Part shown: piece after piece, positions 1 through 64,000 of the stretch
Numbering within the stretch: position 1 is the stretch's first letter
How the letters are laid out: the number at the start of each line of letters is the position of its first letter
Assembly (NCBI GenBank): GCA_029204225.1
Contig: CM055109.1
Span: 23,648,422-23,712,421, forward strand
Reading direction: 5' to 3'
Source of the DNA: Diphasiastrum complanatum
Lineage: Eukaryota > Streptophyta > Lycopodiopsida > Lycopodiales > Lycopodiaceae
Length of the DNA stretch: 64,000 bases
Program-made: the position numbers and the translations under genes
Notes under the pieces: generated by a model
Told to the model about the DNA's origin: nothing
The model's database searches: none
What the model saw: the letters and a program-made list of their open reading frames with translations, nothing else

Positions 1-1681
1 GAATGGAGCCGGCAAATCAGCTCTGGTAGAATTCAGATTCTTTTGCCTGTGTGAATGGACCTTGGTTATCTAGCGTAAACAACCTCCCAACAATGATGGC
101 ATAAGCAGAAGAATAATACCCAACGTAACCTCCTGGTCTAACACTAGGAATGCTACATCATAACGTTCTTGTAGCCAAAAGAAAACAAGAACATTTTGGC
201 ATTACCACAAAGGACTTGCCATGCAATAATTGTGACATTTTAAGTTTTTGTAAATCACGAATTCCTGAACTTTGATCATGGCAATCTTGATTAAAAGAAT
301 CGATATGAGATGATTCAAAAGTGAGCACAAAATAATTTTTTGAATAGAAATAGATACAGTTTATTTGATGGTTGTTGTTTGCAATACATTTTTTAGCCTA
401 ATTTTGAATTATGTTTGTGATCTCATAAGTTTGTTTTTAATAAAATCATATTTAATATCACTTTGGCAGGTTAATATGAAATGTGTAAACTTGTGGTTTT
501 AGAAAAATATTTGTGGTTCATATTAGGATATGAGATTTTGAGGTTGGCAAGTAGTTTTGATGTGTTTTGAGTATTTTGTGATATGAAATATAGCATCAGA
601 TTATGAGCTCAATGGTTAGATGATGTTTGGTGGCTTTGCATGTTGTAGTAAAAGTAGATTGGAGGGTGATCAAACCAATATTGTAGTCTATGTTCGAACA
701 TGAAATTTTGAAGTTGGTGAGTACATGGATGATCTTTCAATTATCAATATTTTATTATAGTTGTAGGAATATTTTTGGTTACTATTTGTATTAGCCTTCT
801 TATGTTTGCTTTCAAATAAATAGTATGAGCATGTGAAAGCATCTTGTCTTGTTGAATATTGCATATGTTATTTCAAATTCATTAGTGTTGATTTTGTGAC
901 TTTGTGGAGTGTTTATGGTGGCTTGAAAAAAATTGTATCACCAACAAACAAAAAGTTATTGAAGTTTTAAAATGTGTCTTGTGTTGAAAATTAGCATTTA
1001 AGGTATTGGCTTTTGAGGTCCAATGATATTGAGAGGTGCAAATCATGGATCCAATCATGTTAAAAGGTCACCACATACTTTTTTGACTAGGAACTCAAGC
1101 TACCACTATATGCATGTGAGCTCTCATTATACTTTTAATAACTTTTGAGAGAGAACTTTTTGTGTGTCAAAATCTCTTGTACTTTCTCTCTCTACCCAAG
1201 AGCTCTTACTCTTTCTCTCTTTATTTGAGAGTTGGATGTCTTTCTCACTCTAGAGGCTTGAATAACATTCAGTTTTTTCATTCATATGCATGAAACTTGC
1301 TTGTTTTTTATCGATGATTACTTTTTGTGTAGAAACGCTCTTGCCAAGATCCAAATTTGGTTTGATAGCTTACTAAAATGAGGATTTTGGATTATGGTGC
1401 ATCACTTGCAATTTTGCGTCCCTACAATCTAGGACATGTGTCAACACCTCATAGAACTCGAGATGAGGGTCATTTTGCCTATGCCAAATCAAACATAAAT
1501 ATATGTACAATAAGGTGGTGAATGTAGGTCCAACCCCCTGATGAAACTTGGCATGCTACTAGTTGACTAGCTTTTGTCTACTTTCACATTGGTTGATGAA
1601 ACAAGCTACTTTATGACATGAAGGAACTAAGGCAATTAGGCATACTATTCACCATCCAATTGGTGGACGAAGTAACCAGTC
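1..1681. other. No supported gene (AT-rich, probably decayed repeat)
   Basis: I see no conserved coding region on either strand. The stretch is AT-rich with a pyrimidine-rich, CTCTCT-containing patch around 1140-1250 that resembles an LTR or UTR, but no paired repeat or primer site was found to support that reading. Confidence 0.4.
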
Positions 1682-3440
1682 CTACTTGCATAGTTGATAG
1701 ATATACCATACATAAACTAATGACGTGCTATCTAATGGAGAGTCACAAATTATCAAATTTTTGCATTCCATCAAAGCATTATAGTTATGTGGAATTGTCT
1801 CAAGTCTACTTTGAGATTTAAGCACGTAATCAAAGCAACTTGATTCATCTATCAAAGAAGTCATGCAAGTGTAAGAGGTGAATGAGATAGTGTCTTCCCT
1901 TTGCATATCTTTGCTAGTGCAACTAAGCCTTGATGGCTTCTCCTTGGATCTTGATGATCTCCTTGGAGGTTGATGCTCTACACTTTCTTTTTCACTTGAC
2001 TCCTCCTTGAGCCATGCAAGCTCCTTGACACCAACAACAATAGAGGCATTTTCATTCACACTTGAAACATCATTCTTGACATTTACATCAAAACCAATAT
2101 CCATGGATTTGAGATTTGGGTGCTCTGATCTCTCCTCTTGAGAAACAAGTCCCCTTCCATCACTTCCACGATGTGATTAGCTCTCATATAAACATCAATT
2201 TTGAAAAGCCTACCATCTCTAAACCCTTTAGCAATGACATTTTCTTTCTTGATGATAAAGGAAGTATTGCAATCAAACTTGACATCACAACCATTGTCAA
2301 ATCAGTTGACTTACACTCAACAAGTTTCTAGATATTGAAAGAACATACAAGACATCTTGAAGCTTTGGCCTCCTTCTTGACTCAAGCCAAATAGGAATTG
2401 TTCATATCCCTTGAATCTCACATTTTTCACCATTTTCAACAAAAATGAACTTCTTAGAACTTGAGCATGATGAAAATGAAGAGAAATACTTCCTTTGCCT
2501 TGTGATGTAAGAGCTTACCCCACTATCAATCCACCAAAGATCTTCCTCCATAGAGTTTGATGATGTACACATGGATGCCATGAGTGCCTCCTCATAGAAG
2601 CCATCTCCCTCTTGGTTTCTGAAGCTCACTTGCTTCCCTTATTGCTTTTCTTCATCACTTTTTCTCGTGGAGCACTTCAAGGCAAATGGTCCTTCTTGCC
2701 ATAATAGCACTTGGCATATGATTTGTCTTTCTTGTTATTACATGATGATGAGACATCATCTTCCTCCTTGGATTTATCCTTCTTCTTGAAATGTGTCTTC
2801 CCCTTTCCTTTGCCTTTGCCTTGAGTGATGAATGCTCTCTCTTCATTTTCTCTCTGTCCCATCATTACAAGCTTGTTCTCTACTCGGCCACCAAGACCCC
2901 TTGTAGGCTTTCCATAGATGGAAGCTCCCCTTGAATAGCATAAGATTTGACAAGGTTAAAAAAATCTTCATTAAGGCCATTCAAAACATCTTGGACAAGC
3001 CCTTTTTGCTTAATAGCATCTCCAATACAAGCAAGCTCCTTATTATAGTCATTCACCCTCAACACATAGTTTTGGGCACTTTCACCAATATTTTGAAAGC
3101 TTTGAAGAATTTGGTTTCTCAAGGTGAGAATCCTAGATGTATTCTTGGACTCATAAATGGCTTGCAAACTATCCCAAGCCTCCTTGGCCGAGATACAAGC
3201 TGCAACCTCTCTTAGGAGATCATTTGAAACATTTATCTTGATGCGATGTAAGGCCATCATTGACCTCTTCTTAAATCTTATGGATTGTTGTAGGTTTTGA
3301 GGCTCCTCCTCAATTCCACTCACTATATCAATGAGATATTGCAACACCAAGACGGATTACATCCTCACTTTCCATGTGGAATAGTTGGATGAAGTCAACC
3401 TTTCACTTGCCTCCAATAGAAAAGCTCCTATTAATGCCAT
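1682..3440 (-). pseudogene. Copia gag-pol remnant, integrase deleted
   Basis: Reading leftwards from an ATG at 3440, the sequence encodes a Copia-type gag (UBN2 family; N-terminal SSNYSTWKVRM, later YESKNTSRILTLRNQILQSF), a Lys-rich tract with a broken zinc knuckle near 2655-2865 (KCYYGKKDH), and a protease motif WWIDSGVSSY near 2402-2629. The pre-integrase segment follows (LQDVLYVLSISRNLLSV, about 2180-2390). After that the integrase is absent. The sequence jumps to the variable linker and the first residues of reverse transcriptase (NYNALMECK) at 1682-2104. Stops and frameshifts are frequent, including one soon after the start (KVRM then stop). It belongs to the same family as the plus-strand copy at 18841-21330. 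No LTRs were recognised on either side. It is a dead internal-deletion copy. Confidence 0.85.
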
Positions 3441-3744
3441 GATGAGGAAGTAAATGAGCACAAAGTTCACATGTGTGAAATGACTCTAGAAAATGACTTT
3501 GTGACCTACAAACAACTAGATTTGAACAGGATTTAAAACACTAGAAGGATCTACCAAGATCTAGATCACAAACTCTAGAATCACACTACACCAAAATCTA
3601 GTCAATGTGAAAATTGGATCTCACCAAGATCACCCAAACTTGACATGAAAATTTTGCTTCCAACACATGCGAATTTGTTAGGGGAATTTGTACCAGACCC
3701 GACTTAGAATTCTCCGTCTACTCGTTAAGTCAATTCTCTTCCAA

Positions 3745-4302
3745 TTCTAGCATGGCACATTGGTTGATGGCGAAATGAATACTACAATATCTAAAAGGCA
3801 GTCAAAATTTGGGGCTGATCTACAAAAGAGAAGTTGAATTTATGTTGCAAAACCACAATGATGCAAGCTGGGCAAGCTACAAGACGACATCAAGTCCGTG
3901 ACAAGAGGATGTTCTATAACACGTGGAGCAGTGATCAGCTAGACATGCAAAAAGCATACACTCGTGGCTCAATCCTCATGTGAAACCAAATACGTGGTAG
4001 CATCGAAGGTGGCGAATGAGGTGATTTGGTTACAGATGATATTGGAAGCAACTGGCATACAACAAAGAGATCCATACATCATGAAGATGGATTCACAAAG
4101 TGCTATTTACTTAGCCCATGATCTAGTTTTTCACTAAAAAACCAAACATATATCTCTGAAGTACCATCATATTCGAGATCCGATCTCGAAAGTAGAGATG
4201 AGTGTTGAATACATAAAATCAGAAGAAATGATTGCAGATCTGCTGACCAAGCCGCTGGACAAGCCACTATTTACAAAGCACAGAAGATCATTGGGAATTG
4301 GA
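3745..4302 (+). pseudogene. Copia RNase H C-terminal remnant
   Basis: In shifted plus-strand frames the sequence reads as the Copia RNase H region: NHNDASWASYK near 3850 (first acidic residue), then VANEVIWLQMILEATG, the DSQSAIYLAH motif near 4090, KTKHISLKYHHIRD, and the terminal block MIADLLTKPLDKPLF ending near 4300. There are in-frame stops (for example inside the FH-KTKHI block) and a frameshift between the two halves, so it is non-functional. It is followed directly by a purine-rich tract and an LTR start at 4337, the expected order for the 3' end of a Copia element. The 5' remainder of this element is not present in the window. Confidence 0.85.
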
Positions 4303-4336
4303 TAACAAAAGAAAGGCTACATCATTCAAGAGGGAG

Positions 4337-4835
4337 TGTTGGAGATGGTGAACTCTTGCAACCATTCTCCGGCATTCCCCGAAGGGGATGACATATCGGC
4401 AGCCATCGACACCAAATTTGTCGGACCCCCAACCAAGAGCTGAAGGCACAAACTATCGGGGCCTCGTCGGGCAAACCGAACTATCGGCCTCCAACCCGTC
4501 GGGCGTGAAGCTTCCAAGTTGTCACACTCAACTGTAAAAGTAACGTTATCAGAGGGACGGTTAATTAAGAGTTTAGCATGAACCTCTCTTGTAATGATTA
4601 GTTAATCTATATTGTAATCTCATAGTGTGAGACATAAGTATAGGTTAGAATTCAGAATAGATATGATGAAGATACAGATCTGCAAGCAGCAGAGAAAGAA
4701 TTTTCTTGCGTTAAATCTCTTATTGTCTGATTGATTGCTACAATGTCTGTGATCAATAGTCGTGTATCTAGGTCCTGCAATTGAATGCATAGTGTAGTGC
4801 ACTTCCGCATACAATAGGTGCACATTGTTGAGCAT
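4337..4835 (+). mobile_element. Probable 3' LTR of the Copia remnant
   Basis: A TGTTGGAGATGG start follows the purine tract AAGAGGGAG about 35 bp after the RNase H stop, the usual Copia polypurine-tract/LTR junction. The right-hand edge is uncertain because no second LTR is present for comparison. I place it near 4812-4840. Confidence 0.55.
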
Positions 4836-4924
4836 CATACAGACAAAGCATACACACCTGGTGCCACGCAGCTTGGAAATTTTCCATGCATGGCAAATTT
4901 ACAGGAAATTTTTACAGAACGTAT

Positions 4925-4957
4925 TGCCACACATGGCAAGATTTTCCATGTGTGGCA
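4925..4957. repeat. Perfect short inverted repeat (12-bp arms, 9-bp loop)
   Basis: TGCCACACATGG at 4925-4936 is the exact reverse complement of CCATGTGTGGCA at 4946-4957, separated by nine bases. It sits in a patch where GCCA/TGGC words recur (4858-5010). It looks like a hairpin-forming part of a non-coding repeat. No function is assigned. Confidence 0.7.
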
Positions 4958-5096
4958 TAAGTCCAGGGAATTTTTTTTGGTTTGGCATGGCACTGCCACG
5001 CAGAAATTTTAGAACCAAAAAAACACTCGCGAAATGAAAATTGAGTTTCTCCGACTCTTTTTGGAGATCGATTTTGGGATTTTTGAAGAGAAGCTT

Positions 5097-5253
<157 letters not shown>

Positions 5254-5282
5254 GAGGTTTTTGTTTATTACTTTTTCTAAAC

Positions 5283-5415
5283 TAACAATGTTTATTTGAA
5301 AACAAGATTAATGAATGGTTTGTTTCCCATTGTTGGCTTTTGTAGATTTTCAATCTAACAATGATTCTTTGAAAACAAAGTTAATGAATGATTTGGTTTT
5401 CAATGTTTGCTTTGT
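5283..5415. repeat. Degenerate tandem duplication, 72-bp period
   Basis: The word TAACAATG followed by TTTGAAAACAA and TTAATGAATG occurs at 5283 and again at 5355, with several substitutions between the copies. Non-coding. Confidence 0.7.
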
Positions 5416-5628
5416 AGAAAAAAAAACAAAAAGATGCATCTTAGAAGGGGGTTAATGGATGTTAGAGTTAGATGTGGATCTTTCAGACATGCTAAAAAAT
5501 ACCAAAAAACCACCAAAACTCTAAAAATACAGAAAAAGAACCTTTGTCCAATTCACTGTGCATAGGTGTGATTCATATCTATCTGCTGCTAGGTCGGCAA
5601 AGATTAATACCAAAAATAGAAGGCCAAA

Positions 5629-6416
5629 GTGACTGTTCATCTAGTTGCTAGTAACCTTTTGTGGAAAATTTATAACTTTTTGCAAAAATATCAGTTCTTT
5701 GAGAAGAACCTTCATCTAAATCTTCGCCAAAGACTATGTCAATCCCACTTACTATTTTTGATAATCAGTAAGTTGGGCGAAGGTTTTCCAAAAGATCAGT
5801 TGTCATATTGTCATATTTTTGTCAAAAAAGTCTTTTTTTGCAAAAATACCAGTATTACTCTTGATTCTTGACCAGATCCTTCGTCGAGTTTTATGAGGAT
5901 TCTAAATATAGTAATTTACTATGTGTGAGTTCGGCGAAGATTAGATCTATCAAGACTTCCAAAAAGTCTATTTTGACTCTCGCCAAGCTGCAAAAACCCC
6001 ATTTTTTGTCAAAAAGAACCTTCGTCAGCTCTAGCACATATTTATCTATGCTAGATTTATCCACTGTAAAGTCCACGAAGGTTAATTTTATCATATTTGT
6101 CTAGAAATAGCCAGATCATTGATTTTTTTTACCAAAAACAACAGTGAAGAACCTACACCGAGTCTACCTTTGCCAATACTATTTTTAGGTTTTGATTTAC
6201 TAGATCTAGCCACTGTCATATTTTTGATCCATTCTAATATATTTAGATAGAAATTCTGAAAAATCTTTATTTTTAGTGTCGATCACTTGATCAAAATCTA
6301 TTTCCTGAAATCAGAAATCTAATGATTTCCAAGTGATAAAGTTTCTATAGACCTAATCTGATATGAACTGAGATAGGATTTTTGTTGAAAAATCTAGGTC
6401 CAATCTCATTGTCTGA
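5629..6416. other. Degenerate repeat tract upstream of the gypsy gag
   Basis: Imperfect copies of an approximately 120-140 bp unit (a GCAAAAATA-type block followed by AACCTTCRTC and CGCCAAAG/GGCGAAG words) recur from about 5640 to 6170. It probably represents the leader or LTR of the gypsy element whose gag begins at 6417. No primer site or second LTR was found. Confidence 0.4.
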
Positions 6417-7130
6417 TTGACTCAATTTGGAATTATGGCTGAAGGAGGACCACTGAACCCACCACCAATTATTGTTAGAAGGTCTCCTCATCTAGATATA
6501 CCAAAATACAATGGGTTATCTGATCCCATTAGATTTCTCCAAATCTTTTCTGAATCGTGTAGGGTTTATGGCGAAGTTTTTCCACAAGATAAACTTCAGT
6601 GATTCCCCATGGCCTTAACTGGAGCTGCTCAAGATTGGTTTTATAACCAAGATGAAACAGAATGACAAGATTGGGAAGTGGTTAAAGCTGCTCTCATTAT
6701 GAGATTTAAGCCCAAAAAATTTGTGGAAGATCTCTTTCTCCTTTTAGGTAAAATTAAAATGGAAAAGAGGGAGGTAGTAAGAGATTATATTGAATAGGTT
6801 AAACACCTCAGATCTGAGTGTGATGCCGATCTAATCAATGAAGATGCTTTGATTATGTGATTTCTAGCAGGTCTACCCAAACGGATTAGACGTGAGCTGA
6901 AATGCCATACTGAATATGCTACGATACAAAGCGCTATGGCTGATGCAATTCATGAGGAGGATGAAGATTCTGACGATGAACCAAATGTTGGAATGTTGCC
7001 TTATACAACAAGCCAAACCACGACAACATCCACCACCATTGCATCAACGAATATCTATTGTAGAGAAGATGATCGACGAGTTCAAGAAACTGGGTCAAAA
7101 GCAGCAGATGTAGCTAGAAAAAATGGGATG
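6417..7130 (+). pseudogene. Ty3/gypsy gag remnant (Retrotrans_gag)
   Basis: The plus strand encodes a Retrotrans_gag domain: PKYNGLSDPIRFLQIF, FPMALTGAAQDWFYNQ, then an Arg/Lys-rich segment and FLAGLPKRIRRELK. At least four in-frame stops interrupt it (near 6600, 6662, 6796 and 6859), so it is dead. An acidic tail (HEEDEDSDDEPN) follows near 6950. No zinc knuckle, protease or pol follows before sequence similarity is lost around 7160. Confidence 0.8.
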
Positions 7131-7378
7131 ATAAAAGTTAGGTCCCATCTATCCAGATTTCTCTAAGGACTAATTAAAATTTTGCTGATATTACTATTAT
7201 TGTATGTTTGTCATTGATTTATAACAGGATCTAACGGGTACTGTGATTGAGATTGTCTATTTTGTGTCCTCAATGTTAATGTATGATATTTTCTTTTTAT
7301 TATAAAATGATTCTCGTGATTTTGCTATCAATATGAAATCATGCACATGACAATTGTTCTATTGATGTTGTGATTATT

Positions 7379-7640
7379 GTTCTTGTGCAAGAAAACAAGA
7401 TCATACAACAATCTAGGAATGAATTCACCACTATTATTAATGTCTATTCCATTTTCATGGTGATGTAGTTATGACTTGTTCTTGTGGAAGAAAACAAGAT
7501 CAAACAACAATCTAGGAATGAACTTACCACTATTCAGAATGCTTGTTCCATTTCCATGGTGACGTAGTTATGACTTGTTCTTGTGCAAATAAACAAGATC
7601 AAACAACAATCTAGGAATGAACTGACCACTATCAAAATAT
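7379..7640. repeat. 99-bp tandem repeat, about 2.6 copies
   Basis: Copies begin at 7379, 7478 and 7577, each opening with GTTCTTGTG and containing AACAAGATCA and CAATCTAGGAATGAA. The spacing is exactly 99 bp each time, with a few substitutions. Non-coding local amplification. Confidence 0.92.
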
Positions 7641-7916
7641 TGTATATCCACAACAAACTAGGTAGAAGATGGACTCTTCTCCATATTTCCATCTTTGTGC
7701 AGCTTGTTTCCATAAATTGATCTCAATGAATGAAGGCAATCTTCTGAATGATTCAATCATAAACATTCTCGTTTCCTATAGCCAAATCTTCACGTAGGCC
7801 TGCTCAAACATAAGGCAAAGGAATGAAGCATGTGATTTCTGACATGAAAAATATATTTCTTTTACTATTCTTGATTCCATGGCTGTGTAAGTGTGTTAGG
7901 TTCTCATACACTGGAG

Positions 7917-8048
7917 TTTCAATACAGAAAGTCTGTCTGGTGTTTTGAGCAATCCTAGAAGAATTGCGTGTTCCCAAAAATGTTTCAATACAGCAGTCTA
8001 TCTGATATGTCTTGAGCAATCCTGGCAGAATTGTGTGTTCCCAAAATG
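7917..8048. repeat. 66-bp tandem duplication
   Basis: Two copies starting at 7917 and 7983 share TTTCAATACAG, GAGCAATCCT and GTGTTCCCAAAA. They differ at roughly ten positions. Confidence 0.88.
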
Positions 8049-8277
8049 TAACCGTGAATCAGGGTTAAGGTTGGGTTGTTAGCGCATCTCTACCTTTTTT
8101 GTGCTATAGTTTTCAATCCGAGTCTTGGCATGAAATCCAGTGGTTTAAAGAACCCAGATTATGTGGAGTAAAACAACAAACAACAAAAAATTGAATGTGT
8201 ATGTACTACTACTTACCAAGCAAGGAAGCACTCTGAAACAATAAGGTACGAATGCAGTAGACAGCTTCATGCACTCT

Positions 8278-8602
8278 GCTCGGAGGTAGCAGTGACGCTC
8301 CTTCTCTCTGTGATGGGAGCAGCTGCCTGTCGTTTTTGGGTTGGGTTGCTGATTGATTCATTTTTTGTTTCGAATTGGGAGTCATTGATGGGTTTTGAGA
8401 TTGATTGATGAGCATTTTGTTGCTGGTTGGGATTGACAGATGAATTGAGAAGGGAGGGGGCTCGGTGGTAGCAGTGTGACGCTCCTTCTGGGATCGGAGC
8501 AACTGTTGGTTGTTTTCAGGTTGCTGATTGATTCATCTTTGGTTTGTGATTGGGTTTGAATGATTGATGGATTTGTTGTTGCTCGTTGGGATTGATTGGG
8601 GA
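8278..8602. repeat. 182-bp tandem duplication
   Basis: GCTCGG-GGTAGCAG followed by TGACGCTCCTTCT, GGTTGCTGATTGATTCAT and GTTGGGATTGA occurs at 8278 and again at 8460. Long ORFs on the minus strand here are a product of the duplication and show no recognisable domain. Confidence 0.85.
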
Positions 8603-10926
8603 GGGGGCCGCGCGAACGCGAGCCCCCGCTATCACAAATTATGACGTGCACTCTCCCCGTGGGGAGATGCTAGCGCATGCCCATGCCGGAGTGCAATGGC
8701 GCAGGCAGCTCTAAGCCATCGGCCTTCTTGATCACCGATTGACCCCGCCCAGGTAAGTATGTTCCACCATCGCCCACTCCTCTTATTTCTAACTCTTCCT
8801 TCCATCGCCTCCCCGCCTTTGCTTATGGGACAAATAACAATACCACAAACTCTTTCCCTTTTTCCTATTTCTCTAGACTCCACCCTCCCCATCACCCACT
8901 CAGGTACAAAAAAGCGGGCCTTTGCGCATCTCTTCTTCTTTCTTGATATTGTCTGTACGCCAGGAGTTCATAGATGTCATAGATAGATGCTTTTTTTTTG
9001 TTACGCTTGTCAAGGTTTTGTTATTGTCATACTTTTTCAATTCAACATCTAATAGTGACATTGTTACTACCATCCACATTTACATTTACTCAATATGCTT
9101 ATATTTCTCTCGGATTTCACCACCCTCTTCATCACCCATGCACTACATAAGGCAGCCTTACAAGTCTCTCTTCTTGTCCGTTGATGTCCTCCATAGATAG
9201 ATGTTTCTTGGTCACACTTGTCGTGGGCTCCTTATAACTTGCTCCACTTCCTTGTCGATTGATTCAACCCTTGCTACTTTGTCCACTAGTACCAACCTAG
9301 AGCATTTGAGACATGATGCACCATCCCACTTGAACACAAAGGACTTGTCTAGTTGATTATTGTTCATTTGTTTTTGCAAAGAGAGTATTAAACTCTTCAA
9401 AAAATTAACTTTCTTCCCAATAAATTGCACAACCAAACATATGAATTTTAATCTCTTGCACCATTATAGTGGGATTTCCTAAGCTGGAATGTCGTCGATT
9501 ACCCTCCACTTCCTGTCACGCGTGAGTTTAGCTTTTTCCCATGAAATAGGTACATTCTACTTTGTAAACTAGCTTTGCCTTAATTAACGCTAATCCCCTC
9601 TAACACGATCCCACCTTTAACACTACTTTACCTTAATATCAACAATCACAAAGTAGTGTTGGAGGTACGCTTGCTTTTGCAAGGATGTTACAACTTAAAG
9701 ATCGTAACTAAAATGGAAGAGCATAAGAATTAGCATAACAAAGCAAGAAAGCAAAAAGTGGCATTTACTAAAAGCAAGGATGGTCTGCTAGGAATTTACC
9801 ATGATCTCCTCCTCTTTCTTGAACATGTGAAATGAGTACAAGAGGTGCTTTTTCATTCTTGGGGGAGGCCCGACCCTTTCTCTCTGATTGGCTACTTTAA
9901 AATGGCAAGGATTCTAATGCAAGCCCTTCAATTTGAAAAGGCTAGATCTAGTGGCACTAAAAAAGCACAACGAAAGCTCACATGTTTCATGTGAGTCCTA
10001 TTTTGGGTCATTTTAACTTTTTATTAGCAAACTTGACTTAAAGCCTCTAATATAGTTTAAATTAATCCTAAGGCCCATGTCATTTTATTTATGTACAACT
10101 TTTGGTGTAAGAAACTTTTGTTCTCAGTGGGTTGCACTTATACATGCAAAATGCTAGTTCCTTTGCACTTACTTAGGCAAATGGCCTTCTTATGTGAATG
10201 GGACCCATTGCTTTTGTGTGGGGCCCACCATAATGCCCAACAGTAAATTGGTAACGATCTCATGACACTTGTTGAGAATAAATTGGGATCAAGAATATTT
10301 GTTCTGTTTGTGAGGATCCATTTTCTTGATTGACCATAGCTGGTGTAGTGGATCCTTCTGCTGACTCCTATGCAATAGTAGAAGGAGGGTTGAGAATCAC
10401 TCTTGTGTCGCCAAGTTCTTATTATTGTCGAATTTGGCCTGAAAAACCTCCAACAATTTCTTGTGCATCAAGACCTTGTGCACCAAGTAAGAGATCTCGT
10501 GGGATTGCATTGATTGCACGGAGTCTGAGGTTGCCATGAAGTTGGCTCGCTCTGTAGATAGGATTTGGATATCAGCTAGCAGGCATGCTCGTTTGATTTG
10601 TATCATTTCAAGTTGAGTGGCACGTGTTGTTAGGTCTCATGCACTACATGGCTGACTTTTTGTGCTACATCTGCTAGAGCATCATGTAACACAGTAACAT
10701 GCTGCTTCAAGGCTTTCCTCTTGGGTCAGACTTTGTTGTAACTTAGCCTTGGCTATCTTTTCATGTTGAGTTGTCTCGAGGAGTTCAATTTTGGGCTTGG
10801 TGTTCTCCTATAAGAATCCAAGAAATATTGTCTCAACGAGCAATAACACTCGAGCAGTTGGATGGTACCCCATTCATCACACCAGTCAACGGTAGCCGAT
10901 TATGCACATACCTATCTAATAGACCA
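8603..10926. other. No supported gene
   Basis: Short ORFs are present (for example minus strand 8632-8895 and 9212-9436) but I recognise no domain. A degenerate direct duplication spans roughly 8880-9000 and 9110-9230 (shared CATCACCCA, ATAGATAGATG and CACTTGTC words). From about 10400 the minus strand may be the decayed 3' end of the gypsy element whose integrase is at 10927-11290. Confidence 0.4.
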
Positions 10927-11290
10927 TTATTTCCACTCTAAGACAATCCTGAAGGATGATGGGACCAAGAATTCGATGGGCATGACTACATCTTGACCAT
11001 ATACCAATTGCAAGGGCGTTTGATTGGTACTGCCCTTGTAAGTTGTCTTGAACGCCCATATAGTTGTGGATAACTTGTGCTCCCAATCTGATTTGCTTGC
11101 TTTGACAATTTTGGTTTTAATATTCCATATGATCTTGTTCAAAGATTGTATTGGGCCATTATCCGTTGGGTAATATGGTGTACTGAATCGGTGAATGACA
11201 AAGAACTCTTCAAGTAAAACTTTAATCGTTTCATTTACAAAGTGAGTTCCTCTATCGTTGACTATCTCAAAGTCATATGTGTCAGAAATC
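10927..11290 (-). pseudogene. Ty3/gypsy integrase core remnant
   Basis: Read leftwards from about 11290, the minus strand encodes the second half of a gypsy integrase: FEIVNDRGTHFVNE (second catalytic Asp), HRFSTPYYPTDNGPIQSLN (the region of the catalytic Glu, substituted here), then KLSTTIWAFKTTYKGSTNQT, PLQLVYGQDVVMPIEF and FLVPSSFRIVLEW. The catalytic Glu that normally follows NGQ is not seen, so it would be inactive even if expressed. The upstream pol and downstream end are missing or unrecognisable. Confidence 0.85.
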
Positions 11291-11573
11291 AGTGGGTTTG
11301 TGCGGAAGCTGGGAGCAAGCTAGATGCATGGATCAGAAACGCCACAGTTAGCAACAAAATAGTTCAAATGATGGATTCAAACAAAGGTGCAATGACCAAT
11401 ACCATCAGTAGGACAGATTGCACTATGATTATCATGAACAATGAGTACAATTGCATGAAGTTATAATTTCAGCTTGTTGAGCGTGATAACGCTGATACAG
11501 ATTAATAAATTATCAGACTTGATGTCATGTACTTCTTAAACATCAGTGTTTATCAATGCCTTAAAATATCCAT

Positions 11574-12079
11574 TGTAAGCTTTGTAGGCCCAAAAGGAGC
11601 TATTAGCCTTAAGAACAAGGCGGGTCCCTCTTTAGGCCCTTCAAAGTAATTAATAAGGATAATAGGCCACTAAGGGCCCAATGTAGGCTAAATAATACTT
11701 AACAAGGGCTAACTATCCTTCAAGATAGTTATGTTTAGTTAAGTTAGGGGACTTGTCTATAAGTAGGCAAGAGACATCACTTTTGGAATCTTTTGGCTCA
11801 TTTGCAATTGAGAGAACTAGGAGCTCCATCTCCTCTTTCTCCTTTGTGAATGTGAGCCTTGGGATATTGATCTTGCTAGGTCTCATGTGCCCCATCACAT
11901 GAATCCATGTACTCCTTACTCTCCATTATGGAATCCATCTCCTTTTGAGCTTCACTTTGATATGAGCTTTGTGGTAGCTTGTGGTTATTCTTCATCTTTG
12001 GTTCTCTTCAACATAGGTGTGGTGGTTGCCTCCTTGTTCTAGCTTGCTTGGCTTGGATTGAGAGGTATGGCACATGACA
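11574..12079 (+). mobile_element. 5' LTR of gypsy element (506 bp)
   Basis: Begins TGTAAGCTTTG and ends CATGACA (TG...CA ends). Its first 444 bp recur as a direct repeat at 15635-16077. It lies four bases before a canonical initiator-tRNA-Met primer site, which fixes its right edge. Confidence 0.9.
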
Positions 12080-12083
12080 TTTG

Positions 12084-12095
12084 TGGTATCAGAGC
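12084..12095 (+). promoter_or_regulatory. Primer binding site, tRNA-iMet type
   Basis: TGGTATCAGAGC, the classic plant LTR-retrotransposon primer site, immediately downstream of the 5' LTR. Confidence 0.92.
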
Positions 12096-13221
12096 TTAAG
12101 ATCCAATAATCATTTGATTCAATATGAATCTTAATTCATTTGGAGAGTTTATTGCTTTTGTAGCTTTCTTTTTGCTAGTTTCTAATTTTTGAATTTTCAG
12201 GTTGTCTGTTCAAACTCATTTTTAGCATATAAATTTGTTTTTAATTTTTATTTTGATTCCATATACTTTTAGAGCTTTGTTTTAGCTTTCATTTGCAGCA
12301 ATTTGCAAGCAATTTGGGTAAGCAATGCAAAAGTTATTGCAATTTTCTCAAAAGCTGTTAAAATAGGTGATTACAAATTCGTTTTTACTTTGTTTGAATT
12401 TTTTTCAGATTTGAATTGAGTCTTTTATCCTAGTTTCTTTACATAGGATTTTAGAGCATTGTCTGAGCTTTGATTTGATCCATATGGCAGGTCATTTGGA
12501 TTAGTATTCAAAAAGTTATGACAAATCTTGATTTCTAGCTCTAGTTTTCCTAGTTTTCTTTCTTCAAAATTTTAGACCTGTTCTGTTGTAAATTTGACCT
12601 ACCAAATTACCTTCAATCATTGATATGATACTCTAGGATGATAGAGCTTGTTCTAAGCTTTTCAAAGGTATTGAGTTTATGTGATTTGGATCAGTTTTGA
12701 GAGAGTCATGATCAAATAAGTGAAGCTGGGTCAGACTTGCTAGAATTCTGGAAATTTTCCTTTGTATTTCTTGGTGAGAGAGAAGCACTTCAAAATTTGA
12801 ATTTTGAAGTTCCTTTTTGCTGCAATTTTTTTCTTCAGTTTCTTCATTTTGAAAGGTCCATAAGTCTTTTTACGTCATTTTTTTTTTCAATTTTTTTTTT
12901 TGGCAATATCACTTTCGAGCGCAGGTGGACTATTCAAAAAGTTCGACTATCCCATTTGCGCTTGAAACCGATATCTTGAAACAAAAAAAAAAAAAAAAAT
13001 TCCCTCCAATATCGATTTTGAGCGCGTTTTTTCTGCTCTGCCCTTGTCCTAGTACTTTGTGTGAACTTGAATCCGATAACAAGTGTACAAAACTCTTAAC
13101 TTGTCTATTTACTTAACTTTCTTGCTTGAGCTCGAATTTCAGTTGGGTAAGAACAAAAAGTGATCAAAACGAGAAGATGAACTCAACGAAACTATCCAAA
13201 CTCATGTTGTAACACTTCAAG

Positions 13222-14525
13222 ATGGGTGGTAAGGGAAAAGAAACGGTGGATAAAAATAACCCACCTCAAGACAACTTGCCTATTGAAGAAACGATGGAAA
13301 AACTGCAGGTTTCAAACTAGCCAACAAACATACTAAATCAAATGCAGGCCACACAAGATCTAATAGTAGCAATGTTGCAAGAAATGAGACAAGATCGGCA
13401 AGAAATGAAACAAAATTGGCAAGATGATGAGGTGAAATGGACAAAATTGTTTGATAGCCTAGCTAGTAGGCAAGACAAGATTGCGGGAACTGATCACAGA
13501 TATAATGAGCCATCTACATCGTTCCAACTACCATCTCCTTCACAAAATGTAACATCTTCTCAGGATGTCCGGAGAATTGACATGGACAAGGAAAAGCAGG
13601 TATTACAGAGTCATATTGAATACCCGGTTAGACTTGGAAATGACAGGGAAATGTCCGAGCAATGAGTGCAAGAATCAACAAGGTTTCATGAACAACGGAA
13701 CCACTTTGATGCTTGGGAGTACAAGAACAAGATTACCATTCAGAAATTCAATGGTGACTTTAAGACCCTTGACATTGAGGAGTCGTTGAATAAATTAGAT
13801 CGTTACTTCACCCTGTTTGATAGACTTGATCAAGCTAAAATTACTTTTGCTACAATCCATTTTGTGGAAGCGGAGGAAGAATAGGCTATCAATAGAGGAA
13901 TGTAATGCACGAACTAATTGGACATTATTTAAAAATGCTTGTATTGAGACCTTCAGAAGACCATTCCAGGATGATGACAACTTTACAAGATGGACGAAGA
14001 TACGCCAGGAGGTTCGATACAAGTATAACTTTGATTTCTGGAGTCTAACTCTTAAGCTACCCACAGTGTCTCATGCAGATCACTTGCGAAGGTATATACA
14101 GGCACTGTAGTCAAATATTGGAGCTGATGTAGCCTCACATTTTTGCACTGATCTGGATCAAGCTATGCGGGTGGCTCTTAAAATCGAGCCTAAATATGCT
14201 GGTAAGTGGTCGAGTAAATCAGGAGCACCAAGATATGAAGTTAATGGGTGGGAAGCTAAGCGGAATCCTAATATTCGTCGACATGATAAGAAACTACACA
14301 GCGATCAATCTACTCAACAATGTTCAACTTTGCAGCTGATTTCTATGGAGAAGGCTCAAAGGCTATCTAGATCAAATGTGAAGATGTTTGTGCTCAGGAT
14401 CAAAGAAGTTGAGGGACAAGTTAAGGAAGTCAAAACAAAAGCATTGTCCAAGGTAAAACAAAGTGTGAAAGATCCAAAGATTCGGAAGATCTTGGGTAAA
14501 TTTTTTGATGTAGTTGTTGATTAGT
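13222..14525 (+). pseudogene. Ty3/gypsy gag of the 11.6-16.1 kb element
   Basis: An ATG at 13222 opens a gag frame beginning MGGKGKETV, broken by a TAG near 13318. It continues through a Gln/Arg-rich coil (EMRQDRQEMKQNWQD), a stop near 13663 and the capsid-like part (ITIQKFNGDF, LNKLDRYFTLFDR, then NWTLFKNACIETFRRPFQ in a shifted frame). The C-terminal part (14165-14525) is Lys-rich. The frame then runs straight into the N-terminal spacer of reverse transcriptase (LPKGEPPTRFVNHPI). No zinc knuckle and no aspartic protease (DTGA-type) motif is present, so the gag C-terminus and protease appear to be deleted. At least three stops or frameshifts occur. Confidence 0.8.
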
Positions 14526-15634
14526 TACCCAAAGGGGAACCTCCTACCAGATTTGTGAACCATCCCATTAAATTGGAATCGAGAACAAAACCGATCAATT
14601 TACCACCTTACAGACTATCAAGGGCCGAAAAAGAAGAAATTTATAAACAGGTTTAGGAGTTACTCTCACAAGAATTTATCGTTTGAAGTAAATCACCTTT
14701 TGCCTCTCCCGTGTTGCTGGTTAAGAAGAAAGATGGAACGTTCAGGATGTGTATGATTATCGAGCTCTTAACAAAGTGACCATCAAAAACAGATATCCAA
14801 TTCCTAGGGTGGATGATTTGTTGGATGCTTTAAAGGAGGCCAGCGTCTTTTTGAAAATAGATCTACGTTCAGGATACCATTAGATTAAGGTCAAAGAAGA
14901 GGATCAACATAAAACAACTTTTCGAACTGACAGGGGACATTATGAACTCAAAGTTATGCCTTTCGGATTAACTAATGCTCCTGCCACTTTTCAAGCTCTT
15001 ATGAATCGGATTTTTGAACCTTACCTTTATTTGTTTGTGTTGGTGTTCTTTGACAACATCCTGATATATAGTAGGAACATGGAAGAGCATGCGAAACTTT
15101 TGGATATAGTTTTAAGTATTCTTCGAGAATACAAGTTGTTTGCAAAGATAACCAAACGTGAATTCACTCAAGATGAGATGGAATACTTGGGGCACATTGT
15201 GTCCAAGGAGGGAATCAAGGTGGATCAAAAGAAGATTGAGGCAATCAAGAATTGAAAATCACCTAATAGCGTCAGAGAATTGAGAGGATTTCTGGGGTTA
15301 GCCTCCTATTATCGAAGATTCATTTAGGACTTCTCAAAGGTCACAACACCGCTTACCCATCTTCTGAGGAAGGATAAGTATGAGTCAAATGAGGGAACTC
15401 AGATGGCTTTCGAAGCTCTTAAGGTATCGTTGATAGTGGCTCCTTTACTAGTGCAACCCAATTTTAACTTACCTTTCATGGTTACCATGGATGCCAGTGG
15501 TACAAGATTGGGAGCTATTTTGAGTCAATTAGATGGAGTCATTGCCTATGAAAGTAGGAAACCCACTGACAAGGAGGCATCATTTCCTACTCATGATAAG
15601 GAGATGTTGGCAATTCTGCACGCCCTCAAGAAAT
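14526..15634 (+). pseudogene. Ty3/gypsy reverse transcriptase, truncated RNase H
   Basis: Recognisable blocks in order: [45 protein letters not shown] (as [10 protein letters not shown]), MPFGLTNAPATFQALMN, the catalytic block VLVFFDNILIYS near 15040-15070, EYLGHIVSKEGI, RGFLGLASYYRRFI, then RNase H VTMDASGTRLGAILSQ and THDKEMLAILHALKKL. The catalytic YxDD motif reads FFDN here, so the second Asp is lost. Several stops occur. RNase H stops abruptly at 15634, where the 3' LTR begins, so the rest of RNase H, the integrase and the polypurine tract are missing. Confidence 0.9.
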
Positions 15635-16077
15635 TGTAAGCTTTGTAGGCCCAAATGGAACTATTAGCCTTAAGAACAAGGCGGTTCCCTCTTTAGGCCC
15701 TTCAAAGTAATTAATAAGGATAATAGGCCACTAAGGGGCCAATGTAGGCTAAATAATACTTACAAGGGCTAAATATCCTTCAAGATAGCTATGTTTAATT
15801 AAGTTAGAGGTCTTGTCTATACGTAGGCAAGAGACATCACTTTTGGAATCTTTTGGCTCATTTGCAATTGAGAGAACTAGGAGCTCCATCTCCTTTTCCT
15901 CCTTTGTGAATGTGAGCCTTGGGATCTTGATCTTGCTAGGTCTCATGTGCCCCATCACATGAATCCATGTACTCTTTGCTCTCCATTATGGAATTCATCT
16001 CCTTTTGAGCTTCACTTTGATATGAGCTTTGTCGTAGCTTGTGGTTATTCTTCATCTTTGGTTCTCTTCAACATAGG
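15635..16077 (+). mobile_element. 3' LTR of gypsy element, truncated (443 bp)
   Basis: Direct repeat of 11574-12017 with a modest number of substitutions. It begins TGTAAGCTTTG exactly at the end of the RNase H fragment and lacks the last ~62 bp of the 5' LTR, where it is joined to a different, minus-strand gag remnant. Confidence 0.9.
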
Positions 16078-17060
16078 TCATGATCATTTTTGTTTGCAGT
16101 GCTTCGGGTTCTGTTGTCTTGAAAGGTTCTTCATGATGGTGCAACTGTGTATTAACATCTGTTCTTGGATCTACTTGTGACATAGATGGAGAAGGAACTT
16201 CGACTGCTACTTTAGCGGCTTCTAGGGCTTCTTCTTTTTGCAACTGTTTAATCCATTGTCTCATATTCTGGTATCTCTTCTTTTCTGCTTTGAGGTTCAG
16301 ATACACGCCTGATGCGGTAGGTATATCTGTAGTTGGTGCGGATTCAGGTACTGGATCAACTAGAACTCCTTTTTGTTTCTGAGCTCTGGTAACAACCATC
16401 AAAGTTACAGTTGGTTCAGGTTGAACTACTGGTCTTTTCTTGATTGTAATCAAGTTCACTAGAGCAGTAACCGGAGGTGGTTTGGGTCTTGCAGGACAAT
16501 CTTTATAACAGTGTCCATAACCATAGTCTCTACAAAATGGTACAAACTTTCTTTTTGTTCGGACATTCAGCAACTCTATGGTTTTCTCCGAATGCAAAAC
16601 ATCCAAGTGGCGCTCTGGTCCATTTGTCTAGCTGCTTGTTGTTGCACAGTAGCATAGATAGCATACTGCTATGAAGGACCACCCTTGTGATCATGGCTAT
16701 AGTTCCATTGTTCATTAGCACCATGAGGCTATGGTGGGCTTTCCGTTAGGCCCCTTTGAATAAGTAGGTTCTCGATACTGAAGCTTAGCATACCTTTGCT
16801 AGATAATATGAGGATTAAATGAGCAAAAGGCTGTTTCATGACCCGTAGTATTGCACAAATGACAAATAGTATTTGTCATTCATTGTTTCAACGTTGGACA
16901 TTCATTCATAGTATGATTGCCCGCACAAATTGAACACCAGACATTTTTTCGACTAGGAAAAGTCCTTGCAAGCTTTTCAGGTTCTTTGTTCGCTTTACCA
17001 TGGAAATCATCCAAGGCTTTGATCTTTTCATCAAGTTGAGATGCCTTCAAGAACTCTAAG
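16078..17060 (-). pseudogene. Gypsy gag remnant with four zinc knuckles
   Basis: Read leftwards, four CCHC-type knuckles occur in series: CSICAGNHTMNEC (about 16899-16937), CHLCNTTGHETAFC (about 16823-16864, canonical CX2CX4HX4C), CFAFGENHRVAEC (about 16563-16601) and CRDYGYGHCYKDC (about 16496-16534). A stop lies between the first two and a frameshift between the last two. They are followed by a Pro-rich stretch, VVTRAQKQKG (the spacer commonly found before gypsy protease) and a charged coil (KKRYQNMRQWIKQLQKEEA). The open frame then runs into the truncated LTR at 16077, so the protease and pol are missing. Confidence 0.75.
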
Positions 17061-17310
17061 ATCTAATGAGCCCAAAATCATAAAATTACAAATAATTGTA
17101 AAGTCATATTAAGCCTAACTAGCTTGTTATCTCATTTGTGACTAATGATCCTTATTTAGCTAGTTTTGAATTTTATAAAGGAGTCCACTTTTATTCCTAT
17201 AAGGATATTAATAATCTTCTTGGGTTCAATGGTTATCTTAAACACTTTCACAAATATTTTTTTGGTCGAAAGAACAATTTAAGTAATAGTAATCATGTAC
17301 CACCCAACAG

Positions 17311-17322
17311 TGGTATCAGAGC
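17311..17322 (+). promoter_or_regulatory. Primer binding site, tRNA-iMet type, of a Copia element
   Basis: TGGTATCAGAGC follows CCCAACAG. It marks the end of a 5' LTR whose left edge I could not fix (possibly near 17065). The Copia gag of the same strand begins 1.5 kb downstream. Confidence 0.85.
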
Positions 17323-18840
17323 CCAAGTTAGAATTGTCAATAGTATTCACAATTACCATTCCTTAGATTTGTTAAAATTACACAAGCTAGTTTGATTTTT
17401 CCACTTGTAAATTGCATTGAGGCCATGTTGTCGGATGTCACACGTGCCAAAAGAATAGGATACTCTTTTCTAAGTCATATCCTTAACCTAGCTTTGTAAT
17501 GGAACCTTTGGAATGAGGCCAAATTGTGCATGGATAGGCTAGAGACATTTTGGGAGCTAAAAATAGCAATTTTTACATTGTTTTGGATCTCAAGATCTCG
17601 ACCCCCAATTAGGATGGATCTTATGACCTAATAGGTTAAACATTAGGGTTAGGTCTTGGATGGATCAGAGGAAGCCCTAAATGCTTAGATCTGAGGCATT
17701 CATGTCTATATATGTGATGGATTTGCCATCTAACTATGAATAAAATTGAGATATTCCTTCATGAGTAGTTTTGGTCTATCATTTGTGTGTTGATTACTAT
17801 TGGCATTTTGAATTTTGTAATGATTAGAATGTTTGGAGGGTGCTAGTACAATACACAAGTAGCAGCAGGCCGTACTTTCACACATGTGAATCTCTTTGCA
17901 TGATTTTGGAGCCAATTTGTGGAGTTCAAGCCAAGATAAGCTAGAAATCAATGTATTGGTTTGTGTTCTAGCAGTAGGATGTTGATTGGATCTTAATTAG
18001 ATGCTTTCTCCATCATTTCTAGGATCTATTGGAGTTATTTTTCTGCATTTTCAACATGGTATAGAGCCATTCCAATAAATGCTAGAATCATTGATTTTGA
18101 TGCAATTCAAGCATTGATTGCTATCTAGACCTAATCAATGATTGGCACCTCCAATTTTTGATGTAATTGAGTGAAGAGGGGTCTAATGGAATTTGATTTA
18201 CATGTCTTTTAATCCGAGTTGAGGTCATCTCTTATCAATTGGATCAAAATAGCAAGTTTTTTATGCTTCCTTCTTTAAGATGCTACTCGATTTGTGGAGT
18301 CAATCACAAGGAATAGTTTTCAATCATTCAATAGGAAGGTATATTATCATTCTTGGTGCTATAATAGGTCGTTCTTAGGATTATTGAGGTCCTTGAAAGT
18401 CATTTTTGGGGTCAGCCCAAGAATTTTGGCAAGTTCTCATCATAGAATGCAATTCTAGCTAAGATTGTGTTCAATTTTGCTTGTTTTGGTGAATTAGTTT
18501 GGATTGATTATTGCATAGTGATTCAACCTGATCTTTTAGGAATGATTTGAAGAGGCATTTATGTGCATTTGATTCCTTTTGAATCAGGTTAGGTGAACCC
18601 AAGCACCTTGTGAAGTCAAGATCAAGGAGGAGGCAATTCTAGATCCATTTTTTATTCCAATTCAAGCTAGTTTCCATTTTTGTTGTTTCAATTAGATTTG
18701 ATTTAGCTCAAGATCAAGTAGGATCTTGTTGAGAGGTCAAGTTTTGAATCTTATTAAGTCCCTAAGTAGTGGGATAGCTAGATTTTCAATCATTTCTAAT
18801 TTGCATCCATTTTTGTGATCAAGCTCTTGATTAGAGAGAG

Positions 18841-20207
18841 ATGGCTTCCATCAGTGCATATATCTTGGATCCAAATGATAGATTGAATGCTTCTAATTAT
18901 TTTATTTGGAAGCTAAGAATGGAATCTATTCTTGTTTTACAAGATCTAATGGATATTGTGAGTGGTGAAGAGGATGAGCCCATTCACCCTCAAGAAGCTA
19001 CAAGATACAAGAAGAGGTGAAGATTGCCCTCCATTGTATAAAAATGAATGTAACACATGAGCTTCTTAAGGAGGTAGGTGCTTGCACCTCGGCTCAAGAA
19101 GAATGGAAAACTCTTCAAAAAATATATGAATCTAAGAACACTTCAAGGTTGCTATCCTTGAAGAACCAAATCCTTCAAAGCTTTCAAGCCAAGGTAGAGA
19201 GTAGTCATTCGTATGTTTTGAGAGTTAAAGACCTAAACAAGGAGCTTGCTTACATAGGAGATTCCATTGAGGAGTGTAAACTTATTGAATTGATCTTAAA
19301 TGGACTAAGTGTAGATTCTGCTAACTTGGTGCAAGGCTATGCAATCATGGGCAAGTTGCCCTCTCTTGAAGATCTCCAAGGAGTCCTCGTGGCCGAGGAG
19401 AGTAGGAGAACTCACATCAAGTCAAGGATGGAGAAGATTTCCCTCAATGATAGAGATGACAAGGCTCTTTTCATCAAGAGCAAAGGCAGATACAAAGTCA
19501 AAGGAGGTGCATTAAAAAAGAATCAAGTCAAAGGTGAAGATCAAGAAGGACCTTCAAGTCTGAGCTCAAGCAAGCCCAAGAAGGACAAGTCAAATATCAA
19601 GTGCTACTTTTGTATCAAGATGGGGCATTATGCCTTCGAGTGCTTCAAGAGGAAGCAAGCTCAAATTCAAGCAAACCTAGGCCAAGAAGAAGAGGAGAGT
19701 TCACATGAAGACTCTCTCATGATGTCAAGTTTCTCATCTTCCAGCATGACAAGCAAGAGGGAGTATTTTCCTTCTCAACTTATGATGGTCCTATCAAGTC
19801 AATGTTTACTAAAAAATTACTATGCTTGTAAGGTAGAAGGAATAGGATCAATACCTTTATGCTTGGGACCTTCAAGGAAGATCAAGATAGATGGTGTACT
19901 TTACATTCCTAGCATCACTAAGAACTTGCTTAGTGTAGGCCAATTGCTTGACAATGGATTTCTTGTGGTGTTTACCACAAATTTCTGCAACATCAAGAAG
20001 GATGGAAAGATCATTGCTAGAGGCATTAAATTTGGTGGGCTATTCAAACTAGATGCCTATGTGGATACTAATGTTGTGATGATAGCCGAGGAGAGCAAGT
20101 TTTCCAACTATGATTTGTGGCACAAAAGGCTTGGCCACGTCAACTCAAGATCAATGGAGGTCATGAGCAAGGAGGAGCTTGCCTTAGGACTTCCAAGATC
20201 CTTAGCA
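18841..20207 (+). pseudogene. Copia gag, protease-deleted, and pre-integrase region
   Basis: The gag starts at the ATG at 18841 (MASISAYILDPNDR, NASNYFIWKLRM). A frame break just before 19017 is followed by a long open frame. That frame carries UBN2-type gag blocks (YESKNTSRLLSLKNQIL, YVLRVKDLNKELAYIGD), a canonical zinc knuckle CYFCIKMGHYAFEC near 19600 and the Copia GAG_pre-integrase segment (LYIPSITKNLLSVGQLLDNG, then DLWHKRLGHV with the HX3-4H part of the integrase zinc site). The protease catalytic DSGA block is absent: sequence passes from the Ser-rich post-knuckle tract directly to MTSKREYF, the residues that normally follow it. A stop near 20208 ends the frame. Confidence 0.9.
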
Positions 20208-21330
20208 TGAGAGGAGAAGGTATGTGAAGCATGTGCCCTTTCAAAGGCACATAAGAAATCATTCTCAAGCTCTAGCACAAAGTCAACTCACCCACTTGAG
20301 TTAATCCACTCAGATGTACACTTTGCAAGTACAAAGTCTAATGGAGATGCCACCATGTTTGTTACATTTATTGATGATTACTCAAGGTTTTGTTGGGTTT
20401 TCCTACTCACATCTAAAGCACAAGTGCTTGAAAGCTTTCTAAAGTTCAAAGCCTTTGTTGAAAATCATCATGATCGCAAGATCAAGACTTTTAGGAGTGA
20501 TAATGGTGGAAACTATATCTCCAATAAATTTAAGAATTTTTGTGATCAAGAAGGGATTAAAATGGAGTTGTCTTGTCCCTATACCCCTCAACAAAATGGA
20601 GCAGCCGAGAGGAGGAGTATGACATTATGTGACTGTTCTAAAGCTTTAAGGATTGATGCATGTTTACCATAGTCTTTTTGGGGAGAAGCCCTCACTTGTG
20701 CTATCCATTTGATGAATAGAGTTCCATGTAGCTCTATTGAAGGCAAAACACCATTTGAAATCTTGTATGAGAGGAAGCCCTATCTCAAGGACTTAAGGGT
20801 GTTTGGATGCATTTTCTATGTGCATACACCTTTGGAGACAAGGACCAAGGAAGGTCCATCATCAATCAAAGGCATCATGCTCGGGTATGGCAATTCAAGA
20901 AAATGATACAAGGTATACATTCCGTCTTCAAACAAGTTTGTGGTTTCTAGAGATGTCATATTTGATGAGAGTAAGATGCATAAGCTTGTTGATGGCTCAA
21001 TCAAAACACCTATCAAGAGGGAGATGACCGAGGAATCACTCCAAGGAGGTCATCAAGGGTAAGAATGGAGCCAATGAGTCTCACATACCAAGACAAGGGC
21101 AAGCAAGCCGAGGGTAATCCATCTTCATCCTTTGCACTCATTTCAAGTTTTGAAGAACCTTCATGTGTAGAAGATGCATTAAGTTCCAAAGAGTGGTTCC
21201 AAGCAATATTAGATGAATACAATGCTTTGATGGAAAATGGCACATGGATCCTTGTTAATAGACCGCTAAAAAATGTGATGGAATGTAAATGGGTTTTCAA
21301 GCTAAAGTGGCATTTTCATTAGCACATTTG
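20208..21330 (+). pseudogene. Copia integrase and truncated reverse transcriptase
   Basis: Continues the element at 18841. CEACALSKAHKK (zinc-site cysteines), IHSDVHFAS (first catalytic Asp), FVTFIDDYSRFCWVF, FRSDNGGNYIS (second Asp) and PQQNGAAERR (Glu) are all present, so the DD35E triad is intact, but the frame is broken near 20670, 20905 and 21060. A linker then leads to the reverse transcriptase N-terminus (WFQAILDEYNALMENGTW, CKWVFKLKW). RT stops at about 21325 and the remainder is not recognisable. No 3' LTR is seen. Confidence 0.88.
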
Positions 21331-23589
21331 TCTCAAAAGCAAGGTTTGGAACAACTATTTGTTTATTTAATGAACTTGATCAAGGTTTCATCAAATCATT
21401 ATGCATACCCTATCTTCTTCCAAGGACATTTGCCTAGCAGATTCATATACAATACATTAGATACATGTCACTTTTTAGTGATGGGGAAAGTGGGACAAGA
21501 ACATCTAACAAAATTGAAGAGATGAATGAAGGTAGTTAGTTGTGCGAATAAGATTCAAAGTAATGCATTTTGTTATCATATACATTATACGTGTCATAAT
21601 AAAATCAAAAAAAGATTTAGTGGAAGCTTGTAAAAGTGAATCAATGTTTACAATTATTTGAGAAAACGTAGTTAGAATATGATTGTCTAAACATATTTTT
21701 CAGCTACTTATCAATGTCAATAAATGAACATTCCATCTTTCAAAGCGAGCCTTTGTTATTTTTTCTTTGAGATTTTTTTCATGTTTTGATGTCAAAGCAT
21801 CTTTCAAAAAGCGTGTGACATGTCGTGGTTGATTATTGTTTACGGTTGATGCTTGTTTTCTCCACACAATAAAATTTAGGTCTTTGAAGTGTTGATTGTT
21901 GGAAATTTTCACAAAAGTAATTGATCAGAATAAATATAAAAAGAGAAACACTTATGTAATTTGATAGGCATAAAGGTCACCCTACTTTATCTAAAAATCT
22001 AGAAACATAGTTGTTGACAAGATCTTTAAACTTCAAAAGTATATTGTTAGTATGTTAGAAAATTATTAGAATGTATTTGATGGCCATCTCACGGACCTTG
22101 AAGACGTCAATGATTGCCATAATGATGATGATTATTCTAGATCAATTCTATACTGCAAATGACTAAGAATAAAATCAAGATTCACTAACAAATGATGTGA
22201 ATAAGATCATTCAAACATAACATATACCTCTTGTGAAAAATGCAAAAATAAGCTTGGTAGAGGCCAAAAATCTTGTATATAGGATAGACACACATGTGTG
22301 GAGCCTGTTCCCACGTGTGAAACTAGTGTACTTTTCATGTACCATAATCATATATGTTGTGAATATGTTTTAATTCAAGTTCTAGTGGCTAAAATGGCCA
22401 AAAACTAGTTTTCTAGAGATATGACACATGGCACCAATCTAATGATTGCATGAGCCATATTTTGAATAGGTGTCACACCCCATTTGTAGAGGACAACTCA
22501 CACGTGTGGAAATAGCTGAAGTAGGCGATTTTTGCTTCTAGAAGATTTCCATGAAGATCTCCATATAGTAGGAAAATAGACCAAAAATGCCCAAAATGGA
22601 AAGTTTTGATCCAAGTGTCAAATTGCATGATGGTGACAAGGCATCCTCACACGTGTGAGATCTGATGCATGATCAATACCTCGAGCTCCAAAAGTGTATA
22701 TATAGAGGCTTATTTGGCCATAATCAACACCAATCTTGGTTTTGGAAGCAATTTTGAGTGAATCTCTCCATTTGTCTACATTTGTTTTGATTGTTTTGAG
22801 GTTCTATCAATGTGTACTTGATTTTCAGGTTGGAGTCCATACTCAGACATGGTTTCACACGTGGAAAACCAGAAAGTACACCTACCTTCAATTAATGATT
22901 GTTCTTGTTAGGATTTTGTGTCTAGCATTGATCTAGATTGATCTTAATCTCAAGTAGATTGATAGATCAAGTAATCTGACAACCAATCCCCCTTGAGGAT
23001 CAGATTAGGATCCACTCTTGGTCCTTTTTGTACACATCTAGACATAAGAAAGAAACTAATGAATGAAAGAAATCTATATGAAATCACAAGAGGAAATATG
23101 TTACATTTTATTTATAGTTGTTCATAATGTCTCTAAGATATTTTCAATCATGAAGATAAAGGAATCACAGTTTATTTTTCAAAAACATCAAACTATTAGA
23201 TTAAATGAAGTTTGTACTCTTTTTATTTCTGTACAAAGTTGTACTTGTTATTTATAGTGCAGAGAGTTGATCAAAATTTATGATTACAAGGTTTTATTGA
23301 AGATAGTTAAACTTGTAGTCAAGTTGTACAATGATACAATTACCGTGACTGTTGATCGTAATTAGCCTTTGAGATTGTCACTAAATTGTTGTAGTAAGTT
23401 GTGAAAATTTGTGATTATCCTTATGCTTATTTGGAGATCGAGATCAGATCCGGTTTAGGTGCTAAATACAAGATTGCTCAAAATGCATAACAATATTTTT
23501 GCATTCAAGTTTATTTGTATAAATGCATGTTTCGAACTTCTGTGTAGACCATTTAAACACTGAATAATAGTAGTCTATTAGATACTCAC
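21331..23589. other. No supported gene; LTR-like or promoter-like tract
   Basis: Scattered short ORFs without domains. The interval 22285-22870 contains repeated CACGTG-type palindromes and a TATA sequence (separate entry) and may be an unpaired LTR or a host promoter. The rest shows nothing I can support. Confidence 0.35.
22285..22705 (+). promoter_or_regulatory. G-box palindrome cluster upstream of a TATA box
   Basis: CACATGTG/CACGTG-core words occur at about 22289, 22311, 22499 and 22646. The last is a perfect 14-bp palindrome CTCACACGTGTGAG (22646-22659). A TATATATAG box lies at 22697-22705, about 40 bp further on. CACGTG is the plant G-box bound by bZIP and bHLH factors. The arrangement is promoter-like, but no gene or paired LTR could be tied to it. 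Confidence 0.4.
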
Positions 23590-24830
23590 TTGATCATAAT
23601 CTCATAGGATTTTGGAGTGGAATTAATTTCTAGCACTTCGAACACCTTTATGTTTAACATACCATCTATTCTATGTGACATTAAATTTTTGTTCTAGTTT
23701 GGCATGAACCTTTTCTTTGACAAAGTGAAATGAGATTTCAATATGCTTGGTTCTACAATGATATCTATGATTCAATGACTGATAAATGCAACTTAGATTA
23801 TCACAAAAGATAGTAGTTTGTCTTGTTGAGATTGTGCAATAACAATGTGAGCCATATGGATTCTTTTGTAGCTTGCAACATATTTAACTTTTGTGGAGGA
23901 TAAAAATAATAATTTTTGTTTCTTGTTCTGCTAGTAGATAGGTGAATTTGACAAGAAGAAACTATAACCTAATATTGAATTTTTTGTGTTGGTGCTCCTC
24001 TCCAATCTGAATTTGAATAGCCATATAAAGAAGTTCAAGCAACAATATTTCCATTATAAAATAGTCTTAGATGCTTGAATACACTTCATCATGTTTTTTA
24101 GGGCATAATTCCCAATTTAGACATAAATTGACTAAGTAACTGATTGTGTATGCCATGTTTGGTCAAGTACATATCAAGACAGATATAAGAGAACCAATCA
24201 GTCAATGATAATGACATATAGTCATGTCTGATGATTCAAATTGTGTCATGAAATACATCTCTTACCGAGTTTGATACCATGATCCATTGGTGAGTCAATG
24301 GATTTGCATTCAAGCATATTATACTTTGAAGACCTTTGTTGGCTAAGATAGATAAGTTTCTTATATCTATTTCTTGTAACTTGATTCAAGCAGATAATAA
24401 ATTGGTTCAAGATTAGACATATCAATTTTCTAGAAATATTTGATTTAGTCTTATGCAATAACTAGATGTTTGAACCAACAACATTAGATTTAAAAACAAT
24501 TTGCAATAAGTAATCATTTATTCTTTGAAATCAAGCTTGGGGAGCTTGCTCGAGTCTTTATGGAGTTTGTAGACTTTATCATCATGTTCTTTGAGTACAT
24601 AACCTTCTGGTTGGCAACATTCTAGATGTCATTTTATATGATAACATTCAAGAAGAATCTTTGGACATCCATTTAGTGTATCTCTAGATCTGTTATTGTT
24701 GTTGTTAAAACCAATAAAATCTGAATAGACCAAAATTTAACCACAAGAGCCAATGTCTCTATGTAATCAATGCCATGAACTTGAGAATTTCCTTTAGCTA
24801 AAATCGTTTCTTTCGATTTGCCAATAGATG
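23590..24830 (-). pseudogene. Copia reverse transcriptase/RNase H remnant
   Basis: Read leftwards from 24830 in shifting frames: LAKGNSQVHGIDYIETLA (RT), IHQMDVQRFFLN-like block, CQPEGYVLKEHDDKVYKLHK, then NMLECKSIDSPMDHGIKL (24246-24400). RNase H follows as GYSNSDWRGAPTQK, a decayed EAEY region and CRTKHIEISFHFVKEKV near 23720. The catalytic YVDD segment between them is not preserved. Numerous stops and frameshifts make this an old remnant. No LTR was found. Confidence 0.8.
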
Positions 24831-27595
24831 GCCGATGAGGACCTGCGTGGAAGTTCTTGATTGTTGGCTACCTATACAGGTAGAAAAACAGCCTCATGAA
24901 AAGGTGTAGAAGATCGTAAGCTGGCTGCAAAAAATTCACAACCGCTTGTAGGAGATGTTTTGCAAGAAAACCAACGGAATGTTGCTTGGGAACAGTCGCT
25001 AGATTGGTAGGCCCTTCGATGAAGCTTGACTTCTTCTTTGCTGCCCTAACAGATATGTGAAAAATTATGCATGGCAGGTTAGATCCAGGCTCTTCAAAAC
25101 TGCAACCTAACCCTACATAATTTCGATGGTGGCCCTTTAAAGAGTTTGAATGTGTCTTTGAAGTAAAGGTGGTAGCCTTAGGCTACATTTCAATGCCATT
25201 GCACCTTGGCCTTAATAAAATGGAAGCATGCCTTTGACTCTACCAAGTGCCTGAAGAACCAAGTAATGCAATAGTGTATGTTGACAACTACCTTGAAACG
25301 AATTAATTTGGTCTTTAGAAGATCAACATGTGACATACATTCTGATAACCTGCCTGAACAAGTATGCCTTCATGCAACAGTTAAGACTCTTAGTGAAGGC
25401 AATGCTTTCATATAAATTTGAATAGAGCAAGATACAGGTCTACCATCTTAAGCTGCAACTTAGAAGGCCTTTGTACATCACATTGACACACAAGGGTCCC
25501 CATATAAAAATGTCGTAAAGTATTCTTCGTGCCACATGGATAATAGATCTGAGACATAAAAGCTAGAGATAACTTAAGAATAAAGTATGCACTGCGGTAA
25601 AGGGGACGACACTTGTCCTGATCCTGCGACAGTACATCAACACTGTTACCAAAAAATATTCTAAGTACCTGATTCAGAGCAGCCGGCCCTCTTCGTAAAA
25701 AAGGATCCAAATATCATGACAAGAGGCGGCTACAAATTGACAAGAACACTCGATGAGCTCCTGAAGAAGACACCGGCCAACGTCCTATTGCTTCTGCACG
25801 AGCTCATAAAAGAATATCTCACAACTCCGGCGACATTTTACGGGTGAATCTTGCATTTCATCCAATGCCTAGCTAGGCATATCATGAAATCACCAAGCAT
25901 CATCAGTTTTTCAGATGGTTTTTTAAACAGTGAGCAGGCGGTTCTTCAACACACCAGCGTTTACAAGGCATTTCTTGTGTCTTTTTACCTCTAGCGACAG
26001 CCAGTAGGCAGTTTCCAAGGCAAGAAGCAGGCAACTATCCACAGCCAAGCAATAGTTATTGTGGCATCATTTCTCAACCAGCGAGCACTGTTAAGACAAC
26101 GTACCGATCAGCCATCATTTCTGCACCTTGTAGCGCATAGCTGTAGTAGTTCTGAACGAGTTTCAAGAGGCAGCTTACTAGCCGTGACCATGTTCCTTCA
26201 GCGCTCAACTTCTCAACAGTTAGGGCTGACTCGGATCAGTTTTTCAGCAGGCAGGGTAGAAGCGACCCTCTTCAAGCGTTTCCAGGCAACGTTCCATGTA
26301 TCCATTGTTCTGGGTTTTCCATGCCTGCTTACTTCTAGAACATCTGCTCTTTTCCAAATAGCAGTTTGTAGCCTTCTTGGCAGGCTTGTAACACACTTCA
26401 AGTGGCTCTCTACAAGCAATATGGTTGTTTGCTATGGCCAACGACCACATTCATCTGTTTTTGGGGCTGTTTTTCTTTATTTAAGTCAGAGTCCTATTTT
26501 CTAACTACTGTATAAGTTGTGGCAGCTTTCTATTGGACCCTGAACAGTCGATTCCACATGTCAAAAGCTTAATGGCTTGTTCTATGCAGCAGTTATTGTG
26601 CCCTCTTTCCCTCTGTACGAGTTTCTTCTGGCTTTATGAAGGAAAAACCTCTGTCTCAGCCTTCATTCATTCCTTTGTTTTGTAGAAAGTAGGAGCATGG
26701 ATGTTTAGTCCCTATGGCTCAATAAACTCTATATTTTGAATTAATCCTATCTTTCTATAACAGAAGTACATAAGAGCAATTTTTGTGGCTTGGTTGAACC
26801 AATGTAGTGAATCCTTTGTCATTTGATTTGGTGTTCCACTCTTTTTAGAGAGTCTAATTTGTTCTACAGGAATCAAAATCAAAGAGTGACAGACTTTGTT
26901 ATATTTGCAAACTAGATGCAATGTTTTTTCTAATTTCTATGGAATGAATCACAACACTTGTTATTAGTGTTTATTCTGAATGATCCTATGAATGTCATTG
27001 TGATTCTATTGAATAATGGATTCTACACTCTTTAGATTTTTAATTAACATTGACCAAGAATTAATTGAACTATATAGTGGATCAGGAATCCTTTTACAGA
27101 ACTCTAGAGTAACAAGTTTATCTTGGCTGTTGAGGGACAAGATAGAGATAGTGCATTGTAAGTATTGTCAGAGCAACCGTTTGGCCTTGTGAAATATGAT
27201 GTATTGTCTAAGTTGAAACCTGATTTATAGTGCACAGATCTTGTTCTCGGCCCTGTTTGTTTTCTTAATACTAAGTTGATGGTTAGTTTCTCCAAGATAC
27301 TGTCCTCCAGAATCTGGACTTGATGGTTGAACATTCTGAATCTTTTCAAGTACTTTGTACAAAACCTATGGCGGTACTGGCTGCCTTCTGTGAATATCTT
27401 TCGATAACCAGTTTGTTTCCACCTTCATTATGCCATTTCATTGAACATCCAAAGTTTCTTTGGTCCTAGGTTCGAGCCTCCCCTTGGAAACCAAGAAGCA
27501 TTTCATTGAACATCACTGCTAAAATCCTAATTTCCATCAATAATGACAGAATATTACTTTTATGTGCTCTCTTTGGGGATCGACAACTCATTATA
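24831..27595. other. Low-copy-looking DNA without a supported gene
   Basis: No domain is recognised. A 60-codon open stretch on the plus strand near 25670-25850 (containing TRTLDELLKKTPANVLLLL) has coding-like composition, but it overlaps a minus-strand ORF (25408-25710) of equal length and I cannot choose between them. A 147-codon plus-strand ORF at 26061-26504 is Ser/Leu-rich without a domain. A GGTTCGAGCC word at about 27471 resembles a tRNA B-box, but there is no A-box or cloverleaf. Confidence 0.35.
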
Positions 27596-27877
27596 CTACA
27601 TTCTACTACATTTCTCTGTAAGCATGTTGCGAGAGATCTCGAGATCAGGCATGTTTGGATCGATTTGGAGGGTGGAGGAAGTCGTTTTGGCCTGTGCGAC
27701 GTGCTGAAGATCTTGGTTGAAGGTGCGGTTTCCGCCAGTTTGGAGGTCGAAATGAGGGAACCCAAGTTGGAGTTGTTGGTAGTCGATGGTGGAGGTGGAA
27801 TCAATGAACGGAAGGTCGGAAATGGAGCAAGAATGGCGGATGGATGGATCTTGGACGATGGCATTATAATGTGCCAT
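27596..27877 (-). CDS. Hypothetical protein or first exon (weak)
   Basis: The minus strand carries a 93-codon frame starting at an ATG in a strong plant context (GGGGCCATGGCAC) and reading MAHYNAIVQDPS, then SDLPFIDSTSTIDYQQLQLG and HFDLQTGGNRTFNQDL, ending with a stop at 27596. The frame is open upstream to a TGA near 27987. The preceding codons read TLIICYNGA, which faintly recalls a TIFY-type motif, but I do not regard that as established. Codon composition and hydrophilic, Ser/Thr/Gln-rich content resemble the disordered part of a plant regulatory protein. Two other long ORFs overlap here (minus 27466-27963 and plus 27506-27997), so at least two of the three are shadows. No splice partner was identified. 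Confidence 0.25.
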   Translation of the reverse strand: MAHYNAIVQDPSIRHSCSISDLPFIDSTSTIDYQQLQLGFPHFDLQTGGNRTFNQDLQHVAQAKTTSSTLQIDPNMPDLEISRNMLTEKCSRM

Positions 27878-28299
27878 GGCCCCGTTGTAGCAGATAATGA
27901 GAGTGGCGGGATGGTGGGGGTCCTGATTCTTGGAGAGTGGTGCAAAAGCATGTGTAGGAGCAAAGATTTGTGGTTTGATTCATGTCATTCCTTTTAATTT
28001 CACGGATTTTTCAGAGGGTTTCTGTTGCAAGGTATGTGCACTATCCAGTTTTGCAACAAGCATTGAAACTAAGCTCTTAAAAGGTGAAATTTGCAAATGG
28101 ATCAAATCTATTTTGTAACCATTTTGCAAAGAAATTTTGACATTGAATTTGTTAAAAAGCTTTTGCACTCTTCTTTGGAATGCATGGCGGTTTGTTTCAG
28201 CATTCATGAGTTCATATGGGCTGCTTTTGTGCAGAATATGAATCTTAATTAGAAGCTGAAAATTCTGTATTTCAGATGAACGGGTTATATGTGCTTTCA

Positions 28300-29107
28300 A
28301 AAAATGATTTTAGTTTACTTTAATGCTCTAGATAGGTGATTTTGTCTAGATGAATCTTGCTGGTTCAGGCAAGTTTTTTGTTTCTTGGATGAGATGCATG
28401 GATTCGTGATTTAACAACTAGTAACATCTTTAATCAGAGGATTGTTGATGGGTTGTTAAAAGAGAACGTATGAAAGCTTTTTTGGTAACAGAGATTGTTC
28501 ACAACTATGTTGAGAACGAAGATCTCCTGTTTCTCTGAATCCTTTCATCTTTGGTGCATAAACTGGAAAACTTTATGGCATCTGATGTTTACTTATTGAA
28601 AGTAAACCGGTTGTGAAATAAATAAAAAGACGTTGTTAAAAGGCCGGTGGTTTTAAAAGACAGGATAACTTTGTTATGAAAGCAATATGTTAACTGAGTG
28701 AAAGCTATCTAAAAGGTCAGATCTGAAGCAAAGAAAAGAGGCTAATAGTTGATAGGGCAAACCCGTCCTGCTGTCAGCCATCAAAGGCTTGGATTGATCC
28801 CCGCTTTTGAATAGTGTTCTTCTGAAACTTTGGTCGCTTTCATGCAACTTGCACATTTACCGGCTGATCCTATATTCAGGATGGAAGCAACGTTGATCAG
28901 CGCTTCCCTCCCTCCCTCAGACCGCGCACTCCTATCCCTCAGGCGCTCTCTCTTTCTCTCTCAACTAACATTCTCTGCACTTTTTCCATCATCGCCCTAA
29001 AATTTCCACCATAAACCTGTTTCTTATTAACAAATCCTCTCTCTTAAAAAACCTCTTTTGATTCCAAGCATCTCTCCCAAGATAGAAGTTTCCAAGAGCA
29101 TGAATGC
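28300..29107. other. No supported gene
   Basis: AT-rich with a CT-rich patch around 28905-28980 (CTCCCTCCCTC, CTCTCTCTTTCTCTCTC) that resembles a 5' UTR or promoter pyrimidine tract. Nothing else is recognised. Confidence 0.35.
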
Positions 29108-29300
29108 ATGCAATTGACACCTAGCCAAATCCATAATTAGCAATATTTCACCCATGCAATTGACACCTAGTCAAAATCATAATTAGCAATACTTCACTTA
29201 TGGTCAAGACAAGTCAATGGTCAAAACCATAATTAGCAATGCTTATGGTCAAGATAAGCCAATGGTCAAGATATGTCAATGGTCAAGATAAGTCAAAACC
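29108..29300. repeat. Local tandem repeats (46-bp and ~17-bp units)
   Basis: ATGCAATTGACACCTAG...CATAATTAGCAAT occurs at 29108 and 29154, with a partial third copy near 29235. It is followed by several short copies of GGTCAAGATAAGTCAAT-like units to about 29300. Confidence 0.8.
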
Positions 29301-29441
29301 CTAATTTTCGAACGGACCAATCAATACACGGGAATCACGTTTTGTCTATCACAACATACATTCTCTTGCGATCTCCTTCCTGCTCACAGCCTCACCGGTT
29401 TCTGGAACCCGAGGAGAGTTGTGGCAGGGTTTGTGATGAGA

Positions 29442-29445
29442 TTTT

Positions 29446-29476
<31 letters not shown>

Positions 29477-29483
29477 GGGGGGG
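29442..29483. repeat. T14 followed directly by G28 homopolymer tract
   Basis: Fourteen T (29442-29455) run into 28 consecutive G (29456-29483). A G run of this length is rare in plant DNA. It could form stacked quadruplexes or could be a sequencing or assembly artefact. Confidence 0.9.
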
Positions 29484-29564
29484 CTGTTTAGAATGTTTTA
29501 GTTTCTAAAAATTGGTTGACCGTTGGAGTGAAGGTTGGGGAGGGGAAGGTTGTGTTCATGTTCG

Positions 29565-29685
29565 TTTTTTATTTTTTCCCATTTCTGCAAATTGGTTTTT
29601 GCATTGATATTGGGCTTTAATTTTTTCCAAGCAGTTGATTAGGACTTGGACCTTCGGCTACAAAATTATAATAGGACTGGTATAT
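29565..29685 (+). repeat. Long inverted repeat, left arm, outer piece
   Basis: Reverse-complementary to about 46905-47023 (shared GGTTTTTGCATTGATATTGGGCT, TTGATTAGGACTTGGACCTT). The arm is interrupted at 29686 by the Copia element and resumes at 35182. Confidence 0.9.
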
Positions 29686-30123
29686 TGTAGGAATCCAGAA
29701 TCAAGACTATTCATTAACACAAAGTATTCTCAAAGAGAAGAGAGAGATGGTTAGATGACCCTCTTGTAGAAACTTGTGGACAGCCAATATGAACAGTAGA
29801 TTGCTTAACAAAAGTGTCTCTCATACAGATGAATGGCTACGTATAAGTAGTCCAAGATGGCTATCTACCTTCATGATTGTTGGCTGTCCAATAACTTGAC
29901 TAATGGCTATCTAGCTACCATAAGTTACATAAAATAATTAAGTACCCCAAATAACAAGTTAGGTACTTAATTCACATGTATAGGCCCCTAGTGGACCCAC
30001 GAGTCCCTACAAGTTAGTTTCATACTAACTTGGGCCTAAAATATAAATGACCATAACAGATCTCGACCTTTTGGGTCATAGTAACCTATGGCTTCTACAT
30101 CATTTACATTTATTATTCTAACA
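29686..30123 (-). repeat. 3' LTR of the complete Copia element (438 bp)
   Basis: Direct repeat of 34739-35181. The plus-strand edges read TGTAGGAATC and TTCTAACA. In element orientation it is the downstream LTR, preceded by the purine tract TTAAGGAGGG (30124-30133). Confidence 0.95.
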
Positions 30124-30153
30124 CCCTCCTTAAATGAAAATGACATGTAGTCA

Positions 30154-31260
30154 CTAAATAAGAAAATCAGCATGTTGCTTTAAATTTAAAGCTTCACAAA
30201 GAGCTTTAAATTGAACTCTAGGCAATGCCTTAGTGAACACATCTGCAATATTATCCTCCGTGGGACAATATTCAAGTGTTATGTCGCCATCATGAAGCTT
30301 CTCCCGAACAAAGTGATAGTGGATCTCGATATGCTTTGTTCTTGCATGAAATACTGGATTTCGTGCAATGGCAATAGCACTTTGACTATCCGTAAATAGG
30401 AGAGTAGCTGAGGGCTGGCCATGCTTCATATCGACAAGTAATTGTCTCAGCCATATACACTCCGTAGTGGCTGAAAACGTTGCTCTATATTCTGCTTCAC
30501 TTGAGGATGTAGCAACCGACTTGCAATCTTCCATTTTGAAACGCTTCAAAATCTGCTTAATGTACCGCTGTTGGGTAATGAAGATTCCAGCCTTTCCTTG
30601 CAAAAACTCAAGACCAAGGTAGAAATGCAATTGGCCTAAATCTGATGTATCATAAACTGAAGCAAGATCATATTTTAAGGCTGCAATATATTGTTCATTA
30701 CTACCCGTAATGATAATATCATCAACATATAGCAAAATGGTGATGATAAACTCAGATGTATGCATGACATAAAGCGTAGATTCACTAGGACTGTTAGAAA
30801 ACCCACGATCACAAAAGTATGTGTGTATCTTTTGATACCACATCCTTGGGGCTTGTTTTAGTCCATAGAGAGCCTTCTTGAGAAGACACACTTTGTCTTC
30901 TTGACCTGCAACCAAAAAACCAGCAGGTTGCTGAAGGTAAACTTCCTCATTAAGACCACCATTGAGGAAGGCTGTCTTTATGTCAAGTTGGTGCATACGC
31001 CAACCATGATGGGCAGCCAAAGCAGTGACTATCCTTACGGTAGTTATTCGTGCGGTAGGTGCAAAAGTTTCCTCATAATCAATGCCCTCCTTTTGCGCAT
31101 AACCTTTGGCAACAAGTCTTGCCTTGTACCTTTTAACAGTACCATCGGACTTGTACTTGATCTTATAAACCCATTTACAGCCAATTGCTTTCTTTCCATG
31201 TGGAAGATCAACAAGAACCCATGTTTGGTTCTTTATGAGTGAGTCATACTCCTCTTTCAT
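30154..31260 (-). pseudogene. Copia reverse transcriptase/RNase H with internal deletion
   Basis: A 368-codon open frame. RT blocks: NQTWVLVDLPHGKKAIGCKW, RLVAKGYAQKEGIDYEETFA, MHQLDIKTAFLNG, LYGLKQAPRMWY and the catalytic LLYVDDIIITG near 30710-30735. After KRFKMEDCKSVA the sequence passes directly to TSSSEAEYRATFSATTE, the middle of RNase H. It then continues DSQSAIAIARNPVFHARTKH and the terminal NIADVFTKALPR. The RT connection and the first third of RNase H, including its first catalytic Asp (normally in an SDWAG-type motif), are therefore missing although the frame stays open. Confidence 0.95.
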
Positions 31261-32831
31261 CGCGTCCTCCCAACATTTTACTCCTCTGGCCTGCTCATAA
31301 AAATAAGGTTCTATTGCACTATCCTCAATAGATGTAAGAGCAAAATCAGAAAAACGGCAAATTCTACTGATTTAGATGAGGCACGAGTCTTCCCTTCATA
31401 GAAGCGGTTCACTTTGCTGTCCTGCAAAGTCTGCAACAGCCATTTAGGGACTGGTTTAGGCTGTCCAACAGCCTTACTTCGATCAACGCTTTGCTGTCCA
31501 AAGTGATCTGAATTGTCAACACTTTGCTGTCCAAAGTGCTCTGAAATTGGACTATGTTGTCCAAAGTTTTCAACGGGCCTTTCCTCTTCATAAATCTGCT
31601 CCTCTTGATGAATTATGGGCTGTTCGCTTGAAGAACCAGTGGGCTGTCCATTAGAGGATGATGGCAGTTCCTCCTCTTCAACGTTAGATGGTGATACCAA
31701 ATCTGGAAACACTTCAACATAGTCATCTTGGGGGATGTCCCCCTTCATGACATGAATGGGCGCAAAATCATAGGAGTTCTTCTCATCAAAATGAACATCA
31801 CGACTCACTATGATTTTGTTAGTATCCACATTAAACAATCTATAGCCTTTACTTTCACTACTATAGCCCATAAAAATGCATTTTACTCCTTTATCATCTA
31901 GTTTGGATCTTAGCTTATCGGGAATAAACGCATAAGCCGTGCAACCAAAAGTGCGAAAGTGAGAAACCGATGGCTTCTTACCATACCAAACTTCATAAGG
32001 AGTCAAAATCTTCAAGGCTTTAGTCGGACACCGATTACTAATGTATGCCGCCGTAATAACCGCTTCAGCCCAAAACTTGTGAAGAACGCCCTTTGCCTTA
32101 AGCATGCAACGAGCCATCTCCACGATTGTGCGATTTTTCCTCTCGGCAACACCATTTTGTTGCGGTGTGTAAGGTGTAGTCATTTGATGTAGAATGCCTT
32201 TGCTTTGAAGAAACGTGCCGAACGTACTTTTAATGTATTCCCCTCCTCGGTCGGTACGTAGTATCTTCAAAGTATGCCCAAATGGATTTTCTATCATAGC
32301 TAGAAAATCTTTGAAGTGTTGAAAAACTTTAGATTTTGCCTTCATAGGAAAGATTCATGTAAACCCTGAAAAATCATCAATAAAAGTAACGAAGTACTTG
32401 CATTTACCAATGGATTCGGTCCTCATTGGACCACATACATCACTATGAAGTAAGGCAAACTTATCACCAACTTTGATAGTCCCATCAATAGGAAAAGGCT
32501 TCCGTTGAAACTTACCAAGTATGCATCCTTCGCATACATGTCCTTTGGGATGCTCCATATTTGGAATGCCTTCCACCATGTTGAATTTCTTCAACATATT
32601 CAAACTTCCAAAATTGAGGTGCCCGTACCTCACATGCCATAGTTTAGCCAACTCCAATGCATGTGAATTAGTAGCAACAAGACCAAAGGATGTCAAAGCT
32701 TTAGGTTCATAAATATCCAACAAAAACAAACCTCCTCGCAATGTTCCCGAAGCAACAATCAAAAGTGATCTCTTTGGGTCTTTTATAATACATTTGTCTT
32801 CTTTAAATTCTACAATCAATCCTTGATTCAT
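31261..32831 (-). pseudogene. Copia integrase of the complete element
   Basis: Pre-integrase and zinc site (LWHVRYGHLNFGSL, HVCEGCILGK) near 32530-32640, first Asp in LLHSDVCGPM near 32440, FVTFIDDFSGFT then a TGA stop at about 32352 where Trp is expected, second Asp in ILRTDRGGEYI near 32260 and the Glu in PQQNGVAERKNR near 32150. The C-terminal part (FGCTAYAFIPDKLRSKLDD, VSRDVHFDEKNS) runs into an acidic, Gln-rich linker containing three degenerate copies of HFGQQSVD near 31480-31580. A frameshift near 31380 separates it from RT. Confidence 0.93.
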
Positions 32832-34109
32832 GATTGTAGAGACCGAAATGAGATTTTTCTTAATCTTAGGAACATAAAGTTTTTTCGAATGTACTTTTCT
32901 TCTCCATTGGGAAGAATGAGGGGTATAGATCCAATGCCTTTAATTGGATAGGAGGTGTTGTCAACACCTTGAACCTTGCTTCCATCTTTGATTTTCATAA
33001 GCTTTGTGAAGATGTCTCTATGGTGAGTCATATGGCGTGTAGCTCCGCTATCAATCACCCAATCAATGGAAGAAAAAACAGCAACCTGCAAAGCTGAAGT
33101 AGTGCTGTTTTCTGCTGAAAAACCAGCAAGTCGAGAAGTGGTAGAAATCTCATTTTGATTAGAAATGAGATTGTTAGTGACAAAAGCAAAATCACCATTG
33201 AAAGAATCATCCTCCTTTTGATGTTCTAATGAAATCATGGCTGTATTTGTATCAATACCTTTCTCTTTATCCTTAGTAAGCTTCTTCCTACATTCCTTTA
33301 TGTGGTGCCCAAACTTTTTACAATAAGGGTACTTACCCTTCTTTTTGGATCCTTCATCTTGGCCTTCCTTGGATTTTTGATCCTTGGAAGAAGAAGGCTT
33401 ACCTTTTCACTTGCCCTTGTCTTTGCCTTCGGTGAAGAAGGCTTGATCTTCTTGTTCACCAAAATTAATCCTTGTTTGCTCTTCTTGGAGAAGTAAGCCA
33501 ACAAGCTCTTCAAAGGAGATTTGCTGTCCCCTAAGAGATATGCTTAAAGTAGACACAAATGGAAGATAGGAATGAGGAAGTGAATTAAGAGTAATTGAAA
33601 CAAATTGAGAGTTCTCGACAATTTCGTCAATGCTAAGAAGCTCTTCACGAAGATCCTTGATCTTCATTCATTAAGTGATTTGAAAGCGTATCACCCTCTT
33701 GCATCTTCAATGTTGAGAGCTGATTACGTAGAAAAAGCACTTTCGCCGTATTCTTTACTTGGAACATCTTGGCAAGTACTTCCCAAGCACTCTTGGAAGT
33801 CTTGCATGATCGAATGTGAGGTAGGATTGATCTCTTCACGGATAGCGCTATGACCGAATGTGCTTGTGCGTCACGTCGATCCCACTTCTTTTGTTCTTCG
33901 GAAGACACCTCCACATGTGTTGAAGAAGTAGCTCTTGATGGTGTAGTAGGTGCCAAACTAGGTGGCCTCTCTTCATCACCACTTACAACTTCAAACAAAC
34001 CTTTAGCAATAAGGAGGTTTTTGATCATGTAGCACCATAAGGAGAAATTAGTTCCATCCAACCTATCTTCATTGAACAAAGAACCTATAGATTCAGATTC
34101 TTTAGCCAT
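32828..34109 (-). pseudogene. Copia gag and protease of the complete element
   Basis: The gag starts at the ATG at 34109 (MAKESESIGSL, then LDGTNFSLWCYMIKNLL, WEVLAKMFQVKNTAKV). A frame break near 33660 moves translation to MKIKDLREELLS and FEELVGLLLQEEQ. A stop near 33407 precedes a Lys-rich tract with a zinc-knuckle-like PYCKKFGHHIKEC. The protease motif WVIDSGATRHMTHH is intact near 33040-33070. A further frameshift lies near 32870 (KNFMFLRLRK). Confidence 0.92.
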
Positions 34110-34725
34110 TTCTGAAAATTCAGCTAATAGTAGATGGGAAAAACAGATTCCAGGCCAAAATCTCCAAAAAAATCAGCAAGATCAAAGCTGAATTAATGAG
34201 CACAATAGATTGCAATACACCACATGCAATAGCTCATTCACAAGAAGATATAGGTGGCTGTATTCTACTGTAAAAGCAGAATACTAACTAATATGTAGGC
34301 TTCCAATGAAGCCAAAACCACAACCAAAACTTTTGTGGTAAAATGGTGTGCACTCAATGTGCTAATGGAGCAGATGGTAGGACCTTCTTCCAGGCTCAAA
34401 AACAGAAAAATTTCAGCCACTAAAAATGTGTCAAAAACACATTTGTCTTCAAGGTAGATGGGCGCCCTCTTCCAAGAAGAAAATCTGAAATTTGAAGCAT
34501 GTAATCTGATTTCAATCACATGAAAACTAGTTGAGCATGGGCGCCCTACTGCTGGCTCCCATATGAGTGGAGGTTCCAAGCTTTTCCTTGCAATTTCCTG
34601 CACAAAAAACAAGGAGGAGCCGAACAGTTTTCTCTCCACAAAAATCAGAAAAATTCTGATTTTTATGAACCAAAAGAGGAAAAATGTGGCTACCTATTGG
34701 GTGCAAGCAATCAATTCTAAATAAT

Positions 34726-34738
34726 GGCTCTGATACCA
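34726..34738 (-). promoter_or_regulatory. Primer binding site (TGGTATCAGAGCC)
   Basis: On the minus strand, directly abutting the 5' LTR at 34739. Complementary to the 3' end of plant initiator tRNA-Met. Confidence 0.95.
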
Positions 34739-35181
34739 TGTAGGAATCTAGAATCAAGACTATTCATTAACACAAAGTATTCTCAAAGAGAAGAGAGAGA
34801 TGGTTAGATGACCCTCTTGTAGAAACTTGTGGACAGCCAATATGAACAATAGATTGCTTAACAAAAGTGTGTCTCATACAAATGAATGGCTACATATAAG
34901 TAGTCCAAGATGGCTATCTACCTTCATGACTGTTGGCTGTCCAATAACTTGTCTAATGGCTATCTAGCTACCATAAGTTACATAAAATAATTAAGTACCC
35001 CAAATTACAAGTTAGGTACTTAATTCACATGTATAGGCCCTTAGTGGACCCACGAGTCCCTACAAGTTAGTTTCATACTAACTTGGGCCTAAAATATAAA
35101 TGACCATGGTTACACAGATCTCGACCTTTTGGGTCATAGTAACCTATGGCTTCTACATCATTTACATTTATTATTCTAACA
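34739..35181 (-). repeat. 5' LTR of the complete Copia element (443 bp)
   Basis: Direct repeat of 29686-30123 with about ten substitutions and one 5-bp indel by eye (ATAACAG versus ATGGTTACACAG). In element orientation it lies upstream of the primer site. Confidence 0.95.
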
Positions 35182-35751
35182 TATATGCATTTTGTTCTTC
35201 TGTTGCACTTTGCTAAAATACATGTTTTGCCGGTAATGAGTTAGCCCACCTAGTAACTTTGACCATTGTGTCAATTTTATGGGGATCACTCATGCAAACT
35301 TGGTCGATCAATTGGAAGTTCCCATAATTGGGAGAGATTTTGGCATTTCCCCATAATTCGTTGATCTCTCTCGTTCGAGACAAATCGGCTAGTTAAACAA
35401 TATTATAATGTTATATTTAATGGTTTGGAATTCCATTGATGTAAAGATGCAACCGTTTAATTAAATGAAATACCCGTTTAACCCTATTATTAGGTCCTTC
35501 TTGAGCAATGATATTTATAGGTCAAATTGGTTGGCAAAGTAACTGAATTGCTTGGTGGAATTCTGGAAGTGATACATTGCCATTTTTGACCCGAAATAAA
35601 TTTCCTTTTTACTAAACTGTTGACGGGCAACTGTGAATCAGTGATTTGTGTCCAAGAATTCACAATTTTTTTGGCCAAGTTAGGGTCAAATTTGCCTGTA
35701 ATTGGAAACATTTTTTGCCAAATATAATAGGAAATTTTTATTGATATAGCC
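35182..35751 (+). repeat. Long inverted repeat, left arm, middle piece
   Basis: Reverse-complementary to about 46338-46904 (shared GCCGGTAATGAGTTAGCCCA, AATGGTTTGGAATTCCATTG). Interrupted at 35752 by the hAT element. Confidence 0.93.
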
Positions 35752-35756
35752 CATAG

Positions 35757-35840
35757 GTCCCGCGGTACTGGGTACCGCGGATCCCGGTACCGCGGGACCA
35801 TACTGGTACCGCGGTACCATGATGGTACCGCGGTACCACA
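35757..35840. repeat. hAT left subterminal GGTACCGCGG palindrome cluster
   Basis: At least four GGTACCGCGG units in both orientations within about 85 bp, two of them extended to the palindrome GGTACCGCGGTACC. Such subterminal arrays are the usual binding sites of hAT transposases (family knowledge). Confidence 0.85.
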
Positions 35841-36122
35841 ATATAATAATATATTTATTATTTAATATTTTTTTTAATTTTTTTTTACCTAAACCTACCC
35901 GCCCCCCTCGCATTTCCTCTGAAATTTTTTTGAGCCCTCTCCGCCCTGCCATCACTGCTGGTTTTTCTTGCCTGCCTTTGATTCCTTGCGTCGCCCATCG
36001 CCCACGCAACGCCCTGCCTTGCATCTGATTTCCTTTGCCCTGCATTCGCCCATTTTCAGCGTCTCTCCAACAGTGAACCCTGCTGTTTTTTTTCCAGCAA
36101 TCCATCCCTCATTTCATCTGCA

Positions 36123-38714
36123 ATGGTGCAATCCGACCTTTCCGGTCTGTGGGACGAGGTAGACATTGTCAGGCGGGTTGCCGACAAGGCCAACAAGACC
36201 GGTCAGAAGATCGTGCGCTGCCGATACTGTCTCGTCGAGTTTGCTGCATCCCTCACTCGCCTTAAAGGCCATCTGCTCGGTGCACGCGCCAAAAATGGTG
36301 CCACCTTGAATGCTGCCCCTTGTGGCAGCATGACCGTCCCCGACAGGCAGCGACTACTGGACACCTACGGGCCGCGGCTCGTGGCAGGGGAGAACACCAT
36401 TTCGGAGGGCGTTCTCCGATTTTGCACCGCTCCTTATGTGACTAACCCAGAGTTGCTGCCTGCTTGGCTGGCACGCACGAGGAGAGGGAGTGCATCCTCC
36501 TCTGGTCCCTTTGCCCCTCAGACAGCTCTGCCTCATGCACCCCCATCTGCTCAGATTCCGGTGGATCCCGTCCCATCGCGTCCGACAGTTGCCACTGCGG
36601 TTCCACCACCACCCACTGTTGCTCGCACTCCACCAGTCTACGACTTTCTCATGGACTCTCCGCCACCCGAGCAGGCCCAGGATGGTACTGGGCGGGCCTT
36701 CGAGGATGTGGAAGAGATCCCTTCTTCCTTCCCTTCCCATCCGGATGACCTCCTCAGCCAGCAGTTTTCGTACCCCATGCCAGATGTTGCCCCTCCACCA
36801 GTGCACCCCACCTATGCTGCTGCACCCATCCCTGCCAGTGCATCCCACTCTCCCCATTCCACGTCTACAGCCGATGCATCCACCAGCGCCCAGCCTGTCG
36901 CGTCATCGTCCATTCCCGTCACGGTTGGTGCACCGTGCTGGAGGTCCACCACCCGTCGTCCACCAGGGAGAGCCCTCGTGCAGCAGACCATTCGCGGCGC
37001 GCATCAGCCGCACATGGACAGAGAGGCCACACAGGCCGTGGCCAGTCTGGTTTACGAGCTGAACCTGCCCTTTGCCATCACCGACTCTGAGCCCTTCAGA
37101 AGGGCCTTCCGCCTTGCATAGTCTGTCAGCCCTAGCTGGAGAGTCCCTAGTTCAGAGGTTGTCCGCACACACATGCTGAGGGATAGGGTCGAGTCCTTGT
37201 CTAGAGAGATGGAGCCTCTGCGTCGGCACTGGGCCACTTACGGTTGCAGCATCATGTCCGATGGCTGGACTGATGTCAGGAGGAGGCCGATCCTCAACAT
37301 ACTGGTCTCCAGCTGCATGGGCACACAGTTTTTGAGGGCAGTGGATTGCAGCAGGGGGGGGAGAGTCATATCTGCAGAGTTCATGTTTGATGTCATCAGG
37401 TCTTCCATCCTAGCCATAGGCCCACAGCATGTCGTCACGGTGGTGACGGACAATGCCACGAACTGCATTCAAATGGGTGTACTGCTAGAGGCCGAGTTCC
37501 CTCATATTGTTCATACCCCCTGTGCAGCCCATGGCATAGACCTTTTGATGGGGGACATTGGAGCACTTCCCTGGGTTAGAGCCATCGTCCGGGAGGCCCT
37601 CTTCCTGGTGACTTTTGTCACCAGAAAGAGGCGTGTTCTTGCCATGTTCCGGGTGTTTAGCCATCTGGACCTCCGTAAGCCAGCCCCCACGCGCTTTGCA
37701 TTCGACTTGGTGGTCATCGACCGTTTGATCAGGTGCAGGGCCCAGCTTCTACAGATGGTTGCCAGTGATCTTTGGGGTGCCAGTACATTTCCGCACACTG
37801 AGGATGGGGAGCACTTTTCTTCCACGGTGAGGGGAGACCAGTTCTGGAGGGATGCACAGACATTGTCAGGACTGCTTCGACCACTCTACATTGTGCTCCG
37901 CATGGCTGACAGCGAGGGGTCGACACTTGGACTGGTGTATGAGCTCATGGACCGGATTGGACAGTTCCTGCAGCTGCCCATCTTGCAGCCAGAGAGGTAA
38001 GCGGTACAGTGTTGCAATTGACCTTTATCTTTTCAGTACTTGCTAGTTTGTTTTTCTGTCAATGTTAAGCTTTTTCGTAATGCCCTAAACCACACGCCCC
38101 TCACCTGCAGGATGACAGAGCTGAAGTTCATATGGGAGACGCGATGGAACTACTTCCACAGGAGTATCCACAGCGTTGCACACATGCTGCATCCCCTCTT
38201 CCTCTCTCCGACACAGATCGCAGACAGGGAGCTCGAGGCCGATTGGCTTCAGTACATTCACAGGGTGGGTCCACACATAGGTTTGGATCCTATCAGGCTC
38301 ATGGAGGAGCTCGCTGCATTTCGTTTCGGCATGGGCACATTTGGCCACCCGGCTGCCAAGGATCCAGAGAGGAGGCAGCTACCCATTACCTGGTGGACCA
38401 TGTTCGGTAGCACATACCCATCTATACAGCGTCTTGCACTGCGTGTCCTTTCTCAGGTATGCATCTCATTTTATCCTCCATTTTTTGTGTTTCGTTGAAG
38501 TTTCACCTTTGCCACAATGTGCTGAAGTATTTCAATGCACGCACCACAGGACTGTGCTGCCTCTGTGTGTGAGCGTAATTGGAGCACATGGGCACTGATT
38601 CACACGAGGAGAAGAAACCGGTTGTCAGTGAGTCAGTTGGAGCGGTTGGTGTTCTGTAGCACCAACGCACGTCTGCCAGGAGGCTTCCGACCATTACGAG
38701 CGCATTGCAGGTGA
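36123..38714 (+). pseudogene. hAT transposase, spliced, one nonsense codon
   Basis: Exon 1 36123-37996, exon 2 38111-38456 and exon 3 from 38550, with GT-AG introns of 114 and 93 bp in matching phase (AG|G joins exons 1 and 2; phase 0 joins 2 and 3). Domains: an N-terminal BED-type zinc finger (CRYCLVEFAASLTRLKGHLL, residues about 38-57), a Pro-rich spacer (about 110-300), then the RNase H-like core with SIMSDGWTD (first Asp; DUF659 region), VVTDNATN (second Asp) and the CAAH motif. The C-terminal hAT dimerisation block includes CERNWSTW, with the catalytic Glu, and RRRNRLS, LERLVF. All three catalytic acidic residues are present. A TAG at 37119-37121 interrupts exon 1 between the spacer and the core; a C-to-T change of CAG would explain it. 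Without further splicing the frame ends with TGA at 38712-38714; see the next entry for a likely fourth exon. Confidence 0.92.
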
Positions 38715-38812
38715 TAAGCTAATCTTTCATAGCATGTTGGTTGACTCCTGGTATGTTGGTTTCATTTCTTGAAAAAGTTGTCTCTCTGACATGCAAATTT
38801 TAAACCTTGCAG

Positions 38813-40441
38813 ACGAAGATATCTGATTTGGAGCGCCAGGTTGACTTGCCTACGGACAGCACCCATCCCATGCCTGCAGATGACCTGGGCACACAGTTGA
38901 TGGCAGAGAGAGAGAGGGAGCTTGCCGAGATGAGAGAGAGAGAGCTTGGGCTTGAGCACAGAGAGCCCCCATTGTATGAGGCAGATGAGCCAGTGTCAGA
39001 GGATGAGCATGATGAGGATGAGCCCATTCGGGTTGTGTTTGCCAGACCAGAGAGGGATGAGGCAGATTATACAGGTGCAGGGCACACGCCACGGGCAGGG
39101 GTCACAGGTGCATCACGTGGCAGAGGTGGGACACATGGCACAGGTTATACCGGCAGACAGGCAGGGCACACAGGGGGGGGCAGTGGCATACCTACCTATG
39201 TCGACATGATGGAGGAGGCTCTTGATAGAGGGCAGAGTGGTTTAGATGCTGGTCCCGCAGATGTTTGGATGCGTGCAGCACAGAGTCATGGCCGTCACTA
39301 CGACAGCACACCAGAGGAGGCACCTGATGACTTTCATTGCACAGATTGGGAGGCCATGCAGGGTCTACAGGGTGCACATGATGAGGCACGGGATGAGGCT
39401 TGGGTTGATTCAGGGGTTGGTGCACAAGATGATTCAGAGGTCGGTGCACAGGATGATTTAGAGGCTGGTGCACAGGATGAGTCCCAGAGCCCAGAGCATT
39501 TGTATTCGGATGCCCAGCTGGCCGACTTGGTTGCCACATTGGATTCAGAGGCCCAGCAGATGCCGAGTGTCAGGGCGCCCCCATCATCTCTTGCCAGCAT
39601 GCCACACACAGAGTCCCAGCCAGAGCAGCCGCATGAGGTGCCTACAGTTCCTCCAGCTCCTCAGAGGGTGTATGTGCGTCGCACAGCTCCTCCAGTGCCA
39701 CCGATGCCATTTAGGCCTGCATCCCCTCCATCGCCGTCCACTTCTGCAGCACCAGGTCTCCATGGCAGGCCACCATCTGTGCCCAGGTTTTCTCTTGCAG
39801 CGCCCACATCCACAGTGGCTCCTCCAGTGGCAGCACCCACGTCACATCCTCCTCCTTTGGCAGCACCCAGGATGTACCAGTACCGGCCACCACAGCGCCC
39901 CTTTCAGTACATATCGCCACTGTACTCGCCTCCTGCACAGCCAGTTCCTCCACCTGCAGCAGCCCCACGGGCACACACTCCACGAGCTCATCCTCCTCGC
40001 TCAGTTGCACAGGGAGTTCCCTCTTTTGCTTCCCTATCCCAGCCGGCCTCAGCTTGGGCCCAGCCTAGCCAGCCAGGTGATTTGCATGGGGTTGACGAGG
40101 CATTGACAGCTCCTCTTGTCCGCAAGAGACCAGGCAGGCCCAAGGGTGCACCGAACAAGAAAGGCAAGGCACAGAAACTGCCAGGGAGGAGAGGACGACC
40201 ACGCAGGGCTCCAGGTACAGGTAGAGGTGCAGTATCACAGCCAGTTGGAGCAGGTGTTGTTGGTTTGGCCTGCTTGGGGGCTGATGCGGAGGCTGATTGG
40301 GAGGATGAGGATGACGAGTCTTCCCCCTCGGATACACAGCCCATGCCAGTTCCAGACAGGCAGAGATATCGGCTGCGAGAGTCAGCTCGGGGCCCTGAGT
40401 TGTCTCCAGAGCATTCGTCTGAGTCAGAGCCAGAGCATTGA
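38813..40441 (+). CDS. hAT C-terminal extension or second protein with two AT-hooks
   Basis: An open frame of 542 codons beginning at a good splice acceptor (CCTTGCAG at 38812), 102 bp after a donor-like CAG|GTGATAAG at 38711. The first in-frame ATG is about 60 bp inside, so it is best read as the last exon of the transposase. However, joining it to exon 3 as the sequence stands gives the wrong frame; one base would have to differ. It starts with a charged coil (ISDLERQVDL, MAERERELAEMRERELGLE), then acidic and Gly-rich segments, three copies of VGAQDDSE-like repeats near 39415-39480 and a long Pro-rich region. Two AT-hooks follow, RKRPGRPKG (near 40110) and GRRGRPRR (near 40190). It ends with an acidic Ser/Glu tail. 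AT-hooks bind the minor groove of AT-rich DNA. Their presence here suggests a DNA-binding or chromatin-targeting role (inference). Confidence 0.7.
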   Translation, partial: TKISDLERQVDLPTDSTHPMPADDLGTQLMAERERELAEMRERELGLEHREPPLYEADEPVSEDEHDEDEPIRVVFARPERDEADYTGAGHTPRAGVTGASRGRGGTHGTGYTGRQAGHTGGGSGIPTYVDMMEEALDRGQSGLDAGPADVWMRAAQSHGRHYDSTPEEAPDDFHCTDWEAMQGLQGAHDEARDEAWVDSGVGAQDDSEVGAQDDLEAGAQDESQSPEHLYSDAQLADLVATLDSEAQQMPSVRAPPSSLASMPHTESQPEQPHEVPTVPPAPQRVYVRRTAPPVPPMPFRPASPPSPSTSAAPGLHGRPPSVPRFSLAAPTSTVAPPVAAPTSHPPPLAAPRMYQYRPPQRPFQYISPLYSPPAQPVPPPAAAPRAHTPRAHPPRSVAQGVPSFASLSQPASAWAQPSQPGDLHGVDEALTAPLVRKRPGRPKGAPNKKGKAQKLPGRRGRPRRAPGTGRGAVSQPVGAGVVGLACLGADAEADWEDEDDESSPSDTQPMPVPDRQRYRLRESARGPELSPEHSSESEPEH

Positions 40442-40964
40442 TTGTGGCTCTATTGTTTTAGTTTCAGTAGTTTGTCTCTAGCAGTCGGTCTACCATTGTA
40501 CTCAGATGATTTTTTACATTATATACAGTGTTTGGCCTACATTATTTGCTGCACATTGTGCGTATGTCGCTCTGTACATGTGATGCTTTATTTTATGTTG
40601 AAGAATTCTATGTGCGTGTGTGAATCCTATTTTCATTTAATTTCGTTTGAAGTGAATGCTAGCTTCACATATATGCACCTACATCATGAGCACAGCAATC
40701 ACCCCTACACCCCAAACGACATTGAATAAACACATGTAATACATCTGCATTTAAAAAAATTACAAACATTGCATCTTACATGACCAGGCTCGCGTTGCAC
40801 AAAAAACAACTATGTATATATTCAACCGTTGTATCGGGATAACATCACATATACTGTCATTTTTTTAAGTAGCCATCTAGTTATTTGCTGCACCATAAAC
40901 TGCCGAAAACTACATAGCAACAGTCCGCCACATACGGGTGGACCTCATCTATTCTAAACATCCC
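40442..40964. other. hAT 3' region between convergent ORFs
   Basis: AT-rich stretch lying between the stop of the AT-hook ORF (plus strand) and the stop of the minus-strand ORF2. It presumably holds both 3' UTRs. AATAAA is present at 40725 on the plus strand (GAATAAAC), a possible polyadenylation signal. Confidence 0.5.
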
Positions 40965-41330
40965 TCACTGATCCTCCACCGACTCCTCGCCCTCGTCTGG
41001 TGCATTGTTTTGTCGCTCTTGCTCTGCCTCCCGGTTAGCCCGAGCTGCCTCCTGGTTAGCTCGACGTCTGGCCGCCCTTTCCCTGACCATGATGAGCTGC
41101 CGTCGTGTGAAATTCATTCCGATCTGCTCATCCAGATCCAGCTCGACAGCGGGGACAGGATCCACAGCGGGGGCGGGTGGCTCCGGTTCCGGATTTCTCT
41201 GTCGAGTCTGTCGCAGCATCTCTCGGATATCTGCCTCTTGCTTCCGATGCCTCTCGTTGTGCCTTCGGATATCTTCCTCAAGCTTTCTCCTGGCTTCGCC
41301 CTCGGGCTTCGGTGGTATTCGCTCAGCCAT
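40965..41330 (-). CDS. hAT accessory ORF2, 121-aa charged coiled-coil protein
   Basis: A minus-strand frame of 121 codons starting MAERIPPKPEGEARRKLEED in good ATG context (GAGATGGCT) and ending with TGA at 40965-40967. The product is extremely charged: an Arg/Glu-rich N-terminal helix (IRRHNERHRKQEADIREML), a Pro/Val-rich linker (PEPEPPAPAVDPVPAVELD), a second helix (RRQLIMVRERAARRRANQEA) and an acidic tail. I recognise no family. Three facts favour a real gene over a shadow. It is not antisense to the transposase, it keeps an ATG-to-stop frame in the GC-rich part of the element, and ATAAATA (41504-41510, minus strand) lies about 175 bp upstream. It converges with the transposase. Function unknown; a transposon-encoded regulator or DNA-binding partner is possible. 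Confidence 0.55.
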   Translation of the reverse strand: MAERIPPKPEGEARRKLEEDIRRHNERHRKQEADIREMLRQTRQRNPEPEPPAPAVDPVPAVELDLDEQIGMNFTRRQLIMVRERAARRRANQEAARANREAEQERQNNAPDEGEESVEDQ

Positions 41331-41503
41331 CTCGATCGACCTTCTCCTCACAGCACCCTGATCCTTGAACACCCTCTCACAGCACCCTGGCTCTCAAACA
41401 GCCTCTCACAGCCTGTCACCGGCTCTCGCTTGCTCTCTCACTGTCTATCACTAGCCCTCTCACAGCCTCTGAAAATGCCGACCACAATGGCATTGTGAGT
41501 GCC

Positions 41504-41510
41504 TATTTAT
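41504..41510 (-). promoter_or_regulatory. TATA-like box upstream of hAT ORF2
   Basis: ATAAATA on the minus strand within GGGGATAAATAGG, about 175 bp upstream of the ORF2 ATG, in an otherwise GC-rich region. Confidence 0.4.
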
Positions 41511-41550
41511 CCCCACAGCCTGATCGGCCATGTGGATCCCCATCATCCCT

Positions 41551-41735
41551 CCATGTGCCTCCGTACCTGCCCCCATGTGATGCTCCCCCCTGTGTTGGTC
41601 TCCCATTGGGCCCATGGTCTGCTCACCCACAATGCCCATGTGCCTCTGTACTTGCCCCCATGTGATGCTACCCCCCTGTGTTGGTCTCCCATTGGCCCCT
41701 CGGTCTGCTCACTCGCAGTGCCCATGTGCCATTGC
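41551..41735. repeat. 85-bp tandem repeat inside the hAT right end
   Basis: CCATGTGCCTC...CCCCATGTGATGCT...TGTGTTGGTCTCCCATTGG begins at 41551 and repeats at 41636, with the start of a third copy near 41720. Confidence 0.85.
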
Positions 41736-41879
41736 AACAGTCCCCTGCATCATGTACTGTACCCTCTTTTTTTACACCCAGAACCCCCTCTTTTTACTTT
41801 TTTTTGTCCTTTTTTGGTAGTTAATATGCAAAAAAAAATTACTAAAAATATATTAAAAAATAAAAAAAAATATTAAAAA

Positions 41880-41975
41880 TGGTACCGCCCTGGTACCGCG
41901 GATCCCAGGGCGGTACCGTACCGGCGGTACCACTGATATGGTACCGGCGGTACCATACCAGCGGTACCAGAGGGT
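41880..41975. repeat. hAT right subterminal GGTACC palindrome cluster
   Basis: Six or more GGTACC-centred units (GGTACCGCGG, CGGCGGTACC, GGTACCGGCGG) within about 95 bp of the right terminus, mirroring the left cluster. Confidence 0.85.
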
Positions 41976-41979
41976 ACTA

Positions 41980-42336
41980 TGATATAGCCATTGAGCACCA
42001 AAAGCCGAGAACAACAAACTGATAACTAACTATAGCCACCCTAAAAATCAGTTCGTGCAGCCCAATGGGCAGAACATTTTCGAGATTTGATTTTAGGGGT
42101 AATTTGCTTAAAGAACCGAAAAATTTGTAAGTTGGATTCAACTAAATAATTCTGATATAGCCATTGAGCACCAAAAGCCGAGAACAACAAACTGACAACT
42201 AACTGTAGCCACCCTAAAAATCAGTTGAAAAAAATATCGTAAGGCCCGATGGGCAGAACATTTCTGAGATTTGATTTTAGGGGTAATTTGCTTAAAGAAC
42301 CAAAAAATTTGTAAGTTGGATTCAACTAAATATTTC
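41980..42336. repeat. 173-bp tandem duplication
   Basis: TGATATAGCCATTGAGCACC through CAACTAAATA occurs at 41980 and again at 42153. Only one copy is present in the right arm, so this duplication arose in the left arm. Confidence 0.9.
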
Positions 42337-42886
42337 TAGGGCGAATTGATTGCAACTTGTATTGCGAGTACAATTAATTCACCAAAACCGATTTACCCAA
42401 CTGACTAGTTAAATGAGTTGTTCCAAAAAATTGATTTTTGGATGTTTAGATCAGGAAGTGGACTGTCTTCTTGGAGGAAAACCTGTGGTATGGGACGCAT
42501 GCAATTCCAAAGGGGAGATCTGAAACTAACTGGATCTGTTTGATAGTAAGGTCGTAAATCTAAATGATGCCAAAACTATTGGTCTTAAAGGGTGTTTTGA
42601 CAGAAATTTGAGATATTGGTCATGACCCCCTCAGGGATATCTCAAATTTACAAAACCGGAAACCTGGCAAGCTATTATATATTAAGAATATATTTGTGAA
42701 TTATTAACATTTCATGTGATTCCTTGGAAGGTAAGTTTTAGTACCCGTTGACCTTGGACGATATCACATGAATAAATAACTAAAGATCGTTTCTCTTGTA
42801 TAAATCTTCAATAAACCCTTTTCTGATTATACAGGTTAATTCTCTATAATATTAACAAAGAAAATCTTAAGATAAGTCACTTAGGA
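41982..42886 (+). repeat. Long inverted repeat, left arm, inner piece
   Basis: Reverse-complementary to about 45410-46345. It lacks about 215 bp present in the right arm (45917-46128) and contains an extra 173-bp tandem copy (41980-42336). Confidence 0.92.
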
Positions 42887-43795
42887 AAAAGTGTTGGGAC
42901 ATTAATTATATTTGATACTATTAATGCAATACGTTTGACTTTTAAGATTTTTTGCAATTCTTCTTTGTAACTTCTCCTTGGGCATATCTAGACTGATATG
43001 CACACTGTGATTTTACACGAGATTCCTGACAAGCAAAAAATGCGAAAAAAAACGATACTGCATTTTTCAACGGGATTCCTGACAGGCGAAAAAGACGACA
43101 CTATTGTCAACTCCGTGTACTTCTGCAGACTGTGTTAAAACACTTGTAATTCTGCAGACTGTCTAAAAACACGGGAAAATCCACGCAGAACTGGATAAAC
43201 AATGGATGAAGATTAAAACCGATTAGTCGATTAGTAAGAAGGAGAATAATCCAACATGCTCTAGATGACAATCTTCCTCTTACTTTTCAATATCTTATTA
43301 GATTAGCTTTCTAATGTTTTTCTTTGCCTTTCCCGGCTCCCCCCCTCTCTAATTCCGAACTCATTCGCATTTATCAGCTTGCACCAGAGGCGAATAAGAA
43401 TTTTTTTTTTGTCGTCCTTACTGGCTTTGTCCAAGTTAAGAATTTTGGCTATTTCTGTGATGTTTTTGGGAGTCCTCGGTTCCATTTTGTTGCAGGCCTT
43501 TATGCCATCATAAATTTTCCACAAGATCGACGCTTCCAATTGGAGCTACATCACATGCATGAACTCCCCCTCTTTCTTCCACCCACGTTCATCATCCCAT
43601 CTTCACAACACACGTAGGTACGGTATGTGCCAGATTACAAGTCATCAGGAGCAAAAAAGCTATTAGATGCATTGGCTGAACATATCAAGCATTGCCATAC
43701 CACCGCCGCCACCCTTCCCGAAGCCCTCCGCCTTGCCTTCCTTTGATTCCTGGGTTCCTCTTGTGTGCTTTCATCCAACAATTCATCCTAGCTTT
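42887..43795. other. Inverted-repeat spacer, left part; no supported gene
   Basis: AT-rich DNA followed by a CT-rich segment near 43680-43760. It lies downstream (in minus orientation) of the primer site at 43796-43808 and may be the 5' leader of a second chromovirus copy, but no gag domain is recognisable. Confidence 0.35.
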
Positions 43796-43808
43796 GGCTC
43801 TGATACCA
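43796..43808 (-). promoter_or_regulatory. Primer binding site, minus strand
   Basis: GGCTCTGATACCA on the plus strand is the complement of the tRNA-iMet primer site. It belongs to an element running leftwards from the LTR at 43810-44306. Confidence 0.8.
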
Positions 43809-43809
43809 A

Positions 43810-44306
43810 TATAAAGACCACACCGAGGATCATAACTAGGATGCTGAATCCATGGAACAACAGGGAACCAGATGGTGGATTAACCAACCCAACCAAACCT
43901 AGATCTTATGGATCTAGCCCCCAAGCTATGGATCTAACGATCAATGGTAATTAGGAGAGATGTCACTCCGGCAGCATATTGCTACCCTTGCTACAACCAG
44001 ACATACACTAGTGAGAGCCCAATGGGTATACTTATACCCTCCAAGGCCCATGCACCACTAGTAGTGCATTGTGACACCTCATTGGACACCTCTGCTGCCT
44101 ATCTGGGCCACATCATTCGGTTCCCCTATGACTCACAGATAGACCCATAATAAATTCACCATCATGAGTTTAGGCCTACAACCATTAATTATGACCTTAT
44201 GCACATAAGGGCCCCAAACCCCTTATAATCATAATTAACCTACGGGTTGTCAGTCTACTGATCTCTAGCGTGGATACGCTACCCGAGACCAGTCGTGGGC
44301 ATGACA
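43810..44306 (-). mobile_element. Single chromovirus LTR flanked by 3' coding end and a primer site
   Basis: Read on the minus strand it starts TGTCATGCCC at 44306, directly after the purine tract TAAGGGGAGAAGAA (44307-44320), and ends next to the primer site at 43796-43808. It is therefore the 3' LTR of the element to its right and positioned as the 5' LTR of sequence to its left, as in a partially recombined tandem array. The right terminus is not a perfect CA. Confidence 0.65.
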
Positions 44307-44320
44307 TTCTTCTCCCCTTA

Positions 44321-44850
44321 TTCAAGTTATGTCCTCAGAACTTAGAATTAGAGAAGTTGCTCCTTAAGGCTTGCTTCCTGCTCCCAGGAATCATCATCGT
44401 CTGTGCGTCCCTTCCATCGAACCAGATGCTCGGTAACTATACGATTTCTCAATCGTTTAGTTCTTGTATCCAAGATCTTTTTGGGTTCAATTCGAGACAT
44501 ACCCGATGATTCCCTCCAATTGGTCTCCAGAACCACGATACTCCCTTTCATGTAGACTCATGAGTCGGCTTACGTGAAAAACCGGATGCACTTGAGTTCC
44601 TTTCGGGAGGTCCAATTGGTAAGCTAAGGATTTGATCTTTTTCATGATCTGATATGGTCCTCTGTATCTAGGGGACAATTTATAATACTTGTCGGTACGC
44701 ATTACACTAAAATCCTTCAGGATTCTCAAATATACCCAATCCCCCATTTGAAAGTTTCGAGGTGATCTTTCCAGATTAGCATAATGTCGGTTCCTATCCT
44801 GGGCACACTGGACATTCTTACGTGCTATTTGTAGCATTTCCTGCACATCG
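44321..44850 (-). pseudogene. Chromovirus integrase C-terminus with chromodomain
   Basis: 44487-44846 encodes the integrase C-terminal region (QDRNRHYANLERSPRNFQMG, GDWVYLRI, LSPRYRGPYQIMKKI, LPKGTQVHPVFHVS). After a frameshift, 44348-44470 encodes a chromodomain (EPKKILDTRTKRLRNRIV, LVRWKGRTDDDDSWEQE) ending shortly before the LTR. Chromodomains target such elements to methylated histone H3 (family knowledge). The rest of pol is missing to the right of 44850. Confidence 0.88.
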
Positions 44851-45409
44851 TAGGAAATCCGCTACCTTCGGAAACTTGATCATTCAAGTCTCTCTTGAAA
44901 TAGGTGATCTAGATTAAAAAACTATATATATAAGCATGAACGGGCTATAACCGGTAGCCAAATGTTTACAACAACTTAATCTCCATCAAGGATAACTTCC
45001 TCTCTGAGGAGCTTGCCATCAAAAGACATGCACATAGCATCTGATCTTTTGATCACGCACATTACCCTCTCTTAATCGGTCAAGTCTAAACAAGAATTTG
45101 AATTATGATTCCTCAATCATAACTCATCGGAATTATATTCCATACTTGACAATAAGAGAACGCAAATATCACTATTCTTAGAAAACACATGAGTTGTCCT
45201 AAAAAGTCCTTTCCACGAGGAAAGTTTTGGACTCATCCAACTCACTTACGATTCCTTTATAAGAATTGCAAACCTCAAAATGTCCTTACTTTAGACATGG
45301 TACCAAGTGTCATTTCTTAGCTAGGGTCCACAATCTAGAATGCGCCTAGATTCAAAAACTCTTAAGTTTTGATCATGAACTTAAGATTCACCGGAACTTC
45401 ATTAAATGA
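44851..45409. other. Inverted-repeat spacer, right part
   Basis: No domain or paired repeat is recognised between the chromovirus end and the inner edge of the right arm. Confidence 0.4.
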
Positions 45410-47023
45410 CTTATCTTAAGATTTTCTTCGTTCATATTATAGAGAATTAACCTGTATAATCAAAAAAAGATTTATTGAAGATTTATACAAGAGAAACGAT
45501 TTTTAGAAAACAATTTCATTATTCGTTTATGTGACATTGTCCAAGGTCAAGGGGTACTAAAACTTACCTTCCAAGGAATCACATGATATGTTAATAAATT
45601 CACAAATATATTCTTATTATAAAGTAGCTTGCCGAGTTTCCGGTTTTGTAAATTTGAGATACCCCTAAGGGGATCATGACCAATATCTCAAATTTCTGTC
45701 AGAACACCCTTTATGACCAATAGTTTTGGCATCATTTAGATTTACGACCTCACTATGGTCAAACGGATCCAGTTAGTTTCACACCCCTTTGGAATTGCCT
45801 GCGTCTCATACCACAAGTTTTTCCTCCAAGAAGACGATCCACTTGTTGATCTAAACGTCAAAAAATCAAATTCTTGGAACAACTCATTTAACTATTGAGT
45901 TGGGTAAATCGGTTTTATACGAAATTCTGAATCACAAATTCCAACTTAAGTTTTCTTTCACAATTTTTCCTAGTCTTCATGGTCACTAAAGGGAATCGTA
46001 ACATTACCATAGAATCCCTGAAGCCGACAGATTAAGAAATGGGAAAGAATGAGTAGGAATTTTTGCACGTAAGAACAAATTTGAAACATTGATTCAACTA
46101 GAAAGTTTCTAATCACGGGGTGAATTAATTGTACTTGCAATACAAGTCGCAATCAATTCGCCCTAGAATTATTTAGTTGAATCCAACTTACAATTTTTTC
46201 GGTTCTTTAAGCAAATTACCTCTAAAATCAAATCTCGGAAATGTTCTGCCCATCGAGTCTTATGATCTTTTCCAACTGATTTTTAGGGTGGTTACAGTTA
46301 GTTATCAGTTTGTTGTTCTCGGCTTTTGGTGCTCAATGGCTATATCAAAAAAACTTTTCCATTATAGCTGGCTTAAATTTTTTCCAGTTACAGGCCAATT
46401 TGACCCTAACTTGGCCAAAAAAATTGTGAATTCTTGGACACAAATCACTAATTCACAGTTGCCCATACAACAATTTAGTAAAAAAGAAATTTATTTCGGG
46501 TCAAATATGGCAATGTATCACTTCCGGAATTCCACCAAGGAATTTAGTTACTTTGCCAACCAATTTGACCTATAAATTTCATTGTTCAAAGAATGACCTA
46601 ATAATAGGGATAAACATGTATTTCATTTAATTAAACGGTTGCCTCTTTGCATCAATGGAATTCCAAACCATTTAATATAACATTATAATATGGTTTAACT
46701 AGCCGATTTGTCTCGGACGAGAGAAATCAACGAATTATGGGGAAATGCCAAAATCTCCCCCAATTATTTCCAATTGATTGACCAAGTTTGCATGAGTGAT
46801 CCCCAGAAAATTGACACAGTGGTCAAAGTTACTAGGTGGGCTAACTCATTACCGGCAAAACATGGGATTTTAGCAAAGTGCACCAAAAGAACAAAATGCA
46901 TATACCAGTCCTATTATAAGTTTGTAGCCGAAGGTCCAAGTCCTAATCAACTGCTTGGAAGAATTTGAAGCCCAATATCAATGCAAAAACCATTTTGCAG
47001 AAATTGGAAATAAAACCAAAGCT
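45410..47023 (-). repeat. Long inverted repeat, right arm (uninterrupted, ~1.6 kb)
   Basis: Reverse complement of the three left-arm pieces. It preserves both empty insertion sites: GGCTATAT at 46338-46345 (hAT target) and ATATA at 46900-46904 (Copia target). The arms differ by scattered substitutions, a ~215-bp indel and the left-arm tandem copy. Inner junctions are near 42886 and 45410, outer ends near 29565 and 47023. I could not identify the family. It has the form of a fold-back element or of two inverted copies of one repeat. Confidence 0.92.
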
Positions 47024-48840
47024 TAACCTCCAGCTATGGTGAGGGTACAAAAGCAGTAGCTTAACCACCAGATACGCGAGTCCAAATAATGTGGTAAGAC
47101 CGGGAACCCTGCTATGTCAAGCTCAATAAAATGAGTCCAGTAGTAGCCGGGTTTAACCCCAAGCTGTCGCCCCCAAGTACGGTCGAGATATGCCTGATAT
47201 AAGATGCGCCTGATATACTGATGAGTACCTGAGGGGAGCTCTGTATTGCAGATACCAAATGACTCAAGGAGGAAATGGGATGCCTGAGAGAACCAGGATA
47301 GTCGATAACCCTGGTCATGAAGAGAGTGTGAGGAAACAAGTGCTGTCTGTGTATATCTCATATCCTCATCGGGCAGAGCTTGGATTCTCTGAATGTATGT
47401 GATAAGCTGGAACGCGGCATATATCTGAATGGGTGGAACGACAAACTCTGCAGGAAGGATCTCATGTGGAACGGAGGGCTTCGCCCGAATCATACGGGCT
47501 AACATGGTGGTCTGCAATCGTGAAATGCTGGCCCAATGTGATGAAGGAAGGCCGGTGCACCATGTCTCTGCTGCATATAAGTCTGTGGGGGTGACAATAG
47601 TATCAAAGAGTCTACACTTACTGCGAGCATCTCGGATGAGCTTCCTGAAACAGAACCGCTCAAGTTGAACAAGAGAGGAATGCCCCTTCCCAAGTCGGGT
47701 GGTGGTTGCCTGCCGCATGCTGAAGGTAGGACCAGAAAAGAGTATCCCCAAATAGGTATAAGAGGAAACTACCTCTAAGGCCTGTCCATCTAGGATGAGC
47801 TCCTGGCGCTGCATGAAGGCTCGAGAAGTGTTAAAGACCATAAACTTGGTCTTCGCAGTGTTCATCCCCAACCCCCATCTGGTACAAAATCCCTGTAAAC
47901 AATCCAGCTGCCTCTGCAAACCCTCTTTGGTCGGGGATACTAGTACTACATCATCCGCATAAAGGAGAATAGCAATCAGAATGATGCCAAGTTTACAGCC
48001 ACCCCCGCCACACTGTGAGATGACTCGCTCTGTGAGAACATGTCCGATCATGATGGTGCGGTAATTACCAGGAATCATGGGATCACCATTTTTATGAATA
48101 GGGTGGATGATGTTGGTGCACCAGGATGAGGGAAACTAGAGACAACGGCGGAATTGAGGAGAGTGGCTAGTGTGGGAGCAAGGAGGTCGGAAGCATGGGT
48201 TTGGAATTCAGATTCAAGGTCTTCGATATCTCTTGCTTTATGGGACTTCATTCTCTTGATGGCCGTAAGTACCATGTCAGATGTGAAGAAGGTGAACTCA
48301 GAGGGGCGTGGGGAGATAGAGATGGGTGCGTCAGTGGGTATGGTATATAGTTTGGTAGCGTATTCAGTCCATATGCGAAGGTCATCCAGGAGGGGTGGTG
48401 GAGCACGAGGGATAAACTCACGCCAAAAGGCGCCTGAAGAGGAACTGAAGAGAAGATCAACAAGACGCGTTCCTTCAGAATCATCATAGATACGCTTTTT
48501 TCGGTGGAGTGTGCAACGGTAAGAGCGCCTGGCGGAGTGGAGGAGATGAGGATCGTGACTGCGGGCATGGGTGAAAGCTGATGAAGAGAGCGACATTCAG
48601 CATCATACCACGGGGGGTGTGGGGGTCGTATCGATGAGGAGCGGGGGCCTCTGCTTTTATGGGGTTTAGATGGAAAAGCAAGGGAAGGAGCCGTGTCCAC
48701 TCTCCTGACCACCGAAACATTCATGAGGCGTGGAACATTTGGATTGGCTTTTTGATCGATCTCTTCCACTGTCATAGGGCCATCACCATGGTTCGTCTGG
48801 TCCACTTGAAGATTATATGGTCTGCATCAAGTTCCGTGGA
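47024..48840 (-). pseudogene. LINE (non-LTR) reverse transcriptase remnant
   Basis: Minus-strand pol of a non-LTR retrotransposon in two or three frames. 48600-48800 has an endonuclease tail (PPWYDAECRSLHQL). 48075-48500 has the RT N-terminal region (FTSDMVLTAIKRMKSHKARD). After a frameshift, PGNYRTIMIGHVL at about 48060 is followed within 30 residues by LLYADDVVLVS (47950-47961), so most of the RT palm between these motifs is deleted. The C-terminal part is long and intact (GLGMNTAKTKFMVF, SSYTYLGILFSG, DLYAAETWC, QTTMLARMIRAKPSV) and ends at a stop at 47023. No poly-A tail is evident; the 3' end abuts the right arm of the inverted repeat. Confidence 0.88.
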
Positions 48841-48857
48841 CATTCTTTCCACCTATG

Positions 48858-49115
48858 CTATCCCAAACATCCAAAACAGAGGTTATCCCTCATTGCACAT
48901 TCTTGGTCATGAGGCGACAACATTGAAGGACGCTGACCCTTTTGGGCATTGGGCTGCCCATACAACCCTTTGCCTTTGGGGGCCCCTGCACCCTTGAGTT
49001 GCTCCGAATTCAGCTTAAGAGTGGTTTTGATAGCATCCACCTTGGAACATACTGCATCTAATCTATGTGAATCTTGATTGGTGTTACTTGTGGATGCTAT
49101 AGGAGAAGAATAGGT
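48858..49115 (-). pseudogene. Gag-like zinc-knuckle fragment
   Basis: Minus strand: a coiled stretch (DAVCSKVDAIKTTLKLNSEQ), Gly/Lys-rich linker, then RDNLCFGCLG, a stop, and HR, the start of a CCHC knuckle. It could be the ORF1/gag of the adjacent LINE or a piece of another retroelement. Confidence 0.45.
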
Positions 49116-51655
49116 AGCAGAAGCAAAGTAGTGTAAAAACTATGCAAAATCAAATAGCTAAAGTTTTTGAAACAAAGCAAGAACAAGTTCTCAAAACCTC
49201 AAATCACTATACAGGTAGATCACCTTGAATTCCTAGAAGAACTAGATAGAATAGATCTCGTACAGGCAAGTTTCTTACTACACATAGACTCTTTTCTCCA
49301 AAAATCAGCAAACTAGGGTTTCAATCTGACAATTGGCAAAAAGAAGGGATAATCACCGAATCGAAAGGCAAAAGCCCTACCCTACCAACAACCTACCACA
49401 AAAAGCCTATTGCAATTGGCAGATTTGAAAAATACTGAGTAATGAAGAAGTTACAAACAGACTCACAAATCCTATGTGGGCTAGATTTTTACAAAAGCAA
49501 AGAGAATAATCAAGCCAAGTAGTAGAAGAAGCTCAAAGGCTGCTAGAAGATCAGCAATCCCACCATAGGGCTTTAATCTGCTATCTTATGGGCTCCAAAT
49601 CTGTCAACAGATCACCTACAGTAGGGCGGGCTCCCCGAATTCCATTGAACTCTATCCACAATAATCGCATCTCACAACAGATCATTCACTGCATATTGTT
49701 GTGTATTTATCTTCTTCTAGCATGGCATGGCATGACAATGCAACATCTAGTGGTAGCTTCTAGTTGTGCGAAAGTTATGCTTTGTCATATGGATGTGTGT
49801 ATCAAAGTTTGGTACTTCTTGTTTGACTTCATGTTTTTGTTTCTATCTGCATGTTTTGGATGGTTGTTTTCTAACTCACTCTTGAATTCCCCAATAAGAA
49901 TTTCTGACTTGCCTTGCTCTTCGTTAGCAGATAGTGGCTTTCGGAGCGGTTCTTGAGGTTTACTTCAACAATCTGCCTAACATTTTGGATAGCCATGAAT
50001 TTGTTAATCAGGTTCCTCGTGAAATTATTGTTGACTTAAGAATTTGTATAGATGAAAAGCTGGATTTGAGCTTAGACCTACAAACAACGTGGAGAGCAAG
50101 TTATACCCAATCAAATGAATCCAAAAACCAAATTGTTTGGAAATTGGGTCCCTATTGCCCTTTTTTCACTGTTTCTTTGCCTCATTCCACAACAATATGT
50201 ATCGGAGCATAAAGTACACTTTGGTCTGGAACGAGCGAAACAAATTTGTGAGTAGACAAGTTATTCATATAAAAACTTACTCGAAAGCAAAAGCAAAAAC
50301 ATGAAATTTTATGGAGAAATGCATAATCTTCATATTTATAAATCTTTGGGAAGTAAATTGCCACATCCCATTGGCTTTTAGTCAAATTACTAACATAACA
50401 ACTGACAACTAACTTTTAAAATTGAACACACATTTGAAAAACATAAACTGGCAATAACTTTTACTTCAATCTGCTTCATGACTTACTATTTCAATCATTG
50501 TTTTTCTAAAAAATAACAATTTAAAAAAATATAGAGTTTTATCAAATTTCAAAGAAACAAGTGCGAGCAAGTTACAAATGGAACAAATTTCAGGATACTT
50601 CTCTAGAATTATTAATTTATCAAGTTTAATAGTAAAATGTTGATCATTATCTACATTTATTAGATTTTCTTTTTGAAGTTCACTTTTCTTTAAATTAAAA
50701 AATTTGGATTGATTTCCTTACAAATTATTTGAAAAAGCTCATAGTTTAAATAAAACTTATATGCTTTATACAAAAGCTACTGATGTAAGACATTAGATCC
50801 TGACAATGATTACTTTTTTGTTAATGACTAAAAACAAAAAAGTATCAAAGGAAGGACATTGTTATACTTTGTTTTATTTACAGTGACAAACCTAGAGTAA
50901 ACAAAACCTCGATACATATCAATCACTACATCAAAAAAAAAGGAAGGTTCAAATTCTCAAATATCTTTATTGTGCTTTTTTTATGCTTAATATACAAGTT
51001 ACTAGTATAAGAACTCAGATACTCACATATATGTTGTGCTTTCCTACACAATCATAAACCAAAACTAAATTGGTACCAAGCTAATGTATACTAAGTTCTT
51101 GGTTCTAATGAATTTCTCTTATTTTATAATGTTAAGATCTAGGCCCAAAAAAGCCGTATTAGTATCAATTATGGACGTATTTATTCATTTCCAAAAGGAC
51201 TTTTCTACAACTACTTGATTGAGCAATCTAAATCTAGTCCACAAGCATAGGTCACCTAACTTGTTGTCTCTTTGACAAATCAGAAGCAATATACCAAGGT
51301 TGTGTTGACTCTTCGAAAACAGGAGCTATAAGCAAGCAACTCCTTAATTTCAAAGACGAAGGTTCTATTTGAAGGTATGTTAAAAGTTGATTTTTTTTTT
51401 AGCTGTATTGTAAAATTGTTTGAAAGAAAGTTTTATTAACAATGAGAGAACATGAAATATGAATTATGAAATTAAGTTGTTTCGTCACCTACAGTCACAA
51501 AGTTTACATTCACTCAAATGCATGTGGACTCCCTTACCGAATCAAAAATTGAGATCAATATTACAAAACATAAAATTGGTCATAAAACTCTTGTTGCTAG
51601 GCTTACGATACTAGTTCACAATACGCCCATACGGTTTCAAGGTGCAAGAAATCGC
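49116..51655. other. Upstream region of the CEP164-like gene; no firm gene
   Basis: AT-rich. A possible exon lies at 49934-50100, where TTCGTTAGCAG (acceptor-like, after a pyrimidine-rich stretch) is followed by an open frame reading VAFGAVLEVYFNNLPNILDS and VPREIIVDLRICIDEKL. I cannot assign a family or find partners. The remaining sequence to 51655 should hold the promoter and 5' UTR of the CEP164-like gene, but no clear TATA box was distinguished from the AT-rich background. Confidence 0.35.
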
Positions 51656-51725
51656 ATGGCACTTTTTCAAGAATACACTGTATTAGAAGAAGAGATCGAT
51701 GAAAACTATGACCCATCAGATGAAG
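51656..51725 (+). CDS. CEP164-like: CEP164-like exon 1 (coding part)
   Basis: [20 protein letters not shown] and SDE plus one base of the next codon. Donor GAAG|GTACTT at 51726. The phase-1 junction restores EEIMEY with exon 2. Confidence 0.88.
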
Positions 51726-54700
51726 GTACTTAAACCATTTCAGATTCTCTTTGTACTAATGTTGCTACTTGTGAGCATAGGCTTAAGCTATTCATGCAAA
51801 TTTCACATAAGTTTGGCCTCGATGTCCCTTGAAAGTACAGTAGCAGAGAATCGATACCTCCAACCAGAAAACCTATACTTCTTTATGCAAGTTCGCTAAT
51901 GGCAGAATGGTTTAGCTAGATCATGAACGACCTGGCAATTGAGATCTAACACCTGCCACAGAAATTATGGAGTACGCAATTTGGCTTGGAATGGAGCTGC
52001 CTAAAGAAAATGGCTTGCTTTGGGTAGCCAGAGAAGGATTACAGGAGCCATTGCCAGAGCACTGGAAACCCTGGTACTTTTTCATTTCAAGTAGTTGAAG
52101 TAGAATGCATTTTGTCTCCATCACATTCAGGCTGTTTTGAACAGCTTTCTCAAGTCTGTTTGATTTTCCTTTCAAGGAACAATATGTCAATATAGATTAA
52201 GATTTTTGTGTCCTATACACAATCAAAGCTTCTATTCCTGATTGTGAAACCATAGCTACAGATGGCTTTTGTAAAGAGGGACACATTTGCCATTCAAGCC
52301 AAACCAAAATTTTTAAACCGGAAAATAGATCAGCATAAAAAATTGTCCATCTTAAGTTTTAGAATCCTCTTGGATATCACACTTGAAGGAGCTGAACCCA
52401 ACTCACCAAATCCAAAGTTCTTACAAGTTTATTTAGGTAACACCAGTATGGATGTCCAAGAATGCATTGCCAGATAAATGTTGTCACATCCCATTGAATG
52501 GGGGTACCAATCTTCTGACGATCCACTGTGGCATTGATATCATTTTCTAACCAAAAACCTGATTTGTTTTGGCAGTTCTGTAGAATCAATATGCTTTGGC
52601 TAATCTAGAATATGCTGAACAGGAAGGCTTGTGATAATGAACAGGCTGCAGTCAATATATCTGGCTGCATACATCAAGCATGCATGCTCTTTTAGGCATT
52701 TGATAAACACTATGACTTACAAATCAGCTGTCAAACTATGCTCGTTATGAAGGCCTTCTGCAAAATATCCTGGCTAATCATGTCTGTAAATGTTGATAGA
52801 AGAGGGCATGCCGTGAATTTTTGGTTAACTTACCACACAAGTACCAACAATTTGGCAGCCCAATAAAGATCATTGTCTGCTTATTAATCTGATTTCCAAT
52901 CCACAGTTAGGAACAACAGAGGACATCCGCCATGTGATAGAAGCTCAGACATGAGGAGGGGTTGTTGAGGTTCGAAAGTAGTGATGTACAGGACATATCG
53001 CAAGAAATGGAATTTCAAGGGATAAAGAATATCTCTTTAGCGAGAAGAATTGAATTGGGGGAAAGACTTTATTCATAACCTAATAAGAGTGAAGTCTAAA
53101 GAGGAAAAATCCTGTGCCAAGGAGACTGACCTGACCACGACTATTTGATTTGCTTCACTAACTCTCATTAAACATGATGAACCAAAGGGGCATTCAATTA
53201 CTCGAAAACCTCCATGTTGTTGGTCGAGGTTGATAACACAACATTTGCTATCATAGTATGAGTGTTAGAAGGAAAAAGGAGAGATTATGAGATGAATTTG
53301 TCCATCTTGTTTTTAGTGTTGCCCTATGTGGGGAGTAGGCGAGATTCGTGAGGTTTGCTTGAAATGTGAATAAAAAATGACAATTCCATATTTTGCTCCA
53401 TGATTCTCTATCAATCTGCTGAAAAGATCAGGAATACTTTGAGAAGAGAGGCACCATAACCTATCAATGTTGTTAAGTAGCACTGGAACGATGTTCCGCT
53501 GGTGGAGTGTTCCAGAATGTCAAAACGATGTAAAAAGAAAAACCAGAATTTTTTTGTCAATCCTGCAGAATCCGCCTTTTGGGCGCACTTCTGTTGGACA
53601 TTGTTGAGGTTGTGGAGAGAGCAATATGAGGCCAAAATGCATGTGTGAGCACTCTATGTCAAGGTAGCGATCTATGGAAGGTGATTGTATCACAATGGAG
53701 ATGGAAAAAGTATGTGTCAGTTTTTTAAAGGTTAGAATTCTTCAAATGCTAGCCTCTATGTCAGTTTTTGGATGGTACTTTGTTTTATTTCCCTGATTTT
53801 TAGATGGTAATTTAGCCCCTTGATAGTTACAAATGAAGCCACAATTGATCTAGAGCTAAGCTATAAAAGTAGCACATAAGCAAGACTTAAGCTATGAAAG
53901 CAGCACATAAGCAAGACTTAGCCCTAGAAAGCAAGAAAGAGAGAGATTAAGGAGGCTAAAGAGAGAGATCAATACCATCAGCGGAATAACAAATCAATGA
54001 CACAGTTTCCCTACTTATAGCCAAGAGGAAGCCCTAAAAGGAAGCTTCCGGTGGCTAGGGCCCAACTGGGAGGGATAATAGTGCGCCCTCCAAGAAGGCC
54101 CCCCCACTCTCCAGTAATATGTCCAAATGGCCTAATAATGAATAATAAGGCCAAAGGACAACCATATAGTCTAAGTGTCACTAATGAATAAAAAGGGCCC
54201 AAGGCCTGCTTATGCATAAAGTAAAGTAAATGTAAATGGACGCGGCAAACGTAATGAGCCAAGTCCATAACTCTCCCCGACACAAAAAAAGAAGACCCAA
54301 CTGCTGAAAAGAAACTGGATCAAACAACAGCAAGCCCTGGTGCATCAACAACTAGAACAACATCTGATGTAGAGGAATCAACAAGTGCAGCAAGAGCACG
54401 AGCCTGATCCGCAAGTGATGGTGTATGATAAAAGACATCAATAGGCTCCCATGTGGCCTCCTCAATAGGACGACCATCCCACTGGACCAAAAACTGAATC
54501 TGCTGGCGGCGTCGACTATGGTATAGACGAACCTGTAATATAGCAGCAGGTAAAAATGGAAACAACTCGGGAGCAGTAGGAAACTCAGCATCACAAGGAG
54601 CGTCATCCTCAATAGCAGCACGTAATAAACTGACATGGAATACATCACAGGCTCGTGTGGAAGCAGGAAGCTGTAAGCGATATGTAACTGGACTAAGAAC

Positions 54701-57700
54701 CTCCAAAATGCGATAAGGCCCATAATAACGTGGTACAAGCTTCTCAGTAGAAGCATGGCCCTGGACAAAATGATGACGTGCAAACCGTAGGCGTAGATAA
54801 ACCATATCTCCAAGCTGAAACTCAACATGGCTACGGTGACGATCAATCGAGGTCTGATAACGCTGCTGAACATGCTGTAAATGAGAACTAGCCTGGGTAA
54901 TAAGCTCTCGGGCACCTGATAGAAAGGATGCAAGTGTGACAGGTGTATCCTCAGGAGGGAGAGGAATGCCAGGTAATAGAGGCGCATAGCCATGAGATAA
55001 TAAAAATGGTGAGACCCCTGTGCTGGTACTAACAGAGCTATTATAGCTATACTCTACTAAACATAAATGCTGATCCCAATCCTTCCCAGAAGGAGTAACA
55101 AAATGGCGTAAATAATCCTCAAGGATCCTGTTAAGGACCTCAGACTGCCCATCAAAAGTAGAGTGATAAGCAGAACCCATAAAAAGCTGTACATCCAAGA
55201 TACGCATAAGCTCTGTCCAGAATATGGATGTAAACTTACTATCCCGATCAGAAAGGATAGTACGAGGAAATCCATGCAGGCGGCTCTGATAGGAACAAAC
55301 GTGCACATTGCTCTGCTGTGATGGTACTGCGAACTGGTATAAAATGTGCCTGTTTCGAGAACCTGTCAACTACCACCATACATGAATCGTGACCACACTG
55401 GGTACAGGGAAGGCCAAGGAGAAAGTCCATAGATATATCAGTCCACTGGCGATGAGGAATAGGCCAACTTTGGAGCAAACCAGCAGACTTAGCACGGGAG
55501 TACTTATTACGAAGACAAAAAGGGTAGGTACGAATAAGTACAACAAGCTCAGATCGAAGAGAGGGCCAATATAAATGGTCTTTGAGACGAGCATAAGACT
55601 TCTGAAAACCAAAGTGACCCCCAACAGGGGAGGAATGAGCATCCGACAACAATTGGGAACGGATATCCAAGGAACTAGGAATACGAAGAGAATCATAACG
55701 ATAAAGACGGTTGTCAACAATGGAGTAAACCTGATGAGGACAGGACGAAACATGTGGGGCAGAACTATAAACATCACGAAAATCAGAATATGTAAGGTAT
55801 GCAGCAGGTAGATCATCAAGCCATGTAGGAATAGTAGAAACGAGTGTATTCAACAAAGCTGGAATACAAGATAATGCTTCAGCAGCAGTGTTAGCACGAC
55901 TAGGACGATACAATATAGAAAAATTGAAAGATTGTAAAAACTGCAACCAACGAAACTGACGATCACCAAGGTCACGTTGAGAAAATAGATAACGTAAAGA
56001 CTGGTGATCAGTAATAATGTCAAATGGAACTCGATAAAGATAATGGCCCCACTTCTTAAGAGCATAGATAATAGCAAGAAGCTCTTTCTCATGTACAGAA
56101 TAACATTGCTCATATGAGCGAAGACGACGCGACTCATAAATAATGCAGTGTGACTGGCGAAGCAAAGCACCCAAACCAACATTACTAGCATCAGTCTCAA
56201 CAAGAAACTTTTGATCAAACTGGGGTAAACACATAACGACAGCATCAACAACAGCACGATGAAGAGTATCAAACACTGATTGACAATCAAAAGTCCAAAG
56301 AAAAGTACTAGACTTCTTCAAAAGTGCATGAAGAGGAGTTGCAATAGTGGCAAAATGAGGAACTGGATGACGAAGGTGAGTGGCTAACCCAAGGAACATA
56401 TGAACATGATGAACATCAGTTGGTATAGGCCAATCCTGGATGGCCTGAACCTTATGAGGGTCCAGACGAATGTGCCCATTACAAACAAGAAAACCAAGAA
56501 ACTCGATTTCGGCAATAGCAAAAGAATATTTAGACAACTTAGCAAATAACTGGTGATGTACAAGTAACTGAAATACAGAGGAAAGATGGGAAACATGCTC
56601 AGCGAGAGACTGGCTTAAAATAAGAATATCATCAAAATAAACCAAGACACAATGACCAAGAAGCGGACGCATGACGTTATTCATCACATTTTGGAATGTA
56701 GGAGGGCCATTAGTAACACCAAAAGGAAGCACACGAAATTCATATAAACCAAGATGAGTACGAAAAGCAGTCTTATGTTTGTTAGAAGGGTGCATCCTAA
56801 TTTGGTAATATCCAGAACGAAGGTCTATCTTGGAAAAGATTTTAGAGGTATCGAGCTGGTCAAAGAGGTCATCCATGTGCGGAATAGGATACTGATTACG
56901 AATAGTCAACTTATTTAAAGCACGGTAATCAATAAAAAGGCGTTTGGTACCATCTTTCTTACTAACAAGGAGAACAGGGGCACCGAAAGGGCTGTGACTA
57001 GGAACAATGAGACCCTAATCTAACAAGGCAGTAATATGGAGCTCAAGCTCATCACGCTCAGATCGAGTCATACGATAAGGGGGACGGGAAGGAGGATGCA
57101 AGTCAATATGATGGTTCACGTCACGTAATGGTGGTAGCGTCGTAGGGTTCTGAAAAGACAGAAGCATACTGATGTAATAAGTCAGAGATCACCTGAGGAA
57201 CAGCTGCTGGAGTAGAAATTGGAGGAACTGGTACTGCCCGCTGAACACATAATAAGGCTGCACTATGAGCCTTCGGCAGGCTACGTCTAAACTGCTTCCC
57301 AATAATCAACTGGAAGTCTCCCTGAGAATCAATGCCAACAAGTGAGTGTGTAACTGCATCATGTACAAATGTCAATGTCTGCTGTGTCAAGTCCAGTGTA
57401 ACGGCTCCAAGAGATGCAAACCAATCAGCACCAAGGATAAGATCATAACGCTCCATAGGAATAATGTAAAGATCTGCCTGTCCAGAAAAATATCCAATGC
57501 GGTATGGTAAACGCTGAAACATCTGAGAACTAGGAAAAGAATGTGAACTGGCAACCTCAACTGTGAGAGGCTGTGGAGTAGGAATAGGTGAAGCACGGAT
57601 CCGACTAGTGATATAACTGCTGATAAAAGAATGAGTGCTGCTAGTATCATCTAAAGCATTATACTCACGACCTGTAATGCGTACACGTAACCGAATGGAG

Positions 57701-60700
57701 CGAGGACCAGGATGCCCTGTCCAAATAGCATAGGCAAGCTGAGCATGGCAAGTAGCAGGAAGTAAATCAGTGGAATGCTCAGAGGATAGATCAGGCTCAT
57801 GAGAAATATGAATGTAGATATCGGAATCATCTGGAGTAGTGCCCTCATGGTAAAAAACAGCAGTAGTAGTAGGGAGAGGCTGACGGCAATCACGGGCAAA
57901 ATGGTCAGGACTCTTACAAGTTACAACGAAAGCAAAGACGCTTCTGCTGAAGGTCAACGAACTCTGCAGACGTGTAACGTCGGACAAAAGCAGGTCGAGG
58001 GGTTGGAGGACGAGGAGACGAAGGGACAATGGAAAGAGTTGGAACAGAAGGGGCAGGTGTAGGGGTGGACGTAGCGGGAAAAGATGAAGCAGAAGGACGG
58101 GATCGGGAGAAGCGGGAAGGAAGGGTGTCAGAGTACTTGTGCTATAAAGTACTGGCAAGAGACATCGCCTCAACAAGTGTGGGAGGACGGAAGGAAAAAA
58201 CATCATAACGTAACCACGAAGCCCAATGGAATGAGAAATAAGCTCAGTGGGCTGTAGATCTGCGAAAAGATAAGAAGGCTCCATAAATTGATCTGTATAA
58301 GAAGCAAGGTCACTGGTCTGAGTGAGGCTACGGAATGCATCACATTGGCGGTCGAGCCACTGAGCATCAATCATAGCATGACGGAGGTCACGGCGAAAGG
58401 TATGCCATGTATGGAGCCCTTCCCGATCAGGATCAGCTCGATAAACTCGCCACCACGTGGCGGCGCATCCATCTAAGTGTAAAGCAGCCAACTGGATCTT
58501 TTGAGGATTAGTCTTACGGTAGATCTGAAAATATGTGTCAAGCTTAGCAAACCAATTCTCTAATAAGTTCCCGTCAGAGGAACCGGAATAGGTAGCAAGC
58601 TGTATCCTATCACGAAAGTCTCGAGCAAAGTGTGTCTCAGGAACTGGGGGACGTGGAAAGAAACCAGGAGGTGGGTTAGGTGGAATGGATGGTCCACCAC
58701 CAGGCTGACTAGCAGAAGAAGATGGAAATCCAAATGGAGGGGGGGAGTCCCAAATGAAGGAAAAACAAGAGCTTTACCAGGACCATGAGGCTGTAAAGAA
58801 TCAATCTGCGACTGCATAGTAGCAAAGCTGGTCATAACTGTATCTAAGCGAAGAACGAGGCCAGAAAGGGTATCATCCATGCGACAAAACTGATCGGATA
58901 AGTTTTCCTGAGTAGTCTCACTTGGGGTAGGTGAATGTGCCATAACGATAGTGGAAGGAATAGACGAAAACTTGAGGGAGCCGACACTCGTCGTCACCCC
59001 AAATTAGTCTATTAAAACCACTATTATCACAACTAAGAAAGGACAACAATCAGCAAATGAAAAAAGTGAAAATGAAGGCTGTAAAAATGTGCTGGACAGC
59101 CAGGAGGCAAGTGACAAATTGGAATATCAAACAGAGTTGGAATTCCGTGAAATTTGGTTGAGGATGGGCGCTGGAAAGCCTGTTGATGAACTGTGACATA
59201 TGGCTACAGAATGGATAAAAGAATAGGCGAAAGTGACAAGTTGGAAGGTTTGGGGCAGCGATGAACAGCCTGAAGGAATTTGGCAATTCGGGATAGCAAA
59301 CGATTGCGGAATTGGGTGATTTTTGGATGAGGATGGGAGGCTGGGAAATAATTGTGGAAGATGGCTGCAAACTCGTAAAATGTTGGATGAAAGTGACAGG
59401 TCGGAAGGCAGGGACAATCGATGGAAATGAAGGAGGAGGAGCGCTGGGCAGCAAGAAGAGAGGGAGCAGGAAGGAGGACAAGGGGCAACGATGGAGTAGG
59501 GCTGTCAAGGCAGCAATGGAGCTGTAGGAGCAGCGACGGAGCAGGGCAAGGTAGCAAAAGAAAATAAAAAAATTCCCAAGATTATGCTCAGGAAAATGCT
59601 CTGTTACCAAGTTACGAATGAAGCCACAATTGATCTAGAGCTAAGCTATGAAAGCAACACATAAGCAAGACTTAAGCCATGAAAGCAGCACCAGTAATAT
59701 GTCCAAATGGCCTAATAATGAATAATAAGGCCAAAGGCCAACCATATAGTCTAAGTGTCACTAATGAATAAAAAGGGCCCAAGGTCTGTTTATGCATAAA
59801 GTAAAGTAAATGTAAATGGACGCGGTGAATGTAATGAGCCAAGTCCATAACTTTGATCATTCTCAATCAAACCGTAAATTTGGATTCCACAATAATTATG
59901 ACATCATAAAAAGGTTGCTGAATGATTTTTAGAAGGCTCCTTCATAGCTTGTTACCATGTACATGATTGTAAACAATAAATTGGAGTCTGGACTATGAGA
60001 AAATCAAACACCTTGCATCAATGATCACTTAGCAATGATACTAGTTCGATTCACAGTTCACAATGAGTTTTTAACAGCTTATATGTGTTGTTCCTTCCCA
60101 CGCTACCACACACATGAAAAACAAAATCCAAAAAATAAAAAAGAAAGGGCACTGTTTTGCACTTCAGATTTCTAGAACACGCATTCCAAAATGCAATCGG
60201 AACACAATTTTCTGGAATGCTGCATATCTATGTGATGTTACGTTTTTAGTTGCTCTTAGTACAATATTAGTTTTTACAAAATGGAATAGATTGTTGATCG
60301 ATCGAAGGTGGTAAACCTTCATGTTCGCTTATGGGTGTCATGAAAGTATTTTCAAGGTCACTTTGTATCATTATAGATGCATATTAGCATTGCAAGCTAT
60401 CTAAGAATCACAAGAGTGATTGTTGTTCTCTAATGTAGGACTAGTGGCCCTTGTTCTTGTCACATCCTCCATAAATTCCACTACCACCTATCTTCCACGC
60501 ATCTTCCTATTCTTTTCTCTCCAACTAAATTAGAAACCATTATTAGCACAATCATGGATTTTGATATGAATTGAGCATAAATGATCATGAATGACGATCT
60601 AACAACAATCTTCTATGAAGAATGACAAATGATGTCAAATATAATCAATGGCTAAAGTCTATTCAAAACCAAATAATGAGTGCTAGAAGAGGGAAGGATT

Positions 60701-62920
60701 GTTAGATGCCAGTCCGACTTTGACGTATTTCTGACACGATCAGTTACTAGGGGCCGAGGGCCAGGGTATTGGTGAGGCCAGTAACTGGGATGGACACCAG
60801 AGGACCAGTTGGGTTCGGTGCGTCACAGGTCGTGACCTGGTGTAACCGACTGACAGGATGTCAGTAGGCGGAGTTATGACCATATGGACCCTAGCCGTCA
60901 GTAGCGGATAGGCCTTTGTTGTGGATGAGCAACTAGCTGGTAGTTATGCTGGGTGACAGTGTGTCACAATTCCATGACGGGGAACGGGGGTGGTGCCTCA
61001 AAGTCACGCACTGATTGCGGGTACAGGATTTCATGGAACCATGGGGACTGATCACCCCCTGCATGGCGGCCATGTGTCCCCGGTTCAGAATAGCAATCAG
61101 ATAGACTCAAGAGGAGGGCACCTATGGACATCAGAGTTTGAGAGCTCTTGGGAGATTGGAGTGCAACACAAATCATCCACCAAATTGGCTGCCAAAAAGG
61201 AAGTACAACTAATAGCAAGGGATAGGTGGAGAAGATGCTGTGAAAATCTTCTTGAAATAGAGCACCAACAAGCAAGAAGATCCCAATGTCGAAGAGAACT
61301 GTGTAAGGTAGGGCGCCAGCCAAGAAGAAGGCATGAATCATTCCAAAGGTAGTGAAAATCTAGCAACTAATATCACCAAAGTCCGCGTGAAGTAGGGCAC
61401 CAACTAGTATCATTGAAGTATGAATTGACATTACATGAGACAGTCTAGCAATCTTCCATAAAGAATGATAAAGAGCATCACATATCAACATTAGGGCCCT
61501 ACAAGCATTAGCAAAGGTAAGAGTTCTCCTAGGAAGAGCCCAGGCAATACCAAATCAATACGTTGGAAAATGAATGTACATAGGGCCTACTTATACTCCT
61601 TTGAGAAGCCCTAAAGTGTGATTTGAAAATCAAGGGAGGTAGGACTTTTGGAGGGAAAGTAGTGCACCCTCCTAAAGTCCACTCCAAATACTTATCTAAT
61701 AAAAGTTAGGCCCTTGGTCAGTCCTAAATATAAATGCATAGAGAAGGTTTTTAGGCTTGTACATGAATAAAAAGGGCTTAGGACCAACAAATGAATAGAA
61801 GAGCTATTGAAGACATTCTACTCCACTAGGGCCAAGTTTGAGTGTCTCAACAAAGCTTGAAAGAAATGCCATTGCCACTGAAAATGTGGTCATTTATGGT
61901 CTGAAAACCAATTCTATTAACTTATGCCATAGTACTTTAACACAATTTTATACATGTATAGGGTTCCCACTATAGCCTCTACGTTTAGCACATAATGACG
62001 TAACAATTTAATTGTTGATGGTTAGTAAACAAAACCTTAATATTATGCATCTTTGCATTATAAGGTACACATTTTTTTGATTTGTATACCAAATTCTACC
62101 TCAGTTTGATTTCTTAAAGTTGATGGCCTCAAAAGTAACTCTAATCAATATGGTCTGAAAACCAATTATTAACTTATTCATAGTTTGACACAATTCTATA
62201 CATGTACTTGGTTCCCATTACAGCCTCTACGTTTAGCACATAACGACGTAAGAATTTAACTGTTGATGGTTAGTAAACAAATCCTTAATATTGTGCATCT
62301 TTGCCTAAAAGTAACTCTAATCAATATAGTTTACTCACACCATGCTATGAACTTTAGCTAGTACGGTGATTTTGTACAATTAGAATTGTATTTGCAAAAG
62401 CTGTTTTATGTTTAGCAAATTAGTTATGTAGCTACTTTTGGGCCGATTATGGATTGATTTTCTATTAACTTTTAAATGAAGTGTTTAGAGTATTGGGCTT
62501 GCATTATCCAAACTAGCAATTTCTTTTTTTAGAAGATGATGTTCCTTTCATTTATCTTTTTAATATTTACACGCATCCAAAATGATGTATGTGCCAATCG
62601 TTGATGTCACATTCCATCAGTCTATTCATGTTATGAAAAAAGATCAAAGATTGCCATGAACATCATCATATTCATTATCATATGATTGTATTGTGGTTTT
62701 TTCAATCTTGGTAACGTAAAGTATATTTTGTATAACATCCAGGTAATACTTATGAATTTAAAACTGAGTATATGAAGATTTGGAAAAGGATTTAACTTAC
62801 TATTTCCTTCTTGAATATTTTGTTTCGTTCTTGTAGTCGAACGGAAGAAGATGAAATCTACTACTACAACTTTTTCACTGGAGAGAGTATTTGGGATCAT
62901 CCTTGTGATGATTTGTACAG
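51656..62920 (+). CDS. CEP164-like: CEP164-like WW-domain protein, 5' part (three exons)
   Basis: Exons 51656-51725, 51962-52073 and 62837-62920 join in phase (GAAG|AA, then CCTG|T) through GT-AG introns of 236 bp and 10,763 bp, giving 88 complete codons. Residues 10-23 are the acidic [15 protein letters not shown] block. Residues 24-50 read [11 protein letters not shown] and LLWVAREGL. Then PLPEHWKPC leads into a WW domain with W58, the aromatic triplet YYY69-71, W80 and P83 ([20 protein letters not shown]). This order is the N-terminal signature of CEP164, the distal-appendage protein of mother centrioles and basal bodies whose WW region recruits the tubulin kinase TTBK2 in animals (family knowledge). 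The start at 51656 (CGCATGGC) is chosen because CEP164 begins about ten residues before the acidic block; the frame is open further upstream to 51518. The gene continues past 64000: exon 3 ends with a donor (TACAG|GTTTGG) and no later exon was recognised. Role in this plant, presumably sperm basal bodies, is inferred. Confidence 0.9.
51962..52073 (+). CDS. CEP164-like: CEP164-like exon 2
   Basis: Acceptor CTGCCACAG at 51961, then [37 protein letters not shown] and the first two bases of a Cys codon. Donor CCCTG|GTACTT at 52074. It carries the residues linking the acidic block to the WW domain and the first conserved Trp. Confidence 0.92.
52074..53819 (+). other. CEP164-like intron 2, proximal part
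   Basis: AT-rich intronic DNA up to the chromovirus insertion. Short ORFs (for example 52262-52477 plus, 52377-52589 minus) have no recognisable domain. Confidence 0.5.
53825..54272 (-). repeat. 3' LTR of the intronic chromovirus (448 bp)
   Basis: Shares long blocks with 59610-59852 (ATGAAGCCACAATTGATCTA at one end, CCATATAGTCTAAGTGTCAC in the middle, AAGTCCATAACT at the other). Confidence 0.93.
54320..55369 (-). pseudogene. Chromovirus integrase C-terminal half and chromodomain
   Basis: A 349-codon frame: [18 protein letters not shown] (second catalytic Asp), [19 protein letters not shown] (Glu), the GPY/F region ([40 protein letters not shown]) and a chromodomain-like end ([35 protein letters not shown]). 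A frameshift near 55290 separates it from the upstream integrase zinc-binding and first-Asp region. Confidence 0.93.
55248..57120 (-). pseudogene. Chromovirus RT, RNase H and integrase N-terminal half
   Basis: RT begins near 57120 ([15 protein letters not shown]), with a stop near 57015 before [21 protein letters not shown] 553-codon frame (55248-56909) follows with [16 protein letters not shown], the catalytic [11 protein letters not shown], RNase H residues [29 protein letters not shown] and TDHQSLRYL, then integrase. The integrase zinc site has H residues ([12 protein letters not shown]) but the first Cys is Tyr (TYPFCLRNK). The first integrase Asp is in [15 protein letters not shown] and RNase H catalytic residues are intact. 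Confidence 0.95.
57121..58997 (-). pseudogene. Chromovirus gag and protease
   Basis: N-terminal gag (58560-58997) reads [10 protein letters not shown], then [19 protein letters not shown]. After a break near 58560 the capsid block follows ([40 protein letters not shown]). A decayed knuckle ([11 protein letters not shown]) lies near 57900. The protease site reads [14 protein letters not shown] where a D-T/S-G motif is expected, followed by the conserved [15 protein letters not shown]. The frame ends at 57121 before RT. Confidence 0.9.
59598..59609 (-). promoter_or_regulatory. Variant primer binding site TGGTAACAGAGC
   Basis: Minus strand, immediately next to the 5' LTR edge at 59610. One base differs from the usual TGGTATCAGAGC. 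Confidence 0.88.
59610..59852 (-). repeat. 5' LTR of the intronic chromovirus, internally deleted (243 bp)
   Basis: Matches both ends of 53825-54272 but lacks about 205 bp between GAAAGCAGCA and CCAGTAATATG, where the left copy carries its GC-rich middle. Confidence 0.92.
59853..61479 (+). other. CEP164-like intron 2, middle part
   Basis: Intronic DNA. The interval about 60710-61110 is distinctly GC-richer and contains many CCAGT/ACTGG and GTCAGT words, suggesting another decayed insertion. No domain is recognised. Confidence 0.4.
61480..61860 (-). mobile_element. Diverged LTR remnant related to the intronic chromovirus LTR
   Basis: It shares the order of words seen in 53990-54230: CCTACTTATA, GAAGCCCTAAA, GGGAGG, AGTGCACCCTCC versus AGTGCGCCCTCC, and ATGAATAAAAAGGGC. 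No partner LTR or coding region is next to it, so it may be a solo LTR. Confidence 0.5.
61897..62335. repeat. 254-bp tandem duplication in intron 2
   Basis: TGGTCTGAAAACCAATT...CAGCCTCTACGTTTAGCACA...TGATGGTTAGTAAACAAA occurs at 61897 and 62151. The second copy lacks about 60 bp near its end. Both copies finish with AAAAGTAACTCTAATCAATA. Confidence 0.9.
62837..62920 (+). CDS. CEP164-like: CEP164-like exon 3 (WW domain)
   Basis: Acceptor TTCTTGTAG at 62836. The first base completes the Cys codon, followed by [20 protein letters not shown] and HPCDDLYR. The second WW Trp and the Pro three residues later are present. Donor TACAG|GTTTGG at 62921. Confidence 0.93.
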
Positions 62921-63288
62921 GTTTGGGGTGACCTCCACTTTCAACAAGACATATATACAATCGTTTTTTTGGGATCATAATGTGATGTGGTTCTCTTAGC
63001 TCTTTTCCTTGAAAACTAGCAAATGAAGTTCTAAGTACCTCATAGTATAATAACTCCCATCTAACTAAGATGTGGAAAGTGAAAAGTGATGATGCTTAGC
63101 TTGATCCATCTAAGTTTTTGTCTGTTATACCTATATTGAGAATCATTGGGAAACTAGTTTTCTAATGTCGCACACACAACCACCACTATATGCAACTTTG
63201 GTTTGCGAAAGAGGTTAAAAGTATGCAATCTATAGAGGTTGATAGAGAAATGTAAACTTGGCATCGATGAGTATTTGACAGCTAGAAG
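62921..63288 (+). other. Start of CEP164-like intron 3
   Basis: Intronic sequence after the exon 3 donor. I searched for the next expected exon (CEP164 continues with a charged coiled coil) and found no convincing acceptor-plus-frame before 64000. Confidence 0.4.
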
Positions 63289-63462
63289 GCTAACTTTATG
63301 TTAGGAGCATATTTACATAATAAGCATTGGAAACTTGTCGAACATATGTTTAGATTGTGTAAAAGTTTGAAAATTGCTAACTTTATGTTAGGAGCATATT
63401 TACATAATAAGCATTGGAAACTTGTCGAACATATGTTTAGATTGTGTAAAAGTTTGAAAATT
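63289..63462. repeat. Near-perfect 87-bp tandem duplication
   Basis: GCTAACTTTATGTTAGGAGC through AAAGTTTGAAAATT occurs at 63289-63375 and 63376-63462 with essentially no differences, indicating a recent event or an assembly artefact. Confidence 0.95.
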
Positions 63463-63550
63463 TTCTAATATTTAAGGCTCTCATGCACATGCTTAGCCCA
63501 TAGTCTCCTTGTACAAAGAGTAAGAAGGAGAGCAAATGAATAATAATATC

Positions 63551-63594
63551 AAGAAGAAGAAGAAGAAGAAGAAGAAGAAATGATGATGATGATG
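63551..63594. repeat. (AAG)n/(ATG)n compound microsatellite
   Basis: Ten AAG units (63551-63580) pass directly into a short ATG/GAT run. The long low-complexity ORF on the minus strand here is a by-product. Confidence 0.95.
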
Positions 63595-64000
63595 AAACAT
63601 AATCAAACAAAAAGATGAAGAAGAGGATTATTATTACGACAACGATGATGACAATGATGAACAATGTTTCATGATTCAATTGTTGAAACCTTGAATCAAG
63701 TTAAATCGGTGTAGTTTGAATCAGCCAAATTCGAGTTGGAAAATAAACTTGAGTCAAAATAATTTTTTATCCAATTTTTTTTTTCTAAAAATTTATTTCC
63801 ATTTTGGGTATAATCTTCGTTTAATTCAATGTGCAAACGTCTCCTATATTTGATCCATGCTAGTGCAAAAATATGATTTGATTTGAATAGGACCTTCATT
63901 GATTAGATGATCCATGTGAATTATCGTAGTATGCAACGACATATTTACAAGTGTCTGACACCTTATTTATAGTGCCATAGGGTCCAAATTAGAGCTAGTC

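Follow-up and report, generated by a model that had tools for sequence, protein, structure and literature searches.

The 5' end of a CEP164-family gene in an apparent land-plant genome, with a gypsy retrotransposon in its second intron

The window analyzed here, a 64-kb stretch of genomic DNA taken as a whole, contains the 5' end of what we read as a genuine land-plant CEP164-family gene, the product of which would most likely reside on the transition fibres of sperm basal bodies and act there in docking and in the recruitment of a proline-rich partner; we assign this reading a probability of about 0.77. In animals, CEP164 anchors the base of cilia. The assignment of the encoded N-terminal domain to the CEP164 family is strongly supported by sequence comparison, and we infer the expression of the gene, its remaining exons, and the localization and partner of its product.

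Structure and identity of the CEP164-like gene

Three coding exons, the third of them followed by the beginning of a further intron, were recognized near the end of the window. The features of this region are as follows:

51656–51725, plus strand: coding exon 1, 70 bases, encoding residues 1–23 and one base of codon 24
51726–51961, plus strand: intron 1, GT–AG, phase 1, 236 bases
51962–52073, plus strand: coding exon 2, 112 bases, encoding the helical part through HWKPC, with the Cys codon split
52074–62836, plus strand: intron 2, GT–AG, phase 2, 10,763 bases
53825–59852, minus strand: Ty3/gypsy LTR retrotransposon inside intron 2, recognized by its LTRs, target duplication, and Pfam matches
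62837–62920, plus strand: coding exon 3, 84 bases, encoding the WW domain; its last two bases, AG, start the codon aligned to human R93
62921–64000, plus strand: start of intron 3, up to the window end

These positions, borders, phases, and lengths confirm the three-segment model of a preliminary description of this DNA. The spliced exons 1–3 give an 88-residue translation and two bases of codon 89. The exons were free of frame breaks, and introns 1 and 2 had intact borders at both ends; when the borders were shifted by up to 2 bases each, the sites listed above were the sole combination of a GT or GC donor with an AG acceptor at each junction. The start codon is a choice and is unproven, because the reading frame continues open upstream of the exon 1 ATG as far as a stop at 51473, with a further in-frame ATG at about 51518.

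The 88 residues were searched against the PDB (177,635 distinct sequences), and the best 60 of 93 matches at E values up to 10 were considered. The top two matches were both human CEP164 (E = 4.7e-27 and 7.6e-27); they covered residues 7–88 without gaps, with 43 of 82 residues identical and 60 of 82 positive, the human protein being the sole relative aligned. The CEP164 assignment proposed in the preliminary description is strongly supported for the N-terminal domain. Among the best 60 of the 93 matches, the next molecule after CEP164 was PRP40, with 35 bits in the WW part only. Pfam placed the WW domain at residues 54–83 (E = 1.1e-8). When the search was limited to residues 1–56, from which nearly all of the WW domain is removed, CEP164 was the only significant PDB match (E = 1.8e-10); the other two molecules among the four PDB sequences listed were designed proteins (E values of 0.54 and 1.7). 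A generic WW-domain protein (PRP40, TCERG1, or others) was therefore rejected, since the similarity extends over residues 7–88 and residues 1–56 significantly match CEP164 alone.

The ungapped match spans the helical bundle and the inserted WW domain through residue 88; the final helix would be encoded 3' of exon 3. To judge from this alignment, exons 1–3 encode the window-covered portion of the composite CEP164 N-terminal domain, which is more than a WW domain. The likeness to the human CEP164 N-terminal domain (PDB 7nwj, 7o06, 7o0s, and 7o3b) consists of 82 ungapped residues including both the helical part and the WW domain, whereas, in contrast to the human protein, the window gene is known from its N-terminal 88 residues alone. 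The long coiled-coil part that follows this domain in CEP164 may be encoded past the window end.

The support for each exon was estimated by tblastn, with the letters of the human CEP164 domain from the PDB match as the query and the 64-kb window as the target. The top three matches in the window were exon 2 (44.7 bits, E = 1.5e-9), exon 3 (42.7 bits, E = 7e-9), and exon 1 (23.5 bits, E = 0.046, 9 of 17 aligned residues identical), located on one strand and in the correct order. In 100 windows simulated by a Markov-1 model with the base-to-base transition frequencies of the real one, the top single match did not exceed 25.0 bits, and 23.5 bits was reached in one of them. Exons 2 and 3 are therefore far beyond chance, whereas exon 1 is weak when taken alone. 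It was accepted because it is located 236 bases upstream of exon 2, joins it in phase, and continues the human alignment without a gap.

The last 1,080 bases of the window were scanned for exon 4, i.e., for acceptor AG sites followed by at least 12 open codons in the right phase, a threshold that misses shorter exons. Among 18 acceptor AG sites judged by eye, none was convincing. The segment that most resembled a helix extending the domain, a weak candidate at 63238–63270, reads (R)LIEKCKLGID before a GT and has an upstream pyrimidine share of 0.40; it was not accepted. An AAG run at 63551–63579 was rejected as a simple repeat. Two perfect 87-base tandem copies were found shortly 3' of exon 3 (63289–63462), perhaps owing to recent duplication or to the assembly.

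Ligand-contact residues of the WW module

The human CEP164 N-terminal domain is described as binding a TTBK2 peptide via two aromatic grooves, Y73/W84 and F75/F77 (PMC8752127). Of the six interface residues named in that source and covered by our alignment, four (Y73, F77, S82, and W84) were identical, while F75 and Q11 were both replaced by Tyr; the human residue numbering is supported by the fact that the letters fall at the published positions. Both grooves for the XP motif were thus recognizable in the window protein, with Y73, W84, and F77 kept and F75 replaced by another aromatic residue. The feature in which Q11 holds D10 was not found, Q11 being Tyr; D10 would pair with Glu if the ungapped alignment were extended. 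We treated this difference as a human binding detail and not as a defining feature of the family. In the human assays reported in PMC8752127, the change of Q11 to Pro weakened TTBK2 binding and S82 was dispensable for it. The codon aligned to human R93, a stabilizer of the helical bundle, is split by intron 3, and its first bases, AG, fit Arg or Ser. As the groove residues are mostly kept, a proline-rich ligand is likely for the plant WW module, though not necessarily TTBK2.

The gypsy element and other features of the window

The great length of intron 2, already pointed out in the preliminary description, is mostly explained by one retrotransposon insertion: the gypsy element comprises 6,028 bases, or 56% of the 10,763-base intron (one copy of the duplication counted). 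It is flanked on both sides by the 5-base target duplication TTGAT. Its LTRs (53825–54272 and 59610–59852) were identical at 232 of 243 aligned bases, and the left one contained 205 extra bases in comparison with the other. From this identity, the element is probably fairly young. Pfam matches in its frames included gag, protease, reverse transcriptase, RNase H, and integrase-associated domains; the Chromo match scored 24.8, slightly below the Pfam cut-off of 25.1, indicating a chromodomain-like end. The 5' LTR is adjoined by a putative primer-binding site, TGGTAACAGAGC, which we take to resemble an initiator-Met tRNA primer site. Because the element is located inside the gene's own intron, the gene and the transposon belong to one genome. 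The reverse-transcriptase frame of the element gave 7 pattern matches, none of them confirmed, in a genome-contig collection not meant to hold plants, and the 88 CEP164-like residues gave 15, likewise none confirmed, in a collection of viral contigs also not meant to hold plants.

The plant origin of the DNA, asserted in the preliminary description, is supported indirectly, by the set of transposons and by a U1 spliceosomal RNA gene. According to Pfam, the window contained copia elements with Retrotran_gag_2, the gypsy element with its chromodomain-like end, and a DUF659-carrying hAT-like gene, a combination that we presume to be a plant set. A complete U1 gene was identified by Rfam on the minus strand (8601–8760, 133.5 bits), and we assume it to be plant-like. 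The Rfam scan of the window revealed U1 only, and ARAGORN detected no tRNA in it. The sequence TCCCACATCG, which we take to be the plant snRNA upstream element, was absent from the whole window with one mismatch allowed; TCCCATAAGC was located about 61–70 bases upstream of the U1 start. A non-plant source (a flagellate alga, a protist, or another organism), with which the absence of TCCCACATCG would agree, is very unlikely in our view; against it stand the transposon set, the gypsy member of which shares its genome with the CEP164-like gene, and the resemblance of the U1 gene to plant U1.

Several other repeats and frames were observed in the window. An inverted repeat was formed by 29572–29685 together with 35182–35751 on one side and 46338–47013 on the other, with 91% identity over 687 aligned columns after joining the flanks. 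Its left arm is split by a copia element (LTRs near 29668–30123 and 34721–35181), and its right arm represents the empty site of this insertion, with the 5-base duplication TATAT. Between the arms, the region 35982–40441 (plus strand) was GC-rich, about 51–58% per 2-kb bin, and contained a fragmented hAT-like transposase (DUF659, E = 3e-41; Dimer_Tnp_hAT weak and below the cut-off), as well as a Pro-rich long frame, 38804–40441, for which there was no Pfam match. Direct repeats of about 447 bases (11572–12018 and 15633–16078), 96% identical and 4.06 kb apart, probably represent the LTRs of a further element; at the edge of this pair, the frame 16052–16627 had no Pfam match. A reverse-transcriptase frame on the minus strand (47023–48135; RVT_1, E = 1.9e-9) probably belongs to a decayed non-LTR element, and its neighbour, the frame 48075–48596, also lacked a Pfam match.

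Family placement and proposed function

The encoded part would consist of a flexible acidic leader and a helical bundle into which a WW domain is inserted, the aromatic grooves of the latter accepting a proline-rich peptide. To judge from its animal and trypanosome counterparts, the protein would most likely be located on the transition fibres, also called distal appendages, of the basal bodies that form in developing sperm and may help these basal bodies to dock to the membrane; the WW/helix module would recruit a partner carrying a proline-rich motif, the human counterpart of which is TTBK2. Trypanosoma brucei CEP164A, CEP164B, and CEP164C, compared here by description, share the N-terminal WW domain and are transition-fibre proteins, differing in being three paralogues, and CEP164 proteins are reported to be among the most widely conserved trypanosome transition-fibre proteins (PMC11190437). 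The same source describes CEP164 proteins in Drosophila and Trichomonas, the basal bodies of which are without transition fibres by electron microscopy; the presence of the gene is therefore no proof of the fibres. The species list of its presence/absence figure includes Marchantia and Arabidopsis, and CEP164 is reported as present in the Chlamydomonas genome (PMC4888484). The CEP164 row of a Cildb table was dropped, since it compares animals only.

As to the source organism, most flagellar assembly genes are reported from Cycas and fewer from Ginkgo, whereas Gnetum, conifers, and angiosperms have lost many of them (PMC9023351); the passages of that article on this gene loss make no mention of CEP164. 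On the basis of this literature, the source is most likely a plant with flagellate (motile) sperm, and a role of the protein as a component of sperm basal bodies can reasonably be suggested.

The main rival to the transition-fibre reading is that the gene is a plant counterpart of Chlamydomonas FAP343, an axonemal protein that would have the same N-terminal WW module and be tied to inner-arm dynein b instead of transition fibres. FAP343, compared here by description, has a coiled coil and a WW domain, is weakly related to human CEP164 (5e-10), is reduced in the mbo2 and pf12 mutants, and is grouped with proteins behaving like DHC5 of inner-arm dynein b; the CEP164L record of Physcomitrella is its best moss match (7e-12, Table 3) and might itself be the FAP343 counterpart (PMC11151096). 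The existence of three CEP164 proteins in trypanosomes (PMC11190437) also speaks for this alternative, as does the fact that the window shows only the module shared by CEP164 and FAP343. Since FAP343 is CEP164-related too and the window covers the N-terminal domain only, the distal-appendage role is not automatic. Nevertheless, our protein matches human CEP164 strongly (43 of 82 residues, E = 4.7e-27) and FAP343 is only weakly related to the latter, a rough comparison because the databases and query lengths differ, and we regard an axonemal FAP343 counterpart as improbable.

A decaying relic or partial CEP164 pseudogene, found for instance in a plant that no longer has flagella and showing its decay in the gypsy insertion, is more improbable still, and we give it little credence. 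The 10.8-kb intron with its retrotransposon and the want of a convincing fourth exon in the 1,080 bases up to the window end would fit such a relic. However, large plant genomes commonly have introns filled with transposons, and exon 4 may be located past the window end. No damage is seen in the three exons or at the borders of introns 1 and 2, and the protein has kept its 43 of 82 identities with human CEP164 together with most of the groove residues. The reading as a genuine CEP164-family gene of sperm basal bodies is preferred to these alternatives.

The name CEP164-like is already in use in a land plant, for Physcomitrella patens CEP164L (XP_024400159.1), compared here by description (PMC11151096). 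As this moss record is in print, the gene class is already known and the discovery of the gene is modest; the window gene appears to add one more member to a family for which a moss annotation exists. Among the matches listed in our literature search, no title was devoted to CEP164 in land plants, which is not a claim of absence, as most subscription journals were outside the search. CEP164 was absent from the main text of PMC13360157 and from that of PMC4092220.

The more interesting point is the keeping of a docking protein beside the reported loss of transition-zone components. Non-seed land plants are reported to be without transition-zone complex proteins and Y-links (PMC4092220), and the gene bears on how their cilia function. 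We tentatively suggest, while considering it rather doubtful, that land plants with swimming sperm have, in spite of this reported loss, retained the docking module of CEP164, including a WW domain in which both grooves still work, as part of a pared-down cilium base in which a plant-specific proline-rich partner replaces TTBK2. If this were true, transition fibres would dock the plant sperm basal body without the usual gate. Plant sperm basal bodies are reported to form de novo (PMC9014216), and the CEP164 N-terminal domain in an apparent land plant would offer a testable handle on their docking.
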